DNA from: Natrarchaeobaculum aegyptiacum
Lineage (GTDB): Archaea > Halobacteriota > Halobacteria > Halobacteriales > Natrialbaceae
Assembly: GCF_002156705.1 (NCBI RefSeq)
Contig: NZ_CP019893.1
Coordinates: 1,426,001-1,490,000 of the forward strand
Direction: 5' to 3'
Length of the DNA: 64,000 nt
The notes beneath the pieces are model-generated. The model did not search any database. It saw nothing but the letters and a program-made list of their open reading frames with translations, and had not been told where the DNA came from. This document shows, in pieces, positions 1-64,000 of this stretch (position 1 is the stretch's first letter; every line of letters begins with the position of its first letter). The position numbers and the translations under genes were made by a program.

Positions 1-351
1 GTCGCCGGTGAGGTACTGGAGTTCGACTGCCTCGGCACCGGCGACGACGTGATCGTTCGTGACGACGTGGCGGTCGTCGACGACGAATCCGGAGCCTTCG
101 CCGCGGCCTTCGGCGTCGGACGTCGGATCCTCGACGCCGAACGCCCGGACCTGCGTGACCGAGTCGATGACGGCCTCGTAGACGTCGGTGAACGCCGAGC
201 CCTCGGCGACGTTGTCCCGGTCGATCTGGTGGGAGGAACTGCCGTCGATCTGGCTTCTGGAACGGGGCTCTGCACAGCCGGCGACGGCCGCCGAGAGGCC
301 GGCCCCTGCGAGGGCCAGAAAGCCCCGACGGTCCAGCCGATTCGTCCTCAT
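1..351 (-). CDS. HtrA/DegP-like trypsin-family serine protease, N-terminal part (cut by window edge)
   Basis: Reading leftward from an ATG at 349-351, the frame stays open to the window edge. The first residues contain a twin-arginine motif (DRRGFLALAGAG) and a lipobox ending in AGC, so the protein is probably exported by Tat and lipid-anchored on the outside of the membrane. After a short polar linker comes the start of a trypsin-like fold with a glycine-rich strand (GEGSGFVVDD) and VTNDHVV, which holds the catalytic histidine of HtrA-type proteases. The Asp and Ser of the triad lie beyond the window, so activity cannot be judged. The likely role, from the family, is extracytoplasmic protein quality control. 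Confidence 0.85.
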   Translation of the reverse strand, partial: MRTNRLDRRGFLALAGAGLSAAVAGCAEPRSRSQIDGSSSHQIDRDNVAEGSAFTDVYEAVIDSVTQVRAFGVEDPTSDAEGRGEGSGFVVDDRHVVTNDHVVAGAEAVELQYLTGD

Positions 352-613
352 GTGCGGGCGAAAGGATCCCTGCTATTTCAACCCGGGTGTCTTTGAGCAG
401 CGGAGACCCGGCGACCACGACTTCCGGCCGGAACCCGAACGACTCGAGCACCGGGTGATTCCCCGCCGCTCGCTTCGAGTCGTCCTCCCGTGAAGATAAG
501 TCACTCCACCGCCGATGGGCGGGCATGAACGCCCGCGAGACCCACACGAGAGGTCCCCCCGTGCTCGAGTCGTCAGCAGTCGCGACGTTACCCGGTGTCT
601 GCGGTGGTCGGCG

Positions 614-1792
614 ATGAGCGACGACCCCGACCTCGCCGTCGGTGCCGACGCGTTCACAGACCGCGGCGCAGGGCTGGCGGTCGCCGTCGTCGGCGCAGGT
701 GCGGTGGGCGCGACCGTCGCGTACGAACTGGCCCGTGAGGGTGCCGACGTGACGCTGTACGATCGGGGCGGAATCGCGAGTGGCTCGAGCGGTCGCGCGG
801 CGGGCATCTGTTACGACGCGTTCGCCGATCCACTGGACGCCGAGATCGCTGGCGAGTCGATCGAGCGGTTTCGCGCGCTCTCGGGCGACGAGACGTTCCC
901 GTTCGTCGAGTGCCCGTACGTCTGGCTGGCCCGCGAGGGCGACGCGGAGGCCGCCGACGCGATCCGCGGGCAGGTCGACCGGATGCAAGACGCCGGCGTG
1001 ATCGCCCTCGAGATGGACGCCGACGCGCTCTCCGAGCGGTTCCCGTCGGTCCGGACCGACGACGTCGCCGTTGCCGGGATCGCTGGCGCGGCCGGGTACA
1101 CCGATCCGGCCCGGTATACGGCGTGTCTCGCGGCCGCTGCGACCGGGGCCGGCGCGACGCTCGAGTCCGACTCGCCGGTATCAGTTCGGGCAGACCCCCC
1201 TCGAGTGCTCGAGGAAGACGGCACCAGCCACGAGGTCGACGCCGTCGTCGTCGCCGCCGGCGCACGCACGCCGTCGTTGCTCGCCGACGCCGGCCTCGGG
1301 ATCGCCGCCAAACCCTACCGGGTGCAGGCGCTCGTCGCGAGCGGCGTGTTCGAGGAACCGATGTGCTACGATGCGACGGCCGACTTCTACGTTCGGCCCC
1401 ACGCCGAAGGGCTGCTCGCCGGAAACGGGACCGAAGAGCGAGAGGCCGAGCCTGACGCGTACGACCGTGACGCCGACCCGGACTTCGCCGACGGCCTCGT
1501 CAAACGAGTACGCCACCGGTTCCCGGGCCTCGAGGGGAGTGTCGACCGGGCGTGGGCGGGACTCTGTACGGCGACGCCGGATCGTGATCCACTGGTCGGA
1601 GAACGAGCAGAGGGGGTCTTCGTGGCGACGGGGTTCCAGGGACACGGGTTCATGCGCGCGCCGGCGATCGGTGCGCGGCTGGCCGAGGAAGTCCTCGGCG
1701 GCGACGGTATCGATGCCTTCGATCCGACGCGGTTCGACGGTGACGAGACGTTCGCGATTCGAGAGGGACTCCACCTCGAGGAACAGAACTGA
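614..1792 (+). CDS. DAO-family FAD-dependent oxidoreductase (glycine/sarcosine oxidase type)
   Basis: A 392-residue protein. About 20 residues from the start is a dinucleotide-binding motif, VAVVGAGAVGATVAYELA, ending in an acidic strand (VTLYDR), then SGSSGRAAG as in D-amino-acid oxidase, sarcosine oxidase and glycine oxidase relatives. The C-terminal part has the second FAD contact typical of the family (GVFVATGFQGHGFMRAPAIG). I chose ATG 614 because the earlier in-frame codons encode an arginine-rich stretch unlike a protein start. The substrate is likely a secondary or primary amine or an amino acid, but the sequence does not say which. It stands alone, convergent with the Hsp20 gene. Confidence 0.85.
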   Translation: MSDDPDLAVGADAFTDRGAGLAVAVVGAGAVGATVAYELAREGADVTLYDRGGIASGSSGRAAGICYDAFADPLDAEIAGESIERFRALSGDETFPFVECPYVWLAREGDAEAADAIRGQVDRMQDAGVIALEMDADALSERFPSVRTDDVAVAGIAGAAGYTDPARYTACLAAAATGAGATLESDSPVSVRADPPRVLEEDGTSHEVDAVVVAAGARTPSLLADAGLGIAAKPYRVQALVASGVFEEPMCYDATADFYVRPHAEGLLAGNGTEEREAEPDAYDRDADPDFADGLVKRVRHRFPGLEGSVDRAWAGLCTATPDRDPLVGERAEGVFVATGFQGHGFMRAPAIGARLAEEVLGGDGIDAFDPTRFDGDETFAIREGLHLEEQN

Positions 1793-1831
1793 GCCGGCCA
1801 GTCGAGGTCACGTGGCCGGGCCGACTCGAGG

Positions 1832-2422
1832 TCACTCCCCGACCTGGAGGCCGTCACGTCGGTCCGGACGTTCGGACGAGGCGGTCGTCGCTTGCGGATC
1901 GCGATCGGGGCCCGTGTCGGGACCTCCGCCGGTTGCTCGATCACTCGCTGGAGCGGTGGTCGTTCCGGGGCCCACGTCGTCGCCGACGTCCGTCACTGCG
2001 TCGGCGTCCGAATCGACGTCCGATTCGACTGCGGTACCCCCGCTGACGGTCGACTTGGGGATGTCGATCCGGAGCGTACCGGCTTCGGAGAGGTGTGCGG
2101 TGCCGGCGTCCGGGTCGACGTGGGCGTCGTCGGGGAGGTCGACGTCACCCTCGAGAGTCATCCCGCGACCGGGATAGCGCACCTCGTAACCGTCGCGGTA
2201 CTCCCGGAATCGATCGATTCGAACCCGGACAGCGCCATCGACGTACCGGACCTGCACGTCGTCGGGGTCGGCACCCGGGGCGTCGAAGACGACGCGGTAG
2301 GACTGTTCGCCCTCGAGAACGTCGACGGGTAACGATCGGGTCGTCTGGAGGTGACCGTTCGCGCGGCCGAGCTGCCGATAGAGGACGGTTCCGATGGTCG
2401 ACGTCAGGTCGTCGAGGCTCAC
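1832..2422 (-). CDS. Hsp20/alpha-crystallin family small heat-shock protein
   Basis: A 196-residue protein starting at GTG 2420-2422, preceded by a GGTGAGGTGG purine-rich stretch that fits a Shine-Dalgarno site. Residues about 30-120 form a beta-rich alpha-crystallin-like domain (YRVVFDAPGADPDDVQVRYVDGAVRVRI, given here in part, and a C-terminal SEAGTLRIDIPK strand). The last 75 residues are an acidic, low-complexity tail (many D, T, G), common in haloarchaeal versions. The family acts as ATP-independent holdase chaperones in the cytoplasm. No partner gene lies beside it. Confidence 0.8.
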   Translation of the reverse strand: MSLDDLTSTIGTVLYRQLGRANGHLQTTRSLPVDVLEGEQSYRVVFDAPGADPDDVQVRYVDGAVRVRIDRFREYRDGYEVRYPGRGMTLEGDVDLPDDAHVDPDAGTAHLSEAGTLRIDIPKSTVSGGTAVESDVDSDADAVTDVGDDVGPGTTTAPASDRATGGGPDTGPDRDPQATTASSERPDRRDGLQVGE

Positions 2423-3405
2423 ACCACCTCACCCCCGGCGGCGCTCGAGGCGCTCGCCGGAACCGGCTGGAGGGCCCTGCTGGGCGCGTGGAACATCTTG
2501 TCTCTTGAGGCTACGAGAGCCACGGCTTTAGTGATTGTGCTCACCCCGATTCCCTTCGTCGAAGCATCCCGGGACTGGACAACAGATTGTGATCACGCAT
2601 CCTATACGACAGGATCAATTCTATATCATATAAATTACTAACACCGAGCTTTTATATAGTGGACAGATACGATCGGATCGTCGAGGGTCGCGGTGTCGAA
2701 CCCGTCACGACAGCCTGTGTGGCCTCGAGAGCCCCGTCGAACGAGTTGCCGACGGTCGGTTGACGGTCGGCGGCGGGACGAACGTGGCGGAGCGACTGCC
2801 GGTTGTCGACCGCGTTTGAAACCCGGTGGACCGGTTTCGAGCAGGATCAGAGGGCGGTAGGCGTTCGGCTGGCCAGAGAGAGAGCACCCAACAGGTATCC
2901 AGATATCGAGTGTTTTCGGATTTAGTCAGCTTGTTTATCTGTAGACCGAGAGCGACGCCGGTGGGTAGCCCTCGGCGAGGTCTGAGACAGCGTCCCGACG
3001 TTCGAGCGAGGCTCGAGCGGCGGACCTGGCGGGGCGAAACCCCGTGGTAGTCCACCGCGCGGTCGTCGGGACGGCCACGAGATGCCACCCTCACACGATA
3101 CGGAGCGGTCACGGACTCGGATGCCATCGGAGCGGACCACTCGAGAGCCCGGCGGTGGGACCGGGCGATCCCTGGGCAGGATCGGAAAGCGGTATGGTGG
3201 CTTGGCGGCGCAGCGTGGCACGGTCCGGTGGCTGAAACGCGGACCGAGCTACGTCGCCGTGTTATACCGTGACGTCGAGTCGCCTAAGTGTACGGGATGC
3301 GGCGGGCGGTTCCGGTTCCGCCGGCTCCCCGAGCGGGGGCTGGAGATCGGTCTGCTCGTCACTCGAGCGCGACGGCGATCGGGGCGCTCGACCAGCAGGG
3401 CTGGC
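2423..3405. other. 983-base stretch without a supported gene
   Basis: Open frames here are arginine-rich shadows with no recognisable domain. The only structure I see is an AT-rich block at about 2600-2665 containing TATATCATATAAATTAC and TTTTATATAG, which could be promoter DNA or the remains of an unrecognised element. A second AT-rich patch lies at 2910-2945. No RNA gene is visible. Confidence 0.4.
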
Positions 3406-4857
3406 TCACTCGAGGTTGACGTTGACGTTCTTGGCCTGGGTGTACTCGGAGATCGCTTCGGTGCCCTGTTCCCGGCCGTAGCCGCTCTGTTTGAAGCCGC
3501 CGAAGGGCGTCTGGGGCTGGGTGACCGGGTACTCGTTGACACTGACCATCCCGTAATCGAGGTGCTCTGCGACCGTGTGGGCCGTCTGCAGGTCCTGTGT
3601 CCAGATGCCGGCCATCAGGCCGTACGGGGAATCGTTGGCGATCTCGATGGCCTCCTCGCGGTCGCCGAACTCGATGACCGAGAGCACCGGACCGAAGATC
3701 TCCTCCTGGGCGATCGTCATGTCGTTGCTGACGTCGGTGAACACGGTCGGCTCGACGAAGTAGCCCTGGTCGCGATCGGCCGGGACGCCGCCGCCGGTCG
3801 CGACGGTCGCACCTTCCGCTTTGCCGGTCTCTATGTACTCGAGGACGTCCTGCTGGTGGCTCTCGCTGACGAGGGGGCCCATCCGGCCGTCGTCGTCGAT
3901 GCCACTGCCGAGCGTGGTCGCCTCGGCCTGGGCGACGATCTTCTCGACGAGATCGTCGTGAACCGACTCGTGAACGAGTACGCGCGAGCCCGCCCAGCAC
4001 ATCTGGCCGGCGTTCATGAAGATGCCGTAGTGACAGCCGCTGGCGGCGTCCTCGAGGTCGGCGTCGGGGAAGACGACGTTCGGCCCTTTGCCGCCGAGCT
4101 CGAGCGTGACGCCGGTGACGTTCTTGGCGGCGCGTTCCATGACGCCCTTGCCGACGCCCGTCGAGCCGGTGAAGGCAATGTGGTCGACGTCCGGGTGCTC
4201 GACGAGGTGGTTGCCGGCGACGCTCCCGCGACCGGGGACGACGTTGAGGACGCCGTCCGGAAGGCCGGCGTCCTCGGCTGCGACGGCGTAGTAGAGCGCC
4301 GACAGCGGTGTGGTGCTCGAGGGCTTGAGCACGGCGGAGTTCCCGCAGGCGAGCGCGGGAGCGAGGCTCCGACCGGCGAGCTGGAACGGGTAGTTCCACG
4401 GGATGACGTGGCCGGTGACGCCGACCGGTTCCCGGAGCGTGTAGTTCAGTCGGTTCCCGGGGACAGGGACCTCGTCGCCCTGTATCTTGTCGGTCCAGCC
4501 GGCGTAATAGCGGAACGTGTCGATCACCATGTCGACGTCGATCGAGGCTTCGAACGGCGTCTTGCCGTTGTCGTAGGACTCGACCGTGATGATCTCCTCC
4601 TTGCGGTCTTCGATGGCGTCGGCCATCCGGTGGAGCGCCGCCCCGCGCTCGCGAGGTGCGAGCGACCGCCACTCGCCGTCGCGGGCAACGGCGCGGCTGG
4701 CTGCCTCGACTGCAGCGTCGACGTCGTCCTCGGACGCCTCCGCGAGTTCCGCGTAAACGTCTTCGGTTGCGGGATCCTCGGTCGTGAACGTCTGGCCGTC
4801 GGCCGCAGCCGTCCACGAGCCGTCGATATACAGGTCTGTTGGGCCGTCGTAAGTCAT
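3406..4857 (-). CDS. NAD(P)-dependent aldehyde dehydrogenase
   Basis: A 483-residue, full-length ALDH superfamily enzyme. It has the substrate and cofactor landmarks in order: NYPFQLAGRSLAPALACGNS, the FTGSTGVGKGVM nucleotide loop, VTLELGGKGPNVVF with the general-base glutamate, NAGQMCWAGSR with the nucleophilic cysteine, and EEIFGPVLSV plus PFGGFKQSGYGRE near the end. It oxidises an aldehyde to the acid; the closest-looking subfamilies are betaine-aldehyde or aromatic-aldehyde type, but the substrate cannot be read. In bacterial phenylacetate catabolism the ring-opening protein PaaZ contains an ALDH domain fused to a MaoC hydratase; whether this separate enzyme has that job is speculation. 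A long open frame on the opposite strand is an artefact of GC-rich codon use. Confidence 0.93.
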   Translation of the reverse strand: MTYDGPTDLYIDGSWTAAADGQTFTTEDPATEDVYAELAEASEDDVDAAVEAASRAVARDGEWRSLAPRERGAALHRMADAIEDRKEEIITVESYDNGKTPFEASIDVDMVIDTFRYYAGWTDKIQGDEVPVPGNRLNYTLREPVGVTGHVIPWNYPFQLAGRSLAPALACGNSAVLKPSSTTPLSALYYAVAAEDAGLPDGVLNVVPGRGSVAGNHLVEHPDVDHIAFTGSTGVGKGVMERAAKNVTGVTLELGGKGPNVVFPDADLEDAASGCHYGIFMNAGQMCWAGSRVLVHESVHDDLVEKIVAQAEATTLGSGIDDDGRMGPLVSESHQQDVLEYIETGKAEGATVATGGGVPADRDQGYFVEPTVFTDVSNDMTIAQEEIFGPVLSVIEFGDREEAIEIANDSPYGLMAGIWTQDLQTAHTVAEHLDYGMVSVNEYPVTQPQTPFGGFKQSGYGREQGTEAISEYTQAKNVNVNLE

Positions 4858-4951
4858 GCACTCGAGGATACAGAGCCAACGACCGTAAATGATGTGATAC
4901 CGTCCGGCACGACCGAGTGGCGACGTAACGGATAGCCGTTACCCGAGCGGG

Positions 4952-5200
4952 TTGGCATCGGCCACGGCAGTACTCGAGCAGTCGGTCGCTCACGCCACCA
5001 AAGACGCCCGCGAGGAGTCGATGGCGGCCGTCGAGGGCGTCCGTGAGAGTGCCGACCGGGTCGCCCGCACGACCGAGCAGGCCGTCGAGGAGACGGGACG
5101 CCAGAAGGCGGGAGTCTTCGGCCTGGCTGAGCGGTTCGAGAATCCGGCAGACCAGTCAAACCCCGGCGAACGAGAGCGGCGAGAGTGGTTCCCGTCGTGA
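4952..5200 (+). pseudogene. Possible remnant of a helical, phasin-like or chemoreceptor-like small protein (uncertain)
   Basis: An 82-codon frame that can only start at TTG 4952. The translated stretch is Ala/Glu/Arg rich with a heptad-like pattern (AVEGVRESADRVARTTEQAV) resembling the helical part of phasins or coiled coils, ending in an acidic, hydrophilic tail. There is no ATG or GTG start and no clear promoter. It may be a decayed gene, a small real gene or chance. I cannot assign a function. Confidence 0.25.
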
Positions 5201-5363
5201 TCCGGGGCGACCCCGTGATCGATGGCGGAACCTGACGAGCCACGAGTCGTTTACATCGATCGTATACACAGCTCACAGTTTCGAGTTGACGGAGCCTGTC
5301 CAGGCCATCGAGTGTACCACACGAAGGAACGCACTGGGAGTTTCTTGCACGGTCGTTCGGTCG

Positions 5364-5383
5364 TTACGGACGTACAACCGTAA
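5364..5383. promoter_or_regulatory. 20-base dyad TTACGGACGTACAACCGTAA (copy 1 of motif A)
   Basis: Near-palindrome of the form TTACR-N3-GTAC-N3-YGTAA with outer arms TTACG/CGTAA and a central GTAC palindrome. Three further copies with the same spacing occur at 27345, 29450 and 29607, all intergenic. It is best read as a binding site for a dimeric regulator, but no regulator is proven. Confidence 0.6.
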
Positions 5384-5397
5384 TTCGACGCGTGTTC

Positions 5398-5416
5398 GTA
5401 TACTCCCTTCGTATAC
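5398..5416. promoter_or_regulatory. GTATAC-N7-GTATAC element (copy 1 of motif B)
   Basis: Two perfect GTATAC palindromes separated by 7 bases (TCCCTTC), 15 bases from the motif A site. The same arrangement recurs exactly at 29771-29789, and a weaker version lies just upstream of the paaA TATA box at 31002-31020. Probably a regulator site; function unproven. Confidence 0.5.
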
Positions 5417-5542
5417 AGGGTTCCAGAGCGCGAGACCCAGCGGTCACGTCGCGAAGCGAGAGCGTCGCTACGGCCGAACCGGGGTGAAAACAGCAGGACG
5501 AACGGTTCGAGGGCCGCTCACGAAGAACGGCCAGCGGACCGA

Positions 5543-6682
5543 TCAGAGCACCCGATCGGCGATGATGTTCTTCTGGATCTCGCTCGTGCCCTCGTAGATC
5601 TTGGTGATCCGGGCGTCGCGGTAGAAGCGCTCTGCGGCGTAGTCGGTGACGTAACCCGAGCCGCCGTGGACCTGGAGACCCTCGTCTGCGACCTCGACGG
5701 CGACCTCGCTCGCGAACAGTTTGGCCATGCTCGAGTACCTCGCAGCGACCTCCTGGTTGTTCTGTTCGACCTCGGTCGCGGCGCGGTAGGTCAGCGAGCG
5801 GGCGGCCTCCGTCCTGGTCGCCATCTCGGCGATCTTGTGTTCGATCGCCTGGAAGTTACTGATCTTCTGGCCGAACTGTTCGCGCTCGTTGGCGTACTCG
5901 ACGGCGGCGTCGAGTGCACCCTGGGCGGCACCGACGGCCTGGGCGGCGACGGCAGTCCGGGCGGACGCGAAGAACTCCATCAGCTGGTAGAAGCCCTGAT
6001 CGACCTCGCCGATGACGTTCTCCGCGGGTACGCGAACGTCGTCGAGGACGACCTCCGCGAGGTCGGAGGCGTGGATGCCGAGTTTGTTGTCGATCTTCTC
6101 GGTCTGAATCCCGTCGGTGTCCATCGGCGCGAGGAAGGCGGTGATGCCGCGGTGGCCCTCGCCGGGGCTGGTCTTGGCCATGATCACGCCCACGTCGGCG
6201 ACCGTCCCGTTCGTGATCCACATCTTGTTGCCGTTGATGACGTACTCGTCGCCGTCTTTTTCGGCGACGGTATCCATACTCGCGACGTCAGAGCCGTGCG
6301 CCGGCTCTGAGATCATCGAACAGGACGCAGACTCACCGCTCGTGACCCGCGGGAGCCACTCCTCTCTCATCCACTCGTCGCCGAACTCGCGGATCATGTC
6401 CATCCCGAACCCGGCGCTCTCGATGGCGATGCCGATACCGGGATCGGCCCGCCAGAGTTCCTCGGTGACGATCGTCGCCGAAATCTTGTCCATCCCGGCA
6501 CCGCCGTACTCGACCGGTACCTCCGGCTCGACGAAATCGTACTCCGCTGCCTTCTGCCGCAACTCGACCGGATAGCGGTGTTCACGATCGTACTCCTCGG
6601 CGACGGGTTTGATCTCGTTCTCGCCGAACTCGCGAACGGCCTCGCGAATCGCCTCGTGTTCTGGTGATAGGCTAAACGACAT
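5543..6682 (-). CDS. Acyl-CoA dehydrogenase (complete active site)
   Basis: A 379-residue flavoprotein of the acyl-CoA dehydrogenase superfamily, catalysing alpha,beta-dehydrogenation of an acyl-CoA to the enoyl-CoA. It has the flavin and substrate loops CSMISEPAHGSDVAS and KMWITNGTVAD in the middle domain, and RFYRDARITKIYEGTSEIQ near the end, whose glutamate (IYEG) is the catalytic base in the short/medium-chain type. Start at ATG 6682, with a TATA-like ATTATC about 25 bases upstream, argues for a leaderless transcript; an in-frame GTG four codons earlier is less likely. The neighbour at 6804 is a divergent paralogue. The acyl chain it accepts is not evident. Confidence 0.93.
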   Translation of the reverse strand: MSFSLSPEHEAIREAVREFGENEIKPVAEEYDREHRYPVELRQKAAEYDFVEPEVPVEYGGAGMDKISATIVTEELWRADPGIGIAIESAGFGMDMIREFGDEWMREEWLPRVTSGESASCSMISEPAHGSDVASMDTVAEKDGDEYVINGNKMWITNGTVADVGVIMAKTSPGEGHRGITAFLAPMDTDGIQTEKIDNKLGIHASDLAEVVLDDVRVPAENVIGEVDQGFYQLMEFFASARTAVAAQAVGAAQGALDAAVEYANEREQFGQKISNFQAIEHKIAEMATRTEAARSLTYRAATEVEQNNQEVAARYSSMAKLFASEVAVEVADEGLQVHGGSGYVTDYAAERFYRDARITKIYEGTSEIQKNIIADRVL

Positions 6683-6803
6683 ACGAGACCACACGACACG
6701 ATCCGTGATAATCGCTCCGGAACGGCGGCGACGGTGGAACAGCAGCGACGATGGGGCGGCCGTAAAGACGGAACGGCCGCGAAAACGAGACGGCGACCGT
6801 CGA

Positions 6804-7958
6804 CTACAACTCGAGCGCCTGCCCGGCGATCGTCGTCTTCTGGATCTCGCTCGTGCCGCCGATGATGCTCAGGATCTTCGCATCGCGGTAGTAGCGCTCG
6901 AGCGGCAGGTCCTTGCGGTAGCCCTTCCCGCCGTAGATCTGGATGGCGTTGCGAGTGACGTACTCGGCGACCTCGCTGCCGGCGTACTTGGCCTTGCTCG
7001 AGGTACGGGTGTCGCCGTTGCCGTCGGCGAGCGCCGCCGCAGAGTCGAAGACCAGATGGCGCGCACCGTCGAGGCGGGTGTCCATCTCCGCGATCAGGAC
7101 CTGAACCGCCTGGTATTCACCGACTGGGCTGCCGCCCTGCTCGCGGTCGCCAGCGTAGTCGACGGCCTCCTCGAACGCGCCGCGGGCGATGCCGGTACCG
7201 ATCGCGCCCAGCGCCGTCCGAGCCATATCGATCGTCCCCATCGCGATCCGGAAGCCCTGGCCGATCTCGCCGAGGACGGCGTCCTCGGCGACGGGAACCT
7301 CCTCGAGCGTCGAGTCGCCGGTGACGTGCCCGCGCATGCCCATGAACTCGACGCGGTCGAACGAGAAGCCCTCGACCTCGTCGACACCGGGGACGAGGAA
7401 GACGCTGACGCCGTGGCCCTCCTCGGGAGCCGGCCGTTTGCGTGCGACGACGAGGTGGACGTCCGCGACGCCGGCGTTGGTCCCGAAGGACTTCTCGCCG
7501 GTGAGCAAGTAGCCGTCGTCGGTCTCTTCAGCAGTGGTGGACAACTCCGTCGGCGAACTCCCCGCGTCGGGTTCGGTCAGCAGCATCGAGCCGACCGTCT
7601 CACCAGTGGCCATCGGCTCGAGCCACTGCTCCTTCTGGGCCTCGGTGCCGAACTGGGCGATCGGCAAGGCGGCGAAGGTGTGGCCCTGAATGGTCTCGGC
7701 GACGGCCCCGCTGACGCTCGCGATCTCCTCGACGGCCAGACAGTACGAGAGGAAGTCAGAGCCCTCGCCGCCGTACGCTTCGGGCAGGAGGATGCCGAGC
7801 AGCCCGCGGTCGCCGGCCTGCTCGATGACCTCCCGGGGGAACTCGTCGGTGCGTTCGATGCGGTCGGCCTCCGGCGCGACGACTTCCGCCGCAAACGTCG
7901 CTGCCCGGTCGCGGAACTCGCGGTGCTCGTCCGAGAGCGCGTTCTCGATGAGTGTCAT
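6804..7958 (-). CDS. Acyl-CoA dehydrogenase paralogue lacking the usual catalytic glutamate
   Basis: A 384-residue acyl-CoA dehydrogenase homologue with normal middle-domain motifs (LLTEPDAGSSPTE, GEKSFGTNAGVAD) and a normal C-terminal helix bundle (QIYGGKGYRKDLPLERYYRD). At the site where most family members have IYEGTSEIQ, it reads SIIGGTSEIQ, so the catalytic Glu is Gly. In isovaleryl-CoA and long-chain dehydrogenases the base sits instead on another helix (LER-type motif), but the matching stretch here, MARTALGAIG, has no Glu either. It may use another acid, catalyse a different reaction, or act as a non-catalytic partner of the adjacent dehydrogenase. A TATA box at 7982-7990 drives it separately. 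Confidence 0.88.
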   Translation of the reverse strand: MTLIENALSDEHREFRDRAATFAAEVVAPEADRIERTDEFPREVIEQAGDRGLLGILLPEAYGGEGSDFLSYCLAVEEIASVSGAVAETIQGHTFAALPIAQFGTEAQKEQWLEPMATGETVGSMLLTEPDAGSSPTELSTTAEETDDGYLLTGEKSFGTNAGVADVHLVVARKRPAPEEGHGVSVFLVPGVDEVEGFSFDRVEFMGMRGHVTGDSTLEEVPVAEDAVLGEIGQGFRIAMGTIDMARTALGAIGTGIARGAFEEAVDYAGDREQGGSPVGEYQAVQVLIAEMDTRLDGARHLVFDSAAALADGNGDTRTSSKAKYAGSEVAEYVTRNAIQIYGGKGYRKDLPLERYYRDAKILSIIGGTSEIQKTTIAGQALEL

Positions 7959-7981
7959 ACTCGCATCTCCTCGGGAACGGC

Positions 7982-7990
7982 CTTAAAAGT
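7982..7990 (-). promoter_or_regulatory. TATA box of the 6804-7958 acyl-CoA dehydrogenase
   Basis: On the minus strand ACTTTTAAGG lies 24-32 bases upstream of ATG 7958, the spacing expected for a leaderless haloarchaeal transcript. Confidence 0.55.
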
Positions 7991-8048
7991 TCTCGAGTCG
8001 GCTAGTCTCCGTAGCTGGGTTTCAATGTCGTGGATTCGAATGGACTGA

Positions 8049-8369
8049 AAACACCACGAAAGCCCCTGCCGGTATCCGGTCGATGGGCTCGCTGCGCGCG
8101 CTCGCTTCGCTCGCGTGCTTACGTCGCCCGTCTTCGCGGATACCGGCAGCCCCGTTCATTCCCACCCGCGTAGCTTGGCCGGTCTGCCGATACGGGTGGG
8201 AATGAAGGGGGCCGACCCGCTCGGTCCTTCCCCGACGAAGTAAGCACCGCAGTGGAACGAGGAGCGTGGTTCGAACGTCGGAGACGTTTCGTCATCACGA
8301 AAGATCGAAGATCTTTCGAACGACAGCGAGTCGCGGATGGTCGAGCGGGTCGGGGGCTTTCGTGGTGTT
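8049..8369. repeat. Dispersed ~320-base hairpin-rich repeat element, copy 1
   Basis: The element is bounded by inverted ends AACACCACGAAAGCCCC (left) and GGGGCTTTCGTGGTGTT (right). Inside are further stems: GCCGGTATCCG pairs with CGGATACCGGC at about 8068/8139, and CATTCCCACCCG pairs with CGGGTGGGAATG at about 8156/8190. There is no open frame of note. A second copy in the opposite orientation lies at 42171-42482. It looks like a non-autonomous mobile element (MITE-like) or a structured dispersed repeat; no target-site duplication is obvious. Confidence 0.8.
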
Positions 8370-8416
8370 CCCAGTGGGAAACGATACAGAAAACGTGACA
8401 CCAGCGTATACGAGGG

Positions 8417-9193
8417 CTATTCGCCGGTAAAGTCGGCGTCGCGCTTCTCGCGGAAGGCGGTGATCCCCTCACGGTGGTCCGCAGTCTCGAGCAGGGTGCT
8501 CTGGGCGAGCGATTCGATCAGGCCGGCGGTCTGGGTGTCGGTGTCTCGAGCGGCGTTGACGACGCGCTTGGCGAGGCCGACGGCCTGTGGCGGCTGCTCG
8601 AGCAGATTCGCTGCGTATTCGTCGGCAGCGGCCTGGGGGTCGTCGTCGACGCGTTCGACCAGTCGGATCTCGCGGGCGCGCTCGCCGTCGATGAGTTCGC
8701 CGCTGAGGATCAGGTCCTTGGCGACGCCGGGGCCGACGAGCTGGACGAACCGGGAGCAACCGCCGAGGCCGGGGATGAGGCCGATGTTGTGCTCGGGGAA
8801 GCCGAGGGTGGCGTCGGGGCTGGCGATACGGACGTCACAGGCCAGAGCGAGCTCGAGGCCGCCGCCGACGCAGGTACCCTCGATGGCGGCGATAACCGGC
8901 TTCTCGAGGGTTTCGATGCCGTCGAAGGCCCGGCCGAGGATGCGGGAGTTCGACCGGAACTCGTGGGTGGTCCACTCCTGGGCCTCCTCGAAGAGGCCGA
9001 CGTCGGCCCCGACCGAGAAGACGTCGGCGCTGCCAGCGAAGACCCCAACGCGGACGCGGTCCTCGCGGAGGACGTCGACCGCTTCGGCGAGTTCGTGGCG
9101 CATCTGCTGGTCGATGGCGTTCACCGGGTCGTTGTCGATACGGACGGTCGCGACGCCGTCGTCGACGGTGACGTCGAGCGTGTCGAAGGACAT
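8417..9193 (-). CDS. Enoyl-CoA hydratase (crotonase family, both catalytic glutamates)
   Basis: A 258-residue crotonase. The oxyanion-hole and first glutamate region is GGGLELALACD and the second is GFPEHNIGLIPGLGG, matching the two catalytic Glu residues of true hydratases. It adds water to a 2-enoyl-CoA in beta-oxidation; in a phenylacetate pathway it could serve the PaaF role. It lies in the leftward acyl-CoA block but has its own 60-80 base spacers, so it is probably not in a tight operon. The dispersed repeat sits just beyond its 3' end. Confidence 0.92.
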   Translation of the reverse strand: MSFDTLDVTVDDGVATVRIDNDPVNAIDQQMRHELAEAVDVLREDRVRVGVFAGSADVFSVGADVGLFEEAQEWTTHEFRSNSRILGRAFDGIETLEKPVIAAIEGTCVGGGLELALACDVRIASPDATLGFPEHNIGLIPGLGGCSRFVQLVGPGVAKDLILSGELIDGERAREIRLVERVDDDPQAAADEYAANLLEQPPQAVGLAKRVVNAARDTDTQTAGLIESLAQSTLLETADHREGITAFREKRDADFTGE

Positions 9194-9278
9194 GGGCTTG
9201 GAAACGGGTGACGAGACCTTGAATCATGTGATCGTCGTCGGGGCGGGAGTCGCTCTGGTCACCGCCAGCCGTCTCCGC

Positions 9279-10067
9279 TTACTGCTCGTCGTCACCGGTC
9301 ACATCCGCGAGAAACGCCGCCACAGCGTCGTTGAACGCCTCGGGGTGCTCGCGCATCACCATGTGCGCGCCGTCGGGGATCGTCTCGAGGCGGGCGTCGT
9401 CGACCTCCTCGACCAGATACTCGTGATACGCCGGCGGGGTCAACTGGTCTTCCTCCCCGGCGAGGGCGAGAACGGGGACGTCGATCTCCGCGAGCCGGCC
9501 GCGGACGTCGAACCGGTCGCAGGTGACGAAGTCCCGGCGGGTCACCGCGCGGCCAGTGTCGGTCATCTCGGCACGCGCCGCCTCGCACCCCTCGGCGTCG
9601 GGGTCGACGAAGAGCCGCCCGGGGTCGTGGACGAACTCGAGCGCCCGATCGAAGTCCTCGGCGAGCCACTCGAGCAGGTCGGGGAGCACGGCCAGTTTCG
9701 CGCCCGTGCTGGTCAGGACGGCCGCCTCGAGGTCGACGTCGCGCTCGAGGAGTACCTGCAGGGCGACCGCGCCGCCGAGGGAGAAACCGACGACGACGCG
9801 TGCGCCGGTCGCCTCGAGCACGGCACAGACGTCCTCGACGTAGGCCTCGAGAGCCTCCGCGCCCGGTTCGGCGTCGACGTCGTCGGAGTCTCCGTGACCG
9901 CTGAGATCCATCGTGACCACGGGATAGCGGTCGGCGAGGTCGCGCTGGCCGACCCAGGTCTCGCCCGTGCCGCCGCTGCCGTGGACGAAGCAGATCGGCG
10001 GGCCATCGCCGCCCTCGTCGGTGACGCGATACGCGGTTGCTCTGCCGTGGTGGGTGACCGTCTCCAT
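9279..10067 (-). CDS. Alpha/beta-hydrolase fold enzyme
   Basis: A 262-residue alpha/beta hydrolase. CFVHGSGGTGETW forms the oxyanion region, VVGFSLGGAVAL carries the nucleophilic serine (G-x-S-x-G), AGEEDQLTP the acid, and DGAHMVMREHPEAF the histidine. Start at ATG 10067 is preferred over upstream in-frame codons because a TATA-like GTTTATCTC lies about 25-30 bases before it. Such enzymes next to CoA-pathway genes may open lactones or cleave ring-fission products or thioesters; the substrate here is unknown. Confidence 0.88.
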   Translation of the reverse strand: METVTHHGRATAYRVTDEGGDGPPICFVHGSGGTGETWVGQRDLADRYPVVTMDLSGHGDSDDVDAEPGAEALEAYVEDVCAVLEATGARVVVGFSLGGAVALQVLLERDVDLEAAVLTSTGAKLAVLPDLLEWLAEDFDRALEFVHDPGRLFVDPDAEGCEAARAEMTDTGRAVTRRDFVTCDRFDVRGRLAEIDVPVLALAGEEDQLTPPAYHEYLVEEVDDARLETIPDGAHMVMREHPEAFNDAVAAFLADVTGDDEQ

Positions 10068-10203
10068 GCAAGGCGAATGCGTGGCCTGTGAGATAAACGC
10101 TCCCACTCGATTCCCCTCCCGACGACGATACCGTCCATCACTGTCGAACGTGGTGCCGGCAGAACGGCGGACGGTAACCGAAGCCGGACGGGACTCGGCG
10201 TGA

Positions 10204-10656
10204 TCAGTCGCGATTCCGGCACAACAGGATGTTCGTTCCGATCCAGCTGAGCACCAGTTCGTCGTCCTGATTGTACGCTCGAGTCTCGTTTCGAACGTAG
10301 CCGCGGTCCTCGCGGGTGGTCGATGGCTCCGCCGAGAGGATCTCGTTCTCGACGGTCAGGGTGTCGCCGGCGTAGACCGGTGCCGACCACGAGAGTTCCT
10401 CGAGTCCCGGCGACCCGATACTGTCGCTCTGGGCGAGGAAGCCGTCGACGAACAGGCGCATGCAGACGCTCGCGGTGTACCAGCCGCTTGCGATCACGTC
10501 GCCGAAGGGCGTCTCTGCGGCGGCCGCCTCGTCGACGTGGATCGGCTGTGGATCGTAACGCTCTGAGAACGCACGCATCTCGTCTTCGGGAACCGTGTAG
10601 CTCCCGAGGTCTCTGACGGTGCCTTCCTCGACGTCCTCGAAGTAGATCGTCGCCAT
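10204..10656 (-). CDS. MaoC-like (R)-specific enoyl-CoA hydratase, hot-dog fold
   Basis: A 150-residue single-domain protein. Residues about 30-60 contain YDPQPIHVDEAAAAETPFG followed by GDVIASGW, which matches the hydratase-2 motif with the catalytic Asp and His of MaoC enzymes. It hydrates 2-enoyl-CoA to the (R)-3-hydroxy product. ATG 10656 is supported by a TATA box at 10682-10689, giving a leaderless transcript. In bacteria a MaoC domain also forms the hydrolytic half of PaaZ (oxepin-CoA ring opening); a similar role for this free domain is only a hypothesis. Confidence 0.88.
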   Translation of the reverse strand: MATIYFEDVEEGTVRDLGSYTVPEDEMRAFSERYDPQPIHVDEAAAAETPFGDVIASGWYTASVCMRLFVDGFLAQSDSIGSPGLEELSWSAPVYAGDTLTVENEILSAEPSTTREDRGYVRNETRAYNQDDELVLSWIGTNILLCRNRD

Positions 10657-10681
10657 GGCCGGGACGAAAGCGCGCGGAGAG

Positions 10682-10689
10682 TATAAAAC
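10682..10689 (-). promoter_or_regulatory. TATA box of the MaoC-like hydratase gene
   Basis: Minus-strand CGTTTTATAC lies 26-33 bases upstream of ATG 10656, the standard distance for a leaderless transcript. Confidence 0.65.
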
Positions 10690-10720
10690 GGTGCGATTAG
10701 TCGGCACGACGGTGCGTCGA

Positions 10721-11584
10721 TCAGTCGTCGCCGAGCCCCAGTTCGTCGCCCAGTGCGTCGATAACCTCACCGGTGCTCCAGCCTCCCTCGCGGGTGACCG
10801 TTCGCTCGATTTCGGGGTCCGGCACGACACCGATCTCGTCACCGACCGCGCTGATGGTTCGTCCAGTGATATCGGACGCGTCCTCGCTCATGAGGGCAGC
10901 GACGACTGGTGCGACCTTCTCGGGAGCGAGCGAGTCGTCCTCGAGGATACCCTCGGTCATCCGGGTCGCGGCGACGGGGAAGAGGGCGTTCACCCGGACG
11001 TTCGAGCCGGCCAGTTCCATCGCAGCCGTGCGAGTGAGTCCGAGGACGCCTGCTTTCGCTGCGCCGTAATTTGCCTGCCCGACGTTGCCCAGCGCCGACG
11101 GACTGGTGACGCCCAGGAACGACCGTTCTCGCTCGAGGCCGCCTTCGGTTTCCTCGTTGCGCTGTCGCCAGTGGCGCGCGAGATTGCGCAGGAGCGAGAA
11201 GTGCCCCCGGAGGTGGACGTGGATCACGGCGTCCCACTCCTCGGCGCTCATGTTCGTCAGGTAGGAATCCCGGAGGATGCCCGCGAAGTTGACCGCGCCG
11301 TCGATTCGACCGTACTCCGCGAGCGTGTCCTCGACGAGCTGGTCGGTGTACCCGAGATCGGTGACGTCGCCGACGTGGACCATCGCGTCGCCGCCGGCCG
11401 CTTCGATCAGGTCGACCGTCTCCCGTGCGGGCCCCTCGTCTTCGCCCTCGCCGTGGACCGAGGTTCCGAGGTCGGAGACGACCACCGAGGCACCCTGGTC
11501 GGCGAGCTCTCTGGCCGCCGCCCGGCCGAGGCCACCGCCGCCGCCCGTCACGATGCAAACCGTTTCGTCCAGCGCGTCTGTCAT
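10721..11584 (-). CDS. SDR-family 3-hydroxyacyl-CoA dehydrogenase-like oxidoreductase
   Basis: A 287-residue classical short-chain dehydrogenase. TGGGGGLGRAAARELA near residue 14 is the NAD(P) motif, VVSDLG supports NAD(H), NFAGIL takes the place of the NAG motif, and the catalytic Ser and YGAAK occur together (VTSPSALGNVGQANYGAAK). It resembles the dehydrogenase part of peroxisomal multifunctional enzyme type 2, which oxidises (R)-3-hydroxyacyl-CoA. That fits the MaoC hydratase beside it, since both handle (R)-hydroxy intermediates. The C-terminal region (VVPDPEIERTVTREGGW) may add substrate contacts. Confidence 0.88.
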   Translation of the reverse strand: MTDALDETVCIVTGGGGGLGRAAARELADQGASVVVSDLGTSVHGEGEDEGPARETVDLIEAAGGDAMVHVGDVTDLGYTDQLVEDTLAEYGRIDGAVNFAGILRDSYLTNMSAEEWDAVIHVHLRGHFSLLRNLARHWRQRNEETEGGLERERSFLGVTSPSALGNVGQANYGAAKAGVLGLTRTAAMELAGSNVRVNALFPVAATRMTEGILEDDSLAPEKVAPVVAALMSEDASDITGRTISAVGDEIGVVPDPEIERTVTREGGWSTGEVIDALGDELGLGDD

Positions 11585-11810
11585 GCGAACTGGTGTGTCG
11601 TCCACGATTATCAAACGTGCGGGTTCGTCGAGAGGAGTTACCACCACTCAGGGGGTCGGGCGCGTGGGGCGTCGGGCGAAGACCCCTCGAGGGCGCGCCG
11701 ACGGTGAGCGATACCACAACATTAATTTGATCTGTAGGGGTTGTTCGGTATGGAGTACCACAGGAGCCGTGAGTCCTGTCGACCGATCAGGACCACCATC
11801 GAAGACACCC

Positions 11811-13409
11811 ATGAAACAACCACTGCTCACCACCGACTTCCTCGACCGTGCAGTCGACCTGTTCGCAGACGACGTCGGCATCGTCGCCGAGGACGGGACC
11901 GAATACACCTACGGCGAGGTCGGCGACCGCGTCAATCGCCTCTCGAACGCCCTGCGCGAGCGGGGCGTCGAGAAAGGCGACCGCGTCGCCCTCCTCTCGA
12001 AGAACTCCCACTACTTCATCGAGACGCTGTACGCCACCACCCAGCTCGGCGCGCTGTTCGTCCCGCTGAACTTCCGCCTCCAGCCCGAGGAGTACGACTA
12101 TCTCGTCGGCGACAGCGACCCAGACGTCTTCATCACCGATGCCGAACACGCCGGCACGGTCACTCACCTGCAAGACGAGGGCGGCGTCGACGAGTGGATT
12201 TGCTACGACGCCGACGACGCCGAAGCGGGCCAGTGGGATGACTACGAGGCCGTCCTCGAGGCCGCTTCCCCCGACCAGCCCGAACGCCCGGACATCTCCG
12301 AGGACGACGACGCGACCATCCTCTACACCTCCGGGACGACCGGCGACCCGAAGGGCGTCGTCCACACCCATCGAACCCAGCACTACCACGCGATGGTCCA
12401 CGCCCACCACGTCGAGTTCGAAGACGACGACGTCCTGCTGTGGACCTCCCCCATGTTCCACATCAACGGCTGGGGCCACATCTACGGCCTCACCGGCATC
12501 GGTGGCAAACACGTCATCGTCCGGGACTTCGATCCCCAGACCGTCTTCGAGCGCATCGTCGAACACGACGTCTCCTTCCTCGGCGGCGCGCCCACCGTCC
12601 TCAACTTCCTGCTCGAGCACAACGAGGAACACGACGTCGAGACGACCGGCGCGAACCCGGTTCGCGTCGAGACTGCCGCGAGCCCGCCGCCGAAGCGGAC
12701 CATCCGTCGCACCGAGGACGAGCTCGGCTGGCGGATCATCCACGCCTACGGCGCGACCGAGACCGGCCCGCTCATCACGACGAGTAACTCCCCGCGGCGA
12801 ATTCAGGACGGCGACAAGTACGACATCGTCAACAAGCCCGGCTTCGCCACCATCAACACCGAGGTGCGCGTCGTCGACGAAGACGGCAACGACGTACCCT
12901 GTGACGACGAGACCAAAGGCGAGGTGATCGCCCGCGGCAACCAGATCCTCGACCGCTACTGGAACAAACCCGAGGCGACCGAGGAAGCGTTCACCGACCG
13001 CGTCGAGGGCTGGTTCCACACCGGCGACATCGCCACGATGGACGCAAACAAGATGCTCACCATCGTCGACCGCAAGAAAGACGTCATCATCTCCGGCGGG
13101 GAGAACATCTCGAGCATCGAGGTTCAGGACGTCCTCTACGACCACCCCGACGTCAGACTCGCCGCCGTCATCGGCGTCCCTCACGAGAAATGGGGCGAGA
13201 CGCCGAAGGCACTCGTCGTTCCTCACGACGGTGCCGACCTGACCGAAGAGGAGATCATCGAGTTCACCCGGGACCGGCTGGCCCACTACAAGTGCCCGAC
13301 GAGCGTCGAGTTCCGCGAGGACCTCCCCCAGACCTCGACGGGGAAGATCCAGAAGTTCGAACTCCGCGAGGACTACTGGAACGACGACGAGGACCGGCGC
13401 GTCAACTGA
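11811..13409 (+). CDS. AMP-forming acyl-CoA ligase (fatty/carboxylic acid type)
   Basis: A 532-residue adenylate-forming enzyme that activates a carboxylic acid to its CoA thioester with ATP. It has TILYTSGTTGDPKG (P-loop), YGATETGP, GWFHTGD and a C-terminal QTSTGKIQKFELR with the catalytic lysine. It begins with MKQPLLTTDF at ATG 11811; an in-frame extension upstream would run antisense into the SDR gene and is not credible. A TATA-like ATTAATTT lies about 90 bases upstream. It is probably the activating enzyme for an aliphatic or aryl-alkanoic acid fed into the leftward beta-oxidation genes from which it diverges. Confidence 0.92.
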   Translation: MKQPLLTTDFLDRAVDLFADDVGIVAEDGTEYTYGEVGDRVNRLSNALRERGVEKGDRVALLSKNSHYFIETLYATTQLGALFVPLNFRLQPEEYDYLVGDSDPDVFITDAEHAGTVTHLQDEGGVDEWICYDADDAEAGQWDDYEAVLEAASPDQPERPDISEDDDATILYTSGTTGDPKGVVHTHRTQHYHAMVHAHHVEFEDDDVLLWTSPMFHINGWGHIYGLTGIGGKHVIVRDFDPQTVFERIVEHDVSFLGGAPTVLNFLLEHNEEHDVETTGANPVRVETAASPPPKRTIRRTEDELGWRIIHAYGATETGPLITTSNSPRRIQDGDKYDIVNKPGFATINTEVRVVDEDGNDVPCDDETKGEVIARGNQILDRYWNKPEATEEAFTDRVEGWFHTGDIATMDANKMLTIVDRKKDVIISGGENISSIEVQDVLYDHPDVRLAAVIGVPHEKWGETPKALVVPHDGADLTEEEIIEFTRDRLAHYKCPTSVEFREDLPQTSTGKIQKFELREDYWNDDEDRRVN

Positions 13410-13580
13410 CCAGCCAACACCGCATCACTTACGCCACTCGAGTGCCGACGGACGACGGGCGATCGCCACCCAGCACCCGCCGCGTCATCACCGGCACGCA
13501 CGTCTCGCGTCGGCGATCGCTTTCCGTTTCTGCACCCCCAGTGGGACCAGCGGCGTGGACACCGTCGGCCGAGTCGACAG

Positions 13581-13588
13581 CTATTTTG
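13581..13588 (+). promoter_or_regulatory. TATA box of the VOC-family gene
   Basis: CTATTTTG lies 27-34 bases upstream of ATG 13615, consistent with a leaderless transcript. Confidence 0.5.
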
Positions 13589-13614
13589 CTCACTCGAGTG
13601 CAGACGGTAGTGGC

Positions 13615-14091
13615 ATGGATTCACACGACGTACCCATCCGCGTCGACCACGTCGGCATCGCCGTCGAATCGGTCGCCGACGCCGAACCGGTACTGGCCGC
13701 TCTCGGCTGTGAAAAGATCGTCGACGACGTCGTCGAGGACCGATTTCGGTGGGTCTACTACGAACTCGGGAACGCCTCCCGGATCGAACTCATCGAGCCC
13801 GTCGCCGAGGAGAGCTTCCTGACGACCTATCTCGAGGAACACGGCCCCGGCCTCCACCACGTCACACTCGAGGTTGGCGACATCGAGGCGGTGATGGAGG
13901 TACTCGAGGCCAAGGGGATCACGGTGGTCGACTACGCCGAGTACGAGGGCTGGAACGAGGCGTTCGTCTCGCCGCGAAACGCGACCGGGACGCTGTTCCA
14001 GCTGATGGAGTACGCCGACGAATATCCCGAGAGTCAGGGCCTGTCGGGCGAGGAACTGTACGTCGGCGGGAGTCGGGTCGATTCGGACTGA
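13615..14091 (+). CDS. VOC-superfamily protein, methylmalonyl-CoA epimerase-like
   Basis: A 158-residue protein with two glyoxalase-type beta-alpha-beta-beta-beta halves. It starts with VDHVGIAVESV (metal His) and has ASRIELIEPV, HGPGLHHVTLEV (second metal His) and TLFQLMEY (Glu), the ligand pattern of methylmalonyl-CoA epimerases. It would interconvert (R)- and (S)-methylmalonyl-CoA, needed if the pathway yields propionyl-CoA. No mutase is in this window, so another VOC reaction is possible. Confidence 0.8.
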   Translation: MDSHDVPIRVDHVGIAVESVADAEPVLAALGCEKIVDDVVEDRFRWVYYELGNASRIELIEPVAEESFLTTYLEEHGPGLHHVTLEVGDIEAVMEVLEAKGITVVDYAEYEGWNEAFVSPRNATGTLFQLMEYADEYPESQGLSGEELYVGGSRVDSD

Positions 14092-14198
14092 GTCCGTCGC
14101 CTGACCACCGACTCGACTCGAGTTCGACACCTCACCACCGACTTAGGCCGAGCCCGCCGCCGGACTCCACTCGAGCGAGAGAAAACAGCGAAACGAAC

Positions 14199-14906
14199 TC
14201 AGACGCCGAGGTACTCCTGTTGAAGCTCCTCGTCGGCCCGCAGTTTCTCGGTCGTTACCTCGTCGACGATGTGGCCTTCCTCGATGATGTAGTGGCGGTC
14301 GGCGATCGCCATCGCTGCCGCGACGTTCTGCTCGACGATGAGGACCGTCACGTCGCGGTTCTCGTTGATCCGCTGGATCGCCGACTCGACCTCGCGGACG
14401 ATCAGTGGGGCCAGCCCCTCACAGGGTTCGTCGAGCAACATCAGGTCCGGGTTAGCGACGAGCGCGCGAGCGATCGCCAGCATCTGCTGTTGCCCGCCGC
14501 TCAGGTTCTTCGCCGCCCGATCCCGGATGTCGGCCAGGTCCGGGAAGACGTCGTACATCTCGGCCTCCGGGAGTGGATCGTCGGCCGCCGTCGCGGCCAC
14601 GTGGATGTTCTCCTCGACGGTCAACCGGGGGAAACACCGCCGCGCTTCCGGAACGTAACTCAGTCCCATGCCCGCGATCTCGTGGCTCTTGCGCTCGAGC
14701 AACTCCTCACCCCGGAAGCGGATCGAGCCGTGGAAGACGGTCGGCATCTCCGCGCCGACGATCGACCGCATCGTGGTCGTCTTGCCCGCACCGTTGCGCC
14801 CGAGCAGCGACACCGTCTCGCCGGCCTCGATCTCGAGGTCGATCCCGAACAGCACGCGACCGGTCTCGTAGCCCGCCTCGAGATCCGACACCTGTAGCAG
14901 GGTCAT
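14199..14906 (-). CDS. livF: Branched-chain-type ABC importer, ATPase LivF (system 1)
   Basis: A 235-residue ATPase of the LivF type, lacking the C-terminal extension of LivG. Walker A is GRNGAGKTT, the signature is LSGGQQQML and Walker B is LMLLDEPCEGLAP. It powers import at the inner face of the membrane together with LivG, LivH, LivM and the binding protein encoded upstream in the same leftward operon. Its ATG overlaps the livG stop by four bases, a sign of translational coupling. In a catabolic setting, Liv-type systems often carry aromatic or dicarboxylic acids rather than amino acids. Confidence 0.95.
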   Translation of the reverse strand: MTLLQVSDLEAGYETGRVLFGIDLEIEAGETVSLLGRNGAGKTTTMRSIVGAEMPTVFHGSIRFRGEELLERKSHEIAGMGLSYVPEARRCFPRLTVEENIHVAATAADDPLPEAEMYDVFPDLADIRDRAAKNLSGGQQQMLAIARALVANPDLMLLDEPCEGLAPLIVREVESAIQRINENRDVTVLIVEQNVAAAMAIADRHYIIEEGHIVDEVTTEKLRADEELQQEYLGV

Positions 14907-15796
14907 AGTTCGTCCTCCATGCCGCCGAGGTAGGCCGTCTGGACCGCGTCGTTCGCCTGGATCTCGTCGGGCGGCCCTGTCGCGAGGACCTGGCCGCGGT
15001 TGAGAACCGTGATCCGATCGCTCATCGAGAGGACGATGCTCATGTCGTGTTCGATCAACACGAGCGTGAGGTCGTACTCGGACTGGAGCGACTCGATCAT
15101 CGCCGCCGTCTCCTCGGTCTCGGTCGGACCCATGCCGCTGGTGGGCTCGTCGAGCAACAGGACCGACGGATCGGTCGCCAGCGACATCGCGATCGTGAGC
15201 CGCCGCTGGTCGCCGTGCGAGAGGTTCGCCGCGGATTCGTGGGCCTGTTCGGCGAGGCCGACGCGCTCGAGAATCTCGTAGGCATCCTCCTCGGCGACCC
15301 GGCGGCCGGTGCGGAACAGGTCGAACGAGAACGGCCCCTGTTCGATCGTCTGGGCGACGATCCGGACGTTCTCGAGGACGGTCTGCTCCTCGAACAGCTG
15401 GTTCGACTGGAACGACCGAACGAGCCCCATGTGTGGGCGCTCGTGCTGGGGCACGTCGGTGATCTCCTCGCCCCCGAAGTACACCTGCCCGCCGGAGGGC
15501 GTGAGGGCGTTCGTGAGGACGTTGAACAGCGTCGTCTTGCCAGCCCCGTTCGGACCGATGATCGAGCGCAACTCGCCTTCCTGGACCGCGAGGTCGACGC
15601 CGTCGACGGCGACGAAGCCGCCGAAGGACTTGGTCAGTCCCCTGGCACCGAGCATCGCTTCTGCGGGGTCGCCGACGGTCGACGACGCGGCCCGGTCGGT
15701 CGCCTGGGCCTGATTCTGGTCTCGGTCCTGTTCCTGGCGCTGCGTCTGGTCTGTGCCTGTCGTCGCGGTGTGCATGTCAGTCTCGTTGTCAGCCAT
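14903..15796 (-). CDS. livG: Branched-chain-type ABC importer, ATPase LivG (system 1)
   Basis: A 297-residue LivG ATPase. A ~45-residue Gln/Asp/Thr-rich N-terminal tail precedes the normal domain (MLGARGLTKSFGGFVAVDGV). Walker A is GPNGAGKTT, the signature is LSHGDQRRL and Walker B is VLLLDEPTSGMGP, followed by the H-loop IEHDMSIV. A LivG-type C-terminal tail is present (VLATGPPDEIQ). It overlaps livM by eight bases and livF by four. The tail is unusual and could be trimmed if a later start (for example at the MLGARG methionine) is used. Confidence 0.93.
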   Translation of the reverse strand: MADNETDMHTATTGTDQTQRQEQDRDQNQAQATDRAASSTVGDPAEAMLGARGLTKSFGGFVAVDGVDLAVQEGELRSIIGPNGAGKTTLFNVLTNALTPSGGQVYFGGEEITDVPQHERPHMGLVRSFQSNQLFEEQTVLENVRIVAQTIEQGPFSFDLFRTGRRVAEEDAYEILERVGLAEQAHESAANLSHGDQRRLTIAMSLATDPSVLLLDEPTSGMGPTETEETAAMIESLQSEYDLTLVLIEHDMSIVLSMSDRITVLNRGQVLATGPPDEIQANDAVQTAYLGGMEDEL

Positions 15797-16922
15797 CGGT
15801 TCGCCACCTCCGTGCGAATGCGAGTGCGGTCAGCGTTCGGTCCCGGACGAAGCCGTAGATCCCGCCGCGAGGCGACGCGAGGATCACGATCACGAACGCG
15901 AGCCCGAAGAAAAACTGCCAGTAACTGAGGACGCCACCGACCTCGAGGGCACCCACGCCGGGGACGGTGACCGTCCCCAGCGAGAGCAGGTACTCCCGGA
16001 CGAGGTACCAGGCGCCAGCGCCGACGGCAGGGCCGAAGAAGAAGCCGATGCCGCCGAAGATCGCCATCAGCAGCACCTCGGCGCTGGTCATCGGCCCGAA
16101 GTTCTCCAGCGAGGCCCCGTGGTTGTTCACCATCAGGAGCGCTCCGGCGAGCGCCGAGAACGCTCCCGAGAACGTGAGCGCCCAGACCTTGTACCGGTAG
16201 ATGTCGATCCCCATCGCGCTCGCCAGCTCCTGATTGTCGTGGATGGCCACGAGCGTCCGCCCGAACGGCGAGCGGACGATCTGCCAGAGGCCGAGCATCG
16301 CGACGACGAAGACGATCGCGACGAACCAGTAGTAGTCCGGCTCGAGGCCGAGATAGCCCAGCAGCGTGGCGAACCAGTCGACGTCGATGACGCGCTCGCC
16401 GCGCAGGCTGGTGATCCACTCCGGGGTCGTCCCCGACCGGATGCCGTCGGAGCCGCCCGTCAGGCCGCCCGGGTTGGAGTTGACGAAGAAGTGAAGCATC
16501 ATCCCGAACGCGAGTGTGAGCATCGCGAAGTAGATCTCGCCGTACTGGACGGTGAGTCGCCCGATCAGGTACGCGATGGTGGCCGCGAGCACGATGGCGA
16601 GCACGGTCATCACCGAGAACGGCATGTCGAAGTACGCCAGCCCGATCGCGGTCATGTAGACGCCCGTGCCGAGGAACATCGCGTGGCCGAACGAGAGCAA
16701 CCCGGTGTACCCCAGCAGGAGGTTGAACGCCGTCGCGAACAGCATCCAGATGAGGATGGTCGTCGCGATGTGTGGGCTACCGAGCAGCAGGTCGCTGCCG
16801 ATGACCGGCCGGATGAGCAGCGCGATCAGCAGGATGCCGATCGGGACGCGCAGCAGGCGGAACACCTCCATGGCGTCGAGCCCGCGAACTCGTTCGACCA
16901 GTGAGGTTGATGCGGAACTCAT
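15789..16922 (-). CDS. livM: Branched-chain-type ABC importer, permease LivM (system 1)
   Basis: A 377-residue integral membrane protein with about 8-10 hydrophobic helices. The conserved LivM signature is visible as GYTGLLSFGHAMFLGTGVYM, and the cytoplasmic EAA-like loop as RTLVAIHDNQELASAMGID. It forms the transmembrane channel together with LivH. It sits between livH and livG with overlapping ends, so the genes are almost certainly co-translated. Confidence 0.94.
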   Translation of the reverse strand: MSSASTSLVERVRGLDAMEVFRLLRVPIGILLIALLIRPVIGSDLLLGSPHIATTILIWMLFATAFNLLLGYTGLLSFGHAMFLGTGVYMTAIGLAYFDMPFSVMTVLAIVLAATIAYLIGRLTVQYGEIYFAMLTLAFGMMLHFFVNSNPGGLTGGSDGIRSGTTPEWITSLRGERVIDVDWFATLLGYLGLEPDYYWFVAIVFVVAMLGLWQIVRSPFGRTLVAIHDNQELASAMGIDIYRYKVWALTFSGAFSALAGALLMVNNHGASLENFGPMTSAEVLLMAIFGGIGFFFGPAVGAGAWYLVREYLLSLGTVTVPGVGALEVGGVLSYWQFFFGLAFVIVILASPRGGIYGFVRDRTLTALAFARRWRTDG

Positions 16923-17968
16923 TCGAGTAATCCCTCCTCACCGAAGAGACCGCGCGGTCTGATCAACAGGATGGCGAGCATGATCAGGAACGGGACGATG
17001 CCGCCGATTCCGGGGACGGCGAGAGCGTCGATCCCGGTGGCGGTCGCGAGCGCACGGACCATCACCGGGGCGACGAAGACGCCGATGCCGATCAGGAGGC
17101 CGGCAACGACGCTCCCGAAGATGCTGCCGACTCCGCCGACGATCACGATGACGAACGCCAGCAGGACGTACTCGAAGCCCATCGCGAGGTCCATCCCCGT
17201 CTCAGCGCCTCGAAGGACGCCCGCGAGGCCGGCCATGGCCGACCCGAGGAAGAACACGATCGTAAAGCGCGTCGGGATGTCGATGCCGATGAAGCCCGCC
17301 ATCTCTCGGTCCTGCAACCCGGCACGGATCGTGAGTCCGAAGTCCGTCCGGTACATGAGCAGGTAGGTGCCCACGATCACGAGCGTCGCGACGACGATCG
17401 TCAGCAGCCGAATCGTGGCGATGCGGCCGACACCGAACGTGATCGAGCCCTGGAGGACCGCCGGCAGGTCGAACGTCAGCGGCGTGCCGCCCCAGCGCGC
17501 CCGCGTCGCCTCCTCGATCATGATGAAGACCCCAAAGGTCGCCAGTAACCCGATCAGGGGGTTCTCACCGTAGAGTCGACGGAGGACGCCGACTTCCATC
17601 GCGACGCCGACTGCCCCGACAGCCAGTGGGACGACGAGGAAGGCAACCCAGAACGGCAAGCCCTGCATGGCGATGATCTCGTAGGCACCGTAGGCACCCA
17701 GCATGAAGAGACCACCGTGAGCGAAGTTCACCACGCCGAGCAGGCCGAGGATGAGCGCCAGCCCGAGCGCGATGAGCGCGAGTACCAGTCCGTAGACGAC
17801 GCCGCCGAGAAGGTTCTGGGCGAACAGCCGCGGGTGGACCGCGACGGTCAGCACGATCAAGATTGCAGTAGCCACAAGCAACGCCTTCGTTAGCGGCGAC
17901 TGTGACTGAAACTGTAGTCGAAACGTCTCGAGTGTGGATGTCGGTGTCGATGTCGTCATATCTCCCAT
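16919..17968 (-). CDS. livH: Branched-chain-type ABC importer, permease LivH (system 1)
   Basis: A 349-residue membrane protein with about 8 hydrophobic segments and the LivH landmarks LLGVVNFAHGGLFMLGAYGA and the cytoplasmic loop RAGLQDREMAGFIGIDIP. The start could be ATG 17968 or ATG 17959; neither has a clearly better upstream signal. It follows the binding-protein gene after a spacer of about 85 bases and overlaps livM by four bases. Confidence 0.93.
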   Translation of the reverse strand: MGDMTTSTPTSTLETFRLQFQSQSPLTKALLVATAILIVLTVAVHPRLFAQNLLGGVVYGLVLALIALGLALILGLLGVVNFAHGGLFMLGAYGAYEIIAMQGLPFWVAFLVVPLAVGAVGVAMEVGVLRRLYGENPLIGLLATFGVFIMIEEATRARWGGTPLTFDLPAVLQGSITFGVGRIATIRLLTIVVATLVIVGTYLLMYRTDFGLTIRAGLQDREMAGFIGIDIPTRFTIVFFLGSAMAGLAGVLRGAETGMDLAMGFEYVLLAFVIVIVGGVGSIFGSVVAGLLIGIGVFVAPVMVRALATATGIDALAVPGIGGIVPFLIMLAILLIRPRGLFGEEGLLE

Positions 17969-18054
17969 CCGTCGTTCGTATGTTCCATTGTGTCGTGTAC
18001 TGAAATCGGAATCCCAACCGTCAGTCGCGATACGGTCCCCGCGCTTGCAGGTGG

Positions 18055-19311
18055 TTACAGTTCACACTCCGGGTCCGGTTCGGGCGAGGCCTCCTCGCCT
18101 TGCATCACGTCTGTCACCTCGAACCAGACGTCGTACGGATCGGTCTGCTGATCGTCGACGTCGAGCCCGCGGGTAACGTAGGTCGGCTGGACGAGCTGGT
18201 TGTCCGCCTCGCGCCAGTACAGCTGTTCGTCGGTCGGCTGGAGGTCGTAGATCAGGTCGTTCTCGATCACGTGGCCACGCAGTTCGTCGCGGATCGCCTC
18301 GCCCTCGAGCGAATCCGCACGCATCGACGCCCGGACGAGCTGATCGACCGAGACGTAGCCCATGTAGTGACGGACGAACGGGCTGTGATCGGAGACCTGT
18401 GCGATCTCGTCGAGCCAGTCTTCGGGCACGTCGAGTCCGGCGCTCCAGCCCTGAGCGTTCACGTCGAGCAGCGCCGCAGACGCCGGGTCGATTCCGAAGA
18501 GCGAGACGTCCTCGGTCTGGTGCATGCTGAACGTGTACTCGTCTTCGATGCCGCGACTGAGAATTTCCTGGGTCACCGACCGCTGGTCCAGCCCAGCGGT
18601 CAGCAACGCGATTCCGTCGGCTCCGGACTGCTCGGCCGCGTTCAGGTACGGGCCGTACTCGGTCTCGGGGAACGGCACGCCTTCCGCTCCGATGACATCC
18701 GCTCCTTCGGCCTCGAGCGCTTCCTCGTAGGCGTCACGTGCCGTGTGTCCCCACGTGTAATCGGAGTACAGCAGGAACCACTCGTCCTCGAGGTCGGCCA
18801 TCGCCGGCGCGGTGGGCGCGACCTGCATCGAGTTCGACATGTAGGGGCTGAACATGTAGGACGCACACTCGGCACCGGTGATGTCGTCGCTACCGCCGTG
18901 GACCGAGACGGGTACCTGGTTCTCGGTCCCCCAGCTACCGGTCGCGATGGCGACGGCGGAACTGACGCCGCCGAAGGCCATGTGTGCGCCGTCGTTGATC
19001 ACCATGTCCTCGATTCGCTCGACGGCCGCGTTCGGGTCGGCCTCGGAGTCGCCCTCGACGATCTCGATCGAGACGTCGAACTCCTCTTCCAGGTGCTGGG
19101 CAGCGAGGATGCCACCGTCGCGTTCGGCCTCACCGTAGGGCGCGAATGCACCGCTCAACGCCGTCGGGCAGCCGATGACGATCTCGTCTGCGTCCTCGGG
19201 ACTCTCGCCGTTTGCACCGTTTTCACCGCCAAGGCACCCTGCGAGGCCAGCAACACCGATCGAAGCCACGCCTGTTCGGGTGAGAAAGCTCCGCCTGTTG
19301 ATCCCACTCAT
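18055..19311 (-). CDS. Branched-chain-type ABC importer, substrate-binding lipoprotein (system 1)
   Basis: A 418-residue periplasmic-binding-fold protein of the LivJ/Leu-binding family. It begins with a Tat motif (INRRSFLTRTG) and a lipobox (GLAGC), so it should be exported folded and lipid-anchored outside the cell. The mature start (EIVIGCPTALSGAFAPYGEAE) matches the ligand-binding opening of the family. It is the first gene of the leftward liv operon. A TATA box about 30 bases upstream indicates a very short leader. The ligand is not evident; the surrounding genes suggest an organic or aromatic acid. Confidence 0.92.
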   Translation of the reverse strand: MSGINRRSFLTRTGVASIGVAGLAGCLGGENGANGESPEDADEIVIGCPTALSGAFAPYGEAERDGGILAAQHLEEEFDVSIEIVEGDSEADPNAAVERIEDMVINDGAHMAFGGVSSAVAIATGSWGTENQVPVSVHGGSDDITGAECASYMFSPYMSNSMQVAPTAPAMADLEDEWFLLYSDYTWGHTARDAYEEALEAEGADVIGAEGVPFPETEYGPYLNAAEQSGADGIALLTAGLDQRSVTQEILSRGIEDEYTFSMHQTEDVSLFGIDPASAALLDVNAQGWSAGLDVPEDWLDEIAQVSDHSPFVRHYMGYVSVDQLVRASMRADSLEGEAIRDELRGHVIENDLIYDLQPTDEQLYWREADNQLVQPTYVTRGLDVDDQQTDPYDVWFEVTDVMQGEEASPEPDPECEL

Positions 19312-19339
19312 GATTGCGACTATGCAATAACCCCCATCG

Positions 19340-19348
19340 CATATATAG
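19340..19348 (-). promoter_or_regulatory. TATA box of the liv system 1 operon
   Basis: Minus-strand CCTATATATGC lies 29-37 bases upstream of the first ATG (19311), giving a predicted start of transcription within a few bases of the coding region. Confidence 0.6.
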
Positions 19349-19453
19349 GTTGTGTAGAATAGCGGGGAATTGATACGAAACTCGGAGCAGGGATCGACCT
19401 GCTGGTCCCCCTCGAGTGTGAATCCGGGGCGAGCGACCCAACCGGACCGACGG

Positions 19454-20332
19454 CTACCAGTTGGGACTGCGCTTCTCGAAGAACGCCTCGAGCCCCTCGT
19501 CGAAGGTCTCGGAGTCGCCCATCCGCGTAATGACCGAGCGTTCTTCCTCGAGGTGGTCGTCGAGGTTGGCGCTAAAGCCCGAGTCGACGAGTTCCTTCGT
19601 CCGGGCGTACACCTCGGTCGGCCCCTCGGCCAGCCGGCCCAGGTCGTCGGTGACGGCGTCGACGAACTCGGATTCGGGACCGGTGTAGACGTCGTTGGCC
19701 AGCCCGAGGTCGACTGCGGTCTCGGCGTCGATCGGCTGGGGGTCGAACAGCAACTCCCGCGTCCGATAGGGACCGAGCGTCTGGACGAGGAAAAACGGCG
19801 TCGCGTTGTCGGGCGTGAGTCCGATCCGGGCGAACGCGGTGTCGAAGGTCGCGTCTTCGTGGACGTAGATCAGGTCAGCAGCGAGTGCGAAGCCGAGACC
19901 GCCCCCGGCGGCCATGCCGGTGACGGCGGCGACGACCGGTGCCGGGAAGCTTCGAACCGCCCGGATGAAGCGGTTCGACGCGGCCGCGATCGTGTCGATT
20001 CTGGCCGAACGCATCTCGTCGGGCTTCTGGTCGATCTCGTGTAAGTCGGCACCGACGGAGAAGACCGGTTCGCCGTAGACGACGAGACAGTCGACCTCGC
20101 CGGCGAGCGACTCGACGGCCGTCGCCATCGTTTCGACCTTCGACGGTGAGAAGGCGTTCAACGATTGCTCGCTTCCTTCCATGACGAGACGGGCGATACT
20201 GGCTCCGCTCTCAGCGTCGGTGCTGGTCGCGGTGTCGCCGTCGTCACTGTCGACGTCGCCGTCGCTATCGGCGTCGACGTCGACGTATTCGATGCGTAGG
20301 TTCTCGTGAACGCGCTCTGTGCTCGAGATCAT
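19454..20332 (-). CDS. Crotonase-family isomerase, PaaG-like, with an acidic N-terminal insert
   Basis: A 292-residue crotonase. Residues about 16-45 are an Asp-rich low-complexity segment (VDADSDGDVDSDDGD) inserted in the first strand region. The active site has AAGGGLGFALAADL and FARIGLTPDNATPFFL: the hydratase glutamates are absent and an Asp follows the LTP, as in PaaG (1,2-epoxyphenylacetyl-CoA isomerase) and delta-enoyl isomerases. It could convert the epoxide made by the PaaABC enzyme to the oxepin. It sits between the two liv operons. Start at ATG 20332 avoids an arginine-rich upstream extension. Confidence 0.82.
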   Translation of the reverse strand: MISSTERVHENLRIEYVDVDADSDGDVDSDDGDTATSTDAESGASIARLVMEGSEQSLNAFSPSKVETMATAVESLAGEVDCLVVYGEPVFSVGADLHEIDQKPDEMRSARIDTIAAASNRFIRAVRSFPAPVVAAVTGMAAGGGLGFALAADLIYVHEDATFDTAFARIGLTPDNATPFFLVQTLGPYRTRELLFDPQPIDAETAVDLGLANDVYTGPESEFVDAVTDDLGRLAEGPTEVYARTKELVDSGFSANLDDHLEEERSVITRMGDSETFDEGLEAFFEKRSPNW

Positions 20333-20635
20333 TGGCTTTCGTACTCGTGGTCGTGATCGTGATCGGCAGTCTCGGTCGCGCCCGGTCGACTCAGGCCGAA
20401 CCCGCGTTCCGCAGATCGACGCGTGGGAGTGCACGTGAGACGCCGCCCCAGTGGTTCCGGCACCCGCTCGATCTGGGTAGTCGAGTCGAGTCCCGCGCCG
20501 ACCCGGAGTAGTACCCGTCCCGCGGACCGATTACCGATCGTCATCGTCGGTCGCGTAGGCGGTACTCTCCACGCCGCGTGTAATGACGATTTCGGTGGAG
20601 ACCTGGACGACGACATCTCGCTCACCACCAGCCCG

Positions 20636-21355
20636 CTATTTGACGCCGAGATAGCTCTCCATCGCCTCACGGTCCTCGAGCAGGGCCGAGGCCGGCGACT
20701 CGTGGACGATGTTCCCGTTCTCGAGCACGTAGGCGTGGTCGGACAGCTCGAGGGCCATGTTGGCGTTCTGTTCGACCAGCAGGATCGTGACGCCTTCCTC
20801 GTTCAGTTCGCGGATGATGTCGGCGACGTCCTCGACGATCTGCGGGGCCAGTCCCTCGCTCGGTTCGTCGAGCAACAGCACGTCGGTGTCGGGGCCGAGT
20901 AACGAACGCGCGATGGCGAGCATCTGCTGTTCGCCCCCGCTCATCGTCCCGGCTTTCTGGCCCCGCCGCTCGTCGAGTCGCGGGAAGCGCTGGTAGATCT
21001 CCTCGAACCGTTCGCTCTGGTCGTCCGCACCGCTGTGGGCGGCCAGCCGCAGGTTCTCCTCGACGGTCAGCCCGCCGAAGACGCGTCGGCCCTCCGGAAT
21101 CCACGAGATTCCCTCTTTCCGGGTCTCGTGTGGCTCGAATCCGGTGATATCCGTCCCGCCCAGTGTCACGGTGCCAGCCGCGGGCGGGGTCAGTCCCATG
21201 ATGCTGCGGAGGGTCGTGGTCTTGCCGGCCCCGTTCCGGCCGACGAGCGCGACGATGTCACCGCGACCGACCGACAGCGAGAGGTCGAACAGGATGTGGC
21301 TCTCGCCGTAGTAAGTATCGATCGAGTCGACGACGAGCAGATCGTCCTCAGACAC
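20636..21355 (-). CDS. livF: Branched-chain-type ABC importer, ATPase LivF (system 2)
   Basis: A 239-residue LivF-type ATPase with GRNGAGKTT, MSGGEQQML and VLLLDEPSEGLAP. I place the start at GTG 21355, eight bases after a strong GGAGG; an in-frame GTG three codons earlier overlaps that ribosome site. It overlaps the livG stop by eight bases and is the last gene of the second leftward liv operon. Confidence 0.93.
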   Translation of the reverse strand: MSEDDLLVVDSIDTYYGESHILFDLSLSVGRGDIVALVGRNGAGKTTTLRSIMGLTPPAAGTVTLGGTDITGFEPHETRKEGISWIPEGRRVFGGLTVEENLRLAAHSGADDQSERFEEIYQRFPRLDERRGQKAGTMSGGEQQMLAIARSLLGPDTDVLLLDEPSEGLAPQIVEDVADIIRELNEEGVTILLVEQNANMALELSDHAYVLENGNIVHESPASALLEDREAMESYLGVK

Positions 21356-22157
21356 TGCCACCACCTCCGAGGTAGGCTTCCTGCACGCGGTCGTCGCTGC
21401 TGATCGTCTCGGGTGGCCCCCATGCCAGCAGTTGTCCCTCGTTCAGCACGCCAATCTGGTCGGAGATGTCCATGACGATATCGACGTCGTGTTCGATCAA
21501 CACCACCGTCGCCTCCTCGGAAATTGCTTCGATCAACTCGACCATCTCGCCGGTCTCGTCCGGGCTCATCCCCGCAGTCGGCTCGTCCATCAACAGCAAG
21601 TCCGGGTCGGCCGCCAGCGCGATTCCGAGTTCGAGGTGCCGGCGCTGCCCGTACGCGAGATTCGCAGCCGGCGTCGCAGACTCCTCTGCAAGCTGGATGC
21701 GCTCGAGGATGTCGCGAGCGTCCGCGATCGGTTCCTCGAGGGCGGCGTGGTGGCGCGTGAAGTCACTCGGCGCGAAGCCGGAGTAGTGTGCCTGGGTCGC
21801 CAGACGCACGTTCTCGAGGACCGTAAGATCCTGGAAGAAGTTGTTGATCTGGAACGAGCGCACGATCCCCCGGTTGACGATCCGGTGGGGCGACTCGCCG
21901 ACGATGGACTCACCGAAGAACTCGATCGTCCCCGACGTCGGCGTGTGCTTGCCCGTGACCATGTTGAAGAAGGTCGTCTTGCCGGCCCCGTTCGGACCGA
22001 TAATCGACGTGATCCCGCCGGCCGGAATCTCGAGTGAGACGCCGTCGACGGCAGTGAGCGTCCCGAACTTCTTGGTGAGGCCCTCGGTCTTGAGGGCAAC
22101 ATCGGTCATCCCGGTGTCGGTCGACGCTGCAGTCTGTGATTGAGTAGCATCACTCAT
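21348..22157 (-). CDS. livG: Branched-chain-type ABC importer, ATPase LivG (system 2)
   Basis: A 269-residue ATPase with Walker A GPNGAGKTT, a Q-loop and an AYGQRRHLELG signature instead of the LSGGQ consensus, and Walker B LLMDEPTAGMSP. Its ATG shares one base with the livM stop codon (TAATG), so translation is probably coupled. It has a shorter N-terminal tail than the system 1 LivG. Confidence 0.93.
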   Translation of the reverse strand: MSDATQSQTAASTDTGMTDVALKTEGLTKKFGTLTAVDGVSLEIPAGGITSIIGPNGAGKTTFFNMVTGKHTPTSGTIEFFGESIVGESPHRIVNRGIVRSFQINNFFQDLTVLENVRLATQAHYSGFAPSDFTRHHAALEEPIADARDILERIQLAEESATPAANLAYGQRRHLELGIALAADPDLLLMDEPTAGMSPDETGEMVELIEAISEEATVVLIEHDVDIVMDISDQIGVLNEGQLLAWGPPETISSDDRVQEAYLGGGGSV

Positions 22158-23254
22158 TATCCTTTCACCTTCTCGATGTAATTGCGAAGCGTTTTTCTGG
22201 CGTTCGTGAGTGCCTGACTCGGATCGTTCCGGATCGAAATCAGGATCCCGGCAAGTCCTCGTGGTGCGAAGATCACGACCACGATGAAGATGCCACCGAG
22301 GATGATCTCCCAGCTGGCCACGCCGCCGAGGAGGTCCTCGACGAGGACCACCAGACCGGCCCCGAGCATCGGCCCCCAGAGGGTGCCGAGGCCGCCGAGC
22401 AGGAGCATGACGATCAGTTCACCGCTGATCTCCCAGTGGAGCAGGCCGGGGTGAGCGACGCTCTGGAACGGCACGTAGAGACCGCCCGCGAGGCCGGCGA
22501 AGCCGCCGCTAATCGAGAAGGCGATCACCTTGTAGCGGGTAACGTTGTACCCGATGAACTCGACGCGCTCTTCGTTCTCGCGGATCGCCTGCAACACGCG
22601 ACCGAACGGGGAGTTCGCGAGCCGAACGATCGCCGCCAGCGACACCACGACGAGCGCCAGCGTCATGTAGAAGTACAGGAGCCGGTGATCGAGGCCGGCC
22701 AGCTGGTGAATCGGCTCGCCGAATAGCTCGAAGCCAGCGACCCCGACCAGTCCGTCGTCAGCGCCAGTTACCTCGTCGACGTCGAGGATGGTCGCTGGCA
22801 GGTCGGTAAACGCGATGACGTAGAACATCTGGGCGAAGGCGAGCGTCAGCATCGCGAAGTAGATTCCCTTCGCACGCACGCTCAGCCAGCCGATGATCGC
22901 GGCGACGATGACACCCACGACGATGGAAGCTGGTAACACGACGAACAGGTTCTGGGTGTACTCCCGCATCAGCAGTGCAGCCGCGTAACCGCCAGCCCCG
23001 AACATCGCGGCGTGACCGAACGAGAGCAAGCCGGCGTAGCCAAAGATGAAGTCGAGGCTCAGTGCGAGCAGTGCGAAGATCAGCATCCGCACCAGGATGT
23101 TCAGCCAGAACGGCTCGAACACATTGATGACCGGTGCGACGACGGCCAGCAACACGACCGCGATGGCCACCGCGAGCCGGCCGCGAGAGGAGAGGATCTC
23201 GCTGCCCGTCTCGAGCGCGTGACTCCGATCGAAGAAGTCGGTGAACCACTGCAT
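22157..23254 (-). CDS. livM: Branched-chain-type ABC importer, permease LivM (system 2)
   Basis: A 365-residue membrane protein with LivM features GYAGLLSFGHAAMFGAGGYA and the cytoplasmic loop RVLQAIRENEERVEFIGYN. It begins immediately after the livH stop (TAG then ATG) with no spacer. It pairs with LivH to form the translocation path. Confidence 0.94.
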   Translation of the reverse strand: MQWFTDFFDRSHALETGSEILSSRGRLAVAIAVVLLAVVAPVINVFEPFWLNILVRMLIFALLALSLDFIFGYAGLLSFGHAAMFGAGGYAAALLMREYTQNLFVVLPASIVVGVIVAAIIGWLSVRAKGIYFAMLTLAFAQMFYVIAFTDLPATILDVDEVTGADDGLVGVAGFELFGEPIHQLAGLDHRLLYFYMTLALVVVSLAAIVRLANSPFGRVLQAIRENEERVEFIGYNVTRYKVIAFSISGGFAGLAGGLYVPFQSVAHPGLLHWEISGELIVMLLLGGLGTLWGPMLGAGLVVLVEDLLGGVASWEIILGGIFIVVVIFAPRGLAGILISIRNDPSQALTNARKTLRNYIEKVKG

Positions 23255-24124
23255 CTATGCTGCCTCCGTGGCCCCGAACAGGCCACTTGGTTTGATGATC
23301 AGGACGATCGCCATCATCGCGAACAGGAACAGCTCCGTCAGAGTCGGTGCGATCACGGAGCCGTAGGCCGTGACGAGCCCGACCAGCAGGGCCGCGTAGA
23401 CGGCCCCGCGGAAACTCCCCAGCCCGCCGATGACGACGATGACGAACGCCTCGATGATGATTCCCATCCCCATCCCGGGGTGGACAGAGCGCGAACCCCC
23501 GAGCAGGACACCGGCGATTCCGGCGAGTATGGCACCGAAGACGAAGACGCCGGTAAACACCTTGTTGACGTCGATGCCGAGGGCGTTGACCATCTCGGTG
23601 TCGTGGGCGCTCGCACGCATCAGGATCCCGAGGTTGCTCCGCTCGATTCCGATCCAGATCAGGGCGATCAGGACCGTGCTGACGATCAGCACGAACAGCC
23701 AGTAGACCGGATAGGTAACTGGGCCGACCTGAATCGTGCCCTCGAGAACGGTCGGGACGTCGATCCGTCTGGATTGGCCGCCGAAAATCAGGACGATCGC
23801 CCCCTGAATCGCGATCGCAAACCCGAAGGTGAGCAGGATGTGATACAGCGGGTTGCGGCCGTAGAGCGGGCGAAGCGAGAAGATCTCGATGGCCGCCCCG
23901 ATCAGGCCCACGAACAGCGGTGCCAGGAGCAACGCCAGCCAGTAGTTCCCGAACGTGCCGGCGATGACCGTTCCGAAGTACGCACCCAGCATGTAGAGCG
24001 CGCCGTGGGCGAAGTTGATGACGTCCATCATGCCGAAGATGAGCGTCAGCCCCGCGGCGATCAGGGCGAAGGTCATCCCGAGCTGGAGGCCCAGGAACGT
24101 CGATCGAATAAACACTTCTAGCAT
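23255..24124 (-). CDS. livH: Branched-chain-type ABC importer, permease LivH (system 2)
   Basis: A 289-residue membrane protein with MMDVINFAHGALYMLGAYFG and the loop MRASAHDTEMVNALGID, both typical of LivH. It lies 82 bases after the binding-protein gene; that gap has no gene. The two LivH proteins of this window are clearly diverged from each other, so the two transport systems probably have different ligands rather than being a recent duplication. Confidence 0.94.
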   Translation of the reverse strand: MLEVFIRSTFLGLQLGMTFALIAAGLTLIFGMMDVINFAHGALYMLGAYFGTVIAGTFGNYWLALLLAPLFVGLIGAAIEIFSLRPLYGRNPLYHILLTFGFAIAIQGAIVLIFGGQSRRIDVPTVLEGTIQVGPVTYPVYWLFVLIVSTVLIALIWIGIERSNLGILMRASAHDTEMVNALGIDVNKVFTGVFVFGAILAGIAGVLLGGSRSVHPGMGMGIIIEAFVIVVIGGLGSFRGAVYAALLVGLVTAYGSVIAPTLTELFLFAMMAIVLIIKPSGLFGATEAA

Positions 24125-24206
24125 ACTATAATTTCACCTGTCTCTCTGAAGCCAGTCTGTGACTCCGCTCGGCCCGTTCGATCGCGACGTACTCGAAGGC
24201 ATCGAT

Positions 24207-25448
24207 CTAGAGGCTGCAGCCCCAGGTGGGGCCCTCGATGTCTTCGAACGTCTCGATGACCTCGTTCTCGGGACCATCGTCACCCTCGACGACCTCGCGG
24301 ACGTAGAGGTTGTGGACCGGGTCGTGCGTCTCGGAGTTGAACGCCAGCGGTCCACGCGGGCTGTCGATCTGGAGTCCCTCGAGTGCGGGGATCAGGTCGT
24401 CGGCGTCGGAACTGCCCGTTTCCTCGACTGCGGCGGCGAACGCCTGCGCGGAGTCGTACCCCTGACACGCGTACACGTTCGGTCCCTCGCCGTAGGCGTC
24501 GGCGTAGGCGTCGTAGAACGTCTGGTTGCGATCGGTGTCGAGCGTGTCGGCGTAGTGCAACAGCGAGTACATGCCGAGTGCGGAGTCACCCTGGGCGGGC
24601 AGGGTGTCACCCGAGAGCAGGAAGCCGCTGCCGGTCTGGGTCATCTCCTCGTCGAGGCCGAAGTCACTGAACTGGTTGACGTAGTTGACCGCGTCGTCAC
24701 CCGCGAAGAACGAGAACACCGCCTCCGCACCGCTGTCCTCGATCTGGCCGAGGTACGAGGAGTAGTCGTCGGTGCCAAGCGGCGCACCGACTTCGTCGAC
24801 GACCTCGCCGCCGAGGTCCTCGAACTCCTCGGCGAAGAAGTCCTTCGAGTTCACGCCGAACGCGTAGTCAGCGTAGGCCAGACAGACGTTGTCGGCGACC
24901 TCGTCGTAGACGAACTCCGCGAGCGGCGCGGAGGTCTGCCAGTCGTTGAACGAGGTCCGGAAGTGATACGGCGTACAGCCGTCCTGTGTGACCCGGTAGT
25001 CGCCAGCGTTCGCATTGAACCAGATTGAATTCGCCTCGGACTGAACGGTGTCGATCATCGCCATCGCGACCGCACTCGAGACCGGGCCGACGATGGCGTC
25101 TGCCTGGTACTCGACGAGCAGTTCGCGGGTGACGTCGACGCCGCGGTTCGTGTCGGCTTCGGTGTCTCGCTCGACGAACTCGACCTCGCGGCCGTTTACC
25201 TCGCCATCGTGTTCGTCGATATACAACTCGAAGCCGTTGGTGATGCTCTCGCCGAGCATCGCGTAGGTCCCCGTGTACGGAAGCGCAAAGCCCACCGTCA
25301 ACGTGTCGTCGTCTTCGCCGCCGGCACAGCCAGCCAGCGCCGCCGCACCGACGGCTCCAGCACCTGCGAGATAGCCTCGTCGTGAAATCGTTTGTGATGT
25401 CGTCCCCACGGTTCGCGATTCGCTCGTACCACTGTCTCCCTGAGACAT
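24207..25448 (-). CDS. Branched-chain-type ABC importer, substrate-binding lipoprotein (system 2)
   Basis: A 413-residue Leu-binding-fold lipoprotein. The N-terminus has a Tat motif (SRRGYLAGAG) and lipobox (ALAGC), then LTVGFALPYTGTYAMLGES, the ligand-binding opening. It is the first gene of the second liv operon and is divergent from the CoA-transferase genes, with which it shares a 113-base promoter region. Co-location with a CoA-transferase and an aryl-CoA ligase suggests that the ligand is an acid activated by those enzymes, but this is inference. Confidence 0.92.
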   Translation of the reverse strand: MSQGDSGTSESRTVGTTSQTISRRGYLAGAGAVGAAALAGCAGGEDDDTLTVGFALPYTGTYAMLGESITNGFELYIDEHDGEVNGREVEFVERDTEADTNRGVDVTRELLVEYQADAIVGPVSSAVAMAMIDTVQSEANSIWFNANAGDYRVTQDGCTPYHFRTSFNDWQTSAPLAEFVYDEVADNVCLAYADYAFGVNSKDFFAEEFEDLGGEVVDEVGAPLGTDDYSSYLGQIEDSGAEAVFSFFAGDDAVNYVNQFSDFGLDEEMTQTGSGFLLSGDTLPAQGDSALGMYSLLHYADTLDTDRNQTFYDAYADAYGEGPNVYACQGYDSAQAFAAAVEETGSSDADDLIPALEGLQIDSPRGPLAFNSETHDPVHNLYVREVVEGDDGPENEVIETFEDIEGPTWGCSL

Positions 25449-25471
25449 ACCCGGCTATCCATGCCGGATCG

Positions 25472-25480
25472 GTATATAAT
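25472..25480 (-). promoter_or_regulatory. TATA box of the liv system 2 operon
   Basis: Minus-strand ATTATATACC lies 24-32 bases upstream of ATG 25448 in the divergent region. Confidence 0.65.
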
Positions 25481-25529
25481 TTTTGATCAGCGGCGTTGAC
25501 AGCCGGTGACAGTACACAGAGTAGAGAAC

Positions 25530-25537
25530 TTTATACG
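25530..25537 (+). promoter_or_regulatory. TATA box of the CoA-transferase genes
   Basis: TTTATACG lies 25-32 bases upstream of ATG 25562, so the transcript is probably leaderless. It is back to back with the liv system 2 promoter. Confidence 0.65.
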
Positions 25538-25561
25538 TCCCTGTTCGGAACGTGTGGGTAC

Positions 25562-26455
25562 ATGGCAACAGACTCGGAGCCACTGGCCGAGGCTGTGTCT
25601 CGCATCGAGCCCGGAAGCTCGATCGCGACCGGCCTCGCGCTCGAGCACGCCATCCCGTTTGCCGCGGGACACGAACTGCTCAGACAGGGAATCGACGATC
25701 TGACGCTCATCGGGCCGATCAGCGACCTGCTGTTCGACCAGCTCGTCGGCGGCGATGCGGTGTCGGCGGTCCGGGCCGCGTGGGCGGGCAACGTCAGCGC
25801 CGGAACCGGCTACCGGTTCAGGGAGGCCGTCGAAGACGGCCGCATCGAGGTCGAAGATCACTCGAACTTCAGTATCGCCCTCTCGCTCAAAGCGGCCGCA
25901 ATGGGCGTCCCGTACCTGCCGACGCGCTCGATCCTCGGCAGCGACATCTTCGAGCGCAACGACCGCTTCCTCGAGTCGACCGATCCGTTCACCGAGGAGA
26001 CGGTGGCGCTGATTCCCGCCATCTCCCCCGACTGGACGATCGTTCACGCCCAGCGAGCCAGCCCGCAGGGCGACGCTCACCTCTGGGGGAATACCGGCAT
26101 CACCGATCCCGCCGTCGGTGCCGCCGACAACGTCCTCGTCACCGCAGAGGAGATCGTCGACCCCGAGGTCATCACGAGCGACCCGAGCCGGGTCGCCATC
26201 ACTCGCGAGCAGGTGACCGCCGTCGCCGAAGTCCCCTTCGGCGCTCACCCCTCGCCCGTCGCCGGCTACTACAACCGGGACAACGAGTATTACCTCGAGT
26301 ACAGCCAGCAGACGAAGACACAGGAAGCGTTCGACGAGTGGGCCGAGACGTGGGTCTACGGCGTCGACAGTCGCGAGGAGTACCGCGACCTCGTCGAGGC
26401 AGACCTCTCGATCACCGAACCGACCGTCGCCGCGGAGGTGCAGTATGGCCAGTGA
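25562..26455 (+). CDS. CoA-transferase family subunit A (glutaconate CoA-transferase / IpdA-like)
   Basis: A 297-residue protein of the class I CoA-transferase alpha fold. Near the N-terminus it has a short glycine-containing opening (EPGSSIATGLALEHAIPFA) and then DLTLIGP; it lacks the long GxGG loop of some relatives. Later motifs such as PYLPTRSILGSD and HAQRASPQGDAHLWG (RAdxxGN-like) are typical. It needs subunit B, whose gene overlaps its end by 11 bases. Together they would move CoA between a short donor and an organic acid, or, if IpdAB-like, hydrolyse a ring-derived CoA ester. Confidence 0.85.
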   Translation: MATDSEPLAEAVSRIEPGSSIATGLALEHAIPFAAGHELLRQGIDDLTLIGPISDLLFDQLVGGDAVSAVRAAWAGNVSAGTGYRFREAVEDGRIEVEDHSNFSIALSLKAAAMGVPYLPTRSILGSDIFERNDRFLESTDPFTEETVALIPAISPDWTIVHAQRASPQGDAHLWGNTGITDPAVGAADNVLVTAEEIVDPEVITSDPSRVAITREQVTAVAEVPFGAHPSPVAGYYNRDNEYYLEYSQQTKTQEAFDEWAETWVYGVDSREEYRDLVEADLSITEPTVAAEVQYGQ

Positions 26456-27215
26456 GTACACCGACCGGGAACTGATGGTGACCGCCGCCGCGAGCGAGAT
26501 CGACGACGGCGACGTCGCCTTCGTCGGGATGCGCCTGCCGCTGATCGCCTTCCAGGTCGCCGTCAGCACCCACGCCCCGAACGCGATGGCCGTCTACGAG
26601 AGCGGCGTCGTCAGGGACTCTCCCGCCGACGGCTTCATCCACACGATGTGCGACCTGCCGAACCTGAACGAGGCCGTCTCGACGACCGGCATGATCGACA
26701 TCATGTCCCGCCTCCAGCGTGGCGACGTCGACGTCGGCTTCCTCGGCGGTGCCGAAATCGACCGCTACGGCAACCTCAACACGACGTGGGTCGACGCCGG
26801 CGACCGGGAGATCCGGCTGCCCGGCAGCGGCGGCGCCTGTGACATCGCCGCCATGGCCGGCCGGACGGTGCTGCTCATGCCCCACGAACCCCGCCGGTTC
26901 GTCGAGGAAGTCAACTACGTCACCAGCCCCGGCTACGCCAGCGACGGCTCCGCCCGGGAGAACCATCCCGCACCCGGCGGCGGTCCAAGTGCCCTCGTCA
27001 CCTCGAAGGCCACGTTCGGCTTCGACGACGCCGGCGAACTCTACCTCCGGAGCCTCCACCCCGGCGAAGACGCCGACGAGGTTCTCGAGGCGTTCCCGTG
27101 GGACGTCAACACCGCCGAGGACGTCGGCGAGGGAAGCGTGACCACGACGGCCGAACCGACCGCCGAGGAACTCGAGCTGGTCCGGACCTTCGATCCGGAC
27201 GGGTTCTGGACCTGA
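26445..27215 (+). CDS. CoA-transferase family subunit B (GctB / IpdB-like)
   Basis: A 256-residue partner of the preceding subunit. It contains VYESGVVRDS, where the Glu is in the place expected for the catalytic residue of true CoA-transferases, VGFLGGAEIDRYGNLNTTW and LPGSGGACDIA. IpdB-type hydrolases share the last motif but lack the catalytic Glu, so the VYESG sequence mildly favours a transferase. The overlap with subunit A implies coupled translation and a heteromeric enzyme. Confidence 0.84.
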   Translation: MASEYTDRELMVTAAASEIDDGDVAFVGMRLPLIAFQVAVSTHAPNAMAVYESGVVRDSPADGFIHTMCDLPNLNEAVSTTGMIDIMSRLQRGDVDVGFLGGAEIDRYGNLNTTWVDAGDREIRLPGSGGACDIAAMAGRTVLLMPHEPRRFVEEVNYVTSPGYASDGSARENHPAPGGGPSALVTSKATFGFDDAGELYLRSLHPGEDADEVLEAFPWDVNTAEDVGEGSVTTTAEPTAEELELVRTFDPDGFWT

Positions 27216-27344
27216 GCTGGCACGAGCGGACGCTGTCTCGGCGTCTCACCCGGTTCGTGGGAAGCCGAACGAACGAGGTCGCTGTCGGAGACAGTAATAC
27301 GTTCTTCCCCCATGAACGTAAAATGAACGGGTGGTCGGCCGTAG

Positions 27345-27364
27345 TTACGCACGTACCACCGTAA
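27345..27364. promoter_or_regulatory. 20-base dyad TTACGCACGTACCACCGTAA (copy 2 of motif A)
   Basis: Same TTACR-N3-GTAC-N3-YGTAA plan as the sites at 5364, 29450 and 29607. It lies about 185 bases upstream of the aryl-CoA ligase start, beside a TATA-like sequence. Confidence 0.6.
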
Positions 27365-27513
27365 ATAAAAAACGGCGTATAAATTTGCAGGAATTGTGCC
27401 CGGGTGGCGACGACCAGTCGTCGGTGACTGTGGCCTCTCAGCCGGTCACGGACGGTACCGAACTGCCCGGCGTGGTACTATTCTGGAAGGAGTGGGCGAA
27501 TGAAAACCAGTAG

Positions 27514-27523
27514 CTATATAATT
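27514..27523 (+). promoter_or_regulatory. TATA box of the aryl-CoA ligase gene
   Basis: CTATATAATT lies 26-35 bases upstream of ATG 27549, supporting both the start codon and a leaderless transcript. Confidence 0.65.
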
Positions 27524-27548
27524 TGCTGCTCTGTTGGTTTACCCAGCT

Positions 27549-29204
27549 ATGCAGCCTACCATTCCGGAGGAGTACTTGCCAGACGAATCGGCCGCTCCGG
27601 ACTACGTGTACACCACGCCAGAGGTGCACTACCCGAAGCACGTCAACGTCGCCGACGAACTCGTCGACCGCCACGTTCGCGAGGGACGGGGAGACAACGT
27701 CGCGATTTACTTCGAGGACGAAGAGATCACCTACGCCGACCTTCAGGAGCGAGTAAACCGGATGGGCAACGCCCTGCGTGACCTCGGCATCGAGGCCGGC
27801 GACCGGGTCGTCGTCCGCTTCCCGAACCGACCCGAGGCCGTCGTCACCTGTCTCGCCGTCCAGAAGATCGGTGGCGTCGCCCTCCCCTCGATGAAACTCC
27901 TGCGCGCGAAGGAACTCGACTACATCATCAACAACGCCGAGGCGAAGGCCGTCGTCGTCTACGACGATCTCGTCGACGAGATCGACAAGGCACTGCCCGA
28001 CCTCGAGACCGTCGAGAACGTGATCGTCGCCGAGCGAAACGACGTCGACCACGACCACCACAGCTACGACGAGCTTGTCGAGGCGGCCGACTCCGAGCTC
28101 GAGGCCTACGAGACCGAACGCGACGACCTCGCGTTGATGCTCTACACCAGCGGGACGACCGGTCGCCCGAAGGGCGCGATCCACACCCACCGTCAGATCC
28201 TCGCGACCGCGGACACCTACGCGCGATACTGCCTCGAGCCGACCGAAGACGACGTCTTCGGAGGCAACCCGCCGCTTCCGTTCGCCTACGGCTACGGCGA
28301 CCTCGTCACGTTCCCGCTCCGGTTCGGCGCCAGCACCAGCCTCGTCGAAGACGCGAGCCCGGCAGACCTGCTCGAGGCCATCGAGAACCACGGCATCACC
28401 GTCCTCTGTTCGATCCCCACCGCGTTCAACCAGATCCTCTCCCAGCACCCCGACGGCCCCGAAGAGTACGACGTCTCCTCGCTGCGCGTCGGCATGAGCG
28501 CCGGCGAGCCCCTGACGCCGAACACGTTCGAGAACTTCGAGGAGGCCTACGGCATCGACCTCCTCGACGGCATCGGGACGACGGAGATGCTCCACATCTT
28601 CATCAGTCACCGCCACGACGACGAGGAAATCGACCCGACCGCGACTGGCTTCCCGGTCCCCGGTTACGAGGCCAAGATCATCGACCCCGACACCGGCGAG
28701 GAACTCGAGCGCGGGGAGTCCGGCCTGCTCGCCGTCCGCGGCCCCACTGGTATCGAGTACTGGGACCGCCCCGAGAAGCAAGCCGACGCCGTCGAGGACG
28801 GCTGGTCGATCCCCGGCGACATCTTCGTCATGCGCGAGGACGGCCGCCTCGAGTACAAGTCCCGGCGCGACGACCTCATCATCTCGAGTGGCTACAACAT
28901 TCCCGGACCCGAAGTCGAGGCCGTCGTCGAGGAACACGAGGCAGTCTCGGAAGTGGCCGTCGTCGGGAGTCCACACGAAGAGCGCGGTGAAATCGTGAAG
29001 GCGTTCGTCGTCCTCGAGGAGGGCCACGAGGGCTCCGACGACCTCGTCGACGAGATCCAGAACCACGTCAAGAACACCCTCGCACCGTACAAGTACCCGC
29101 GAGACGTCGAGTTCTGTCAGTCGCTTCCCCGCACGGAGACGGGCAAGATCCGCCGCACCGAACTGCGCGATCAGGAACGCGAGAAAACGGCCGAAGCACA
29201 GTAG
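27549..29204 (+). CDS. Aryl-CoA ligase of the benzoate/2-aminobenzoate-CoA ligase family
   Basis: A 551-residue AMP-forming ligase. MLYTSGTTGRPKGAIHTH is the P-loop region. The stretches NPPLPFAYGYGDLVTFPLRF and DGIGTTEMLHIFISHR are characteristic of benzoate-CoA ligase relatives rather than fatty-acid ligases. RTETGKIRRTELR near the end carries the catalytic lysine. It should form benzoyl-, aminobenzoyl- or another aryl-CoA with ATP, the entry step for CoA-dependent aromatic degradation. The start at ATG 27549 is fixed by the TATA box; a TTG five codons earlier is not needed. No phenylacetate-specific ligase (PaaK) is in the window. Confidence 0.9.
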   Translation: MQPTIPEEYLPDESAAPDYVYTTPEVHYPKHVNVADELVDRHVREGRGDNVAIYFEDEEITYADLQERVNRMGNALRDLGIEAGDRVVVRFPNRPEAVVTCLAVQKIGGVALPSMKLLRAKELDYIINNAEAKAVVVYDDLVDEIDKALPDLETVENVIVAERNDVDHDHHSYDELVEAADSELEAYETERDDLALMLYTSGTTGRPKGAIHTHRQILATADTYARYCLEPTEDDVFGGNPPLPFAYGYGDLVTFPLRFGASTSLVEDASPADLLEAIENHGITVLCSIPTAFNQILSQHPDGPEEYDVSSLRVGMSAGEPLTPNTFENFEEAYGIDLLDGIGTTEMLHIFISHRHDDEEIDPTATGFPVPGYEAKIIDPDTGEELERGESGLLAVRGPTGIEYWDRPEKQADAVEDGWSIPGDIFVMREDGRLEYKSRRDDLIISSGYNIPGPEVEAVVEEHEAVSEVAVVGSPHEERGEIVKAFVVLEEGHEGSDDLVDEIQNHVKNTLAPYKYPRDVEFCQSLPRTETGKIRRTELRDQEREKTAEAQ

Positions 29205-29323
29205 TCGGCAGGCCCGACTGCCGTCGATCGCTCCTCGAGAACTCGTCACCGTCGTTCTTTCCGATTCGACCGTGTCACGCTGTCGTCGACCCTCGGCGAA
29301 CGGTCCTGTCAACGTCACATACC

Positions 29324-29340
29324 ATTACGAATGGCGTAAT
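29324..29340. promoter_or_regulatory. Perfect dyad ATTACG-N5-CGTAAT
   Basis: Six-base arms around AATGG. The arms match the outer arms of motif A but with shorter spacing. A GTATAC follows at 29349-29354 and a CGTAAT half-site at about 29361-29366. Confidence 0.45.
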
Positions 29341-29449
29341 CGGGTAGCGTATACGTATTTCGTAATGCCCGATTCGAGTCGTCCCGACGTTGAATTTGTC
29401 ATGAACAATCTGATCCTACTGGGCAGTCTCCAGCACGGTTCGCCGGTAT

Positions 29450-29469
29450 TTACACAAGTACACTTGTAA
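29450..29469. promoter_or_regulatory. 20-base dyad TTACACAAGTACACTTGTAA (copy 3 of motif A)
   Basis: Arms TTACA/TGTAA around a central GTAC. The inner bases also partly pair (CAAGTAC with GTACACTTG), making this the most symmetric copy. Confidence 0.6.
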
Positions 29470-29606
29470 TTAGATGAGTGTCGAACGACCGACGTCCGCA
29501 CGTGATTTCACGTACCGTATACACGACCAGCACGCGCTCTTGGTAGAGATTTCGGCCGATCGACCGTCTCGCCAGCACGGCGTTTCGCCGACCGACGTGA
29601 CAACAG

Positions 29607-29626
29607 TTACAGCAGTACGACTGTAA
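29607..29626. promoter_or_regulatory. 20-base dyad TTACAGCAGTACGACTGTAA (copy 4 of motif A)
   Basis: Same plan and spacing as the other three copies; 137 bases from copy 3. It is followed directly by the AT-rich TAATT. Confidence 0.6.
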
Positions 29627-29770
29627 TAATTCGATCGGCGAACCTCCGACGGCAGTCGAATGAAACGGCTCCGCTAGAAGCGGTGGGCATCGGGTGACGT
29701 GCCAGCGCGTCGAACGGTCGTCGAGATCGAATAGTCGGTTCCACGACGCGACCGGGAGTATGCAACTGTT

Positions 29771-29789
29771 GTATACATCATTCGTATAC
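29771..29789. promoter_or_regulatory. GTATAC-N7-GTATAC element (copy 2 of motif B)
   Basis: GTATAC, seven bases (ATCATTC), GTATAC. The spacing is identical to the site at 5398-5416, and the TTC before the second half is shared too. Confidence 0.5.
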
Positions 29790-30080
29790 ACTCGACGGGT
29801 GCCACTCCGGGAGATCGGCGAGCACCACCGCCGGCAGCCGACCCGTCACGTGGCAATCGACCGGCCTCGAGGACAGCCGAACGGCGACCGAAGCGGGCCC
29901 GGAGGCAATGGTCCTCGCGCGCGTGAGCGGAATCGAGAACTGGTGGCCACAGCTCGAGCATACGGGGCCAGTAGAGCGGAGAGTCACCACGAAACGGGGC
30001 CGGTCCGGCGGGCCACGAGCGCCAGCGACGGCTCCGGTGAGGACGAACGCAGGGAAGACGGAGAATGCGTCGACAGAAGC

Positions 30081-30362
30081 TCAGGGGCTCTCGTCGGTGC
30101 GAAGGCGAAGGTCCGACCGCGGTTTCGCGATACAGGTGAGGACGTAGCCTTCTTCCTGCTCTGAATCCGAGAGGAACATCCCCTCGGACTGATCGACCTC
30201 ACCCTCGAGCAACATCGCGCTGCAGACGCCACAGACGCCCATGCGACACTGGTAGGAAGGGCGCAAGCCAGCTTCCTCGGCTGCCTCGAGGATCGGCTTG
30301 TCCTCCGGGACCTCGATCGTCCGGTTCTCGTCGACGAATTCGACGGTGTACGTTTCGACCAT
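30081..30362 (-). CDS. Plant-type [2Fe-2S] ferredoxin
   Basis: A 93-residue stand-alone ferredoxin. The cluster ligands are visible as YQCRMGVCGVC (C-x4-C-x2-C) followed by YVLTCIAKP with the fourth cysteine, and the fold begins with YTVEFVDENRTIEV. In bacteria the last domain of PaaE, the reductase of the phenylacetyl-CoA epoxidase, is such a ferredoxin fused to an FNR domain. Here no FNR domain is present and the gene lies beside, but divergent from, the paa genes, so it is a good candidate electron donor to the epoxidase. It follows the GNAT gene after three bases and is probably co-transcribed with it. Confidence 0.92.
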   Translation of the reverse strand: MVETYTVEFVDENRTIEVPEDKPILEAAEEAGLRPSYQCRMGVCGVCSAMLLEGEVDQSEGMFLSDSEQEEGYVLTCIAKPRSDLRLRTDESP

Positions 30363-30365
30363 CGC

Positions 30366-30863
30366 TCACCGCTCCGATTCCATCGAGCGTTCGTAGACGT
30401 GTTCGACCGCGTCGAATCCGTTCGCCTCGTAGAACGTCGCGGAGTCGTCGTCGCCGTCGATCACGTCGACGCGGTAGAAGTCCACGTCCTTGCCGGCGTC
30501 CTCGAACCAGTCGTGGACTGCCTCGAGGAGCGCGCTGCCGATACCTTCGCCGCGGTGGTCGTCGTCGACGAAGTGACCGTTGATGTAGCCGTGATTCTGC
30601 AGGCGGAAGATCGGGTGATTGCCCATGATCCGGGCCTCGAGGACGCCGACGAGGTCGCCCGACGCTTCCTCTTCGGCGACGAAGACCGCGCCGTACTTCG
30701 CGTCGAGCAACTGGCTCTCGAAGTACTGGAGCCAGCGTTCGTCCGCGCTCTCTTTGTGGTGATAGCGGTCGTCGTACTCCGAGAGGTGGTCGGTGAAGCC
30801 GTGCCAGAGTTCGAGCAACTCGTCACCGTCTTCTCTCCGGGCCTTCCGTATCTCGTACGTCAT
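30366..30863 (-). CDS. GNAT-family N-acetyltransferase
   Basis: A 165-residue protein. The acetyl-CoA loop is DDDHRGEGIGSALLEAV (R/Q-x-x-G-x-G/A pattern), and ATFYEANGFDAVEHVYERSM is the usual last strand and helix. The acceptor is unknown. It is first in a two-gene leftward unit with the ferredoxin and shares its 209-base upstream region with paaA. Confidence 0.88.
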   Translation of the reverse strand: MTYEIRKARREDGDELLELWHGFTDHLSEYDDRYHHKESADERWLQYFESQLLDAKYGAVFVAEEEASGDLVGVLEARIMGNHPIFRLQNHGYINGHFVDDDHRGEGIGSALLEAVHDWFEDAGKDVDFYRVDVIDGDDDSATFYEANGFDAVEHVYERSMESER

Positions 30864-31001
30864 GGTCTACCCTCTGACGTGGACCACCAAAAAAGGCACC
30901 GATAGCTCGAACCACGTTCACGACAGCCTGCTGGCAGGAAAACGACCCGTCGAATGGCGGGAATCGTGACAGGTCCTGCGAGCGATCGAAATCTGGCCAG
31001 A

Positions 31002-31020
31002 CGGTACGCTCAGCGTATAC
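31002..31020. promoter_or_regulatory. Degenerate motif B (CGGTAC-N7-GTATAC) upstream of paaA
   Basis: One perfect GTATAC and one degenerate half with the same N7 spacing as at 5398 and 29771. It ends eight bases before the paaA TATA box, a position expected for an activator or for a factor that blocks TFB/TBP. Confidence 0.4.
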
Positions 31021-31027
31021 AGAAAAC

Positions 31028-31035
31028 AATTATAA
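31028..31035 (+). promoter_or_regulatory. TATA box of the paa operon
   Basis: AATTATAA, 38-45 bases upstream of ATG 31073. It rules out the in-frame GTG at 31043 as the start and predicts a leader of roughly 10-15 bases. Confidence 0.6.
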
Positions 31036-31072
31036 CCCTGGCGTGATAACGATCAGTCGAAGGCCTGAACCT

Positions 31073-31993
31073 ATGCCCAGTGAGAAGCAATTCAAAGAAG
31101 AGTTACAGAACGGGCGGATGATCGAATCGGTAGACGAGATGACCGACGGCTACAAACAGGCGCTCAAGCAGATTCTGACCGTCTCGGCAGACACCGAACT
31201 GATGAGCGCACCGGCGTACTACGAGCAGTCGCTCAACGCGCCGTCGCTCGACGCCCGCGCATCGTGTGTTAGCGTCATCCAGGACGAGCTCGGCCACGGC
31301 CACATCGCCTATCGCCTGCTCGAGGACCTGGGAGAGGACCGACACGAGCTCATCTACGAGCGCGAACCCCACGAGTTCCGCAACACGTACGGGTTCGACC
31401 AGCACATCGACACCTTCGCGGAACTCGTCACCGCGCACGGGCTGTTCGACCGCGCGGGCATCACGCTGCTCGCGGACGTCCACGAGAACACCTCCTACGC
31501 GCCGTGGAAGCGCGCGCTCACGAAAGTCAGCAAGGAAGAGCAGTTCCACCTCCGCCACGGCGAGACCTGGATGCGCCGACTCGCCAACAACAACGAGAAG
31601 ACCCGCGAGAAGGTCCAGGACGCCGTCGACTGGATGTTCCCGATGGCCGTCGAGTGGTTCGGTCTGCCCGACGACAAGAAGAAACACGACGACCAGCTCG
31701 AGTACCGCCTGAAGGGACTGAGCAACGACGAACTCCGTCAGGACTGGCTGCACCGCGCCATGCCGTTCCTGACCGAACTCGACCTCGACGTCCCGGCGCA
31801 CTACGACGAGGAGCAAGAAGAGTACGTCCTCGAGTACGACATGCCAGTCGCCTTCGACGAGGACAACAAGGAGTGGCTGTTCGACGAACCGATCTCGTGG
31901 TCGGACGTCATGGACCGCTGGCGGAATCGGGGCCCGGCGAACGAACACTACGTCGACCTGCTCCAGTCGGGCACCGTCGAGGTCCAGATCTAG
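31073..31993 (+). CDS. paaA: 1,2-phenylacetyl-CoA epoxidase catalytic subunit A
   Basis: A 306-residue ferritin-like diiron protein of almost the same length as bacterial PaaA. The iron ligands lie in two E-x2-H motifs, QDELGHGHIAYR (about residue 75) and KEEQFHLRHGETW (about 155), with further Glu residues on the other helices. PaaA with PaaC and PaaB inserts one oxygen atom from O2 into the ring of phenylacetyl-CoA, using electrons from a reductase. It heads a five-gene operon with tight spacing. A related aryl-CoA substrate cannot be excluded, since the nearby ligase is of the benzoate type. Confidence 0.95.
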   Translation: MPSEKQFKEELQNGRMIESVDEMTDGYKQALKQILTVSADTELMSAPAYYEQSLNAPSLDARASCVSVIQDELGHGHIAYRLLEDLGEDRHELIYEREPHEFRNTYGFDQHIDTFAELVTAHGLFDRAGITLLADVHENTSYAPWKRALTKVSKEEQFHLRHGETWMRRLANNNEKTREKVQDAVDWMFPMAVEWFGLPDDKKKHDDQLEYRLKGLSNDELRQDWLHRAMPFLTELDLDVPAHYDEEQEEYVLEYDMPVAFDEDNKEWLFDEPISWSDVMDRWRNRGPANEHYVDLLQSGTVEVQI

Positions 31994-31996
31994 ATC

Positions 31997-32425
31997 ATGT
32001 CCAGCACACAGCGAAACGCCAGCGAACGACGACAGTTCGGCGAGCCAGACCCAGACGCAGACGTCGGTGGCTCCGAGGTCGGCGAGTTCGTCCGCTCGCG
32101 CCGAGACGACTCGACCCCGTTCGAACGTGAACTGTGGGACGTCCTAGATGGAATCCCCGACCCCCACATCCCGGTCAGCCTCGTCGAGATGGCGATGATC
32201 TACGACGTTCGCAACGACGACGGGCACGTGACCGTCGAGATGAGCTTCCCGTGTATGGGCTGTCCGGCCTACGACATGATTCACAACGACATCCGGAGCT
32301 GTCTGACCGTACTCGACGGCGTCGACGACGTCGAGGTCGACGTGGTCTGGGACCCCGTCTGGAGCAAGGACATGCTCACCGACGACGTCCGAGAGAAGCT
32401 CCGCAACTCCGGAATCAGCATCTGA
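31997..32425 (+). CDS. paaD: PaaD N-terminal domain as a free protein (MIP18/DUF59 family)
   Basis: A 142-residue protein starting three bases after paaA. After an acidic ~40-residue tail comes the MIP18-like domain: LWDVLDGIPDPHIPVSLVEMAMIYDV, then VEMSFPCMGCPAYDMIHNDI with the conserved cysteines, and DVVWDPVWSKDMLTDD. Bacterial PaaD has this domain followed by a zinc-binding C-terminal domain, but here the protein ends after the first domain. The missing domain appears as its own gene at 33426-33602. The family is thought to help mature the metal centre of PaaA. Confidence 0.92.
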   Translation: MSSTQRNASERRQFGEPDPDADVGGSEVGEFVRSRRDDSTPFERELWDVLDGIPDPHIPVSLVEMAMIYDVRNDDGHVTVEMSFPCMGCPAYDMIHNDIRSCLTVLDGVDDVEVDVVWDPVWSKDMLTDDVREKLRNSGISI

Positions 32426-32450
32426 ACACGACCGTAGCACCTGAAAACCC

Positions 32451-32657
32451 ATGCAAAAGTACGACGTATTCGCACGACTGCACCCCGGTGACGACACGAT
32501 TCACATCGGCAACGTCACCGCACAGAACGAGAGACTCGCAAAGATGTACGCATACGAAACCTTCGACGAAGAGGACTGGGACTACATGGCGGTCGTCGCC
32601 CAGGACGACCTCCACGAGGTTACCGGAAAGATGCCCACCGCGGGGGTGAGCCGATGA
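32451..32657 (+). CDS. paaB: Phenylacetyl-CoA epoxidase subunit B
   Basis: A 68-residue protein that begins YDVFARLHPGDDTIHIGNVTA and continues with AQNERLAKMYAYETFDE, the PaaB fold, though shorter than the ~95-residue bacterial form. PaaB bridges PaaAC units in the enzyme. The stop overlaps the paaC start by four bases (ATGA), so translation is coupled. Confidence 0.93.
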   Translation: MQKYDVFARLHPGDDTIHIGNVTAQNERLAKMYAYETFDEEDWDYMAVVAQDDLHEVTGKMPTAGVSR

Positions 32658-33421
32658 GCGACTGGTCCGCCGAAGCGATCGACTACGTGCAGGCCGTCAC
32701 CGACACCAAGCTCGTCCTCAGCCAGCGCTACAGCCAGTGGAGCCTCGCCGGCGACACGCTCGAGGACACCATCGGTGGCTCGAGCGCCGCACAGGACGAG
32801 ATCGGTCACATCCGCCAGCTCGCGAACGAACTCGAAGACCAGGGTCGCGACATGGAGTGGATCCGTGGCGCACGCGACCCCGAGGAGTTCGCCAACGCCG
32901 CCTGCCTCGACGCGATCGACGGCGACTGGGCGGCCTTCATGGCGACGGTCGGGCCGGCCGACCGCGCCGCGTGGTACCTGCTCGACGCCATCGATCAGGA
33001 GGACCTCGAGGGGCTGCTCACCAAGATCGGCGAAGACGAGTACTTCCACCTCGAGTACCACGACGCCCGCCTCGAGACGCTGGCCGAGGAGAAACCAGAG
33101 GAGATCCAGGCAGCGCTCGAGGAGACGCTGCCCCAGGCCCTCGCGTTCATCGGTCCCCAGAGCTACGACGAGGAGACCGATCCGGTCTACCAGGCCGGCT
33201 TCACGAACCGACCGGTCGCCGAGATCCGCGAGGCGTTCGCCGCTCACTACCGCGACCTGTTCGCCGACACCCCGGTCTCGCTCGAGAACGTCGACTGGGA
33301 CGTCGCCGCCGACGACGACGAGTGGGACGCGACCCGCCGCCGCGTCGACGACGGCGCGATCGCCGAAGAGGACGTCAGCCAGATCAGCGGCGAGCGCAAC
33401 GAGCTGTACGCGATGAACTGA
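32654..33421 (+). CDS. paaC: Phenylacetyl-CoA epoxidase structural subunit C
   Basis: A 255-residue ferritin-like homologue of PaaA. It keeps AQDEIGHIRQL and GEDEYFHLEYHDARL at the places of the diiron helices but has a more negative surface and an extended C-terminus. In the bacterial enzyme PaaC is the non-catalytic partner that stabilises PaaA. The order here (A, D-N, B, C, D-zinc) differs from the bacterial paaABCDE order. Confidence 0.94.
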   Translation: MSDWSAEAIDYVQAVTDTKLVLSQRYSQWSLAGDTLEDTIGGSSAAQDEIGHIRQLANELEDQGRDMEWIRGARDPEEFANAACLDAIDGDWAAFMATVGPADRAAWYLLDAIDQEDLEGLLTKIGEDEYFHLEYHDARLETLAEEKPEEIQAALEETLPQALAFIGPQSYDEETDPVYQAGFTNRPVAEIREAFAAHYRDLFADTPVSLENVDWDVAADDDEWDATRRRVDDGAIAEEDVSQISGERNELYAMN

Positions 33422-33425
33422 TACC

Positions 33426-33602
33426 ATGTCAGCAAACGCAACCGAACCGACCGCCGTCTGCCCCTTCTGTGAGTCGACGGAGACGGAACGGTACTCCCAG
33501 TTCGGCGGGGAAATCTCGAAGCGCCAGTACTACTGCAACGGCTGCCACACCGTCTTCGAGCGCATCAAGTACGACGGTGCGACGCCCGACACCGGTCGGT
33601 AA
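33426..33602 (+). CDS. PaaD C-terminal zinc-binding domain as a separate 58-residue protein
   Basis: A small gene starting four bases after the paaC stop. The protein has CPFCESTETERYSQFGGE, a KRQYYCNGCHTVFERIK stretch and a short polar tail, giving two C-x2-C pairs. The spacing and the SQFG and CK/RxxYxC context match the zinc-binding C-terminal part of bacterial PaaD. It is missing from the paaD product encoded at 31997-32425. The two halves probably act together on PaaA maturation. It is short enough to be missed by gene callers. Confidence 0.85.
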   Translation: MSANATEPTAVCPFCESTETERYSQFGGEISKRQYYCNGCHTVFERIKYDGATPDTGR

Positions 33603-33812
33603 TCGACCTCGTCGTTCACGACGACGGTCGCCCACCGATCGTCACACCACGAACTCCCCATCGTCGACTCGAGCCGGCCGACCGCCCCGAAGCCGGTGGC
33701 CACCGCGGGGAGGTCGGCACCGTAACTCACCCCACCTCATCTCATCGCGCCGCCACGAACCCGTCAGCGGCCGCTCGAGCGGTTCACGGCGGCGTGACGA
33801 TTGGGAAACCTT

Positions 33813-33819
33813 CTTATAG
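33813..33819 (+). promoter_or_regulatory. TATA box of the 33843 enoyl-CoA hydratase gene
   Basis: CTTATAG lies 24-30 bases upstream of ATG 33843, so the transcript should be leaderless and separate from the paa operon. Confidence 0.6.
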
Positions 33820-33842
33820 CCCTGTGTCAATCTCTACCCTGT

Positions 33843-34685
33843 ATGCAACTGAAAGCGTTCGATGAGCTAGAGCTAGAGTACTTCACGACGGAGGTCGAGG
33901 ACCACATCGGCACCCTGCGTCTCGACCGACCACCGGCCAACGCCCACGACATCAACGTTCTGCTCGAACTCCAGCGAGCAGTAGAGGCCGTCCGCTTCGA
34001 CGAGGACGTCCGCGTCTGCCTGTTCGGTAGCTCCAACGACAGGTTCTTCTCGACCGGATTCGACATCAACGAGCTCAACGAGAAATCGGGCCGACAGGTC
34101 GGCTACGCGAGCCAGACCAGCAAGGAAGTCATCATGAAGATGCGCACCACCGACACCATCTTCATCGCGATGGTCAACGGCCACTGCATGGGTGGCGGGC
34201 TCGAGCTCGCACTCGCCTGTGACTTCCGCTACGTCGGCAACGACGACGACTACAACATCGGCATGCCGGAGATCTTCCTCGGCCTCATCGCCGGCGAGGC
34301 CGGTACCCAGCTGCTCCCGCGCTACATCGACCGCTCGGAGGCCCTGCGCCTGATGCTCACCGGCGACACCCTCACTCCCGAGGAAGCCACCGAGAAGGGC
34401 ATCTTCGACGAACTCCACGACCCCGACGAGGTCGAGGACGCCGCCCGCGAATTCGCCGCCGAAATCGCCGAGAAGCCCGCCGTCGCCGTCGGCAACAACA
34501 AGCTCGCCGTCAACGAGGGCCTCGAGATGCCGCTGTCGGACGCACTGGCTCACGAGCGCGAACTCCAGAACCGCCTGCTCGGCTCCGACGTCGCCAAGGA
34601 AGGCACCCAGGCGTTCATCAACGACAAAGAGCCGGACTTCATCGCCGTCGAGAAAGGCGAGAAAGAACCCGGCTACGACGAGTGA
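33843..34685 (+). CDS. Enoyl-CoA hydratase (crotonase family)
   Basis: A 280-residue crotonase, somewhat longer than usual. GHCMGGGLELALACDFR and NIGMPEIFLGLIAGEAG hold both catalytic glutamates, so it is expected to be a true hydratase (PaaF-like, 2,3-dehydroadipyl-CoA hydratase, is one option). The GLIAG in place of GxxPG after the second Glu is a slight variation. It has its own promoter 240 bases after the last paa gene. Confidence 0.9.
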   Translation: MQLKAFDELELEYFTTEVEDHIGTLRLDRPPANAHDINVLLELQRAVEAVRFDEDVRVCLFGSSNDRFFSTGFDINELNEKSGRQVGYASQTSKEVIMKMRTTDTIFIAMVNGHCMGGGLELALACDFRYVGNDDDYNIGMPEIFLGLIAGEAGTQLLPRYIDRSEALRLMLTGDTLTPEEATEKGIFDELHDPDEVEDAAREFAAEIAEKPAVAVGNNKLAVNEGLEMPLSDALAHERELQNRLLGSDVAKEGTQAFINDKEPDFIAVEKGEKEPGYDE

Positions 34686-34879
34686 TCGACGACCGCTGAG
34701 CCGTCGTCTCGAGCGCTCGACCAGCCGCGCAACTCGCGTCACGAGTCTGCCACCGAACTCCCTGCTCCGTCGTCGCGGGGACACCACAGTCGACACCCAC
34801 CACAGCCCATTTTTGCGATCGACCGGGACACGACGAGCAGTGCGTCCGTTCGATCGCCGCGCGTGAAAACCAGGTTGCG

Positions 34880-35941
34880 CTACGGCGTCAGCGACTCCGG
34901 TGACGGGTACTCCTCGACCGCTTGCCGGTACCGGATCGTCGATCCCTCGAGTCGCTCGACGACGCCCAGTTCGGCGAGACGCTCGAGGTGGGCGGCGGCC
35001 TCGCCCGCGCCGAACTTCGCGTGGAAGCCCTGCAGATCGCCGAAGAGGTCGCCGGCGACGGCCCACGGAGTGGTTCCGGGCTCGTCGCTGGCAGCCCCGC
35101 CCCCGCCCCCGCCGTCGCCCTCGCTACCGCTCGAGAGCGACTCGAACGCCGCGGCAGCCCGCTCGCGGTGGTGTGCTCTCACGTCTGCGATCTCGGGGGC
35201 GAGTTCGAGCGCCGTCCCGTGACCGGGCTGGCCGTGGGTGAACCCGTGTTCGTCGGCGACGGCCTCGAGGCGCTCGAGTGAGGTCAGGTAGTCACCGAGC
35301 GGGTCGTCGAGTCGGGTGTCGCTCCCGCCGACGTTCGGCGTGTACGTCGGCAAGAGGAGATCACCCAGGAAGAGGGTCTCGTGGGTCCGGAGCGCGAGGT
35401 GGCCGGCCGTGTGGCCGGGGGTAGACAGGAGTTCGACACCACCGACGGTATCGCCGTGGTCGTGGGTCTCGACGGGGAACGAGTCCGGCATCGACGTCGG
35501 CGTATCGGTCTGGGCGATCGCGTCACGGGTCGACTCGGGAACGCCCCACTGCTGGAGGGTGCGGTCGTCGCGGTCGACGCGCTCGGGGCGGCTCTCCGCG
35601 TAGTCGCCGACGAGCGGGGCGTCGACCTCGTGCATGTGGACGGTCGCCTCGGCCTCGCGGGCCAGCCGGGTAGCGAGCCCCGAGTGATCGACGTGCCAGT
35701 GGGTGACGACGACGTGGTCGACGTCGGTCACCGCCATCTCGACGGCCTCGAGTTCGTCGGTCAGGGTCTCGAAGGCTGGCGGCGACGGCGGACCGGGGTC
35801 GATCACGACGCCGTGGTCTGGCAGGACGTACGCGCTGTTGATCCCCTCGGGCGTCCCGTAGCCGACCGGGACGCGGACGAACTCGGCGTCGGGCTCACGC
35901 CCGTTCTCGCTCTCGCGCTCACTCTCGGTCATCGGGCGCAT
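34880..35941 (-). CDS. Metallo-beta-lactamase-fold hydrolase with C-terminal winged-helix-like domain
   Basis: A 353-residue protein. The metal site is clear: VVVTHWHVDHSGL (HxHxDH), STPGHTAGHLALR, FLGDLLL and a later HGQPGHG. After a Gly-rich linker of about residue 270, the last ~70 residues resemble a winged helix (HLERLAELGVVERLEGSTIRYR), as in LACTB2-like hydrolases. It probably cleaves a thioester or other ester formed in the pathway. It is the last gene of the leftward ubiD operon and overlaps the previous gene by about 14-23 bases, depending on whether ATG 35932 or 35941 is used. Confidence 0.88.
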   Translation of the reverse strand: MRPMTESERESENGREPDAEFVRVPVGYGTPEGINSAYVLPDHGVVIDPGPPSPPAFETLTDELEAVEMAVTDVDHVVVTHWHVDHSGLATRLAREAEATVHMHEVDAPLVGDYAESRPERVDRDDRTLQQWGVPESTRDAIAQTDTPTSMPDSFPVETHDHGDTVGGVELLSTPGHTAGHLALRTHETLFLGDLLLPTYTPNVGGSDTRLDDPLGDYLTSLERLEAVADEHGFTHGQPGHGTALELAPEIADVRAHHRERAAAAFESLSSGSEGDGGGGGGAASDEPGTTPWAVAGDLFGDLQGFHAKFGAGEAAAHLERLAELGVVERLEGSTIRYRQAVEEYPSPESLTP

Positions 35942-37355
35942 CGAGGGGCCGATCCGCCAAAAGATCGTCGAGTCCCAGTTCCTCCCACCGATCGGCGATC
36001 GACGAGAGGACGTTCTCCGAGAAGGAGGTCTCGAGGGTCACCCGCGGGGCGATGTACTCTTCGTCCCAGCGCGGGTCCCAGGTCGCGTTGATGTAGAGCC
36101 GGGAACCGGTGGTGCCGTCGCGGCGGTAGAACGGCGCCGTGGCCGCGGGCGCGTTCGGCTCGCTGAACGTCCAGTCGTTCGCCGGATGGGCTTTCACCCA
36201 CATGTCGTCGACCGCTCGAGCGAGATTGGTGGGATCGGCCTGCTCGTCGAGGACGAGCACCTTGTCGAAGAGGTCCGAGAACGAAAAGAGCATGTTCGCT
36301 AGCTGCCACTCGAACCCGGCGTAGAGGATCTCACTCGAGACGATACAGAGGCCGAGTCGGGCCTCGACGGGGAGGCGAATCCACTCGACGGGTGAGACCC
36401 CCCAGTAGTTGTTCGCCCGGCGTGAGAGCTGGGCGGCCTCGACGAGGCTCTGGAAGTGGACGTCGGCTGTGAGCGGTTTCTCGAGCGGCGTGAACGCGAC
36501 GACTGGCTCCGGCCGGGTCGCGATAGCGTCGACGTGGAGATCGACGAGTGCCACCTCCGAGGCGAGTTCCCAGGCCGCCCGTGGCGCGCCGGGGCCGGCG
36601 TCGACGGCGCTGAGCCAGCCGTCGATACAGACCTCCGCGTCGGCCGGAACGAGCCTCGAGTCGGCCCGTGCCACCGGCACGTCGGCGAGTTCGCCCGCCC
36701 GGTCGGGAACCGCTGGATCGATCCGGTCCTGGGTCCACCCCTGCAGGGCCGCCACGAGCGCACCGGCGGAGACGCCGAGGACGACGCTCGCCTCGACGTC
36801 GGTCAGCCGCTCGTCGGCGGGCCACTCGAGGACCGCCTCCGGAACCGCGAGCCGAAGCTTCGAGCTCCTGATGGCGTGGCCGCGGATCGGAGCCCACGTC
36901 GTCTCGCCGCCACAGTCGAGGACGAGCAGGCCGAGATCGACCAGCGGCGCGACGTCGCGGTCGAGCGGGAGCCCGAGCCGAGTGAGGTCGGCGTCGGGGA
37001 GTGCCGACAGGTCGGGCTCGTCGGTCAGGCGCTCCTCGAGCGGTGGGGCCTCCCGGCGGGTCGAAAGGTGCTCGAGGAGGTCGACGTACGAGCAATTTGC
37101 GCCGAGGTCGAGCGCGCGAGCGAGTCGATCCCACGGCCGCCGGTCGCGGTTCTCGAACTGGTCGAGGCTCGCGTACGCGCCGCTCGCGAGGCGTACCTTC
37201 CCGGCTGTGTTCTCGAACAGCGTCGCGGGACAGCTGTGACGGACGGCCTCGCTCGCGACGGTCGCAGCCGTCCCATCCCAGTGGACGTGTTGATCGATCG
37301 TGACGAGGTCGTCGGCCTCACGCAGGGCCGCGAGGTGGGACCTGAGCGAGGTCAT
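35919..37355 (-). CDS. UbiD-like protein without the catalytic motif (tandem paralogue)
   Basis: A 478-residue protein with the same N-terminal plan as the adjacent UbiD (LRSHLAALREADDLVTIDQ, then FENTAGKVRLASGAYASL and RPWDRLARALDL). Where active UbiD enzymes have E-G-P-F-G-E/D, this protein reads DAGPGAPRAAWEL, so both catalytic acids are missing, and the prFMN-contacting YRxM-like stretch is also unclear. It starts at ATG 37355, overlapping the ubiD stop by four bases. It may be a structural subunit of a hetero-oligomeric decarboxylase, in the way multi-subunit phenylphosphate carboxylase contains several UbiD-like chains. Confidence 0.78.
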   Translation of the reverse strand: MTSLRSHLAALREADDLVTIDQHVHWDGTAATVASEAVRHSCPATLFENTAGKVRLASGAYASLDQFENRDRRPWDRLARALDLGANCSYVDLLEHLSTRREAPPLEERLTDEPDLSALPDADLTRLGLPLDRDVAPLVDLGLLVLDCGGETTWAPIRGHAIRSSKLRLAVPEAVLEWPADERLTDVEASVVLGVSAGALVAALQGWTQDRIDPAVPDRAGELADVPVARADSRLVPADAEVCIDGWLSAVDAGPGAPRAAWELASEVALVDLHVDAIATRPEPVVAFTPLEKPLTADVHFQSLVEAAQLSRRANNYWGVSPVEWIRLPVEARLGLCIVSSEILYAGFEWQLANMLFSFSDLFDKVLVLDEQADPTNLARAVDDMWVKAHPANDWTFSEPNAPAATAPFYRRDGTTGSRLYINATWDPRWDEEYIAPRVTLETSFSENVLSSIADRWEELGLDDLLADRPLDAPDDRE

Positions 37356-38911
37356 CGGTCGACCTCCCCCGGATCGACGAACGGGAAGTGGTCCGGATCG
37401 ACCCCGGCATCCGTGAGGATCTGCTGGGCGCGGTAGGTGACCTCGACGTCGTCGTGGCGGCCCGTCGGTCCACCCTCGCGAAGATCGGCAAACCCTCGAG
37501 TCGCGCCACGGTCGTTCTCGCCAGCGTCGCCGTCTGCGTAACCGTCCCGGGTCGCGTCGATGTAGGCTTTCGCCGTCTTGGCCTTCGACGTTCCCGTCTG
37601 GACGTCGCCTTTCTCCGTGGGCGTCTGGTAGATGTTCAGCGGCACTTTCGGCATCGTCTCGACGCCGAACTGGTGGAAGTCGCTGTCGGGGTCGGCGTGC
37701 AGCGCCAGCGCCTCGAGCACCTCTCGCTGGGAGAGGGGGTTGACGTCTGCGTCGACGAAGATGAAGAAGTCGACGTGCAACATTCCCCAGGTCGTGAAGA
37801 TGAAGTTCGCGAGTTCGTGGAGGTAGCCGGGGTCGGTCGTCTCCGTCGAGATGACGTAGACGGTTCGCGGGGTTGACTTCCAGGGGACGCAGTACTCGAC
37901 GTCGAAGCCGGCCGCCCGGAGGCCGAGGGTGGCGTCGGGGCCGACGCAACCGATCTCCATCGAACTGGTGGAGTTCTCGGAGTAACCGACGCCGGTCCCC
38001 TCGACGCAGAAGGGGATGATCGGGTCTTGCTGGTGGGTGATCGCCGTCACGCGCAGCAGGGGCATCGAGCGCCGGGGACCGTGCATGTAGCCGAAGTAGT
38101 CACCGAACGGTCCCTCGTCGCGGCGTTCGTTCGGGACGATCTCACCCTCGATAATCAACTCGGCCGTCGCCGGCACCTGCAGGTCGCTGGTCTCGCACTC
38201 GACGAGTTCGATCGGTTCACCCTTCAGTCCGCCGGCAAACTCCGCCTCGTTGCGTCCCGTCGGGATCCACATCACGGACGTGTACTGGACGGCCGGTTCA
38301 GCGCCCACTGCGATAGCGACGGGCATCGGTTCGTCCCGGCGCTCGTACTTGTAGTAGTAGAGGTTCGGCGTCTGCTCGCCGGCAAGTAAGAGCACGCTCG
38401 CGGACTTGCTGTCGTGGATCATCGACCGGTGGTACGACCAGTCGGTCCACGCCGAGTCCGGATCCGGCGCGACGAGCGTGTGGAGGTTCGAGTAGCGCCC
38501 GCCGTCGCCCGCGTGGATGTACGGCCACGGAAACTCGAGTAAGTCCACGTCGTCCCCGGTTCTGACGACCTCCTTGCAGGGGGCCGCGGCGGCGTCGACG
38601 TGTTCCGGCTCCTCCGGATTCTCGAGGCGCTCGATGACGAGTTCGTAGAATTCGCGGTAGGAGAGCCCGCGAGGTAACTCGAGGCCGAGGGCGATCCGGT
38701 CCCACGGGCGAGACTGGCTTCCCCGGTAGGGATCGCCGATCAGCCGCGCCGACTCGACGTCCTCGAACAGGGGGACCGTTCCGTCGTCTTCGTTGGCCAT
38801 CATGGTGACCGCGCTGGCCTCCAGGTTCCAGGAGACGGGTTCGGAAACACGATGGAGGTCGCCATCGTTCTCGAGGGCGTGGACGTACTGGCGCAGGCTG
38901 TTGATCGTCAT
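37352..38911 (-). CDS. UbiD-family prFMN-dependent decarboxylase
   Basis: A 519-residue UbiD-type decarboxylase. The prFMN and catalytic residues are recognisable: SYHRSMIHD with the arginine (about residue 160) and RRDEGPFGDYFGYMHGP with the Glu and Asp of the E-R-E/D set (about residue 265), followed by VPWKSTPRTVYVISTETT. The family removes or adds CO2 on aromatic or alpha,beta-unsaturated acids in the cytoplasm; UbiX, which makes prFMN, is not in this window. It overlaps its neighbours by four bases on both sides, in the operon 39417 to 34880. The substrate is unknown; a hydroxybenzoate- or phthalate-type acid would suit the neighbourhood. Confidence 0.9.
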   Translation of the reverse strand: MTINSLRQYVHALENDGDLHRVSEPVSWNLEASAVTMMANEDDGTVPLFEDVESARLIGDPYRGSQSRPWDRIALGLELPRGLSYREFYELVIERLENPEEPEHVDAAAAPCKEVVRTGDDVDLLEFPWPYIHAGDGGRYSNLHTLVAPDPDSAWTDWSYHRSMIHDSKSASVLLLAGEQTPNLYYYKYERRDEPMPVAIAVGAEPAVQYTSVMWIPTGRNEAEFAGGLKGEPIELVECETSDLQVPATAELIIEGEIVPNERRDEGPFGDYFGYMHGPRRSMPLLRVTAITHQQDPIIPFCVEGTGVGYSENSTSSMEIGCVGPDATLGLRAAGFDVEYCVPWKSTPRTVYVISTETTDPGYLHELANFIFTTWGMLHVDFFIFVDADVNPLSQREVLEALALHADPDSDFHQFGVETMPKVPLNIYQTPTEKGDVQTGTSKAKTAKAYIDATRDGYADGDAGENDRGATRGFADLREGGPTGRHDDVEVTYRAQQILTDAGVDPDHFPFVDPGEVDR

Positions 38912-39417
38912 CGCTGGTCGTACAGCTCCTCGGCCAGTTCACTGCGTTCGTTCTGTACTTTGAGATCGATGTACTCACTGACGAGGTTCGGATGGGTCTC
39001 CGAGAGGTACTCGAGCATGATGGTCCGACTTGCCTCCGAGACGGAGGTGAACTCGCCGGTCTCGGTGAGGTACTTGAGCAGGGTCTTCACCTCCGCCGAG
39101 CGCGTGTTGATCACGGTCGATTCGTCCTCCAGATCGGCCATGATCGACTCGAGCAACTCCGCGTCGACCGTCTCGTCGCGTTCGGTCTCCAGAATGTCGA
39201 TGTACCACTCCTCCTCGATGTTCTCGTGGGGACCTTTTACGACAGTCAGCGTATCTGGATCGGACAGACCCGCTGGGGTTTTGTCGATCTTCGCCCGGAC
39301 GTTCGAGATCTCTTTGGTCTGTTCGTCACTGACCTGAAGTTCGATCTCCTTGCCCGCCGGATCCTCGGGCAAGTTGTTTTCGGAGGTGACGTATTTTCCC
39401 ACCATGCGCGTTGTCAT
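38908..39417 (-). CDS. Unknown haloarchaeal protein with a possible ribbon-helix-helix-like C-terminus
   Basis: A 169-residue protein I do not recognise. The N-terminal half is beta-like and charged (MVGKYVTSENNLPEDPAGKE, then EEWYIDILETERDE). The C-terminal half reads VINTRSAEVKTLLKYLTETG, then EFTSVSEASRTIMLEYLSE, which resembles the strand, helix, SxSEAxR turn, helix pattern of ribbon-helix-helix DNA-binding proteins. It is the first gene of the ubiD operon, overlapping ubiD by four bases, and ATG 39417 is preceded by a good GGGAGG. It may be an operon regulator or a partner of the UbiD pair. Confidence 0.7.
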   Translation of the reverse strand: MTTRMVGKYVTSENNLPEDPAGKEIELQVSDEQTKEISNVRAKIDKTPAGLSDPDTLTVVKGPHENIEEEWYIDILETERDETVDAELLESIMADLEDESTVINTRSAEVKTLLKYLTETGEFTSVSEASRTIMLEYLSETHPNLVSEYIDLKVQNERSELAEELYDQR

Positions 39418-40012
39418 CTCTTGAGCCTCCCAACAGATAAAAAACCCTAGTCTCACCGTGTCACGGGAGGCCCCCGTCGGCTGACCGCCCGACCCCGATT
39501 CGATCGACGAACGAGACGAACGAGTACGCCTTCGAGCGCAGGATTCAAGTTGCATTCGACGGGTCTGCGGTCGCGTTCGGCCGAACCCAAACCAGCCGGA
39601 CACGCCGCTCGAGTGAGCCCGTCAACGGCACCCGTCACGGGGGCAGCCCGCGACGCGATTCGGACGGCAGTCCGGCGAGCCAGCGACCGGAGAGCCGGAC
39701 GACGCCGTCGAGTCGGCCCGCCTCAGACGGCAGATGTTTTACGACGATCGTCGAAACCAGACAGTCGTGGCCCGGTTATCACGAGCGCCGTACTGACCCG
39801 TTCGCCCCCCAACATCTCGGGTACGTGAAACGAGAACGAATCCGCCAACTGCTTCGCACTCTGGGTGATTCGTGTGTCGAGGCTGGGTTCCACCCGGAAC
39901 GCTGACCATCACCGTCGATGCGAACGCAGTGCGCACTCGAGCCGAGGTCGCTTATGAAGGCCCCCGAAATACCGGACACCAAGTTATGGGAAACTAGAGC
40001 GACACTGGACGT
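39418..40012. other. 595-base divergent intergenic region, no supported gene
   Basis: Contains the leftward signals of the ubiD operon (a TTTTTTATC stretch at about 39436-39444 and GGGAGG just before ATG 39417) and the rightward TATA box of the GNAT gene at 39982-39988. The middle, about 39460-39960, is GC-rich with only Arg-rich spurious frames; I see nothing else in it. Confidence 0.5.
39982..39988 (+). promoter_or_regulatory. TATA box of the 40013 GNAT gene
   Basis: AGTTATG lies 25-31 bases upstream of ATG 40013, fitting a leaderless transcript. Confidence 0.45.
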
Positions 40013-40735
40013 ATGACCGATCGATCCTCCGACGACGAGCCACCCGGGGCAGGCGGGGACGACCCTGCCGCCGCTGGGAAGACCAGCCAGTGCCGTCCGG
40101 CGAGCACCGACGTGGACAGAGATTGGGGCACAGCCATGGGCACAGGCACGGACTCGAGCGTCGCCTGCACCTGGGACAACGGCTCCTGTGAGGGAACGCC
40201 GCTGTGTCCACCGCGTTGTCCCCGGTTCACCGACCGCGAGGGCCACCCGATGCTGGTCCGTCCGTCCGAGCCCGCCGACTTCGACGCACTCGTCGAGATG
40301 TACGAGGACCTCGACGGGCACAGCCGAGCGATGGGACTTCCGCCAGCGACCACGCCAAAACTCGAAGCCTGGCTCTCCCGCCTGTTGGATACCGGCTGGA
40401 ACCTCATCGCGCTGGACGGCGACCGGGTCGTCGGTCACGTGGCCGTCATCCCCGCGGAATCGGCCGATCCCGAGTTCGTCATCTTCGTCCACCAGGACTA
40501 CCAGAACCGTGGCGTGGGGTCGGAACTGGTCAAACAGCTGATCGCCCACGCCGGTGACCGCGCTCACGACGAACTCACGCTCTCGGTCTCGAGCGGGAAC
40601 CGACGGGCGATCACGGTCTACCAGAACGTGGGATTCGACGTCGTCGAACGGCAGGTCACGGAACTGGCGATGGCACTCGACCTGCAACAGCCGATCGTCG
40701 AGCAGGTTCAGCAGCCACCAGCGGCGCGGAACTGA
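40013..40735 (+). CDS. GNAT acetyltransferase with an N-terminal four-cysteine segment
   Basis: A 240-residue protein. Residues about 51-70 hold CTWDNGSCEGTPLCPPRC, a C-x6-C-x5-C-x3-C set that could bind a metal or cluster. The rest is a GNAT domain: MLVRPSEPADFDALVEMYED, the acetyl-CoA loop HQDYQNRGVGSELVKQLI and AITVYQNVGFDVVER. The first 50 residues are disordered and acidic. The acceptor is unknown. A TATA box supports this long start rather than the internal ATG before VRPSEP. Confidence 0.85.
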   Translation: MTDRSSDDEPPGAGGDDPAAAGKTSQCRPASTDVDRDWGTAMGTGTDSSVACTWDNGSCEGTPLCPPRCPRFTDREGHPMLVRPSEPADFDALVEMYEDLDGHSRAMGLPPATTPKLEAWLSRLLDTGWNLIALDGDRVVGHVAVIPAESADPEFVIFVHQDYQNRGVGSELVKQLIAHAGDRAHDELTLSVSSGNRRAITVYQNVGFDVVERQVTELAMALDLQQPIVEQVQQPPAARN

Positions 40736-40827
40736 CCGGCACTGGTAGCCGGTGGGTACTACGAGGAGAGACGAGTCGCTGTGGCGTCGAGTCGCCTGAG
40801 AACTGCGCCGGAAAACGATCGGTTTCG

Positions 40828-41226
40828 TTACTCTTCGGGGTCGTTGCCGGCGATCAGGACGGGACGGTCCGTCCCGAGGATCACGTCCTGGGTGACGCTG
40901 CCGAACAGCGCCTTCCCCGTCGGCGACCGCTTTCGCCCCGCCAGACAGATCAGGTCGACGTCGTTCTCGGCGGCGTGGGTCAGGATCTCTTCTCCCGGCT
41001 CGCCACTGCGCTCGTCGAGAGTCACGTCGTAGCCGGCCGCTTCGAGTCGTTCCTCGGCCCTGCGCGCGGTCTTGAGCTGGTTGACCGAGGCTCCCGAGGG
41101 ATTGTCCGAAAACACGTAGAGGGCGGTGACGCTGGCCCCGTCTGCGAGCGCGAGGTCCTCGAGCGTCTCGAGCTGTCTGTTCACGCGATCTTCCGCTTCG
41201 TCGATGGCCAGTAGGACGTTGGTCAT
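40828..41226 (-). CDS. Universal stress protein, UspA family
   Basis: A 132-residue single-domain Usp. It starts NVLLAIDEAEDRVNRQLE and ends with the ATP-binding pattern GRKRSPTGKALFGSVTQDVI (G-x2-G-x9-G-S/T like) and RPVLIAG. ATP-binding Usps buffer stress or act as nucleotide-responsive switches. A TATA-like AATATTTACC lies about 25-33 bases upstream. Convergent with the GNAT gene. Confidence 0.9.
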   Translation of the reverse strand: MTNVLLAIDEAEDRVNRQLETLEDLALADGASVTALYVFSDNPSGASVNQLKTARRAEERLEAAGYDVTLDERSGEPGEEILTHAAENDVDLICLAGRKRSPTGKALFGSVTQDVILGTDRPVLIAGNDPEE

Positions 41227-41326
41227 GGGTAACTAGAGGCACGAGACAGGTAAATATTCCGGGGGTAATTCCCCCGTCGTGATAGTTTTGACACCTCGTC
41301 GAACGCGCCGACCGCGCCGTCTGGAG

Positions 41327-42079
41327 TCAGTCCGATCCCTCGAGAAACCGGTTGACGCCGTCTTCGTGCTCGGGAGAGCCGTAAGCGAGCGTCTGGGCGA
41401 GCAGTTCGTGGTCGAGAGCCTCCTGCCACTGCCGGCCGAGATTCTGGTGGATCGTCCGCTTGGCGAGGCCGACCGTCGCCGACGGTCGCTTCGCGAGCGT
41501 CTCGAGCAGGTCGTCGACGCGCTCCTCGAGGTCCTCCTCGGGGACAGCCTCGTTGATCAGCCCGAGGTCGGCCGCCTCCTCGGCGTCGACGAACTCGGCC
41601 GTCAGCGCGAGCCGTTTCGTCTCCCGGAGCCCGATCAACTGGGGTAGCAGGAAGGTCCCGCCCGTATCGGGGACGAGCCCGACCCGGACGAACGCACAGC
41701 TAAACGACGCGGAGTCGACGGCGTAGGCGAAGTCGCTGATCGCCGTGATCGACAGCCCCGCGCCCACCGCGTCGCCGTTGACCTTCGCGACGATCGGCAC
41801 CTCGGTCAGCAGCGCCGCCTCGACCACTTCACCGAGAGTCTCACAGAGCCGATCGTAGGACTCCTTCGGCGTCTCCTCGCGGGCAGCCATCGCCTCGAGG
41901 TCGCCCCCCGCGCTGAACGCGTCGCCCTCGCCCGTGATGACGATGGCGTGGTACTCGTCGGGGCCGACCTCGAGAATGGCCGCCGCAAGCTCTCTCGCGA
42001 CGTCTTCGGTGACGGCGTTCATCGATTCGGGCCGGTCGAACGTGATCGTCCGGACTCCATCCTCGTCTGTAACGTCCAT
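41327..42079 (-). CDS. Crotonase-family isomerase, PaaG-like
   Basis: A 250-residue crotonase with GDAVGAGLSITAISDFAYAV and SCAFVRVGLVPDTGGTFLLP. The catalytic glutamates of hydratases are absent and the LVPDTGG Asp is present, as in PaaG (ring 1,2-epoxyphenylacetyl-CoA isomerase). It is a better length match to PaaG than the paralogue at 19454. The start at ATG 42079, with an AATTAGG box about 27 bases upstream, is favoured over an in-frame extension reaching 42178 that would run into the dispersed repeat. Confidence 0.87.
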   Translation of the reverse strand: MDVTDEDGVRTITFDRPESMNAVTEDVARELAAAILEVGPDEYHAIVITGEGDAFSAGGDLEAMAAREETPKESYDRLCETLGEVVEAALLTEVPIVAKVNGDAVGAGLSITAISDFAYAVDSASFSCAFVRVGLVPDTGGTFLLPQLIGLRETKRLALTAEFVDAEEAADLGLINEAVPEEDLEERVDDLLETLAKRPSATVGLAKRTIHQNLGRQWQEALDHELLAQTLAYGSPEHEDGVNRFLEGSD

Positions 42080-42170
42080 ACCCACACACCCCGGCTCGAG
42101 GGGCCTAATTGTTCCGAGTTCAGCGCTAGTCGTGTTCGGATATGCCTGTAGGGGCTCGTTCTTCCGGTAG

Positions 42171-42482
42171 AACACCACGAAAGCCCCCGGCCCGCTCGAC
42201 CATCCGCGGCTCGCTGCGCGCTCACTCTCGTTCGCGTGCTTACATCGCCGGGGACGGATCGAGAGGGCGGTCGGTGGAACCGACCGCTATGACGTGGCGG
42301 TGGAGCCGCCACGCACGCGTCGGCCCCTTTCATTCCCTCCCACGTAGCTTGACTGGCCAGCCACAGCGGGTGGGAATGAAAGGGGCTGCCGGTATCCGGG
42401 AAGACGGACGATGCAAGCACCGAGCAACGCGAGGCGCGCAGCGAGGCCCTCGACCGGATACCGGCAGGGGCTTTCGTGGTGT
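42171..42482. repeat. Dispersed ~310-base hairpin-rich repeat element, copy 2 (inverted)
   Basis: Bounded by AACACCACGAAAGCCCC and GGGGCTTTCGTGGTGT. Read on the minus strand, its sequence follows that of copy 1 at 8049-8369: terminal repeat, CTGCCGGTATCCGGTCGA, a GCTGCGCGC tract, CGGATACCGGCAGCCCC, CATTCCCACCCG. The centre differs (a GTGGCGG...CCGCCAC stem at about 42295-42313). It lies between the paaG-like and AOR-like genes, interrupting neither. Confidence 0.8.
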
Positions 42483-42575
42483 CCACAGTGCATGATAACA
42501 CGCCAGCGGATCGTTCGTGAATAGTGTCTAGGCACATCGCATTCCTTAACAGGTTCTGGAGCAAACCCTACTGCA

Positions 42576-44435
42576 ATGCCCGTCGCGGACCGTATCCTCC
42601 GAGTCGACCTCAGCAGGGAGACCGTTACGAGCCGGCCGATCCCCGAGCGCTGGCTCGCACAGTACGTCGGCGGGAAGGGAATCGGCGCCCGGTACCTCTA
42701 CGAGGAACTCGAGCCGGGCACCGACCCCCTCTCGCCGGCGAACGCCCTGCTGTTTATGACCGGCCCGCTGACCGGCCTCCTGCCCGGTGAGCAACGGTAC
42801 GCGGCGATCACGAAGTCCCCGCTGACGGGGACGTTTCTGGACTCCTACGGCGGCGGGACCTTCCCCGGGAGACTGGCAGGGTCGCTCGAGAACCACATGG
42901 GGATCGTCGTCACCGGCGAGGCCGAGGAACCGGTCGTCCTCTCGGTCGCAAACGGGGAGGCGACGCTCGAGTCGGCCGCCGACCTCGCCGGACTGGACGC
43001 TGCGGGGACCGACGAGGCGTTCCCGAACGCGGCGGTCGCCTGCATCGGACCTGCCGGCGAGAACGGCGTCAGGTACGCGACGATCGCCTCCGACGGCGGC
43101 GATCACCACGCCGGTCGGGGCGGCGCGGGAACCGTCATGGGCGCGAAGAACCTGAAAGCCGTCGTCGCCCACGATCCCCCGGCAGAGCCCGACTCGCGGA
43201 CCGTCGAAGCCCTCAAAGAGCGCGACGACGAGGCCTTCGCCGCGAGCGACGCCGGCCAGTGGCTCACCTCGAGCGACACCCTCGAGACGGTCGACTTCGC
43301 GAACGAGGTCGGCGTGCTCCCAACGCGAGGGTGGCAGGAAGACCGATTCGAGGGAGCCGACGACATCGGTATCGAGCAGGCCCGCGAGGCGGCGACCGAA
43401 CGCGAACGGCCCGAGGACGCCGTCCCGGGCGGGTTCCGAGTCGAGCACGACGACGGCGAGAGTGTCGTCCGCGGGGCGACACCCATCGTCTTCGGGGCGG
43501 GACTCGGCATCGACGACTTCGACGCGGTCGCGACCCTCGGGGCTCGCTGTGACCAGCTCGGCATGGACGTCATCACCGCCGGTAACGCCGTCGCCTGGGC
43601 CATCCGCGCCAGTCAGGAAGGGCTGCTCGAGCGCGACCTCTCCTTCGGCGACGAGACGGCCGCCCGCGAACTGGTCGACGAGATCGCCACCCGCTCGAGC
43701 CCGCTCGGGGACGCACTCGCCGACGGCGTCGACCGGGCAGCCGAGGACATCGGTGGCGAGGATCTCGTCCCGACGGTCAAGGGGATGGAGCTCTCCTCGT
43801 ACCACCCGGGGAACGCCAAGGCGATGGCGCTGGCCTACGCGACGAGCGACCGCGGCGGCTGTCACCGCCGGGCCCGACCGGTCGAACTCGAACCGGTGGA
43901 CGCCGAGACGTGGTCACGAGACCGGGCCGCCGAGCGCGTGATCGACGAGCAGGACCGCCGCGCCGTACTCTGGAGCCTGATCGCCGACGACTTCCTCGAG
44001 GATGTCCTGCAGGCTGATCTCGGGAGCGAGTGGCTCACGGCGGCGGGATACGACCACGAGCCGACCGACCTCGAGCGCGTCGGCGAACGGATCTGGACGC
44101 TGGTGCGACTGTTCAACGTCCGCGAGGGGTTCTCGCGGGAAGACGACGCGTTGCCGGGCGCTCTATCGGCCGACGAAGAGGACTCGAGCGATCACAGCGA
44201 GGCCGCAACGGACGAACCGAACGGCATCGACGCGGCCGTCTTCGAGTCGGTGCTCGAGCACTACTACGACGCCCGCGACTGGGATCGCGAGGGCCGACCG
44301 ACTCGGGACCTCCTCGAGCGCCTCGACCTCGTGGACCTGGTCGACGATCCCGGAGCGCTCGAGTCGCTGGATACAGGCCCGGACCCGGACGAGAACACCC
44401 GCTCGTCGGCGGAAACCGGGGCGTGGTCCCGATGA
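42576..44435 (+). CDS. Aldehyde:ferredoxin oxidoreductase-like protein lacking the 4Fe-4S cysteines
   Basis: A 619-residue AOR-family protein. The N-terminal pterin-binding domain is normal (RILRVDLSRETVT, YVGGKGIGARYLYEEL, GPLTGLLPGEQRYAAITKSP, GRGGAGTVMGAKNLKAV). Enzymes of this family bind a 4Fe-4S cluster through C-x2-C-x3-C plus a distant Cys. The matching stretch here is PEDAVPGGFRVEHDD, with no cysteine, and the later LCxF cysteine is also replaced (WSLIADDFLED). The mid-domain GARCDQLGMDVITAGN is otherwise typical. It may carry a W or Mo pterin without a cluster. Its stop overlaps the YqeC gene. Confidence 0.85.
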   Translation: MPVADRILRVDLSRETVTSRPIPERWLAQYVGGKGIGARYLYEELEPGTDPLSPANALLFMTGPLTGLLPGEQRYAAITKSPLTGTFLDSYGGGTFPGRLAGSLENHMGIVVTGEAEEPVVLSVANGEATLESAADLAGLDAAGTDEAFPNAAVACIGPAGENGVRYATIASDGGDHHAGRGGAGTVMGAKNLKAVVAHDPPAEPDSRTVEALKERDDEAFAASDAGQWLTSSDTLETVDFANEVGVLPTRGWQEDRFEGADDIGIEQAREAATERERPEDAVPGGFRVEHDDGESVVRGATPIVFGAGLGIDDFDAVATLGARCDQLGMDVITAGNAVAWAIRASQEGLLERDLSFGDETAARELVDEIATRSSPLGDALADGVDRAAEDIGGEDLVPTVKGMELSSYHPGNAKAMALAYATSDRGGCHRRARPVELEPVDAETWSRDRAAERVIDEQDRRAVLWSLIADDFLEDVLQADLGSEWLTAAGYDHEPTDLERVGERIWTLVRLFNVREGFSREDDALPGALSADEEDSSDHSEAATDEPNGIDAAVFESVLEHYYDARDWDREGRPTRDLLERLDLVDLVDDPGALESLDTGPDPDENTRSSAETGAWSR

Positions 44436-45172
44436 CCGCTCTGGCCGACGCCCTCGAGGCCGGCCCGGGGATGACCTGCGTCGTCGGCGCTGGCGGGAAG
44501 AAGACGACGCTCTACACGCTGGCAGACCGGCTCGAGCGGGCGATCCTCACCGCGACGGTCAGGATTCCGATCTTCGACGAGCAGGTCGCGAACGTGGCGG
44601 TTACGGACGAGCCGCTCGTAGTTGCCCGGGAAGCCGGAGCAACCGGCGAGTGGCCGCTCGGACTGGTCGCCGCGCGCGATCGGTCAGACCGGTACGAGGG
44701 CTACGACCGCGACGTCGTCGACCGGCTCGCCAGCGAGGGCCCGGACGTCCCCGTGCTGGTCAAGGCCGACGGCGCCCGGACGCGCCTGCTCAAGGCACCC
44801 GCGGAGCACGAGCCACGAATCCCGGAGGGTGCCGACACCGTCGTCCCGATCGCGAGCGTACAGGCCGTCGGGAAGCCCCTGACCGACGAATACGTCCACC
44901 GGCCAGAACGGGTCGCCGCGCTGACCGGGCTCGAGGTCGGCGACGAGATCGGCTCCCGGGACATCGCGACAGTGCTGACGGCCTCCGACGGCGGCCTGAA
45001 GGACGTCCCACCGGCGGCGACCGTCGTCGCGCTCCTGAACATGGTCGACGACGACGCAGACCTGGCCGTGGCACGCGAGATCGCAGACCCCGTTCGAACG
45101 GACGACCGCGTCGACCGCGTCGTCCTCACCAGTATGGTCGCCGACGAGCCGGTTCGAGCGGTCCTCGAGTGA
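44432..45172 (+). CDS. yqeC: YqeC-family protein (molybdenum hydroxylase accessory factor)
   Basis: A 246-residue protein that overlaps the preceding gene by four bases. It has a P-loop-like VVGAGGKKTTLYTLADRL, then LTATVRIPIF, LVKADGARTRLLKAPAEHEP and VVPIASVQAVGKPL, the pattern of YqeC proteins, which in bacteria are linked to selenium-dependent molybdenum hydroxylase maturation. Here the coupling to a tungsto/molybdopterin oxidoreductase suggests a role in finishing that enzyme's cofactor. No other selenium genes are visible. Confidence 0.85.
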   Translation: MTALADALEAGPGMTCVVGAGGKKTTLYTLADRLERAILTATVRIPIFDEQVANVAVTDEPLVVAREAGATGEWPLGLVAARDRSDRYEGYDRDVVDRLASEGPDVPVLVKADGARTRLLKAPAEHEPRIPEGADTVVPIASVQAVGKPLTDEYVHRPERVAALTGLEVGDEIGSRDIATVLTASDGGLKDVPPAATVVALLNMVDDDADLAVAREIADPVRTDDRVDRVVLTSMVADEPVRAVLE

Positions 45173-45201
45173 GCGAGCACCGAATCAATCCACAGACACT
45201 C

Positions 45202-45885
45202 CTACTGCCGACCCAGCCGCCAGAGCGCCCGGTACAGCGTCCACAGGTCACACTCGAGCCGATCGGCCACCGATCGAATCGTCTCGAGGTAGGCCTCGTA
45301 CTCCCCGACGGTCGGCGAATCGGGGTACGGTGCCTCGAGTTCGCCCGCCTCGTGGAGGGCCGTCCACTCGCGGTCGCTCATCACGAGGAAGCGATCGGGG
45401 TCGAGGAAGAAGCAAAACGCCGAGGCGACCGGGACGCCGACGCCCTCGAGGCCCCGGAGGTGATCTACGGCCGTCTCGAGGTCGGCACCTGCGCGGACGT
45501 CCGTGCCGTCGCTGTCCGATTCCAACCCGCCACTCGTTGGGCCAGTCGCGTCCTCACCAGCCGTCGCCGAGCCAGTTTTTTCCTCGGCAGCCGCCTCCGT
45601 ATCGGTCTGTAACGCCGTCCCGGCGGCCGTCACTGCATCGACGACGTCCCGGTAGCCGTTTTCCTCGAACCGATCCTCGAGGTCGTTCGGGATCGAGTCG
45701 GGAACGTTCCCGAGATACCGGCGACGGAACCATCGAACCACCCAGATGCCGTCGCGGCGGCCGAACTCGCCGGCGGCCAGCGCGTCCGGGAGCGTCTCGA
45801 CGTGCTGGGCCTCGACCGTGTACAGCGGCTCCTCACGTTCGTATTCGGCTGCGGCGTCACGGACGGTCGCTCGAGTCAGATCCAT
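45202..45885 (-). CDS. Conserved unknown protein with a HhH-like C-terminal domain
   Basis: A 227-residue protein. The N-terminal part (TVRDAAAEYEREEPLYTVEA, DGIWVVRWFRRRYLG) is helical, the middle (about residues 90-140) is an acidic low-complexity linker, and the end reads HLRGLEGVGVPVASAFCFFL, DRFLVMSDREWTALH and LWTLYRALWRLG. The last domain resembles helix-hairpin-helix folds of DNA-glycosylase-type proteins, a common form of uncharacterised protein. I cannot assign a reaction. The start at ATG 45885 is chosen because earlier in-frame codons give an unlikely N-terminus. Confidence 0.7.
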   Translation of the reverse strand: MDLTRATVRDAAAEYEREEPLYTVEAQHVETLPDALAAGEFGRRDGIWVVRWFRRRYLGNVPDSIPNDLEDRFEENGYRDVVDAVTAAGTALQTDTEAAAEEKTGSATAGEDATGPTSGGLESDSDGTDVRAGADLETAVDHLRGLEGVGVPVASAFCFFLDPDRFLVMSDREWTALHEAGELEAPYPDSPTVGEYEAYLETIRSVADRLECDLWTLYRALWRLGRQ

Positions 45886-46083
45886 CGGTCGAGCGTTGGA
45901 CGAGTACCCCCGTAGGCGTTGCGCTGGACGGGCAATGCGCTGGACGGGCGGTTCCGGCATAGTGTCTCGAGCACCCGGAGGCTCGCGGGCGTGCGAGCCA
46001 GAATAACATAGATTGAAATGCACTCGCGAGTATTGCCATACTGTGAGTGGTAGCGATGACTGCTAACAGCGGGGTATCCAACA

Positions 46084-48195
46084 ATGTCTAGTGAAGAACC
46101 AGTAAAGACGATCTGTCCGTACTGTGGTGTCGGCTGTGGCATCCAGGTCCAGGCAGACGAAGAATCCGGCGACGTTTCCTTCATGCCGTGGGGCGACGCG
46201 CCGGTCAACTCCGGGCGAATCTGTATCAAAGGCGGCGCCGCCACCGAGGTCGTCAACCACGAGGATCGGCTCACCGAGCCGCTGATCCGCGAAGATGGCG
46301 AGTTCCGCGAAGCCACCTGGGAAGAAGCCTACGAGCGCGTCGTCGGCGAACTCGAGCGGATCAGTGGAGAGTACGGCGCCGACGCGCTGGGCTTTTTCGG
46401 CTCCTCGAAGGTGATGAACGAGGAGAACTACCTCCTCCAGAAGCTGGCCCGTCGTATCGGCACCAACAACGTCGACAACTGTACGCGGATGTGCCACGCC
46501 TCGACGGTCTGGGCGCTCCGAACGAGTCTGGGCGCCGGTGCGATGACCAACAGCATGGAGGACTTAAGCGAGGAGGCCGACGTGCTCTGGATCCAGGGGG
46601 CGAACCCGGGCGAACAGCATCCGATCGCCAACAGCGTCTACTTCCGTCAGGCCGTCCTCGACGGCGCGACCGTCATCCAGGTCGACCCCCACGCGAACAA
46701 GACGACCCGGTCGTTCGACATCGAGGACACCGACCGCCACCAGCACCTCCAGTTGAACCCGGGAACCGACATCCCGCTGCTGAACATCGTCCTCAAGACC
46801 ATCCTCGAGAACGACTGGGTCGACGAGGAGTTCGTCGAAGAGCGAACCGAGGGGTTCGAGGACCTCGTCGAGACGCTCGAGGACTTCGACACGGAAGCGG
46901 CGGCCGAAGAGTGTGGCATCCCGCTCGAGGACATCGAGCGAGCCGCCGAAGCGTACGCGACGGCCGACAACGCCGCCATCTTCACCGGTATGGGGATGAG
47001 CCAGCACGCCTGCGGCGTCGACAACGTGCAAAACGAGATCAACCTCGCGCTAATCACGGGCAACCTCGGCCGACCCGGAACCGGCGTCAACCCCCTGCGT
47101 GGCCAGAACAACGTCCAGGGGACCTGTGACGTCGGTGCGATGCCGAACGTTTTGCCGGGCTACCAGCTGGTCGACGACGACGAGGCTCGCGAGTCCGTCG
47201 AGGAGGTCTGGGGCTTCGAGGTACCCGACGAGCCGGGGCTCACCAACGTCGAAATCTCCAACGAGTTCGGCCAGGGGATCAAGGGGATGTACGTGATGGG
47301 CGAGAACCCCATCATGTCCGAGCCGGACGCCAACGAGGTCGCCGAACGCATCCAGGACCTCGAGTTCATGGTCGTCCAGGACATCTTCATGACGGAAACG
47401 GCCGAGTACGCCGACGTGATCCTCCCGGCGACGACGTGGGCCGAACGCGGCGGAACCGTCACGAACACCGACCGGCGCGTCCAGCGAATGCGCGGCGTCG
47501 GCAAGGTCATAGAGAACACCAAACACGACTTCGAGATCCTCTGTGAGGTCGGCAGTCGGCTGTTCGACGACGGCAGCTTCGACTTCGAGGACCCAGAGGA
47601 GGCCTTCGAGGAACTCCGGCAGGTCTGTCCGAGCTACTACGGGATGACCTACGACCTGCTCGGCGAGGAGGGGCTGCACTGGCCCTGTTACGACATCGGC
47701 GACGAAGGCGACCCCTTCCTCTACGAAGACGAGTTCGACACCGAGAACGGTCTCGGCCGCATCGTTGGCGTCACCCACACGCCGCCGGCGGAAGTTCCCG
47801 ACGAAGAATACCCATTAACGCTGACGACCGCCCGGCTCGAGGAACACTACAACACGGGGACGATGAGCCGCCGCTCGCCGACGCTCAACCGCCAGTACCC
47901 CGAGAACTTCGTCGACATCCACCCGAACGACGCCGAGGAGTTCGGCGTCGAGGACGGCGACTACGTCACCATCAGCTCCCGGCGCGGCGAGATCACGGTC
48001 AAAGCGCAGGTGACGACCGACATCAAGGAGGGCTCGATCTGGACGACGCCACACTTCGCCTCCGCGTCGGCCAACGTGCTCACGAACGACGTGCTCGACG
48101 AACGCGCCAAGATCCCCGAGTACAAGGCCGCCGCCGCCGACATCGAGGTCAGCGTCGAACCCTCGAGCGACGATTCCGCCCCGGCAGACGACTGA
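46084..48195 (+). CDS. Formate dehydrogenase catalytic subunit (molybdopterin, 4Fe-4S)
   Basis: A 703-residue protein of the DMSO-reductase superfamily. It begins with ICPYCGVGCGIQV and GRICIKGG, a 4Fe-4S site. The metal ligand is a cysteine in VDNCTRMCHASTVWAL, where selenoenzymes have selenocysteine. RHQHLQLNPGTDIPLLN, GVNPLRGQNNVQGTCDVGAM and the C-terminal beta domain (HYNTGTMSRRSP, EDGDYVTISSRRGEITVKAQ) all match FdhA/FdhF. It would oxidise formate to CO2. No electron-transfer subunit or chaperone gene lies beside it. It is divergent from the HhH-like gene. Confidence 0.92.
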   Translation: MSSEEPVKTICPYCGVGCGIQVQADEESGDVSFMPWGDAPVNSGRICIKGGAATEVVNHEDRLTEPLIREDGEFREATWEEAYERVVGELERISGEYGADALGFFGSSKVMNEENYLLQKLARRIGTNNVDNCTRMCHASTVWALRTSLGAGAMTNSMEDLSEEADVLWIQGANPGEQHPIANSVYFRQAVLDGATVIQVDPHANKTTRSFDIEDTDRHQHLQLNPGTDIPLLNIVLKTILENDWVDEEFVEERTEGFEDLVETLEDFDTEAAAEECGIPLEDIERAAEAYATADNAAIFTGMGMSQHACGVDNVQNEINLALITGNLGRPGTGVNPLRGQNNVQGTCDVGAMPNVLPGYQLVDDDEARESVEEVWGFEVPDEPGLTNVEISNEFGQGIKGMYVMGENPIMSEPDANEVAERIQDLEFMVVQDIFMTETAEYADVILPATTWAERGGTVTNTDRRVQRMRGVGKVIENTKHDFEILCEVGSRLFDDGSFDFEDPEEAFEELRQVCPSYYGMTYDLLGEEGLHWPCYDIGDEGDPFLYEDEFDTENGLGRIVGVTHTPPAEVPDEEYPLTLTTARLEEHYNTGTMSRRSPTLNRQYPENFVDIHPNDAEEFGVEDGDYVTISSRRGEITVKAQVTTDIKEGSIWTTPHFASASANVLTNDVLDERAKIPEYKAAAADIEVSVEPSSDDSAPADD

Positions 48196-48743
48196 GCGTA
48201 CGGTCGATTTTCCTGCGAACGGTTTCGGTTTTCTTCCGCACTCGAGACAGCGGGTTCTGCCCACCCTAATATCAAATATAGTATTGGAATTGTATCCTAG
48301 CAGGAATTCATAACTTCCACTCGAAACTCCTGACAGCCCACCGACTCGACCGGTTCGAAACGCAAACAACCGAGATATCGCGGGTAGAATCGACATATCG
48401 GCATTCCTTCTGGAAATAGCCAAAGTGTTGTCCACTCTGTTCAGTCCGTCGGCCGACGACACGATGACGGTTCCGGGAACCGCCACACACACGGTTTCGA
48501 GCCCTGTAGGGCAGACTGTGCCCGTTCAGACACCTCGTCAGGAGTGGCCGCCACGATCGGAACAGATCGAGGTACCGACTCGAGCGAGGGAGTTCTTTTC
48601 ACTTTCGTATCTATACTGTGATTTCGATAGTATTCTGTCTGAGAATCGTGGCCAGAGCGACGAACGAACCGGGAGGAAAGCAACCGTCGGGGCGGGAACC
48701 ATCGGCCTTTAGAGGGGAGCGAGACAATCCCTCGAGCGAGACG
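48196..48743. other. 548-base intergenic region without a supported gene
   Basis: Holds an AT-rich block at 48265-48315 (TAATATCAAATATAGTATTG) and a second at about 48600-48650. Short frames on both strands are not convincing. The LigA frame is open from 48618, but the first good start is at 48744. Confidence 0.45.
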
Positions 48744-50912
48744 ATGGCCCGGAGAGACCCAGCGGCCGACGGGGGCGTGAGCGACGACGAGCGCGCAGAC
48801 GGTTCTGGAGGAGAGAGTGCAGACGAGGGAGGCCAGAACCCCTACCTTCGGGACCCACCGACCGAGTTCGAACCGGTCGACTCCCTCTCCGAATCCGAGG
48901 CCCGCGAGCAGACCGCGTTGCTCCGGGAAGCCATCCGCGAACACGACCGGCGCTACTACGTCGAGGCCGACCCGTTGATCGCCGATCGAACCTACGACAG
49001 CCTGTTCGCCCGCCTGCAGGAACTCGAAGACGCCTTCGACCTCACGCATCCCGACAGCCCAACCCGGCGCGTGGGGGGCGAACCGCTCGAGGCCTTCGAG
49101 ACGGTCGCACACGTCGCGCCGATGCTCTCGATCGACCAGAGCGGCGAGGCCGACGACGTCCGAGAGTTCGACGAACGGGTGCGACGGGAGTTAGACGCAG
49201 CGGACGGCGACGCCGCGGACGACCTCCAGTACGTCTGTGAACCCAAATTCGACGGCGTCTCGATGGCGTTCGTCTACGAGGACGGCTCGCTCGAGCGCGC
49301 GGTCACCCGCGGCGACGGCCGCGAAGGCGACGACGTCACCCGGAACGTCCGGACGATCGGCTCGGTTCCCCAGCGACTCCACGGCGAGTATCCCGACTCT
49401 CTCGCGGTCCGCGGCGAGGTCTACATGCCCAAAGACGCCTTTCAGGCGTACAATCGCGAGCGGATCGAACGCGGCGAGGAACCGTTCGCGAACCCCCGGA
49501 ACGCGACCGCAGGGACGATCCGCCAGCTCGATCCCGCCGTCGTGGCGGACCGCCCGCTCGACGTGTTCTTCTTCGACATTCTGGACTCGAGCGACGGCAT
49601 CGACGCCCACCACGAAGCGCTCGAGCGGTTCCCCGACTGGGGACTGCGAGTGAACGACCGCGTCGAGGTCGTGGATTCGATCGACGAGGCCATCGCCTAC
49701 CGCGACGCCCTGCTCGAAGAGCGAGACGACCTGAACTACGAGATCGACGGTACCGTCATCAAGGTCGACGACCGCGAGGCCCGCGAGGAACTCGGCCAGA
49801 CTGCCAGGCACGACCGCTGGGCGTTCGCCTACAAGTTCCCCGCCCGCGCGGAGGTGACCCCGATCGTCGACGTCGCCGTGCAGGTGGGTCGGACGGGCCG
49901 ACTGACGCCCGTCGCGCTGCTCGAGCCGGTCGACGTCGGCGGCGTGACGGTCTCGCGGGCGAGCCTGCACAATCCCGAGGAGATCGCCGAGAAGAACGTC
50001 AACGTCGGCGATACGGTCCGCGTCCAGCGCGCCGGCGACGTCATCCCCTACGTCGAGGAGGTCGTCGAGAAGGGCACCGAGGGCCACTACGAACTACCCG
50101 ACCACTGCCCGGTCTGTGAGAGCCCCGTCGAGCGCGACGGCCCCCTCGCCCACTGTACCGGCGGGCTGGCGTGTGACGCCCAGCTTCGGCGGTCGGTCGA
50201 GTACTACGCCAGCGACGACGGCCTCGACCTCGAGGGACTCGGCGAGAAGAGCGTCCGCCAGCTCGTCGACGCCGGCCTCGTGGGCTCGATCGCCGACCTC
50301 TACGACGTCGAGCGCGAGGAGCTAACGGCCCTCGAGGGCTGGGGCGAGACGAGCGCCGAGAACCTGCGATCGGAACTCGAGGCGGCGCGGGAGCCCGCGC
50401 TTGCGGACTTCCTCTCGGCGCTCGGCATCCCCCACGTCGGTCCGTCGACCGCCCGCGAACTCGCCCGCGAGTTCGGGAGCTTCGAGGCCTTCCGCGACGT
50501 CGCCGAGAACGACCCGGAACGACTCGAAGGCGTCGACGACGTCGGCGAAACCGTCGCCCGGCAGATCAACGAGTTCTTCGCGAGCGAGGCCAACGCCGCG
50601 GCGATCGACGACCTGCTGGCGCGGGTCTCTCCGCAAGAAGCCGAGACGGACGCGGGCGGCGACGACCTCGAGGGGCTGACCTTCGTCTTCACCGGCTCGC
50701 TCGAGGGCGTCACCCGCGCGGAGGCCGCCGAGACCGTCGAGGCCCACGGCGCGAACGCCACGAGCAGCGTCTCGGGCAACACGGACTACCTCGTCGTCGG
50801 CGCGAATCCCGGCCAGACGAAACGCGACGACGCCGAGGCGAACGACGTCCCGATCGTCGACGAAGACGAGTTCCGGGAACTGCTCGGGGAGTACGGAATC
50901 GACCTCGAGTGA
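48744..50912 (+). CDS. ligA: NAD+-dependent DNA ligase (bacterial type)
   Basis: A 722-residue LigA. An acidic N-terminal tail of ~35 residues precedes domain Ia (HDRRYYVEADPLIADRTYD). The adenylation lysine is in VCEPKFDGVSMAF (KxDG). Downstream come DLNYEIDGTVIKVD, the OB fold, a four-cysteine zinc finger (CPVCESPVERDGPLAHC plus C), helix-hairpin-helix repeats and a C-terminal BRCT domain (LEGLTFVFTGSL to FRELLGEYGI). It seals nicks in replication and repair. Most archaea use ATP-dependent ligases, so a NAD+ type is commonly explained by early transfer from bacteria into haloarchaea. Confidence 0.95.
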   Translation: MARRDPAADGGVSDDERADGSGGESADEGGQNPYLRDPPTEFEPVDSLSESEAREQTALLREAIREHDRRYYVEADPLIADRTYDSLFARLQELEDAFDLTHPDSPTRRVGGEPLEAFETVAHVAPMLSIDQSGEADDVREFDERVRRELDAADGDAADDLQYVCEPKFDGVSMAFVYEDGSLERAVTRGDGREGDDVTRNVRTIGSVPQRLHGEYPDSLAVRGEVYMPKDAFQAYNRERIERGEEPFANPRNATAGTIRQLDPAVVADRPLDVFFFDILDSSDGIDAHHEALERFPDWGLRVNDRVEVVDSIDEAIAYRDALLEERDDLNYEIDGTVIKVDDREAREELGQTARHDRWAFAYKFPARAEVTPIVDVAVQVGRTGRLTPVALLEPVDVGGVTVSRASLHNPEEIAEKNVNVGDTVRVQRAGDVIPYVEEVVEKGTEGHYELPDHCPVCESPVERDGPLAHCTGGLACDAQLRRSVEYYASDDGLDLEGLGEKSVRQLVDAGLVGSIADLYDVEREELTALEGWGETSAENLRSELEAAREPALADFLSALGIPHVGPSTARELAREFGSFEAFRDVAENDPERLEGVDDVGETVARQINEFFASEANAAAIDDLLARVSPQEAETDAGGDDLEGLTFVFTGSLEGVTRAEAAETVEAHGANATSSVSGNTDYLVVGANPGQTKRDDAEANDVPIVDEDEFRELLGEYGIDLE

Positions 50913-51313
50913 CCGGACGAGTACCCACAGGTGGCACCAGCCGAACACCCACGAACGAGTCTACGGGCGTCTCAGGGCCCTCGACTGACGAGAGAGGTCC
51001 GCGTCAACCGGTACGTTGCACGCTGCAGGTTGTGAAACCAGCCCTGAATCTTCATTAGTGATCATCGTGTACCGGACTACCGTGGCCACGTCCTCGTCGG
51101 TGGCTCGAGGCGATTCGCCTCACCGTCGACGACGCGACAGGGATACAGGACCCGACGACAGACGGCGTGTCCGGGCCGGCGACGGTCGCCGGCTCGGCCG
51201 TCGAACGGACGGTTCGACGTGGCCCGGACCAGGTCCGTTCTCGTGGTGACTCCGACGCGGAGTCGACCGGCTGTGCAACAATTTATACCTGAAGGGTGTC
51301 CTAGACCAGTGCA
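50913..51313. other. 401-base intergenic region with the mcm promoter
   Basis: No convincing gene. The only clear signal is the TATA box TTTATACC at 51282-51289, 25-32 bases upstream of the mcm ATG. Confidence 0.5.
51282..51289 (+). promoter_or_regulatory. TATA box of mcm
   Basis: TTTATACC lies 25-32 bases upstream of ATG 51314, fitting a leaderless or near-leaderless transcript. Confidence 0.6.
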
Positions 51314-54300
51314 ATGGCACAATCGGGCAACGCTGAACTCGTCGACGCCTTCGAGCAGTTTTTCCGCGATTACTACGACAGCGAGATCAAGCAGCTTGCC
51401 CAGCGGTACCCCAACGAACAGCGGTCGCTCGTCGTCGACTGGCAGGACCTCTACCGGTTCGACCCCAACCTGGCAGACGACGTTCTAGAGCACCCAGAAC
51501 AGCTCCAGCGGTACGCCGAGGAGGCCCTGCGGCTCTACGACCTCCCGATCGACGTGAGCCTCGGGCAGGCACACGTCCGGGTCCAGAACCTCCCCAGCGA
51601 AGAGGCCCCCGAGATCCGCGAGATCCGCGCCGAGCACATGAACAAGCTCGTGCAGGTCCGGGGAATCGTCCGGAAGGCGACCGACGTCCGCCCGAAGATC
51701 GAGGAAGCGGCCTTCGAGTGTCAGCTCTGTGGCACACTCACCCGAATCCCGCAGTCGACGGGCAACTTCCAGGAACCCCACGAGTGTCAGGGCTGTGAAC
51801 GCCAGGGCCCCTTCCGCGTCAACTTCGACCAGTCCGAGTTCGTCGACTCCCAGAAGCTGCGCATCCAGGAGAGTCCAGAGGGCCTCCGCGGTGGGGAAAC
51901 CCCCCAGTCGCTCGACGTCCACGTCGAAGACGACATCACCGGCGAGGTGACCCCGGGCGACCACGTCTCCACGACCGGCGTGCTCCGCCTCGAGCAACAG
52001 GAGAGCCAGGGCGAGAAGAGCCCCGTCTTCGACTTCTACATGGAGGGGATGGCCGTCGACATCGAAGACGAGGAGTTCGAGGACATGGACATCACCGACG
52101 AGGACAAAAAGCAGATCTACGAGATATCCAATCAGGAGGACGTCTACGAGCGGATGGTCGGCTCGATCGCCCCCTCGATCTACGGCTACGATCAGGAGAA
52201 ACTCGCGATGATCCTCCAGCTCTTCTCGGGCGTGACCAAGCACCTCCCCGACGGCTCGCGAATCCGCGGGGACCTGCACATGCTCCTGATCGGTGATCCT
52301 GGTACTGGTAAGTGCGTCAGCGGCGACACGAGAGTGACGCTGGGGGACGGGCGAGACGTACCCATCCGTGATATCGTCGAATCGAATCTAACAGATCCGA
52401 AGTCGATCGACGATGGCTGGTGGGACGAGGTCGACCTCGAGGTCCCGTCGCTGCAAGCTGACGGGTCGATCGCTCCGCAGCGGACGACCAAAGTCTGGAA
52501 GCGGGAAGCGCCGGACGAGATGTATCGGATACGGACCTCGAGCGGTCGCGAACTCGAGGTGACGCCGTCGCATCCGCTGTTCGTGCAAAGCGAGGGGAAG
52601 TTCGAGCCAGTCGTCGCGGAAAATCTCGACGAAGGCGAGTTTATCGCTGCGCCGCGAACACTTCCAGCAAACGGTGACGACTCGATTAACGTCGATTTCC
52701 GAAAGTCACAATCGCGTAACGCAGTTCAGCTCAAATTACCCCAGGAGTGGACACCGTCGTTGGCCCGTCTAATCGGATACATCGTTGCAGAAGGATACGT
52801 AGAACAGCGAAACGACAACACAGGCTTTGTTTCCATTACGAATAACGATAGGGAAGTTTTGGACGACGCGACAGATGCTCTAGAAAGCTTAGGACTCAAC
52901 ACGACAGAACGAGAGTCTCATGAGTCGAAGAACGCACGTGAGGTGCTCTGTTCCGCTGGAGAGTTCGTAAGCTTCCTCAGGGAACTCGAACCGTGCATTC
53001 TCAAACCGTCCAACAAACAGCGTGTCCCTGATGCAATCTGTACGGCATCCACGCAGACAAAATCGCAGTTCCTCAAAGGTTTCATCGAAGGAGAGGGCCA
53101 CATATCAACGTCTCAGAGAGAGATTTCGGTTGCATCAGTGAGCCGTGAGTTGCTCGAAGACGTTCGGACGCTGCTACTCTCTGTCGGGATTCGTTCACAA
53201 CTTCACCGACGACGAAACGGTAGTTATCGGCTCAGGATTAGCGGAAACGAATTTGCGAAGTACGTCACCCAGATTGGCTTCGTGACCGATCGAAAACAGA
53301 AGGCTGCGTTACAATACGGTGAGACAACCGGTAACACGAACGTCGACGTCGTTCCGAAAGTTGGCCCAGTGCTTAGGCAGATTCGGGAGGCGTTATCACT
53401 GACCCAAGCCGATTGTGGTGTGCCACGGTCGACGTATCAACATTACGAGAGAGGATCGAGAAATCCAAGCCGTGAAAGTCTTCGAAAAGTCGTCGGAACA
53501 TTTAGAGACGCGTTGCCATCGGCACATAGCCAAGACGGAGAAACAGCCATCCGAGCTGACGGCGGATCACTAACCGAGAGTGTCGAAGCCCTCGAACAAA
53601 TCGTCACAGGCGACGTTTATTGGGAGCGAATCGAATCCATTGAACCAGTCGAACCCGACGACGACTGGGTGTACGACCTCGAGGTCGCCGGCACCCACAA
53701 CTACGTTTCGAACGGAATTGTCTCGCACAACTCACAGATGCTCGGATATATCCAGAACATTGCACCTCGATCTGTCTACACCTCCGGCAAGGGTTCGTCC
53801 TCGGCCGGTCTTACGGCCGCCGCTGTAAGAGACGATTTCGGCGACGGTCAGCAGTGGACCCTCGAGGCCGGCGCGCTGGTACTGGCAGACCAGGGAATCG
53901 CGGCAGTTGACGAGCTAGATAAAATGAGGTCGGAGGACCGCTCCGCCATGCACGAGGCCCTCGAGCAACAGAAAATCTCAGTCTCGAAGGCCGGCATCAA
54001 CGCCACCCTCAAGTCTCGCTGTTCGCTGCTCGGCGCGGCCAACCCCAAGTACGGCCGCTTCGACCACTACGAACCCATCGGCGAACAGATCGACCTCGAG
54101 CCGGCGCTGATCTCGCGATTCGACCTGATCTTTACGGTGACCGACGAGCCCAACGAGGAGAAGGATCGAAACCTCGCCGACCACATCCTGACGACGAACT
54201 ACGCGGGCGAGTTGACCACCCAGCGCGAGCAGATGGCCTCCATGGAGGTCAGCGCCGAGGAAATCGAGGAGATGACCGAGTCCGTCGATCCGGACATCGA

Positions 54301-54835
54301 CGCCGAACTGCTGCGCAAGTACATCGCGTTCGCCAAACAGAACTGTCATCCGCGGATGACCGAGGAGGCTCGCGAAGCCATCCGGGACTTCTACGTCGAC
54401 CTGCGATCGAAGGGGACCGACGACGACGCGCCGATTCCCGTCACGGCGCGGAAACTCGAGGCGCTGGTGCGGCTCTCGGAGGCGAGTGCGCGCGTTCGAC
54501 TCTCGGATACGGTCGAGCGTCACGACGCGGAACGCGTAATCGAGATCGTCCACTCCTGTCTGCGCGACATCGGGGTCGATCCGGAGACCGGCGAGTTCGA
54601 CGCCGACATCGTCGAGGCGGGGACCTCCAAGTCCCAGCGCGATCGGATCAAGAACATCAAACAGCTCATCGCGGACGTCGAAGAGGAGTACGACGACGGC
54701 GCGCCGATCGACATCGTCATGGACCGGGCCGAGGAGATCGGCATGGACCAGTCGAAAGCCGAACACGAGATCGAGAAACTCAAGCAGAAAGGCGAGGTCT
54801 ACGAGCCGAGTACGGATCACCTCCGAACGACGTAA
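51314..54835 (+). CDS. mcm: MCM replicative DNA helicase, interrupted by an intein
   Basis: The precursor is 1173 residues; removing the 473-residue intein leaves 700, the normal length of haloarchaeal MCM. The N-terminal domain includes LVQVRGIVRKATDVRPK and a zinc site (CQLCGTLTRIP and CQGCERQGPF). The AAA+ domain has Walker A GDPGTGK, split from its continuation by the intein, then GALVLADQGIAAVDELDKM (Walker B) and ALISRFDLIF (arginine finger region). The end is a winged helix. MCM forms the hexameric helicase at the fork, so splicing should be essential for growth. Confidence 0.96.
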   Translation: MAQSGNAELVDAFEQFFRDYYDSEIKQLAQRYPNEQRSLVVDWQDLYRFDPNLADDVLEHPEQLQRYAEEALRLYDLPIDVSLGQAHVRVQNLPSEEAPEIREIRAEHMNKLVQVRGIVRKATDVRPKIEEAAFECQLCGTLTRIPQSTGNFQEPHECQGCERQGPFRVNFDQSEFVDSQKLRIQESPEGLRGGETPQSLDVHVEDDITGEVTPGDHVSTTGVLRLEQQESQGEKSPVFDFYMEGMAVDIEDEEFEDMDITDEDKKQIYEISNQEDVYERMVGSIAPSIYGYDQEKLAMILQLFSGVTKHLPDGSRIRGDLHMLLIGDPGTGKCVSGDTRVTLGDGRDVPIRDIVESNLTDPKSIDDGWWDEVDLEVPSLQADGSIAPQRTTKVWKREAPDEMYRIRTSSGRELEVTPSHPLFVQSEGKFEPVVAENLDEGEFIAAPRTLPANGDDSINVDFRKSQSRNAVQLKLPQEWTPSLARLIGYIVAEGYVEQRNDNTGFVSITNNDREVLDDATDALESLGLNTTERESHESKNAREVLCSAGEFVSFLRELEPCILKPSNKQRVPDAICTASTQTKSQFLKGFIEGEGHISTSQREISVASVSRELLEDVRTLLLSVGIRSQLHRRRNGSYRLRISGNEFAKYVTQIGFVTDRKQKAALQYGETTGNTNVDVVPKVGPVLRQIREALSLTQADCGVPRSTYQHYERGSRNPSRESLRKVVGTFRDALPSAHSQDGETAIRADGGSLTESVEALEQIVTGDVYWERIESIEPVEPDDDWVYDLEVAGTHNYVSNGIVSHNSQMLGYIQNIAPRSVYTSGKGSSSAGLTAAAVRDDFGDGQQWTLEAGALVLADQGIAAVDELDKMRSEDRSAMHEALEQQKISVSKAGINATLKSRCSLLGAANPKYGRFDHYEPIGEQIDLEPALISRFDLIFTVTDEPNEEKDRNLADHILTTNYAGELTTQREQMASMEVSAEEIEEMTESVDPDIDAELLRKYIAFAKQNCHPRMTEEAREAIRDFYVDLRSKGTDDDAPIPVTARKLEALVRLSEASARVRLSDTVERHDAERVIEIVHSCLRDIGVDPETGEFDADIVEAGTSKSQRDRIKNIKQLIADVEEEYDDGAPIDIVMDRAEEIGMDQSKAEHEIEKLKQKGEVYEPSTDHLRTT
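52313..53731 (+). mobile_element. MCM intein with LAGLIDADG homing endonuclease and an HTH domain
   Basis: A 473-residue intein inserted directly after the Walker A lysine (GDPGTGK/C). It begins with Cys1 (CVSGDTRVTL), has the block B-like LEVTPSHPLFV with its His, and ends VSNGIVSHN followed by the extein Ser, all that splicing needs. Two LAGLIDADG-type dodecapeptides are visible, RLIGYIVAEGYV and FLKGFIEGEGHI. Near the end an XRE-like helix-turn-helix occurs, LSLTQADCGVPRSTYQHYER. The inner part is less GC-rich than the exteins, fitting acquisition by transfer. Confidence 0.94.
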
Positions 54836-54878
54836 TCCGGTTCGAGGCGTCCGCTCTGGATCGAGCCGTCGCGACGTC

Positions 54879-55145
54879 CTAGGCCTGCTCGACGTCCTCG
54901 CGGTAGTTTTCGGTCGCCTCGAGCGCTCGTTCGATCCGTTCTTTCGTGTCGCCGTCGACCTCCTCGCGAACCTGCCTGAGTGTGTTGAGGTGGGAGTCGA
55001 GCACCGCGTGGTCGGGGGTGTGCTCGCCGATCACGTAGTCTCGAAACGCTTCGGCAGTTTCCCGAATGTCCTCGCGAACGTCGTCGTCAGCGGTCTTCTC
55101 GGCCTGTTTGAGGTCGTCGCGGGCTTGTTCGAGGGATGCTGGCAT
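54879..55145 (-). CDS. Small conserved haloarchaeal helical protein (unknown function)
   Basis: An 88-residue, very acidic, all-helical protein (SLEQARDDLKQAEKTADDDV, then HAVLDSHLNTLRQVREEV). It resembles small helical-hairpin haloarchaeal proteins of unknown function. It starts at ATG 55145. It is convergent with mcm. I cannot assign a role. Confidence 0.75.
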   Translation of the reverse strand: MPASLEQARDDLKQAEKTADDDVREDIRETAEAFRDYVIGEHTPDHAVLDSHLNTLRQVREEVDGDTKERIERALEATENYREDVEQA

Positions 55146-55453
55146 AGCCGTGTCTATCACCACCGTCCCCATAATCGTTGGCCGAGCACGGTCCGGGCCC
55201 CCGATGTATCGCCGTCGACGCGTCGGAATCGTTCCCCTACAGGTCTGTATGGGTTTCTTACTGACGCTACGTGGGACATACGGGCGCAGACTCCACCCGG
55301 GGCTGGCGTCCTCGAGCTGACCAACGTCGCACTGACTCGTCGGCGACCTGTTCACGGCGCTATTTCCGCGCTCCCTCTCGGAGAAACGAGGGAACAATCT
55401 CCGTTACTGACAACCGGGTTTTTCCGAGCCTGGTCCTCCTACTCTTACGTATC
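55146..55453. other. 308-base divergent intergenic region
   Basis: Lies between two divergent genes. I see no gene or clear TATA box, only a CTCTTACGTATC stretch just before the ATG of the DUF4397 gene. Confidence 0.4.
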
Positions 55454-56497
55454 ATGGACGTATCACGACGTTCGACGATCAAAACGATCGGCGTCGCCGG
55501 TGGCCTCGTGGCCACCAGCGGAACCGCCTTCGCAACTGGAGAGTACGGCGACGATCAACCGAAAAAAGGAGCAGTAGAAGACGACAAACGACCGGAGGAA
55601 CCAGTCGACGCCGCGTTCGTCCGGGTCGCACACTTCTCGCCGGACGCGCCGAACGTGGACGTCTACGTCGACGGCGCACCGGTGCTCGAGGACGTCGCAT
55701 ACGGTTCCATTTCGCCGTACCTCGAACTCGAACCCGGGACGTACACGGTCGCGATCACGGCCGCGGGCGATCCCGACGCCGTCGTCTTCGAAGACAAGGT
55801 CGCGGTCGAAGCGGCCTATTACACGGTCGCCGCTATCGGTGAACTCGAGGCTGGCACGTTCCGACCGGAGATCCTCGTCGATGCCGACCCGCTCCCGGCG
55901 GACGGACCCGACGCGGCGTACGTCCGGGTCGCACACTTCTCGCCGGACGCGCCCGCAGTGGATATCTGGGCCGACGACGCGCCGCTGGTCGAGAACGTCT
56001 CCTTCGGCGACGTCTCGGAGTACCTCGCGGTACCGGCGGGCGCATATACGCTCTCGGTCCGGCCGGCCGGCGACCCCGTAACTGACGTCGCGACGTTCGA
56101 CGTCGAACTCGAGGCCGGGACGGTTTACACCGGGTTCGCGATCGGCTACCTGGAGCCACCGCAGGACGTCACCGATCGGGAGTTCACCGTCGAACTGGCA
56201 GTGGACGGGGAAGGCGTCGGGGAAAGCCCTGACGACGGACCGGCAGAGAAAGGCGACGACAAAAAAGCCGACGAGAAAGCAGACGACCACGAATACGACG
56301 ACAAAAAAGCCGACGAGAAAGCAGACAACCACGAATACAACGACAAAAAAGCCGACGAGAAAGCAGACAACCACGAATACGACGACAAAAAGCACTACGA
56401 CAACGTAGAGGACCAGAAATACGACGAGAAAAAAGCCGACGAGAAAGCAGACGGCGAGAAAGTCCCCGAGAAAGCGGACAAGAAGCCCCACGCCTAG
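55454..56497 (+). CDS. Tat-exported protein with two DUF4397 domains and a charged repeat tail
   Basis: A 347-residue protein. The N-terminus [20 protein letters not shown] is a Tat-like signal ending at AFA. Two similar domains follow, each beginning with [11 protein letters not shown] (about residues 57 and 157), the signature of DUF4397 cell-surface domains. The last ~100 residues are a hydrophilic repeat of [14 protein letters not shown] type, four copies with small changes. No membrane anchor or lipobox is seen, so the protein is probably secreted or loosely bound. Its role is unknown. The start is at ATG 55454. Confidence 0.85.
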
Positions 56498-56720
56498 AGT
56501 CACTCGAGTCGAGTGATTCGGGACACGGACCGCTTCGTCACTGACCGACGCCGATTTTCGAACCCTCTCCAGCCACCCGGACCTCACGTCGATGGGGCGC
56601 TCGAGGTGCTGATTCCCTCGACGGGCCGGCAGCGGCCAAGGGTGACTGGACGCTGAACGCAGGTCGGGAAGGAGCGATTCACGTACTGCGGCGAGACGAC
56701 GGTTCGAACCCGCCGAACGG

Positions 56721-57914
56721 TCAGAGCATCGTCGGGATGTTCCCGTCGAGTTCCCTGAGATCGCCGTCGATCGGTTGGGCCAGACTCAGGTCCAGGGGGG
56801 AGACCGAGAAGGTCAACCGAAGGTCCGCTCCGCCCTCGGTGAACGTGAGTTTCTTCTGGTCGTACTCCGCGTCAGAACCAGCCTTCAGCGGCACGCGAAT
56901 TGAACCCCAGCCAAGAAATCGATTTTCGTCGGACGGTCGTCGCTGTACGAAATCGCCCCGGACGACGAGGTAGGGATCACGTTCGTCGACGTTTTCGACG
57001 GCTTCGTCCGGAAACTCGATCGTTACAGGTGTATCGATTGCCGTCGACGAGCCGTCGGTCAGGGAGATGGCGTCGTCCTCCTCGAGGTCCCAGATTTCCC
57101 AGGTGGAGTGTCCTCGTGGGGTGATGTACTCGTCTTCGTCGTAGATCCCTCTGGCACTGATTTTGCCGTAGACGTCCATATCACCCGACGTTGTGGTCAG
57201 TTCGAAGTCGTGAATTCGAACGTTCGGGAGCGCAGTGCGGTCGGTTTCTGCATCGTCGGATTCCGATTCGTCGTCGTCTTCGACCGCTTGGTCGTCGTCG
57301 GGTTCCGATTCGTCGTCGTCTTCGACCGCTTGGTCGTCGTCGGGTTCCGATTCGTCGTCGCCGTCGTCACTGTCGCCCGATTCGTCCGCTTCAGCGTCGT
57401 CGTCCGGTTCGTCAGCCCCATCGCCGGGAGCGTCGTCGGTGTCACCGTCTCCGGTCGAGTCTCCGCTGTCGTTGGTCGGGTCGGCCTCGTTCGACCCCTG
57501 GTTCTGTTGGGCCGTCCCATCGTCGTCGGCAGTCTGCCCGCTGGTCTCTTCCGACGGCGTCGACTCACCACCGTCACTCCCGGCGTTCGTCGAGTCCCCA
57601 GACGCTCCGGTGGAATCCTCGGCGTCGCCATCGTCGGGCGCTGCAGGCTCCCCCGACGCGCCGTTTGCCGACGCAGGATCGGTTCCAGCACCACTAGCAT
57701 CGACTGGGTCGTTCTCGGCGTCGCCATCGAAGGAGATTTCGATTCCGTCGCTACTGACCGTACACCCGGCCAGCGACACAGCACCCGTCGATGCGACGGC
57801 ACCGAGCAGCTGTCGCCGATCGAGTCCCTCGGCGTCGCTCGTCTCCCTCGTCGCCTCCGCAGAGCCGTCTCGAGTTTTCGGCTCCTCCAGTTCGAACGCG
57901 TCGTCGTTCGTCAT
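56721..57914 (-). CDS. Tat lipoprotein with a long Asp/Ser/Gly linker and a C-terminal beta domain
   Basis: A 397-residue predicted lipoprotein. After a 30-residue tail comes DRRQLLGAVASTGAVSLAGC (Tat motif and lipobox), then SDGIEISFDGDAEND. Residues about 65-225 are a low-complexity acidic linker with two near-identical DDESEPDDDQAVEDD repeats. The last ~165 residues are a folded beta-rich domain (VRIHDFELTTTSGDMDVYGK and SWEIWDL-like strands) with a FxGxGS-type ending. The signal and first mature residues are related to those of the next lipoprotein at 58252, but the C-terminal domains differ. Confidence 0.82.
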   Translation of the reverse strand: MTNDDAFELEEPKTRDGSAEATRETSDAEGLDRRQLLGAVASTGAVSLAGCTVSSDGIEISFDGDAENDPVDASGAGTDPASANGASGEPAAPDDGDAEDSTGASGDSTNAGSDGGESTPSEETSGQTADDDGTAQQNQGSNEADPTNDSGDSTGDGDTDDAPGDGADEPDDDAEADESGDSDDGDDESEPDDDQAVEDDDESEPDDDQAVEDDDESESDDAETDRTALPNVRIHDFELTTTSGDMDVYGKISARGIYDEDEYITPRGHSTWEIWDLEEDDAISLTDGSSTAIDTPVTIEFPDEAVENVDERDPYLVVRGDFVQRRPSDENRFLGWGSIRVPLKAGSDAEYDQKKLTFTEGGADLRLTFSVSPLDLSLAQPIDGDLRELDGNIPTML

Positions 57915-58251
57915 CGTCTCTCAGTGAACGTCCTCACACAGACCCGATAATTGTTTTCTGCAGAATAATACAGTGATGAAACATCTCGTGTGCGAGTTCC
58001 AGTCCCCACCACATACGAAACGCAGACACCGGCAGCCGGCTCGAGGTTCGTACCAGACACCCTCACCCCACGAAATCGGCAGCTCGAGACGAGGTCGCGG
58101 TAGCGCCGTTCGGCAGTGTTGGCAATAAATTTACTATACTGTCGTGCAGTCGAAACGGAGAGGTGTCGATCACACCACGGCGATGGCTTGCGATCCCAGT
58201 AGTGGCTGGACGACGGCGAACGTCGGGGATATCGTCACCGCTCGACGACGG
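57915..58251. other. 337-base region between two lipoprotein genes
   Basis: Both flanking genes run leftward. The stretch contains AACAATTATC on the minus strand at about 57945-57955, a possible TATA box of the 56721-57914 gene, and an AT-rich patch at 58120-58140 (AATAAATTTACTATAC). Confidence 0.4.
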
Positions 58252-59244
58252 TCAGCGTCTCCAGTAGGTCATCGGCGGGTCCGGCCGGCCGACGAAGCAG
58301 TAGCTGGTGAACCCGTAGTGTTCGATGATCGCTTTCGCCGTCTCGGCGTTCTCCTTCTCGTCGAAGATCAACAGCGCGCTCGATCCGGACCGGATGCGCC
58401 ACCGACCGCCGCTGATCGAGTCGATGGACAGGTTCGTCGGATCGACGTTGATGCAGTCCTCGCTGAAGCCGGGCGAATCTGAGGCCGACGGTGCGGAGCC
58501 GTCGACGAGCCAGTAGGTCATCGGCGGGTCCGGCCGGCCGACGAAGCAGTAACTGGTGAACCCGTAGTGTTCGATGATCGTTTTTGCCCTCTCGGCGTTC
58601 TCCTTCTCGTCGAAGATCAACAGCGCGCTCCTCCCGGACCGGATGCGCCACCGACCGCCGCTGATCGAGTCGATGGACAGGTTCGTCGGGTCGACGTTGA
58701 TGCAGTCCTCCGAGAACGTCGGTTCGGGGTCGCCATCGTCCTCTCCGTCTGCATCCGAATCGTCAGACGCGTCTTCCTCGTCATCCGCTCCATCTTCGCT
58801 CCCCTTTTCTTCCTCCTCGTCATCCGCACTATCACCGGCCTCTTTATCCGCGCCATCGTCCTCTCCGTCCCCCTCCTCGTCATCCGCGCCGTCTCCGCTC
58901 TCCCCTCCCGCTCCTCCGTCATCCGCGCCGTCTCCATCGCCGGAATCGGGGTCCGTCGAGCCGGCACCGTCACCGGAATCGGGGTCCGTCGAGCCGGCAC
59001 CGTCACCGGAATCGGGGTCCGTCGAGCCGGCACCGTCACCGGAATCGGGGTCCGCCGGGTCGTCACCAAAGGAGATTCTGATTCCGTCCTCGTCGATCGT
59101 ACAGCCGGCTAGCGCTACGGTCCCCGCCGATCCGGCGAGGCCGAGGAGTCGTCGACGATCGACATCCCAGTCCGACGATCGTTCACGGTCGTCGGTCGCC
59201 CCCACGTCACTGTTCGCCTCTTCCCGGGTCTCGTCTTTCGTCAT
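58252..59244 (-). CDS. Tat lipoprotein with a tandemly duplicated ~70-residue domain
   Basis: A 330-residue protein. The Tat motif and lipobox are DRRRLLGLAGSAGTVALAGC, followed by GIRISFGDDPADPDSG, related to the neighbour at 56721. A low-complexity linker has four 11-residue SGDGAGSTDPD repeats and many DDEE runs. The C-terminus holds two almost identical copies of a domain starting FSEDCINVDPTNLSIDSISG and ending YCFVGRPDPPMTYW, 83 residues apart, each with two cysteines. The copies are also nearly identical as DNA (58261 on, and 58510 on), so the duplication is recent. I do not know the domain's ligand. Confidence 0.82.
   Translation of the reverse strand: MTKDETREEANSDVGATDDRERSSDWDVDRRRLLGLAGSAGTVALAGCTIDEDGIRISFGDDPADPDSGDGAGSTDPDSGDGAGSTDPDSGDGAGSTDPDSGDGDGADDGGAGGESGDGADDEEGDGEDDGADKEAGDSADDEEEEKGSEDGADDEEDASDDSDADGEDDGDPEPTFSEDCINVDPTNLSIDSISGGRWRIRSGRSALLIFDEKENAERAKTIIEHYGFTSYCFVGRPDPPMTYWLVDGSAPSASDSPGFSEDCINVDPTNLSIDSISGGRWRIRSGSSALLIFDEKENAETAKAIIEHYGFTSYCFVGRPDPPMTYWRR
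58261..58730. repeat. Direct repeat of ~220 bases with a 249-base period
   Basis: The stretch beginning CCAGTAGGTCATCGGCGGGT occurs at 58261 and again at 58510, and the two copies differ at only a few bases over about 220. The period of 249 is a multiple of three and keeps the frame. Confidence 0.85.
58938..59062. repeat. 33-base tandem repeats in the lipoprotein linker
   Basis: About four units of 33 bases containing CCGGAATCGGGGTCCG, each encoding SGDGAGSTDPD-like residues. The unit keeps the reading frame and the first copies are identical, a substrate for slippage. Confidence 0.8.
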
Positions 59245-59389
59245 CGATCGAGTGACAGTCACGCTGAACGATTATGAGCGTATGCTGTGATTCGTTACAG
59301 TCAGCCAGATATCACGTCTGTGGGGTGGGAGTAGCCGATCGACGACCAAGCGCATCCGTCAAGTGGCTGCGCTGCCTACCGACGATACC

Positions 59390-61450
59390 GTGAGCGACAC
59401 CCAGGGACCACTCCAGCCGGACCGTCCAGACGTCGATCGGCCGTTCGAGGTGGACGCCCCGTTCGAGCCCGCCGGCGACCAGCCCGAGGCGATTTCTCAG
59501 TTAGCAGAGGGGTTCGCGTCGGGGATGGACCGCCAGACGCTGCTCGGCGTGACCGGGTCCGGGAAGACCAACACCGTCTCGTGGGTGATCGAGGAGGTCC
59601 AGCAGCCGACGCTGGTCATCGCCCACAACAAGACCCTCGCCGCCCAGCTCTACGAGGAGTTCCGGAACCTGTTCCCGAACAACGCCGTCGAGTACTTCGT
59701 CTCCTACTACGACTACTACCAGCCCGAGGCCTACGTCGAACAAACTGATACCTACATCGACAAGGACGCCTCGATCAACGACGAAATCGACCGGCTCCGC
59801 CACTCCGCGACCCGCTCGCTGCTGACTCGAGACGACGTCATCGTCGTCGCCTCGGTCTCTGCGATCTACGGCCTCGGTGACCCGCGAAACTACGTCGACA
59901 TGTCGATGCGACTCGAGGTCGGCGAAGAGGTCGGCCGCGACGAGTTACTGAAGGGGCTGGTGGACCTGAACTACGAGCGCAACGACGTCGACTTCACGCA
60001 GGGCACCTTCCGGGTTCGGGGTGACACCATCGAGATCTACCCGATGTACGGCCGCTACGCCGTCCGCGTCGAACTCTGGGGTGACGAGATCGACCGTATG
60101 GTCAAGGTCGACCCGCTCGAGGGAGAGGTCAAAGGCGAAGAGCCAGCAGTGCTCGTTCACCCCGCAGAGCACTACTCGATCCCCGACAGCAAACTCGAGC
60201 GGGCGATGGAAGAGATCCGCTCGGACCTCGATTCCCGAATTTCGTACTTCGAACGCAAAGGGGACCTGATCGCCGCCCAGCGCATCGAGGAACGGACGAC
60301 GTTCGATCTCGAGATGATGGCCGAGACGGGCTACTGTTCGGGCATCGAGAACTACTCGGTCTATCTGGACGACCGCGAGTCCGGCGATACGCCCTACACC
60401 TTGCTCGATTACTTCCCGGAGGACTTTCTGACGGTGGTCGACGAGTCCCACGTGACGCTGCCGCAGGTCCGGGGTCAGTACGCTGGCGACAAGTCCCGCA
60501 AGGACTCGCTGGTCGAGAACGGCTTTCGGCTCCCCACCGCCTACGACAATCGACCGCTCACCTTCGAGGAGTTCGAGGCGAAGACCGACCGGACGCTGTA
60601 CGTGAGCGCGACGCCGGCTGACTACGAACAGGAACAGAGCGAGCAGATCGTCGAACAGATCGTTCGCCCCACTCACCTCGTCGACCCGAAGGTCGAGGTT
60701 TCGCCCGCCACCGGACAGGTCGACGACCTGATGGACCGGATCGACGAGCGCATCGACCGCGACGAGCGGACCCTCGTGACCACCCTCACGAAGCGGATGG
60801 CCGAAGACCTCACGGAGTACCTAGAGGAAGCAGGCGTCGACGTCGCCTACATGCACGACGAGACGGACACCCTCGAGCGCCACGAGATCATCCGCTCCCT
60901 TCGGCTAGGGGAGATCGACGTCCTCGTCGGGATCAACCTCCTGCGGGAGGGACTTGACATCCCCGAGGTCTCGCTCGTGGCGATCCTTGACGCCGACCAG
61001 GAGGGCTTCCTCCGCAGCGAGACCACCCTCGTCCAGACGATGGGCCGGGCGGCGCGAAACGTCAACGGCGAGGTCGTCCTCTACGCCGACGGGCCCTCGA
61101 ACGCCATGCAGTCTGCGATCGAGGAAACCCAGCGCCGCCGCCGCATCCAGCAGGAGTACAACGAAGAGCACGGTTACGAGCCGACGACGATCGAGAAGGA
61201 AATCGGCGAGACCAACCTCCCCGGGAGCAAGACCGATACCTCCGACGTCTCCGGGCGCTCGCTCGAGGACGACGACGAGGCCGCCCGCTACGTCGCCGAC
61301 CTCGAAGACCGGATGCAGGAAGCCGCTAGCAACCTCGAGTTCGAACTCGCCGCGGACATCCGCGACCGCATTCGCGAGGTGCGCGAGGAGTTCGACCTCG
61401 CAGGCGGTGACGAGGAGGAGGGAATCGCGCCGCCGAGCGAGGAGTTCTGA
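59390..61450 (+). CDS. uvrB: UvrB, excision repair helicase subunit
   Basis: A 686-residue UvrB. It has Walker [15 protein letters not shown], the beta-hairpin region [15 protein letters not shown], Walker [23 protein letters not shown]-like VSATPADYE, the helicase motif [24 protein letters not shown] and a C-terminal UVR domain ([20 protein letters not shown]). I prefer GTG 59390 ([13 protein letters not shown]) over GTG 59363, since its N-terminus looks like other haloarchaeal UvrBs. UvrB joins UvrA and UvrC in nucleotide excision repair; no uvrA or uvrC is in the window. Confidence 0.95.
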
Positions 61451-61499
61451 CTCGACGTCGATCCCCGCCAAGCGACGCCGCTCCGACTGGCTCGACACC

Positions 61500-61982
61500 T
61501 CACAGCTCGAGGGTGTACACCGCCTCGGTGTGCGTCTCGTCGCCGAGTTCGACCTCGGCCTCGTCGGTCTGCTCGAACCCGAGATCCTCGTAGAACTCGC
61601 GGCTCGCGTCGTTGGACTCGAGGTCGATCGCACGCATTCGATTCATGTGGAAGTCTTCCAGGTCCTCGCGCAGGCGTTCGTGAAGTGCCGTGCCGATCCC
61701 CTCACCCTGGTGGTCGGGGTGGACGTACATCCGGAGAACGTCACCTTCGTCCTCGCTGACGACGCCGTGGGTGAAGCCGACGAGTTCGCCGTCGCGCTCG
61801 GCGACGAGGACGGCCGTCCCCGGCCTCTCGAGGGCCTGCTCGAACGGCTCGTCGCCGTACCAGTCGTCGATGATCTCGTCGATCAGGTCCGACTCGAGCT
61901 CGTCGTAGGTGTCGTGCCAGGCGTCGCGAGCGACGGCCCGGATTCGGTCGCAGTCGTCGACGGTGGCTGGTCGGATCTCCAT
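61500..61982 (-). CDS. GNAT-family N-acetyltransferase (paralogue of 62638)
   Basis: A 160-residue GNAT with VLRMYVHPDHQGEGIGTALH as the acetyl-CoA loop and ASREFYEDLGFEQTDEAEV near the end. It is closely similar to the protein at 62638-63114, with a shared EIRPAT-type start, WHxTYDELES and the identical RMYVHPDHQGEGIGT. The acceptor is unknown. Start at ATG 61982. Confidence 0.88.
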   Translation of the reverse strand: MEIRPATVDDCDRIRAVARDAWHDTYDELESDLIDEIIDDWYGDEPFEQALERPGTAVLVAERDGELVGFTHGVVSEDEGDVLRMYVHPDHQGEGIGTALHERLREDLEDFHMNRMRAIDLESNDASREFYEDLGFEQTDEAEVELGDETHTEAVYTLEL

Positions 61983-62126
61983 GCGCGCGAGTACGTAGTC
62001 GAGTGCGAAAATGGTTCCACCGACCCATGTCGGCACGGTCGTCTCAGCTGCGGTGTCCACCTCACCACAGGCAAAACGAAGCTTTCGAGCTGAATATTCA
62101 AGAGGCGGGCCTGCGAACGGTGACCG

Positions 62127-62567
62127 ATGAACGCGGTTCGCGAGGCGACGAGTCGGTCCACCTCGGCCACGAGGGAGCGCCTCGCGCTCCACACGGCCGC
62201 CGGCCTGACGGTCACGGCGGTCGGGATCGTCGCCTACCAGGTGCTTACCGTCGGCTACGGCGACAGTTCGCCCGTGTCGGTCGGGCTAGGACTCGGTCTC
62301 CTCGCACTCTCACTCACCGCCGGTGTCACGCGTCGACTCTGGCTCGTCGCTGCCGGGTACCTCGCGGCGATTCCGCTGTTACTGCTGTTCGCCGTCGGGT
62401 TGATGATCCCGATGGGAGACCCGACCCCGCCGCCGTGGGTGATAGACGCCTGGTGGCTCTCCATCGTCGTCATGGTCGCCGGCATCGCCGTCGCCATGCT
62501 CGCGATCAGCTACCACGTGGCCGTCAGGCTCGTCGACTACCGGAGCCGGACCGCGCAGGCCAGATGA
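62127..62567 (+). CDS. Small integral membrane protein with four predicted helices
   Basis: A 146-residue protein with four hydrophobic segments: LHTAAGLTVTAVGIVAYQVL, VGLGLGLLALSLTAGV, LVAAGYLAAIPLLLLFAVGL and LSIVVMVAGIAVAMLAISYH. It has a short basic N-terminus. I see no family motif. It lies between the two paralogous GNAT genes but on the opposite strand. Confidence 0.7.
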   Translation: MNAVREATSRSTSATRERLALHTAAGLTVTAVGIVAYQVLTVGYGDSSPVSVGLGLGLLALSLTAGVTRRLWLVAAGYLAAIPLLLLFAVGLMIPMGDPTPPPWVIDAWWLSIVVMVAGIAVAMLAISYHVAVRLVDYRSRTAQAR

Positions 62568-62637
62568 GTCGCGCTGGCTCGAGCACCGCTCTCGAGCCGC
62601 GAGGCGGCAGTGTCCACGCTACGCCGCGACGAATCGC

Positions 62638-63114
62638 TCAGAGCTCGAGTGCGTACACCGCCTCGTCGTAGGACTCGCCGTCGATGACGACCTCACCACT
62701 GTCGGCGCGTTCGAAACCCAGTCCCTCGTAGAATCGGCGGCTCGCATCGTTGAACGCGAAGTCGAGCGCGCGAACCTCGTCGACGTCGTGGGCCTCGAGT
62801 TCCGCGAGCAGTCGCTCGTGTAACTCGGTACCGATCCCCTCACCCTGGTGGTCTGGGTGGACGTACATCCGGAGGACGTCCGCGCGCTCGCCCTGGGCGA
62901 CCGCGTGGGTGAAGCCGACGATCTCCCCACCGCGTTCGGCGACGAGGACGACGGTCCCGGGGGCCTCGAGGGGCATCGAGTCGTCGGTGTACCAGTCGTC
63001 GACCGTCCGGTCTATCACTTCCGACTCGAGTTCGTCGTAGGTGGCGTGCCAGGTCTCCCGGGCGATAGCTTTGATCGCGTCGAAGTCGTCCGCCGCCGCA
63101 GATCGAACGGTCAT
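62638..63114 (-). CDS. GNAT-family N-acetyltransferase (paralogue of 61500)
   Basis: A 158-residue GNAT. It aligns along its whole length with the protein at 61500-61982 (WHATYDELESEVID, VLRMYVHPDHQGEGIGTELH, ASRRFYEGLGF, YDEAVYALEL). The pair is probably a tandem duplication split by, or moved around, the membrane protein gene. The acceptor is unknown. Confidence 0.88.
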   Translation of the reverse strand: MTVRSAAADDFDAIKAIARETWHATYDELESEVIDRTVDDWYTDDSMPLEAPGTVVLVAERGGEIVGFTHAVAQGERADVLRMYVHPDHQGEGIGTELHERLLAELEAHDVDEVRALDFAFNDASRRFYEGLGFERADSGEVVIDGESYDEAVYALEL

Positions 63115-63196
63115 GCTCCCACCTTGTCAGGGGAACGATAAAGTGACTTCGCCCGACAGATCGTCGCCCCGGCTCGAACGTCGCGAACCCGTCTCC

Positions 63197-63493
63197 TCAC
63201 GTCCGCACCTCGAAGCCGCGGTCCCGGAGCAGGGCCGGGACGCGGTCCTGGTGGTCTCCTTGCAACTCGATTCGTCCCGAATCGACCGTCCCGCCCGTCC
63301 CGAGTGACTGCTTTAGCTCCGAGGCGAGTGACTCGACCTCGCTGTGCTCGAGGTCGAACCCCTCGACGATCGTCACCGGCTTGCCGTACCGGCGGCTCTC
63401 CATCCGGATCGAGAGAACCTGCTGGGCGGTCTCGAGGTCGTGCTGGCTGTCGAGTTCCGCGAGGAGGTCCTCTAAGTCGTCGTCGCTGGACAT
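63197..63493 (-). CDS. Translation initiation factor aSUI1 (archaeal eIF1 homologue)
   Basis: A 98-residue SUI1-family protein. An acidic N-terminal helix region is followed by SIRMESRRYGKPVTIVEGFD, the SUI1 strand pattern, then ELKQSLGTGGTVDSGRIELQ and VPALLRDRGF. aIF1 binds the small ribosomal subunit and checks start-codon choice. Start at ATG 63493. Confidence 0.9.
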   Translation of the reverse strand: MSSDDDLEDLLAELDSQHDLETAQQVLSIRMESRRYGKPVTIVEGFDLEHSEVESLASELKQSLGTGGTVDSGRIELQGDHQDRVPALLRDRGFEVRT

Positions 63494-63572
63494 GGGTGAG
63501 AGTCGGTCACACGCCGGGGTGAGGACACACCTTGCGCTCGCCGGTCGGCTGTATTCGCACTGGAGACACCGG

Positions 63573-64000
63573 CTAGTCGCGGTCGGTATACGCTCGCCAG
63601 TCACCCGACGTGACGACCGGTGCGTTCTCGACGTCCCGGTTGTAAACGTAGGTCCAGGCGTCGACAGGCGGCTCCTCAAGGCGAACCAGCTGGCGGACGT
63701 ACAGCGATCCCGCTGGATTCGCCGGAGAGTAGCCTTCGTAGGCGTCCAGCTCGTGAACGACGGTCTCGTCGTCGACGCGGTACAGTTCGCCGGTGACGAG
63801 AGTGTCGCTACGGTCGGCGTCGGGCGCACCGTCGTCAGTGGTACTCCCCTCGGCGTCTCTCACCTCGGGCTCGAGAACCAGCCCCGGGTACTCACCGAGG
63901 TCGTAGAGGAGGCCCTCGAGTGTGCACTCGCCGACGTAGGTCAGGCGGTCCTCGAGGCCGAATTCGACGTATTTCTCGGAGCCGCGTCTGAGCGTCCCGT
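63573..64000 (-). CDS. Gamma-glutamylcyclotransferase-like (GGCT/AIG2 family) protein, N-terminus beyond the window
   Basis: Open to the right edge. Reading leftward from 64000 gives GTLRRGSEKYVEFG (the family's YGTLR opening), then LTYVGECTLEGLLYDLGEYP and VHELDAYEGYSPANP with the conserved Glu of the active site. The family cyclises gamma-glutamyl or similar groups, or acts on related small substrates. A Thr/Asp-rich insert (residues around EGSTTDDGAPDADRSD) separates the two halves, which is not usual. The true start is not in the window. Confidence 0.85.
   Translation of the reverse strand, partial: GTLRRGSEKYVEFGLEDRLTYVGECTLEGLLYDLGEYPGLVLEPEVRDAEGSTTDDGAPDADRSDTLVTGELYRVDDETVVHELDAYEGYSPANPAGSLYVRQLVRLEEPPVDAWTYVYNRDVENAPVVTSGDWRAYTDRD

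Follow-up and report, generated by a model that had tools for sequence, protein, structure and literature searches.

The oxygenase cassette at the centre of a 64,000-nucleotide stretch of Natrarchaeobaculum aegyptiacum (contig NZ_CP019893.1; the whole stretch is hereafter called the window) encodes the two domains of bacterial PaaD as separate genes, D and E, which flank genes B and C. Judged from sequence comparisons, A-D-B-C-E is how these genes are normally arranged in an oxygenase family that occurs in many phyla, has been little studied and forms a sister branch of PaaA. The best reading, which we hold with somewhat better than even confidence, is that the cassette encodes a predicted benzoyl-CoA or aryl-CoA epoxidase from the sister branch of PaaA/PaaC, together with a two-protein maturation pair.

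Organization of the cassette

Reading of the open reading frames placed all five genes on the forward strand, with D and E as distinct genes. The cassette and its relevant neighbours were as follows:

27534..29204, + strand, acyl-CoA ligase of the benzoate-CoA ligase family (TIGR02262, 381.7 bits, cut-off 375.25)
30081..30362, - strand, [2Fe-2S] ferredoxin (PF00111, 1.5e-19; fdx_plant above cut-off)
30366..30863, - strand, GNAT acetyltransferase, forming a pair with the ferredoxin across haloarchaeal loci (synteny)
31073..31993, + strand, A, PaaA-like catalytic diiron oxygenase subunit (PF05138, 5.2e-61)
31997..32425, + strand, D, DUF59/MIP18-type protein of 142 aa, N-terminal half of PaaD (PF01883, 2.5e-17)
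32451..32657, + strand, B, short PaaB-like protein of 68 aa (PF06243, 0.02; TIGR02157, 2e-4)
32654..33421, + strand, C, PaaC-like structural subunit (PF05138, 1.5e-20)
33426..33602, + strand, E, stand-alone PaaD zinc ribbon of 58 aa with a CxxC...CxxC pattern (PF23451, 1.7e-15)
33843..34685, + strand, enzyme of the enoyl-CoA hydratase/isomerase family, downstream of the cassette (PF00378, 7.5e-48)

The original prediction of a PaaD encoded in two parts was confirmed by reading frames and profiles, but its placement of the halves at opposite ends of the operon was not, as D is the second gene of the cassette and the two parts enclose B and C. The start of E lies 4 bp past the paaC stop. The frame of A opens at a GTG (31043); relatives begin at the ATG at 31073. 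B, which is shorter than Paracoccus PaaB (94 aa), was 37% identical to B of Thermus and occupied the same position in relatives. Homologues of the enoyl-CoA hydratase/isomerase (57-86% identity) adjoin the cassette in most haloarchaeal relatives.

Proteins D and E

E matched PF23451 (Zn_ribbon_PaaD) over residues 4-48 with 56.9 bits (cut-off 27) and displayed the pattern C-P-F-C ... SQFG ... YYCNGC. It shared 46% identity over 46 residues with the C-terminal portion of Paracoccus PaaD, and its proposed identity as the PaaD zinc domain was upheld. As had also been anticipated, its frame was kept next to paaC in every haloarchaeal locus of the A-D-B-C-E type that was read. Codon comparison with relatives indicated purifying selection on E (dN 0.13-0.21, dS 0.63-1.21, dN/dS about 0.13-0.34) and likewise on D and B; conserved frame and purifying selection together mark E as a real gene. 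The four cysteines were intact in all 134 E domains, and an E-type zinc ribbon was found in 43 of 43 carrier genomes tested as well as in each of the 34 haloarchaeal genomes that encode a related A. AF2 modelled E, with modest confidence (pLDDT 71), as a ribbon of three strands; the nearest folds are zinc ribbons, NrdR being the best, with weak E-values. A sequence search of the PDB with E gave nothing significant.

D carries the PF01883 domain (DUF59/FeS_assembly_P) behind an N-terminal extension of ~34 residues and ends without a zinc domain. Its AF2 model (pLDDT 81) matched DUF59 structures 3cq1 and 3lno (E about 1e-9). It has this fold in common with DUF59 proteins such as SufT, from which it differs in being encoded inside an oxygenase cassette. 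Thermus structure 2cu6/3cq1 (TTHB138) was considered as D of the Thermus cassette and rejected, the sequences being different and the fold alone being common.

A profile search (PF23451 and PF01883) of the window genome (3.93 Mb in one contig, 99.8% complete) yielded no full-length PaaD elsewhere, in keeping with the original prediction. Only a single match exceeded the PF23451 cut-off, and the other two PF01883 matches belonged to frames of 401 and 365 aa with no zinc-ribbon match above cut-off. Bacterial PaaD (TIGR02159) unites both domains, PF01883 and PF23451, in one polypeptide encoded after C, in contrast to the two genes flanking B and C in the window. Scored as separate genes against the TIGR02159 model, D reached 73.1 and E 35.9 bits (cut-off 108.15).

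A two-gene PaaD is already known to annotators of haloarchaea. NCBIfam holds haloarchaeal models NF041868 (127 aa, PaaD) and NF041869 (56 aa, called PaaE); Haloferax gibbonsii pHG2 is annotated paaA-B-C-D-E in RefSeq, with a paaE of 55 aa; and D and E occupied separate frames in all 30 canonical haloarchaeal loci tested. These proteins likewise are a DUF59 protein and a zinc ribbon, but their order is A-B-C-D-E with D next to E, unlike A-D-B-C-E in the window. Window D and E scored 108.8 and 37.1 bits against NF041868 and NF041869, with cut-offs of 180 and 100, respectively.

A sister family of PaaA

The original prediction had assigned D and E to PaaA. Window A was only 28% identical to Paracoccus PaaA and 51.5% identical to a plasmid-encoded protein of Thermus thermophilus (NZ_AP024272, L113). 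The equivalog models gave low scores for A (TIGR02156, PaaA, 138.8 bits, cut-off 280), B (TIGR02157, PaaB, 21.3 bits, cut-off 85.45) and C (TIGR02158, PaaC, 41.6 bits, cut-off 133.35). The residues of the diiron motif (E, DExGH, D, E...H) were present in window A when aligned with E. coli PaaA and were invariant in A1.

In a tree of A subunits rooted on PaaC, a branch (SH-aLRT 89, which is not decisive) set the sequences from A-D-B-C-E cassettes apart from true PaaA (SH-aLRT 99), the latter side including both fused bacterial and split haloarchaeal clusters. The window enzyme is accordingly classified here, from identities, profiles and tree, as a member of a sister family and not as PaaA proper. 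Since it is an oxygenase of another family, its proteins fall far below the Paa models and the haloarchaeal PaaD/PaaE models. The cassette has homologous A and C, a B subunit and the diiron motif residues in common with 1,2-phenylacetyl-CoA epoxidase PaaABC(E), but A lies on a separate branch and a ferredoxin is found instead of the PaaE reductase. Phenylacetate-CoA ligase PaaK was absent from the window genome (best TIGR02155 match 33.9 bits, cut-off 646.3), as was the PaaE FAD/2Fe-2S reductase, with partial matches only and none to TIGR02160 above cut-off. No biochemistry for the A-D-B-C-E branch was found in the literature open to search.

Distribution and gene orders

A profile-guided scan that took one genome from each GTDB species gathered 80 loci (L118-L197). 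According to record titles, these belonged to Acidobacteriota, Armatimonadota, Chloroflexota, Actinomycetota, KSB1, Bacteroidetes, Gemmatimonadetes, Bipolaricaulota/Acetothermia, Fraserbacteria, Bacillaceae and other Bacillota, Proteobacteria MAGs and haloarchaea. Plasmid records further contributed Deinococcota (L113) and Agrobacterium plasmids (L198). The sister branch of PaaA spans more than ten bacterial phyla and haloarchaea. Distribution within haloarchaea was patchy: a related A was detected in 34 of 292 genomes (32 at >=59% identity) from five families, and many cassette copies were plasmid-borne.

Mapping of D, B, C and E by profile allowed division into three clean classes, with a few records among the counts that duplicate a locus. 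D and E were separate in all 101 complete A-D-B-C-E clusters, without any fusion. They were adjacent but still separate in the 16 A-B-C-D-E clusters, all haloarchaeal, and fused in 16 of 16 clusters of order A-B-C-[D=E], all of them bacterial paa. As exceptions, some contigs ended early, E was located upstream of A in four Bacillaceae loci (L181, L183, L186 and L189), and D was divergently placed in L096. Fused canonical PaaD and the cassette with a separate E were found together in genomes of ten Bacillota and of some Chloroflexota and Acidobacteriota; because the same genomes carry both, lineage does not force a choice between the two forms.

Most members of the sister family currently bear the annotation "phenylacetic acid catabolic protein". 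E often had no gene-table entry (H. turkmenica, Haladaptatus salinisoli, Agrobacterium CG920 and Thermus HB5018), so the expectation that the small gene is easily missed held, as a tendency and not as a count, since plasmid gene tables are incomplete. In Thermus HB5018, the gene called as a crotonase overlaps E in a different reading frame. The A-D-B-C-E cassette of Agrobacterium pAtCG920 (L198) is divergent, and its zinc ribbon, at 11292-11411, has no gene-table entry. A PaaB-like stretch occurred twice in a row (A-D-B-B-C-E) in L113, L118-L120, L122-L125 and others, apparently as a duplicated B.

Fusion or fission of PaaD

The original prediction described PaaD as divided. Fused PaaD is more simply read as derived because D and E are separate throughout the sister branch, its bacteria included. 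By parsimony, ancestral separate D and E need two changes, namely two fusions. A divergent fused sequence (L245, Thermogemmatispora) lies on a long branch of the A tree. AU tests rejected neither a single fused clade (p-AU 0.14) nor a single split haloarchaeal clade (p-AU 0.25), and thus did not reject one fusion followed by fissions. Separate genes are proposed as the more likely ancestral state, with the one-piece bacterial PaaD as a later fusion, a polarity that is statistically unsettled; the direction implied by "divided" is probably reversed. Overall, the initial interpretation stands for zinc-domain identity and conservation and gives way for PaaA and fission, and the two-gene form was already covered by NF041868/NF041869.

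Neighbouring genes and candidate substrate

Of 44 carrier genomes, 21 had a gene above the cut-off of the benzoate-CoA ligase family no more than 16 kb from E, the window included (at about 4 kb), against none of 17 canonical paa loci in the same genomes (Fisher p = 2e-4). This p-value ignores relatedness and overstates independence, as the 44-genome sample is phylogenetically uneven, with many Bacillota. About half of the carrier genomes had no close benzoate-CoA ligase. The Thermus cluster included a clear benzoate-CoA ligase (588 bits), two aldehyde dehydrogenases, crotonases and a branched-chain-type transporter. Such neighbours suggest that the cassette may serve the same pathway step as benzoyl-CoA epoxidase BoxAB, but its oxygenase is of PaaA type and no BoxB relative was detected in any of the 44 carrier genomes. 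The cassette also occurs in Geobacillus and relatives; Bacillus stearothermophilus reportedly degrades benzoate via benzoyl-CoA, which would suit the Geobacillus-type cassette.

A ferredoxin adjoined nearly all haloarchaeal cassettes of the A-D-B-C-E type and was absent beside the divergent L095. Proximity of the ligase, lack of BoxB, PaaK and PaaE reductase and the adjacent ferredoxin together point to benzoyl-CoA or a related aryl-CoA as the substrate and to the ferredoxin as the likely electron donor. The pair formed by ferredoxin and GNAT acetyltransferase (30081-30863 in the window) was fixed beside haloarchaeal cassettes, even the divergent L093, L094, L096 and L107.

Two adjacent UbiD-family genes were located at 35919-38911 of the window, of which the first did not match the central domain of UbiD. 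UbiD pairs and an MBL-fold gene accompany many haloarchaeal cassettes and not bacterial ones. The UbiD pair and a CoA transferase of the window would also suit another aromatic acid.

Proposed function and alternative explanations

According to the preferred reading, the neighbouring enzyme of the benzoate-CoA ligase family would make benzoyl-CoA or a related aryl-CoA, which the oxygenase would use as substrate, and the adjacent [2Fe-2S] ferredoxin would pass electrons to A. D and E would cooperate in trans by loading or repairing the metal centre of A or of the ferredoxin, without themselves participating in turnover. According to reviews, E. coli cells require PaaD in vivo, whereas the protein is without effect in vitro and has not been detected in the PaaABC complex; a maturation role was suggested for it (PMC4498308, PMC9493321). 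The DUF59 protein SufT aids maturation of Fe-S proteins (PMC4982691). A maturation pair acting in trans is the simplest and most likely reading of D and E, and an action in trans on the oxygenase would fit their strict co-occurrence. The sequences themselves establish the identities of the genes, the separateness and conservation of D and E, the branch to which the cassette belongs, the nearby ligase and the lack of BoxB, PaaK and PaaE reductase; we infer substrate, maturation role and D-E interaction.

E may alternatively be a working part of the oxygenase, as a structural subunit or as a rubredoxin-like Fe(Cys)4 electron carrier. Its four invariant cysteines in two CxxC pairs, its tight genetic linkage to C and a B of 68 instead of 94 aa are compatible with such a role. 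It is nevertheless an unlikely one: E. coli PaaD is dispensable in vitro and undetected with PaaABC (PMC9493321, PMC4498308), haloarchaeal cassettes already have a ferredoxin beside them, and the model of E most resembles zinc ribbons such as NrdR, although with weak E-values. Even less can be said for E as an unrelated small zinc ribbon, for instance a VdcD-like small subunit of the neighbouring UbiD-type decarboxylase. The nearby UbiD genes and a weak likeness of the E model to the small chains of vanillate decarboxylase entries 7ae4 and 7ae5 prompt the idea, but E matches PF23451 strongly, shares 46% identity with Paracoccus PaaD and stays with C in bacteria, while just 2 of 54 long loci contained relatives of the window UbiD. 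This hardly credible role was rejected.

As to the enzyme itself, the original view of a one-piece PaaD of phenylacetyl-CoA epoxidase, split in haloarchaea with both halves still acting on PaaA, appears quite improbable for the window. True haloarchaeal paa clusters do have split, adjacent D and E, and the p-AU values for one fused clade and one split haloarchaeal clade leave room for fission within the haloarchaeal paa lineage. The window cassette, however, lies outside that lineage and shares its gene order with bacterial relatives from more than ten phyla, in which D and E are likewise unfused, and its genome has neither PaaK nor PaaE reductase. An ordinary, merely diverged phenylacetyl-CoA epoxidase would explain the common set of subunits and the conserved diiron motif residues. 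This is very unlikely, as every Paa equivalog cut-off was failed and the window genome has no phenylacetate-CoA ligase; moreover, cassette and normal fused-PaaD paa are both present in ten Bacillota and several Chloroflexota and Acidobacteriota genomes, so that the two are unlikely to be interchangeable.

Extended to the whole sister branch, the preferred reading would define an undescribed epoxidase family for benzoyl-CoA (aryl-CoA), present in haloarchaea and in more than ten bacterial phyla, that replaces BoxAB and keeps an ancestral two-protein PaaD. We advance this broader proposal tentatively and with less than even confidence. If true, it would open the function of each PaaD domain to genetic dissection. 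PaaD has remained a puzzle, being essential in vivo, dispensable in vitro and of unknown function (PMC4498308, PMC9493321); D and E are separate, non-adjacent and strictly retained, so each can be deleted or swapped alone. The family would also be a candidate for the missing aerobic aryl-CoA oxygenase of thermophiles, Chloroflexota, Bacillaceae and haloarchaea without BoxB. A search of openly accessible papers, with few subscription journals among them, turned up none that dealt with split forms of PaaD or with benzoyl-CoA oxygenases of PaaA type from thermophiles or haloarchaea.

Other features of the window

Two sets of branched-chain-type ABC transporter genes were located by acyl-CoA genes at 14199-25448 (gene calls, synteny) and perhaps take up aromatic acids. 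An aldehyde ferredoxin oxidoreductase gene was present near the aromatic cluster, at 42576-44435. At 51314-54835, an MCM helicase gene contained an intein with a LAGLIDADG homing endonuclease, at about residues 342-806.
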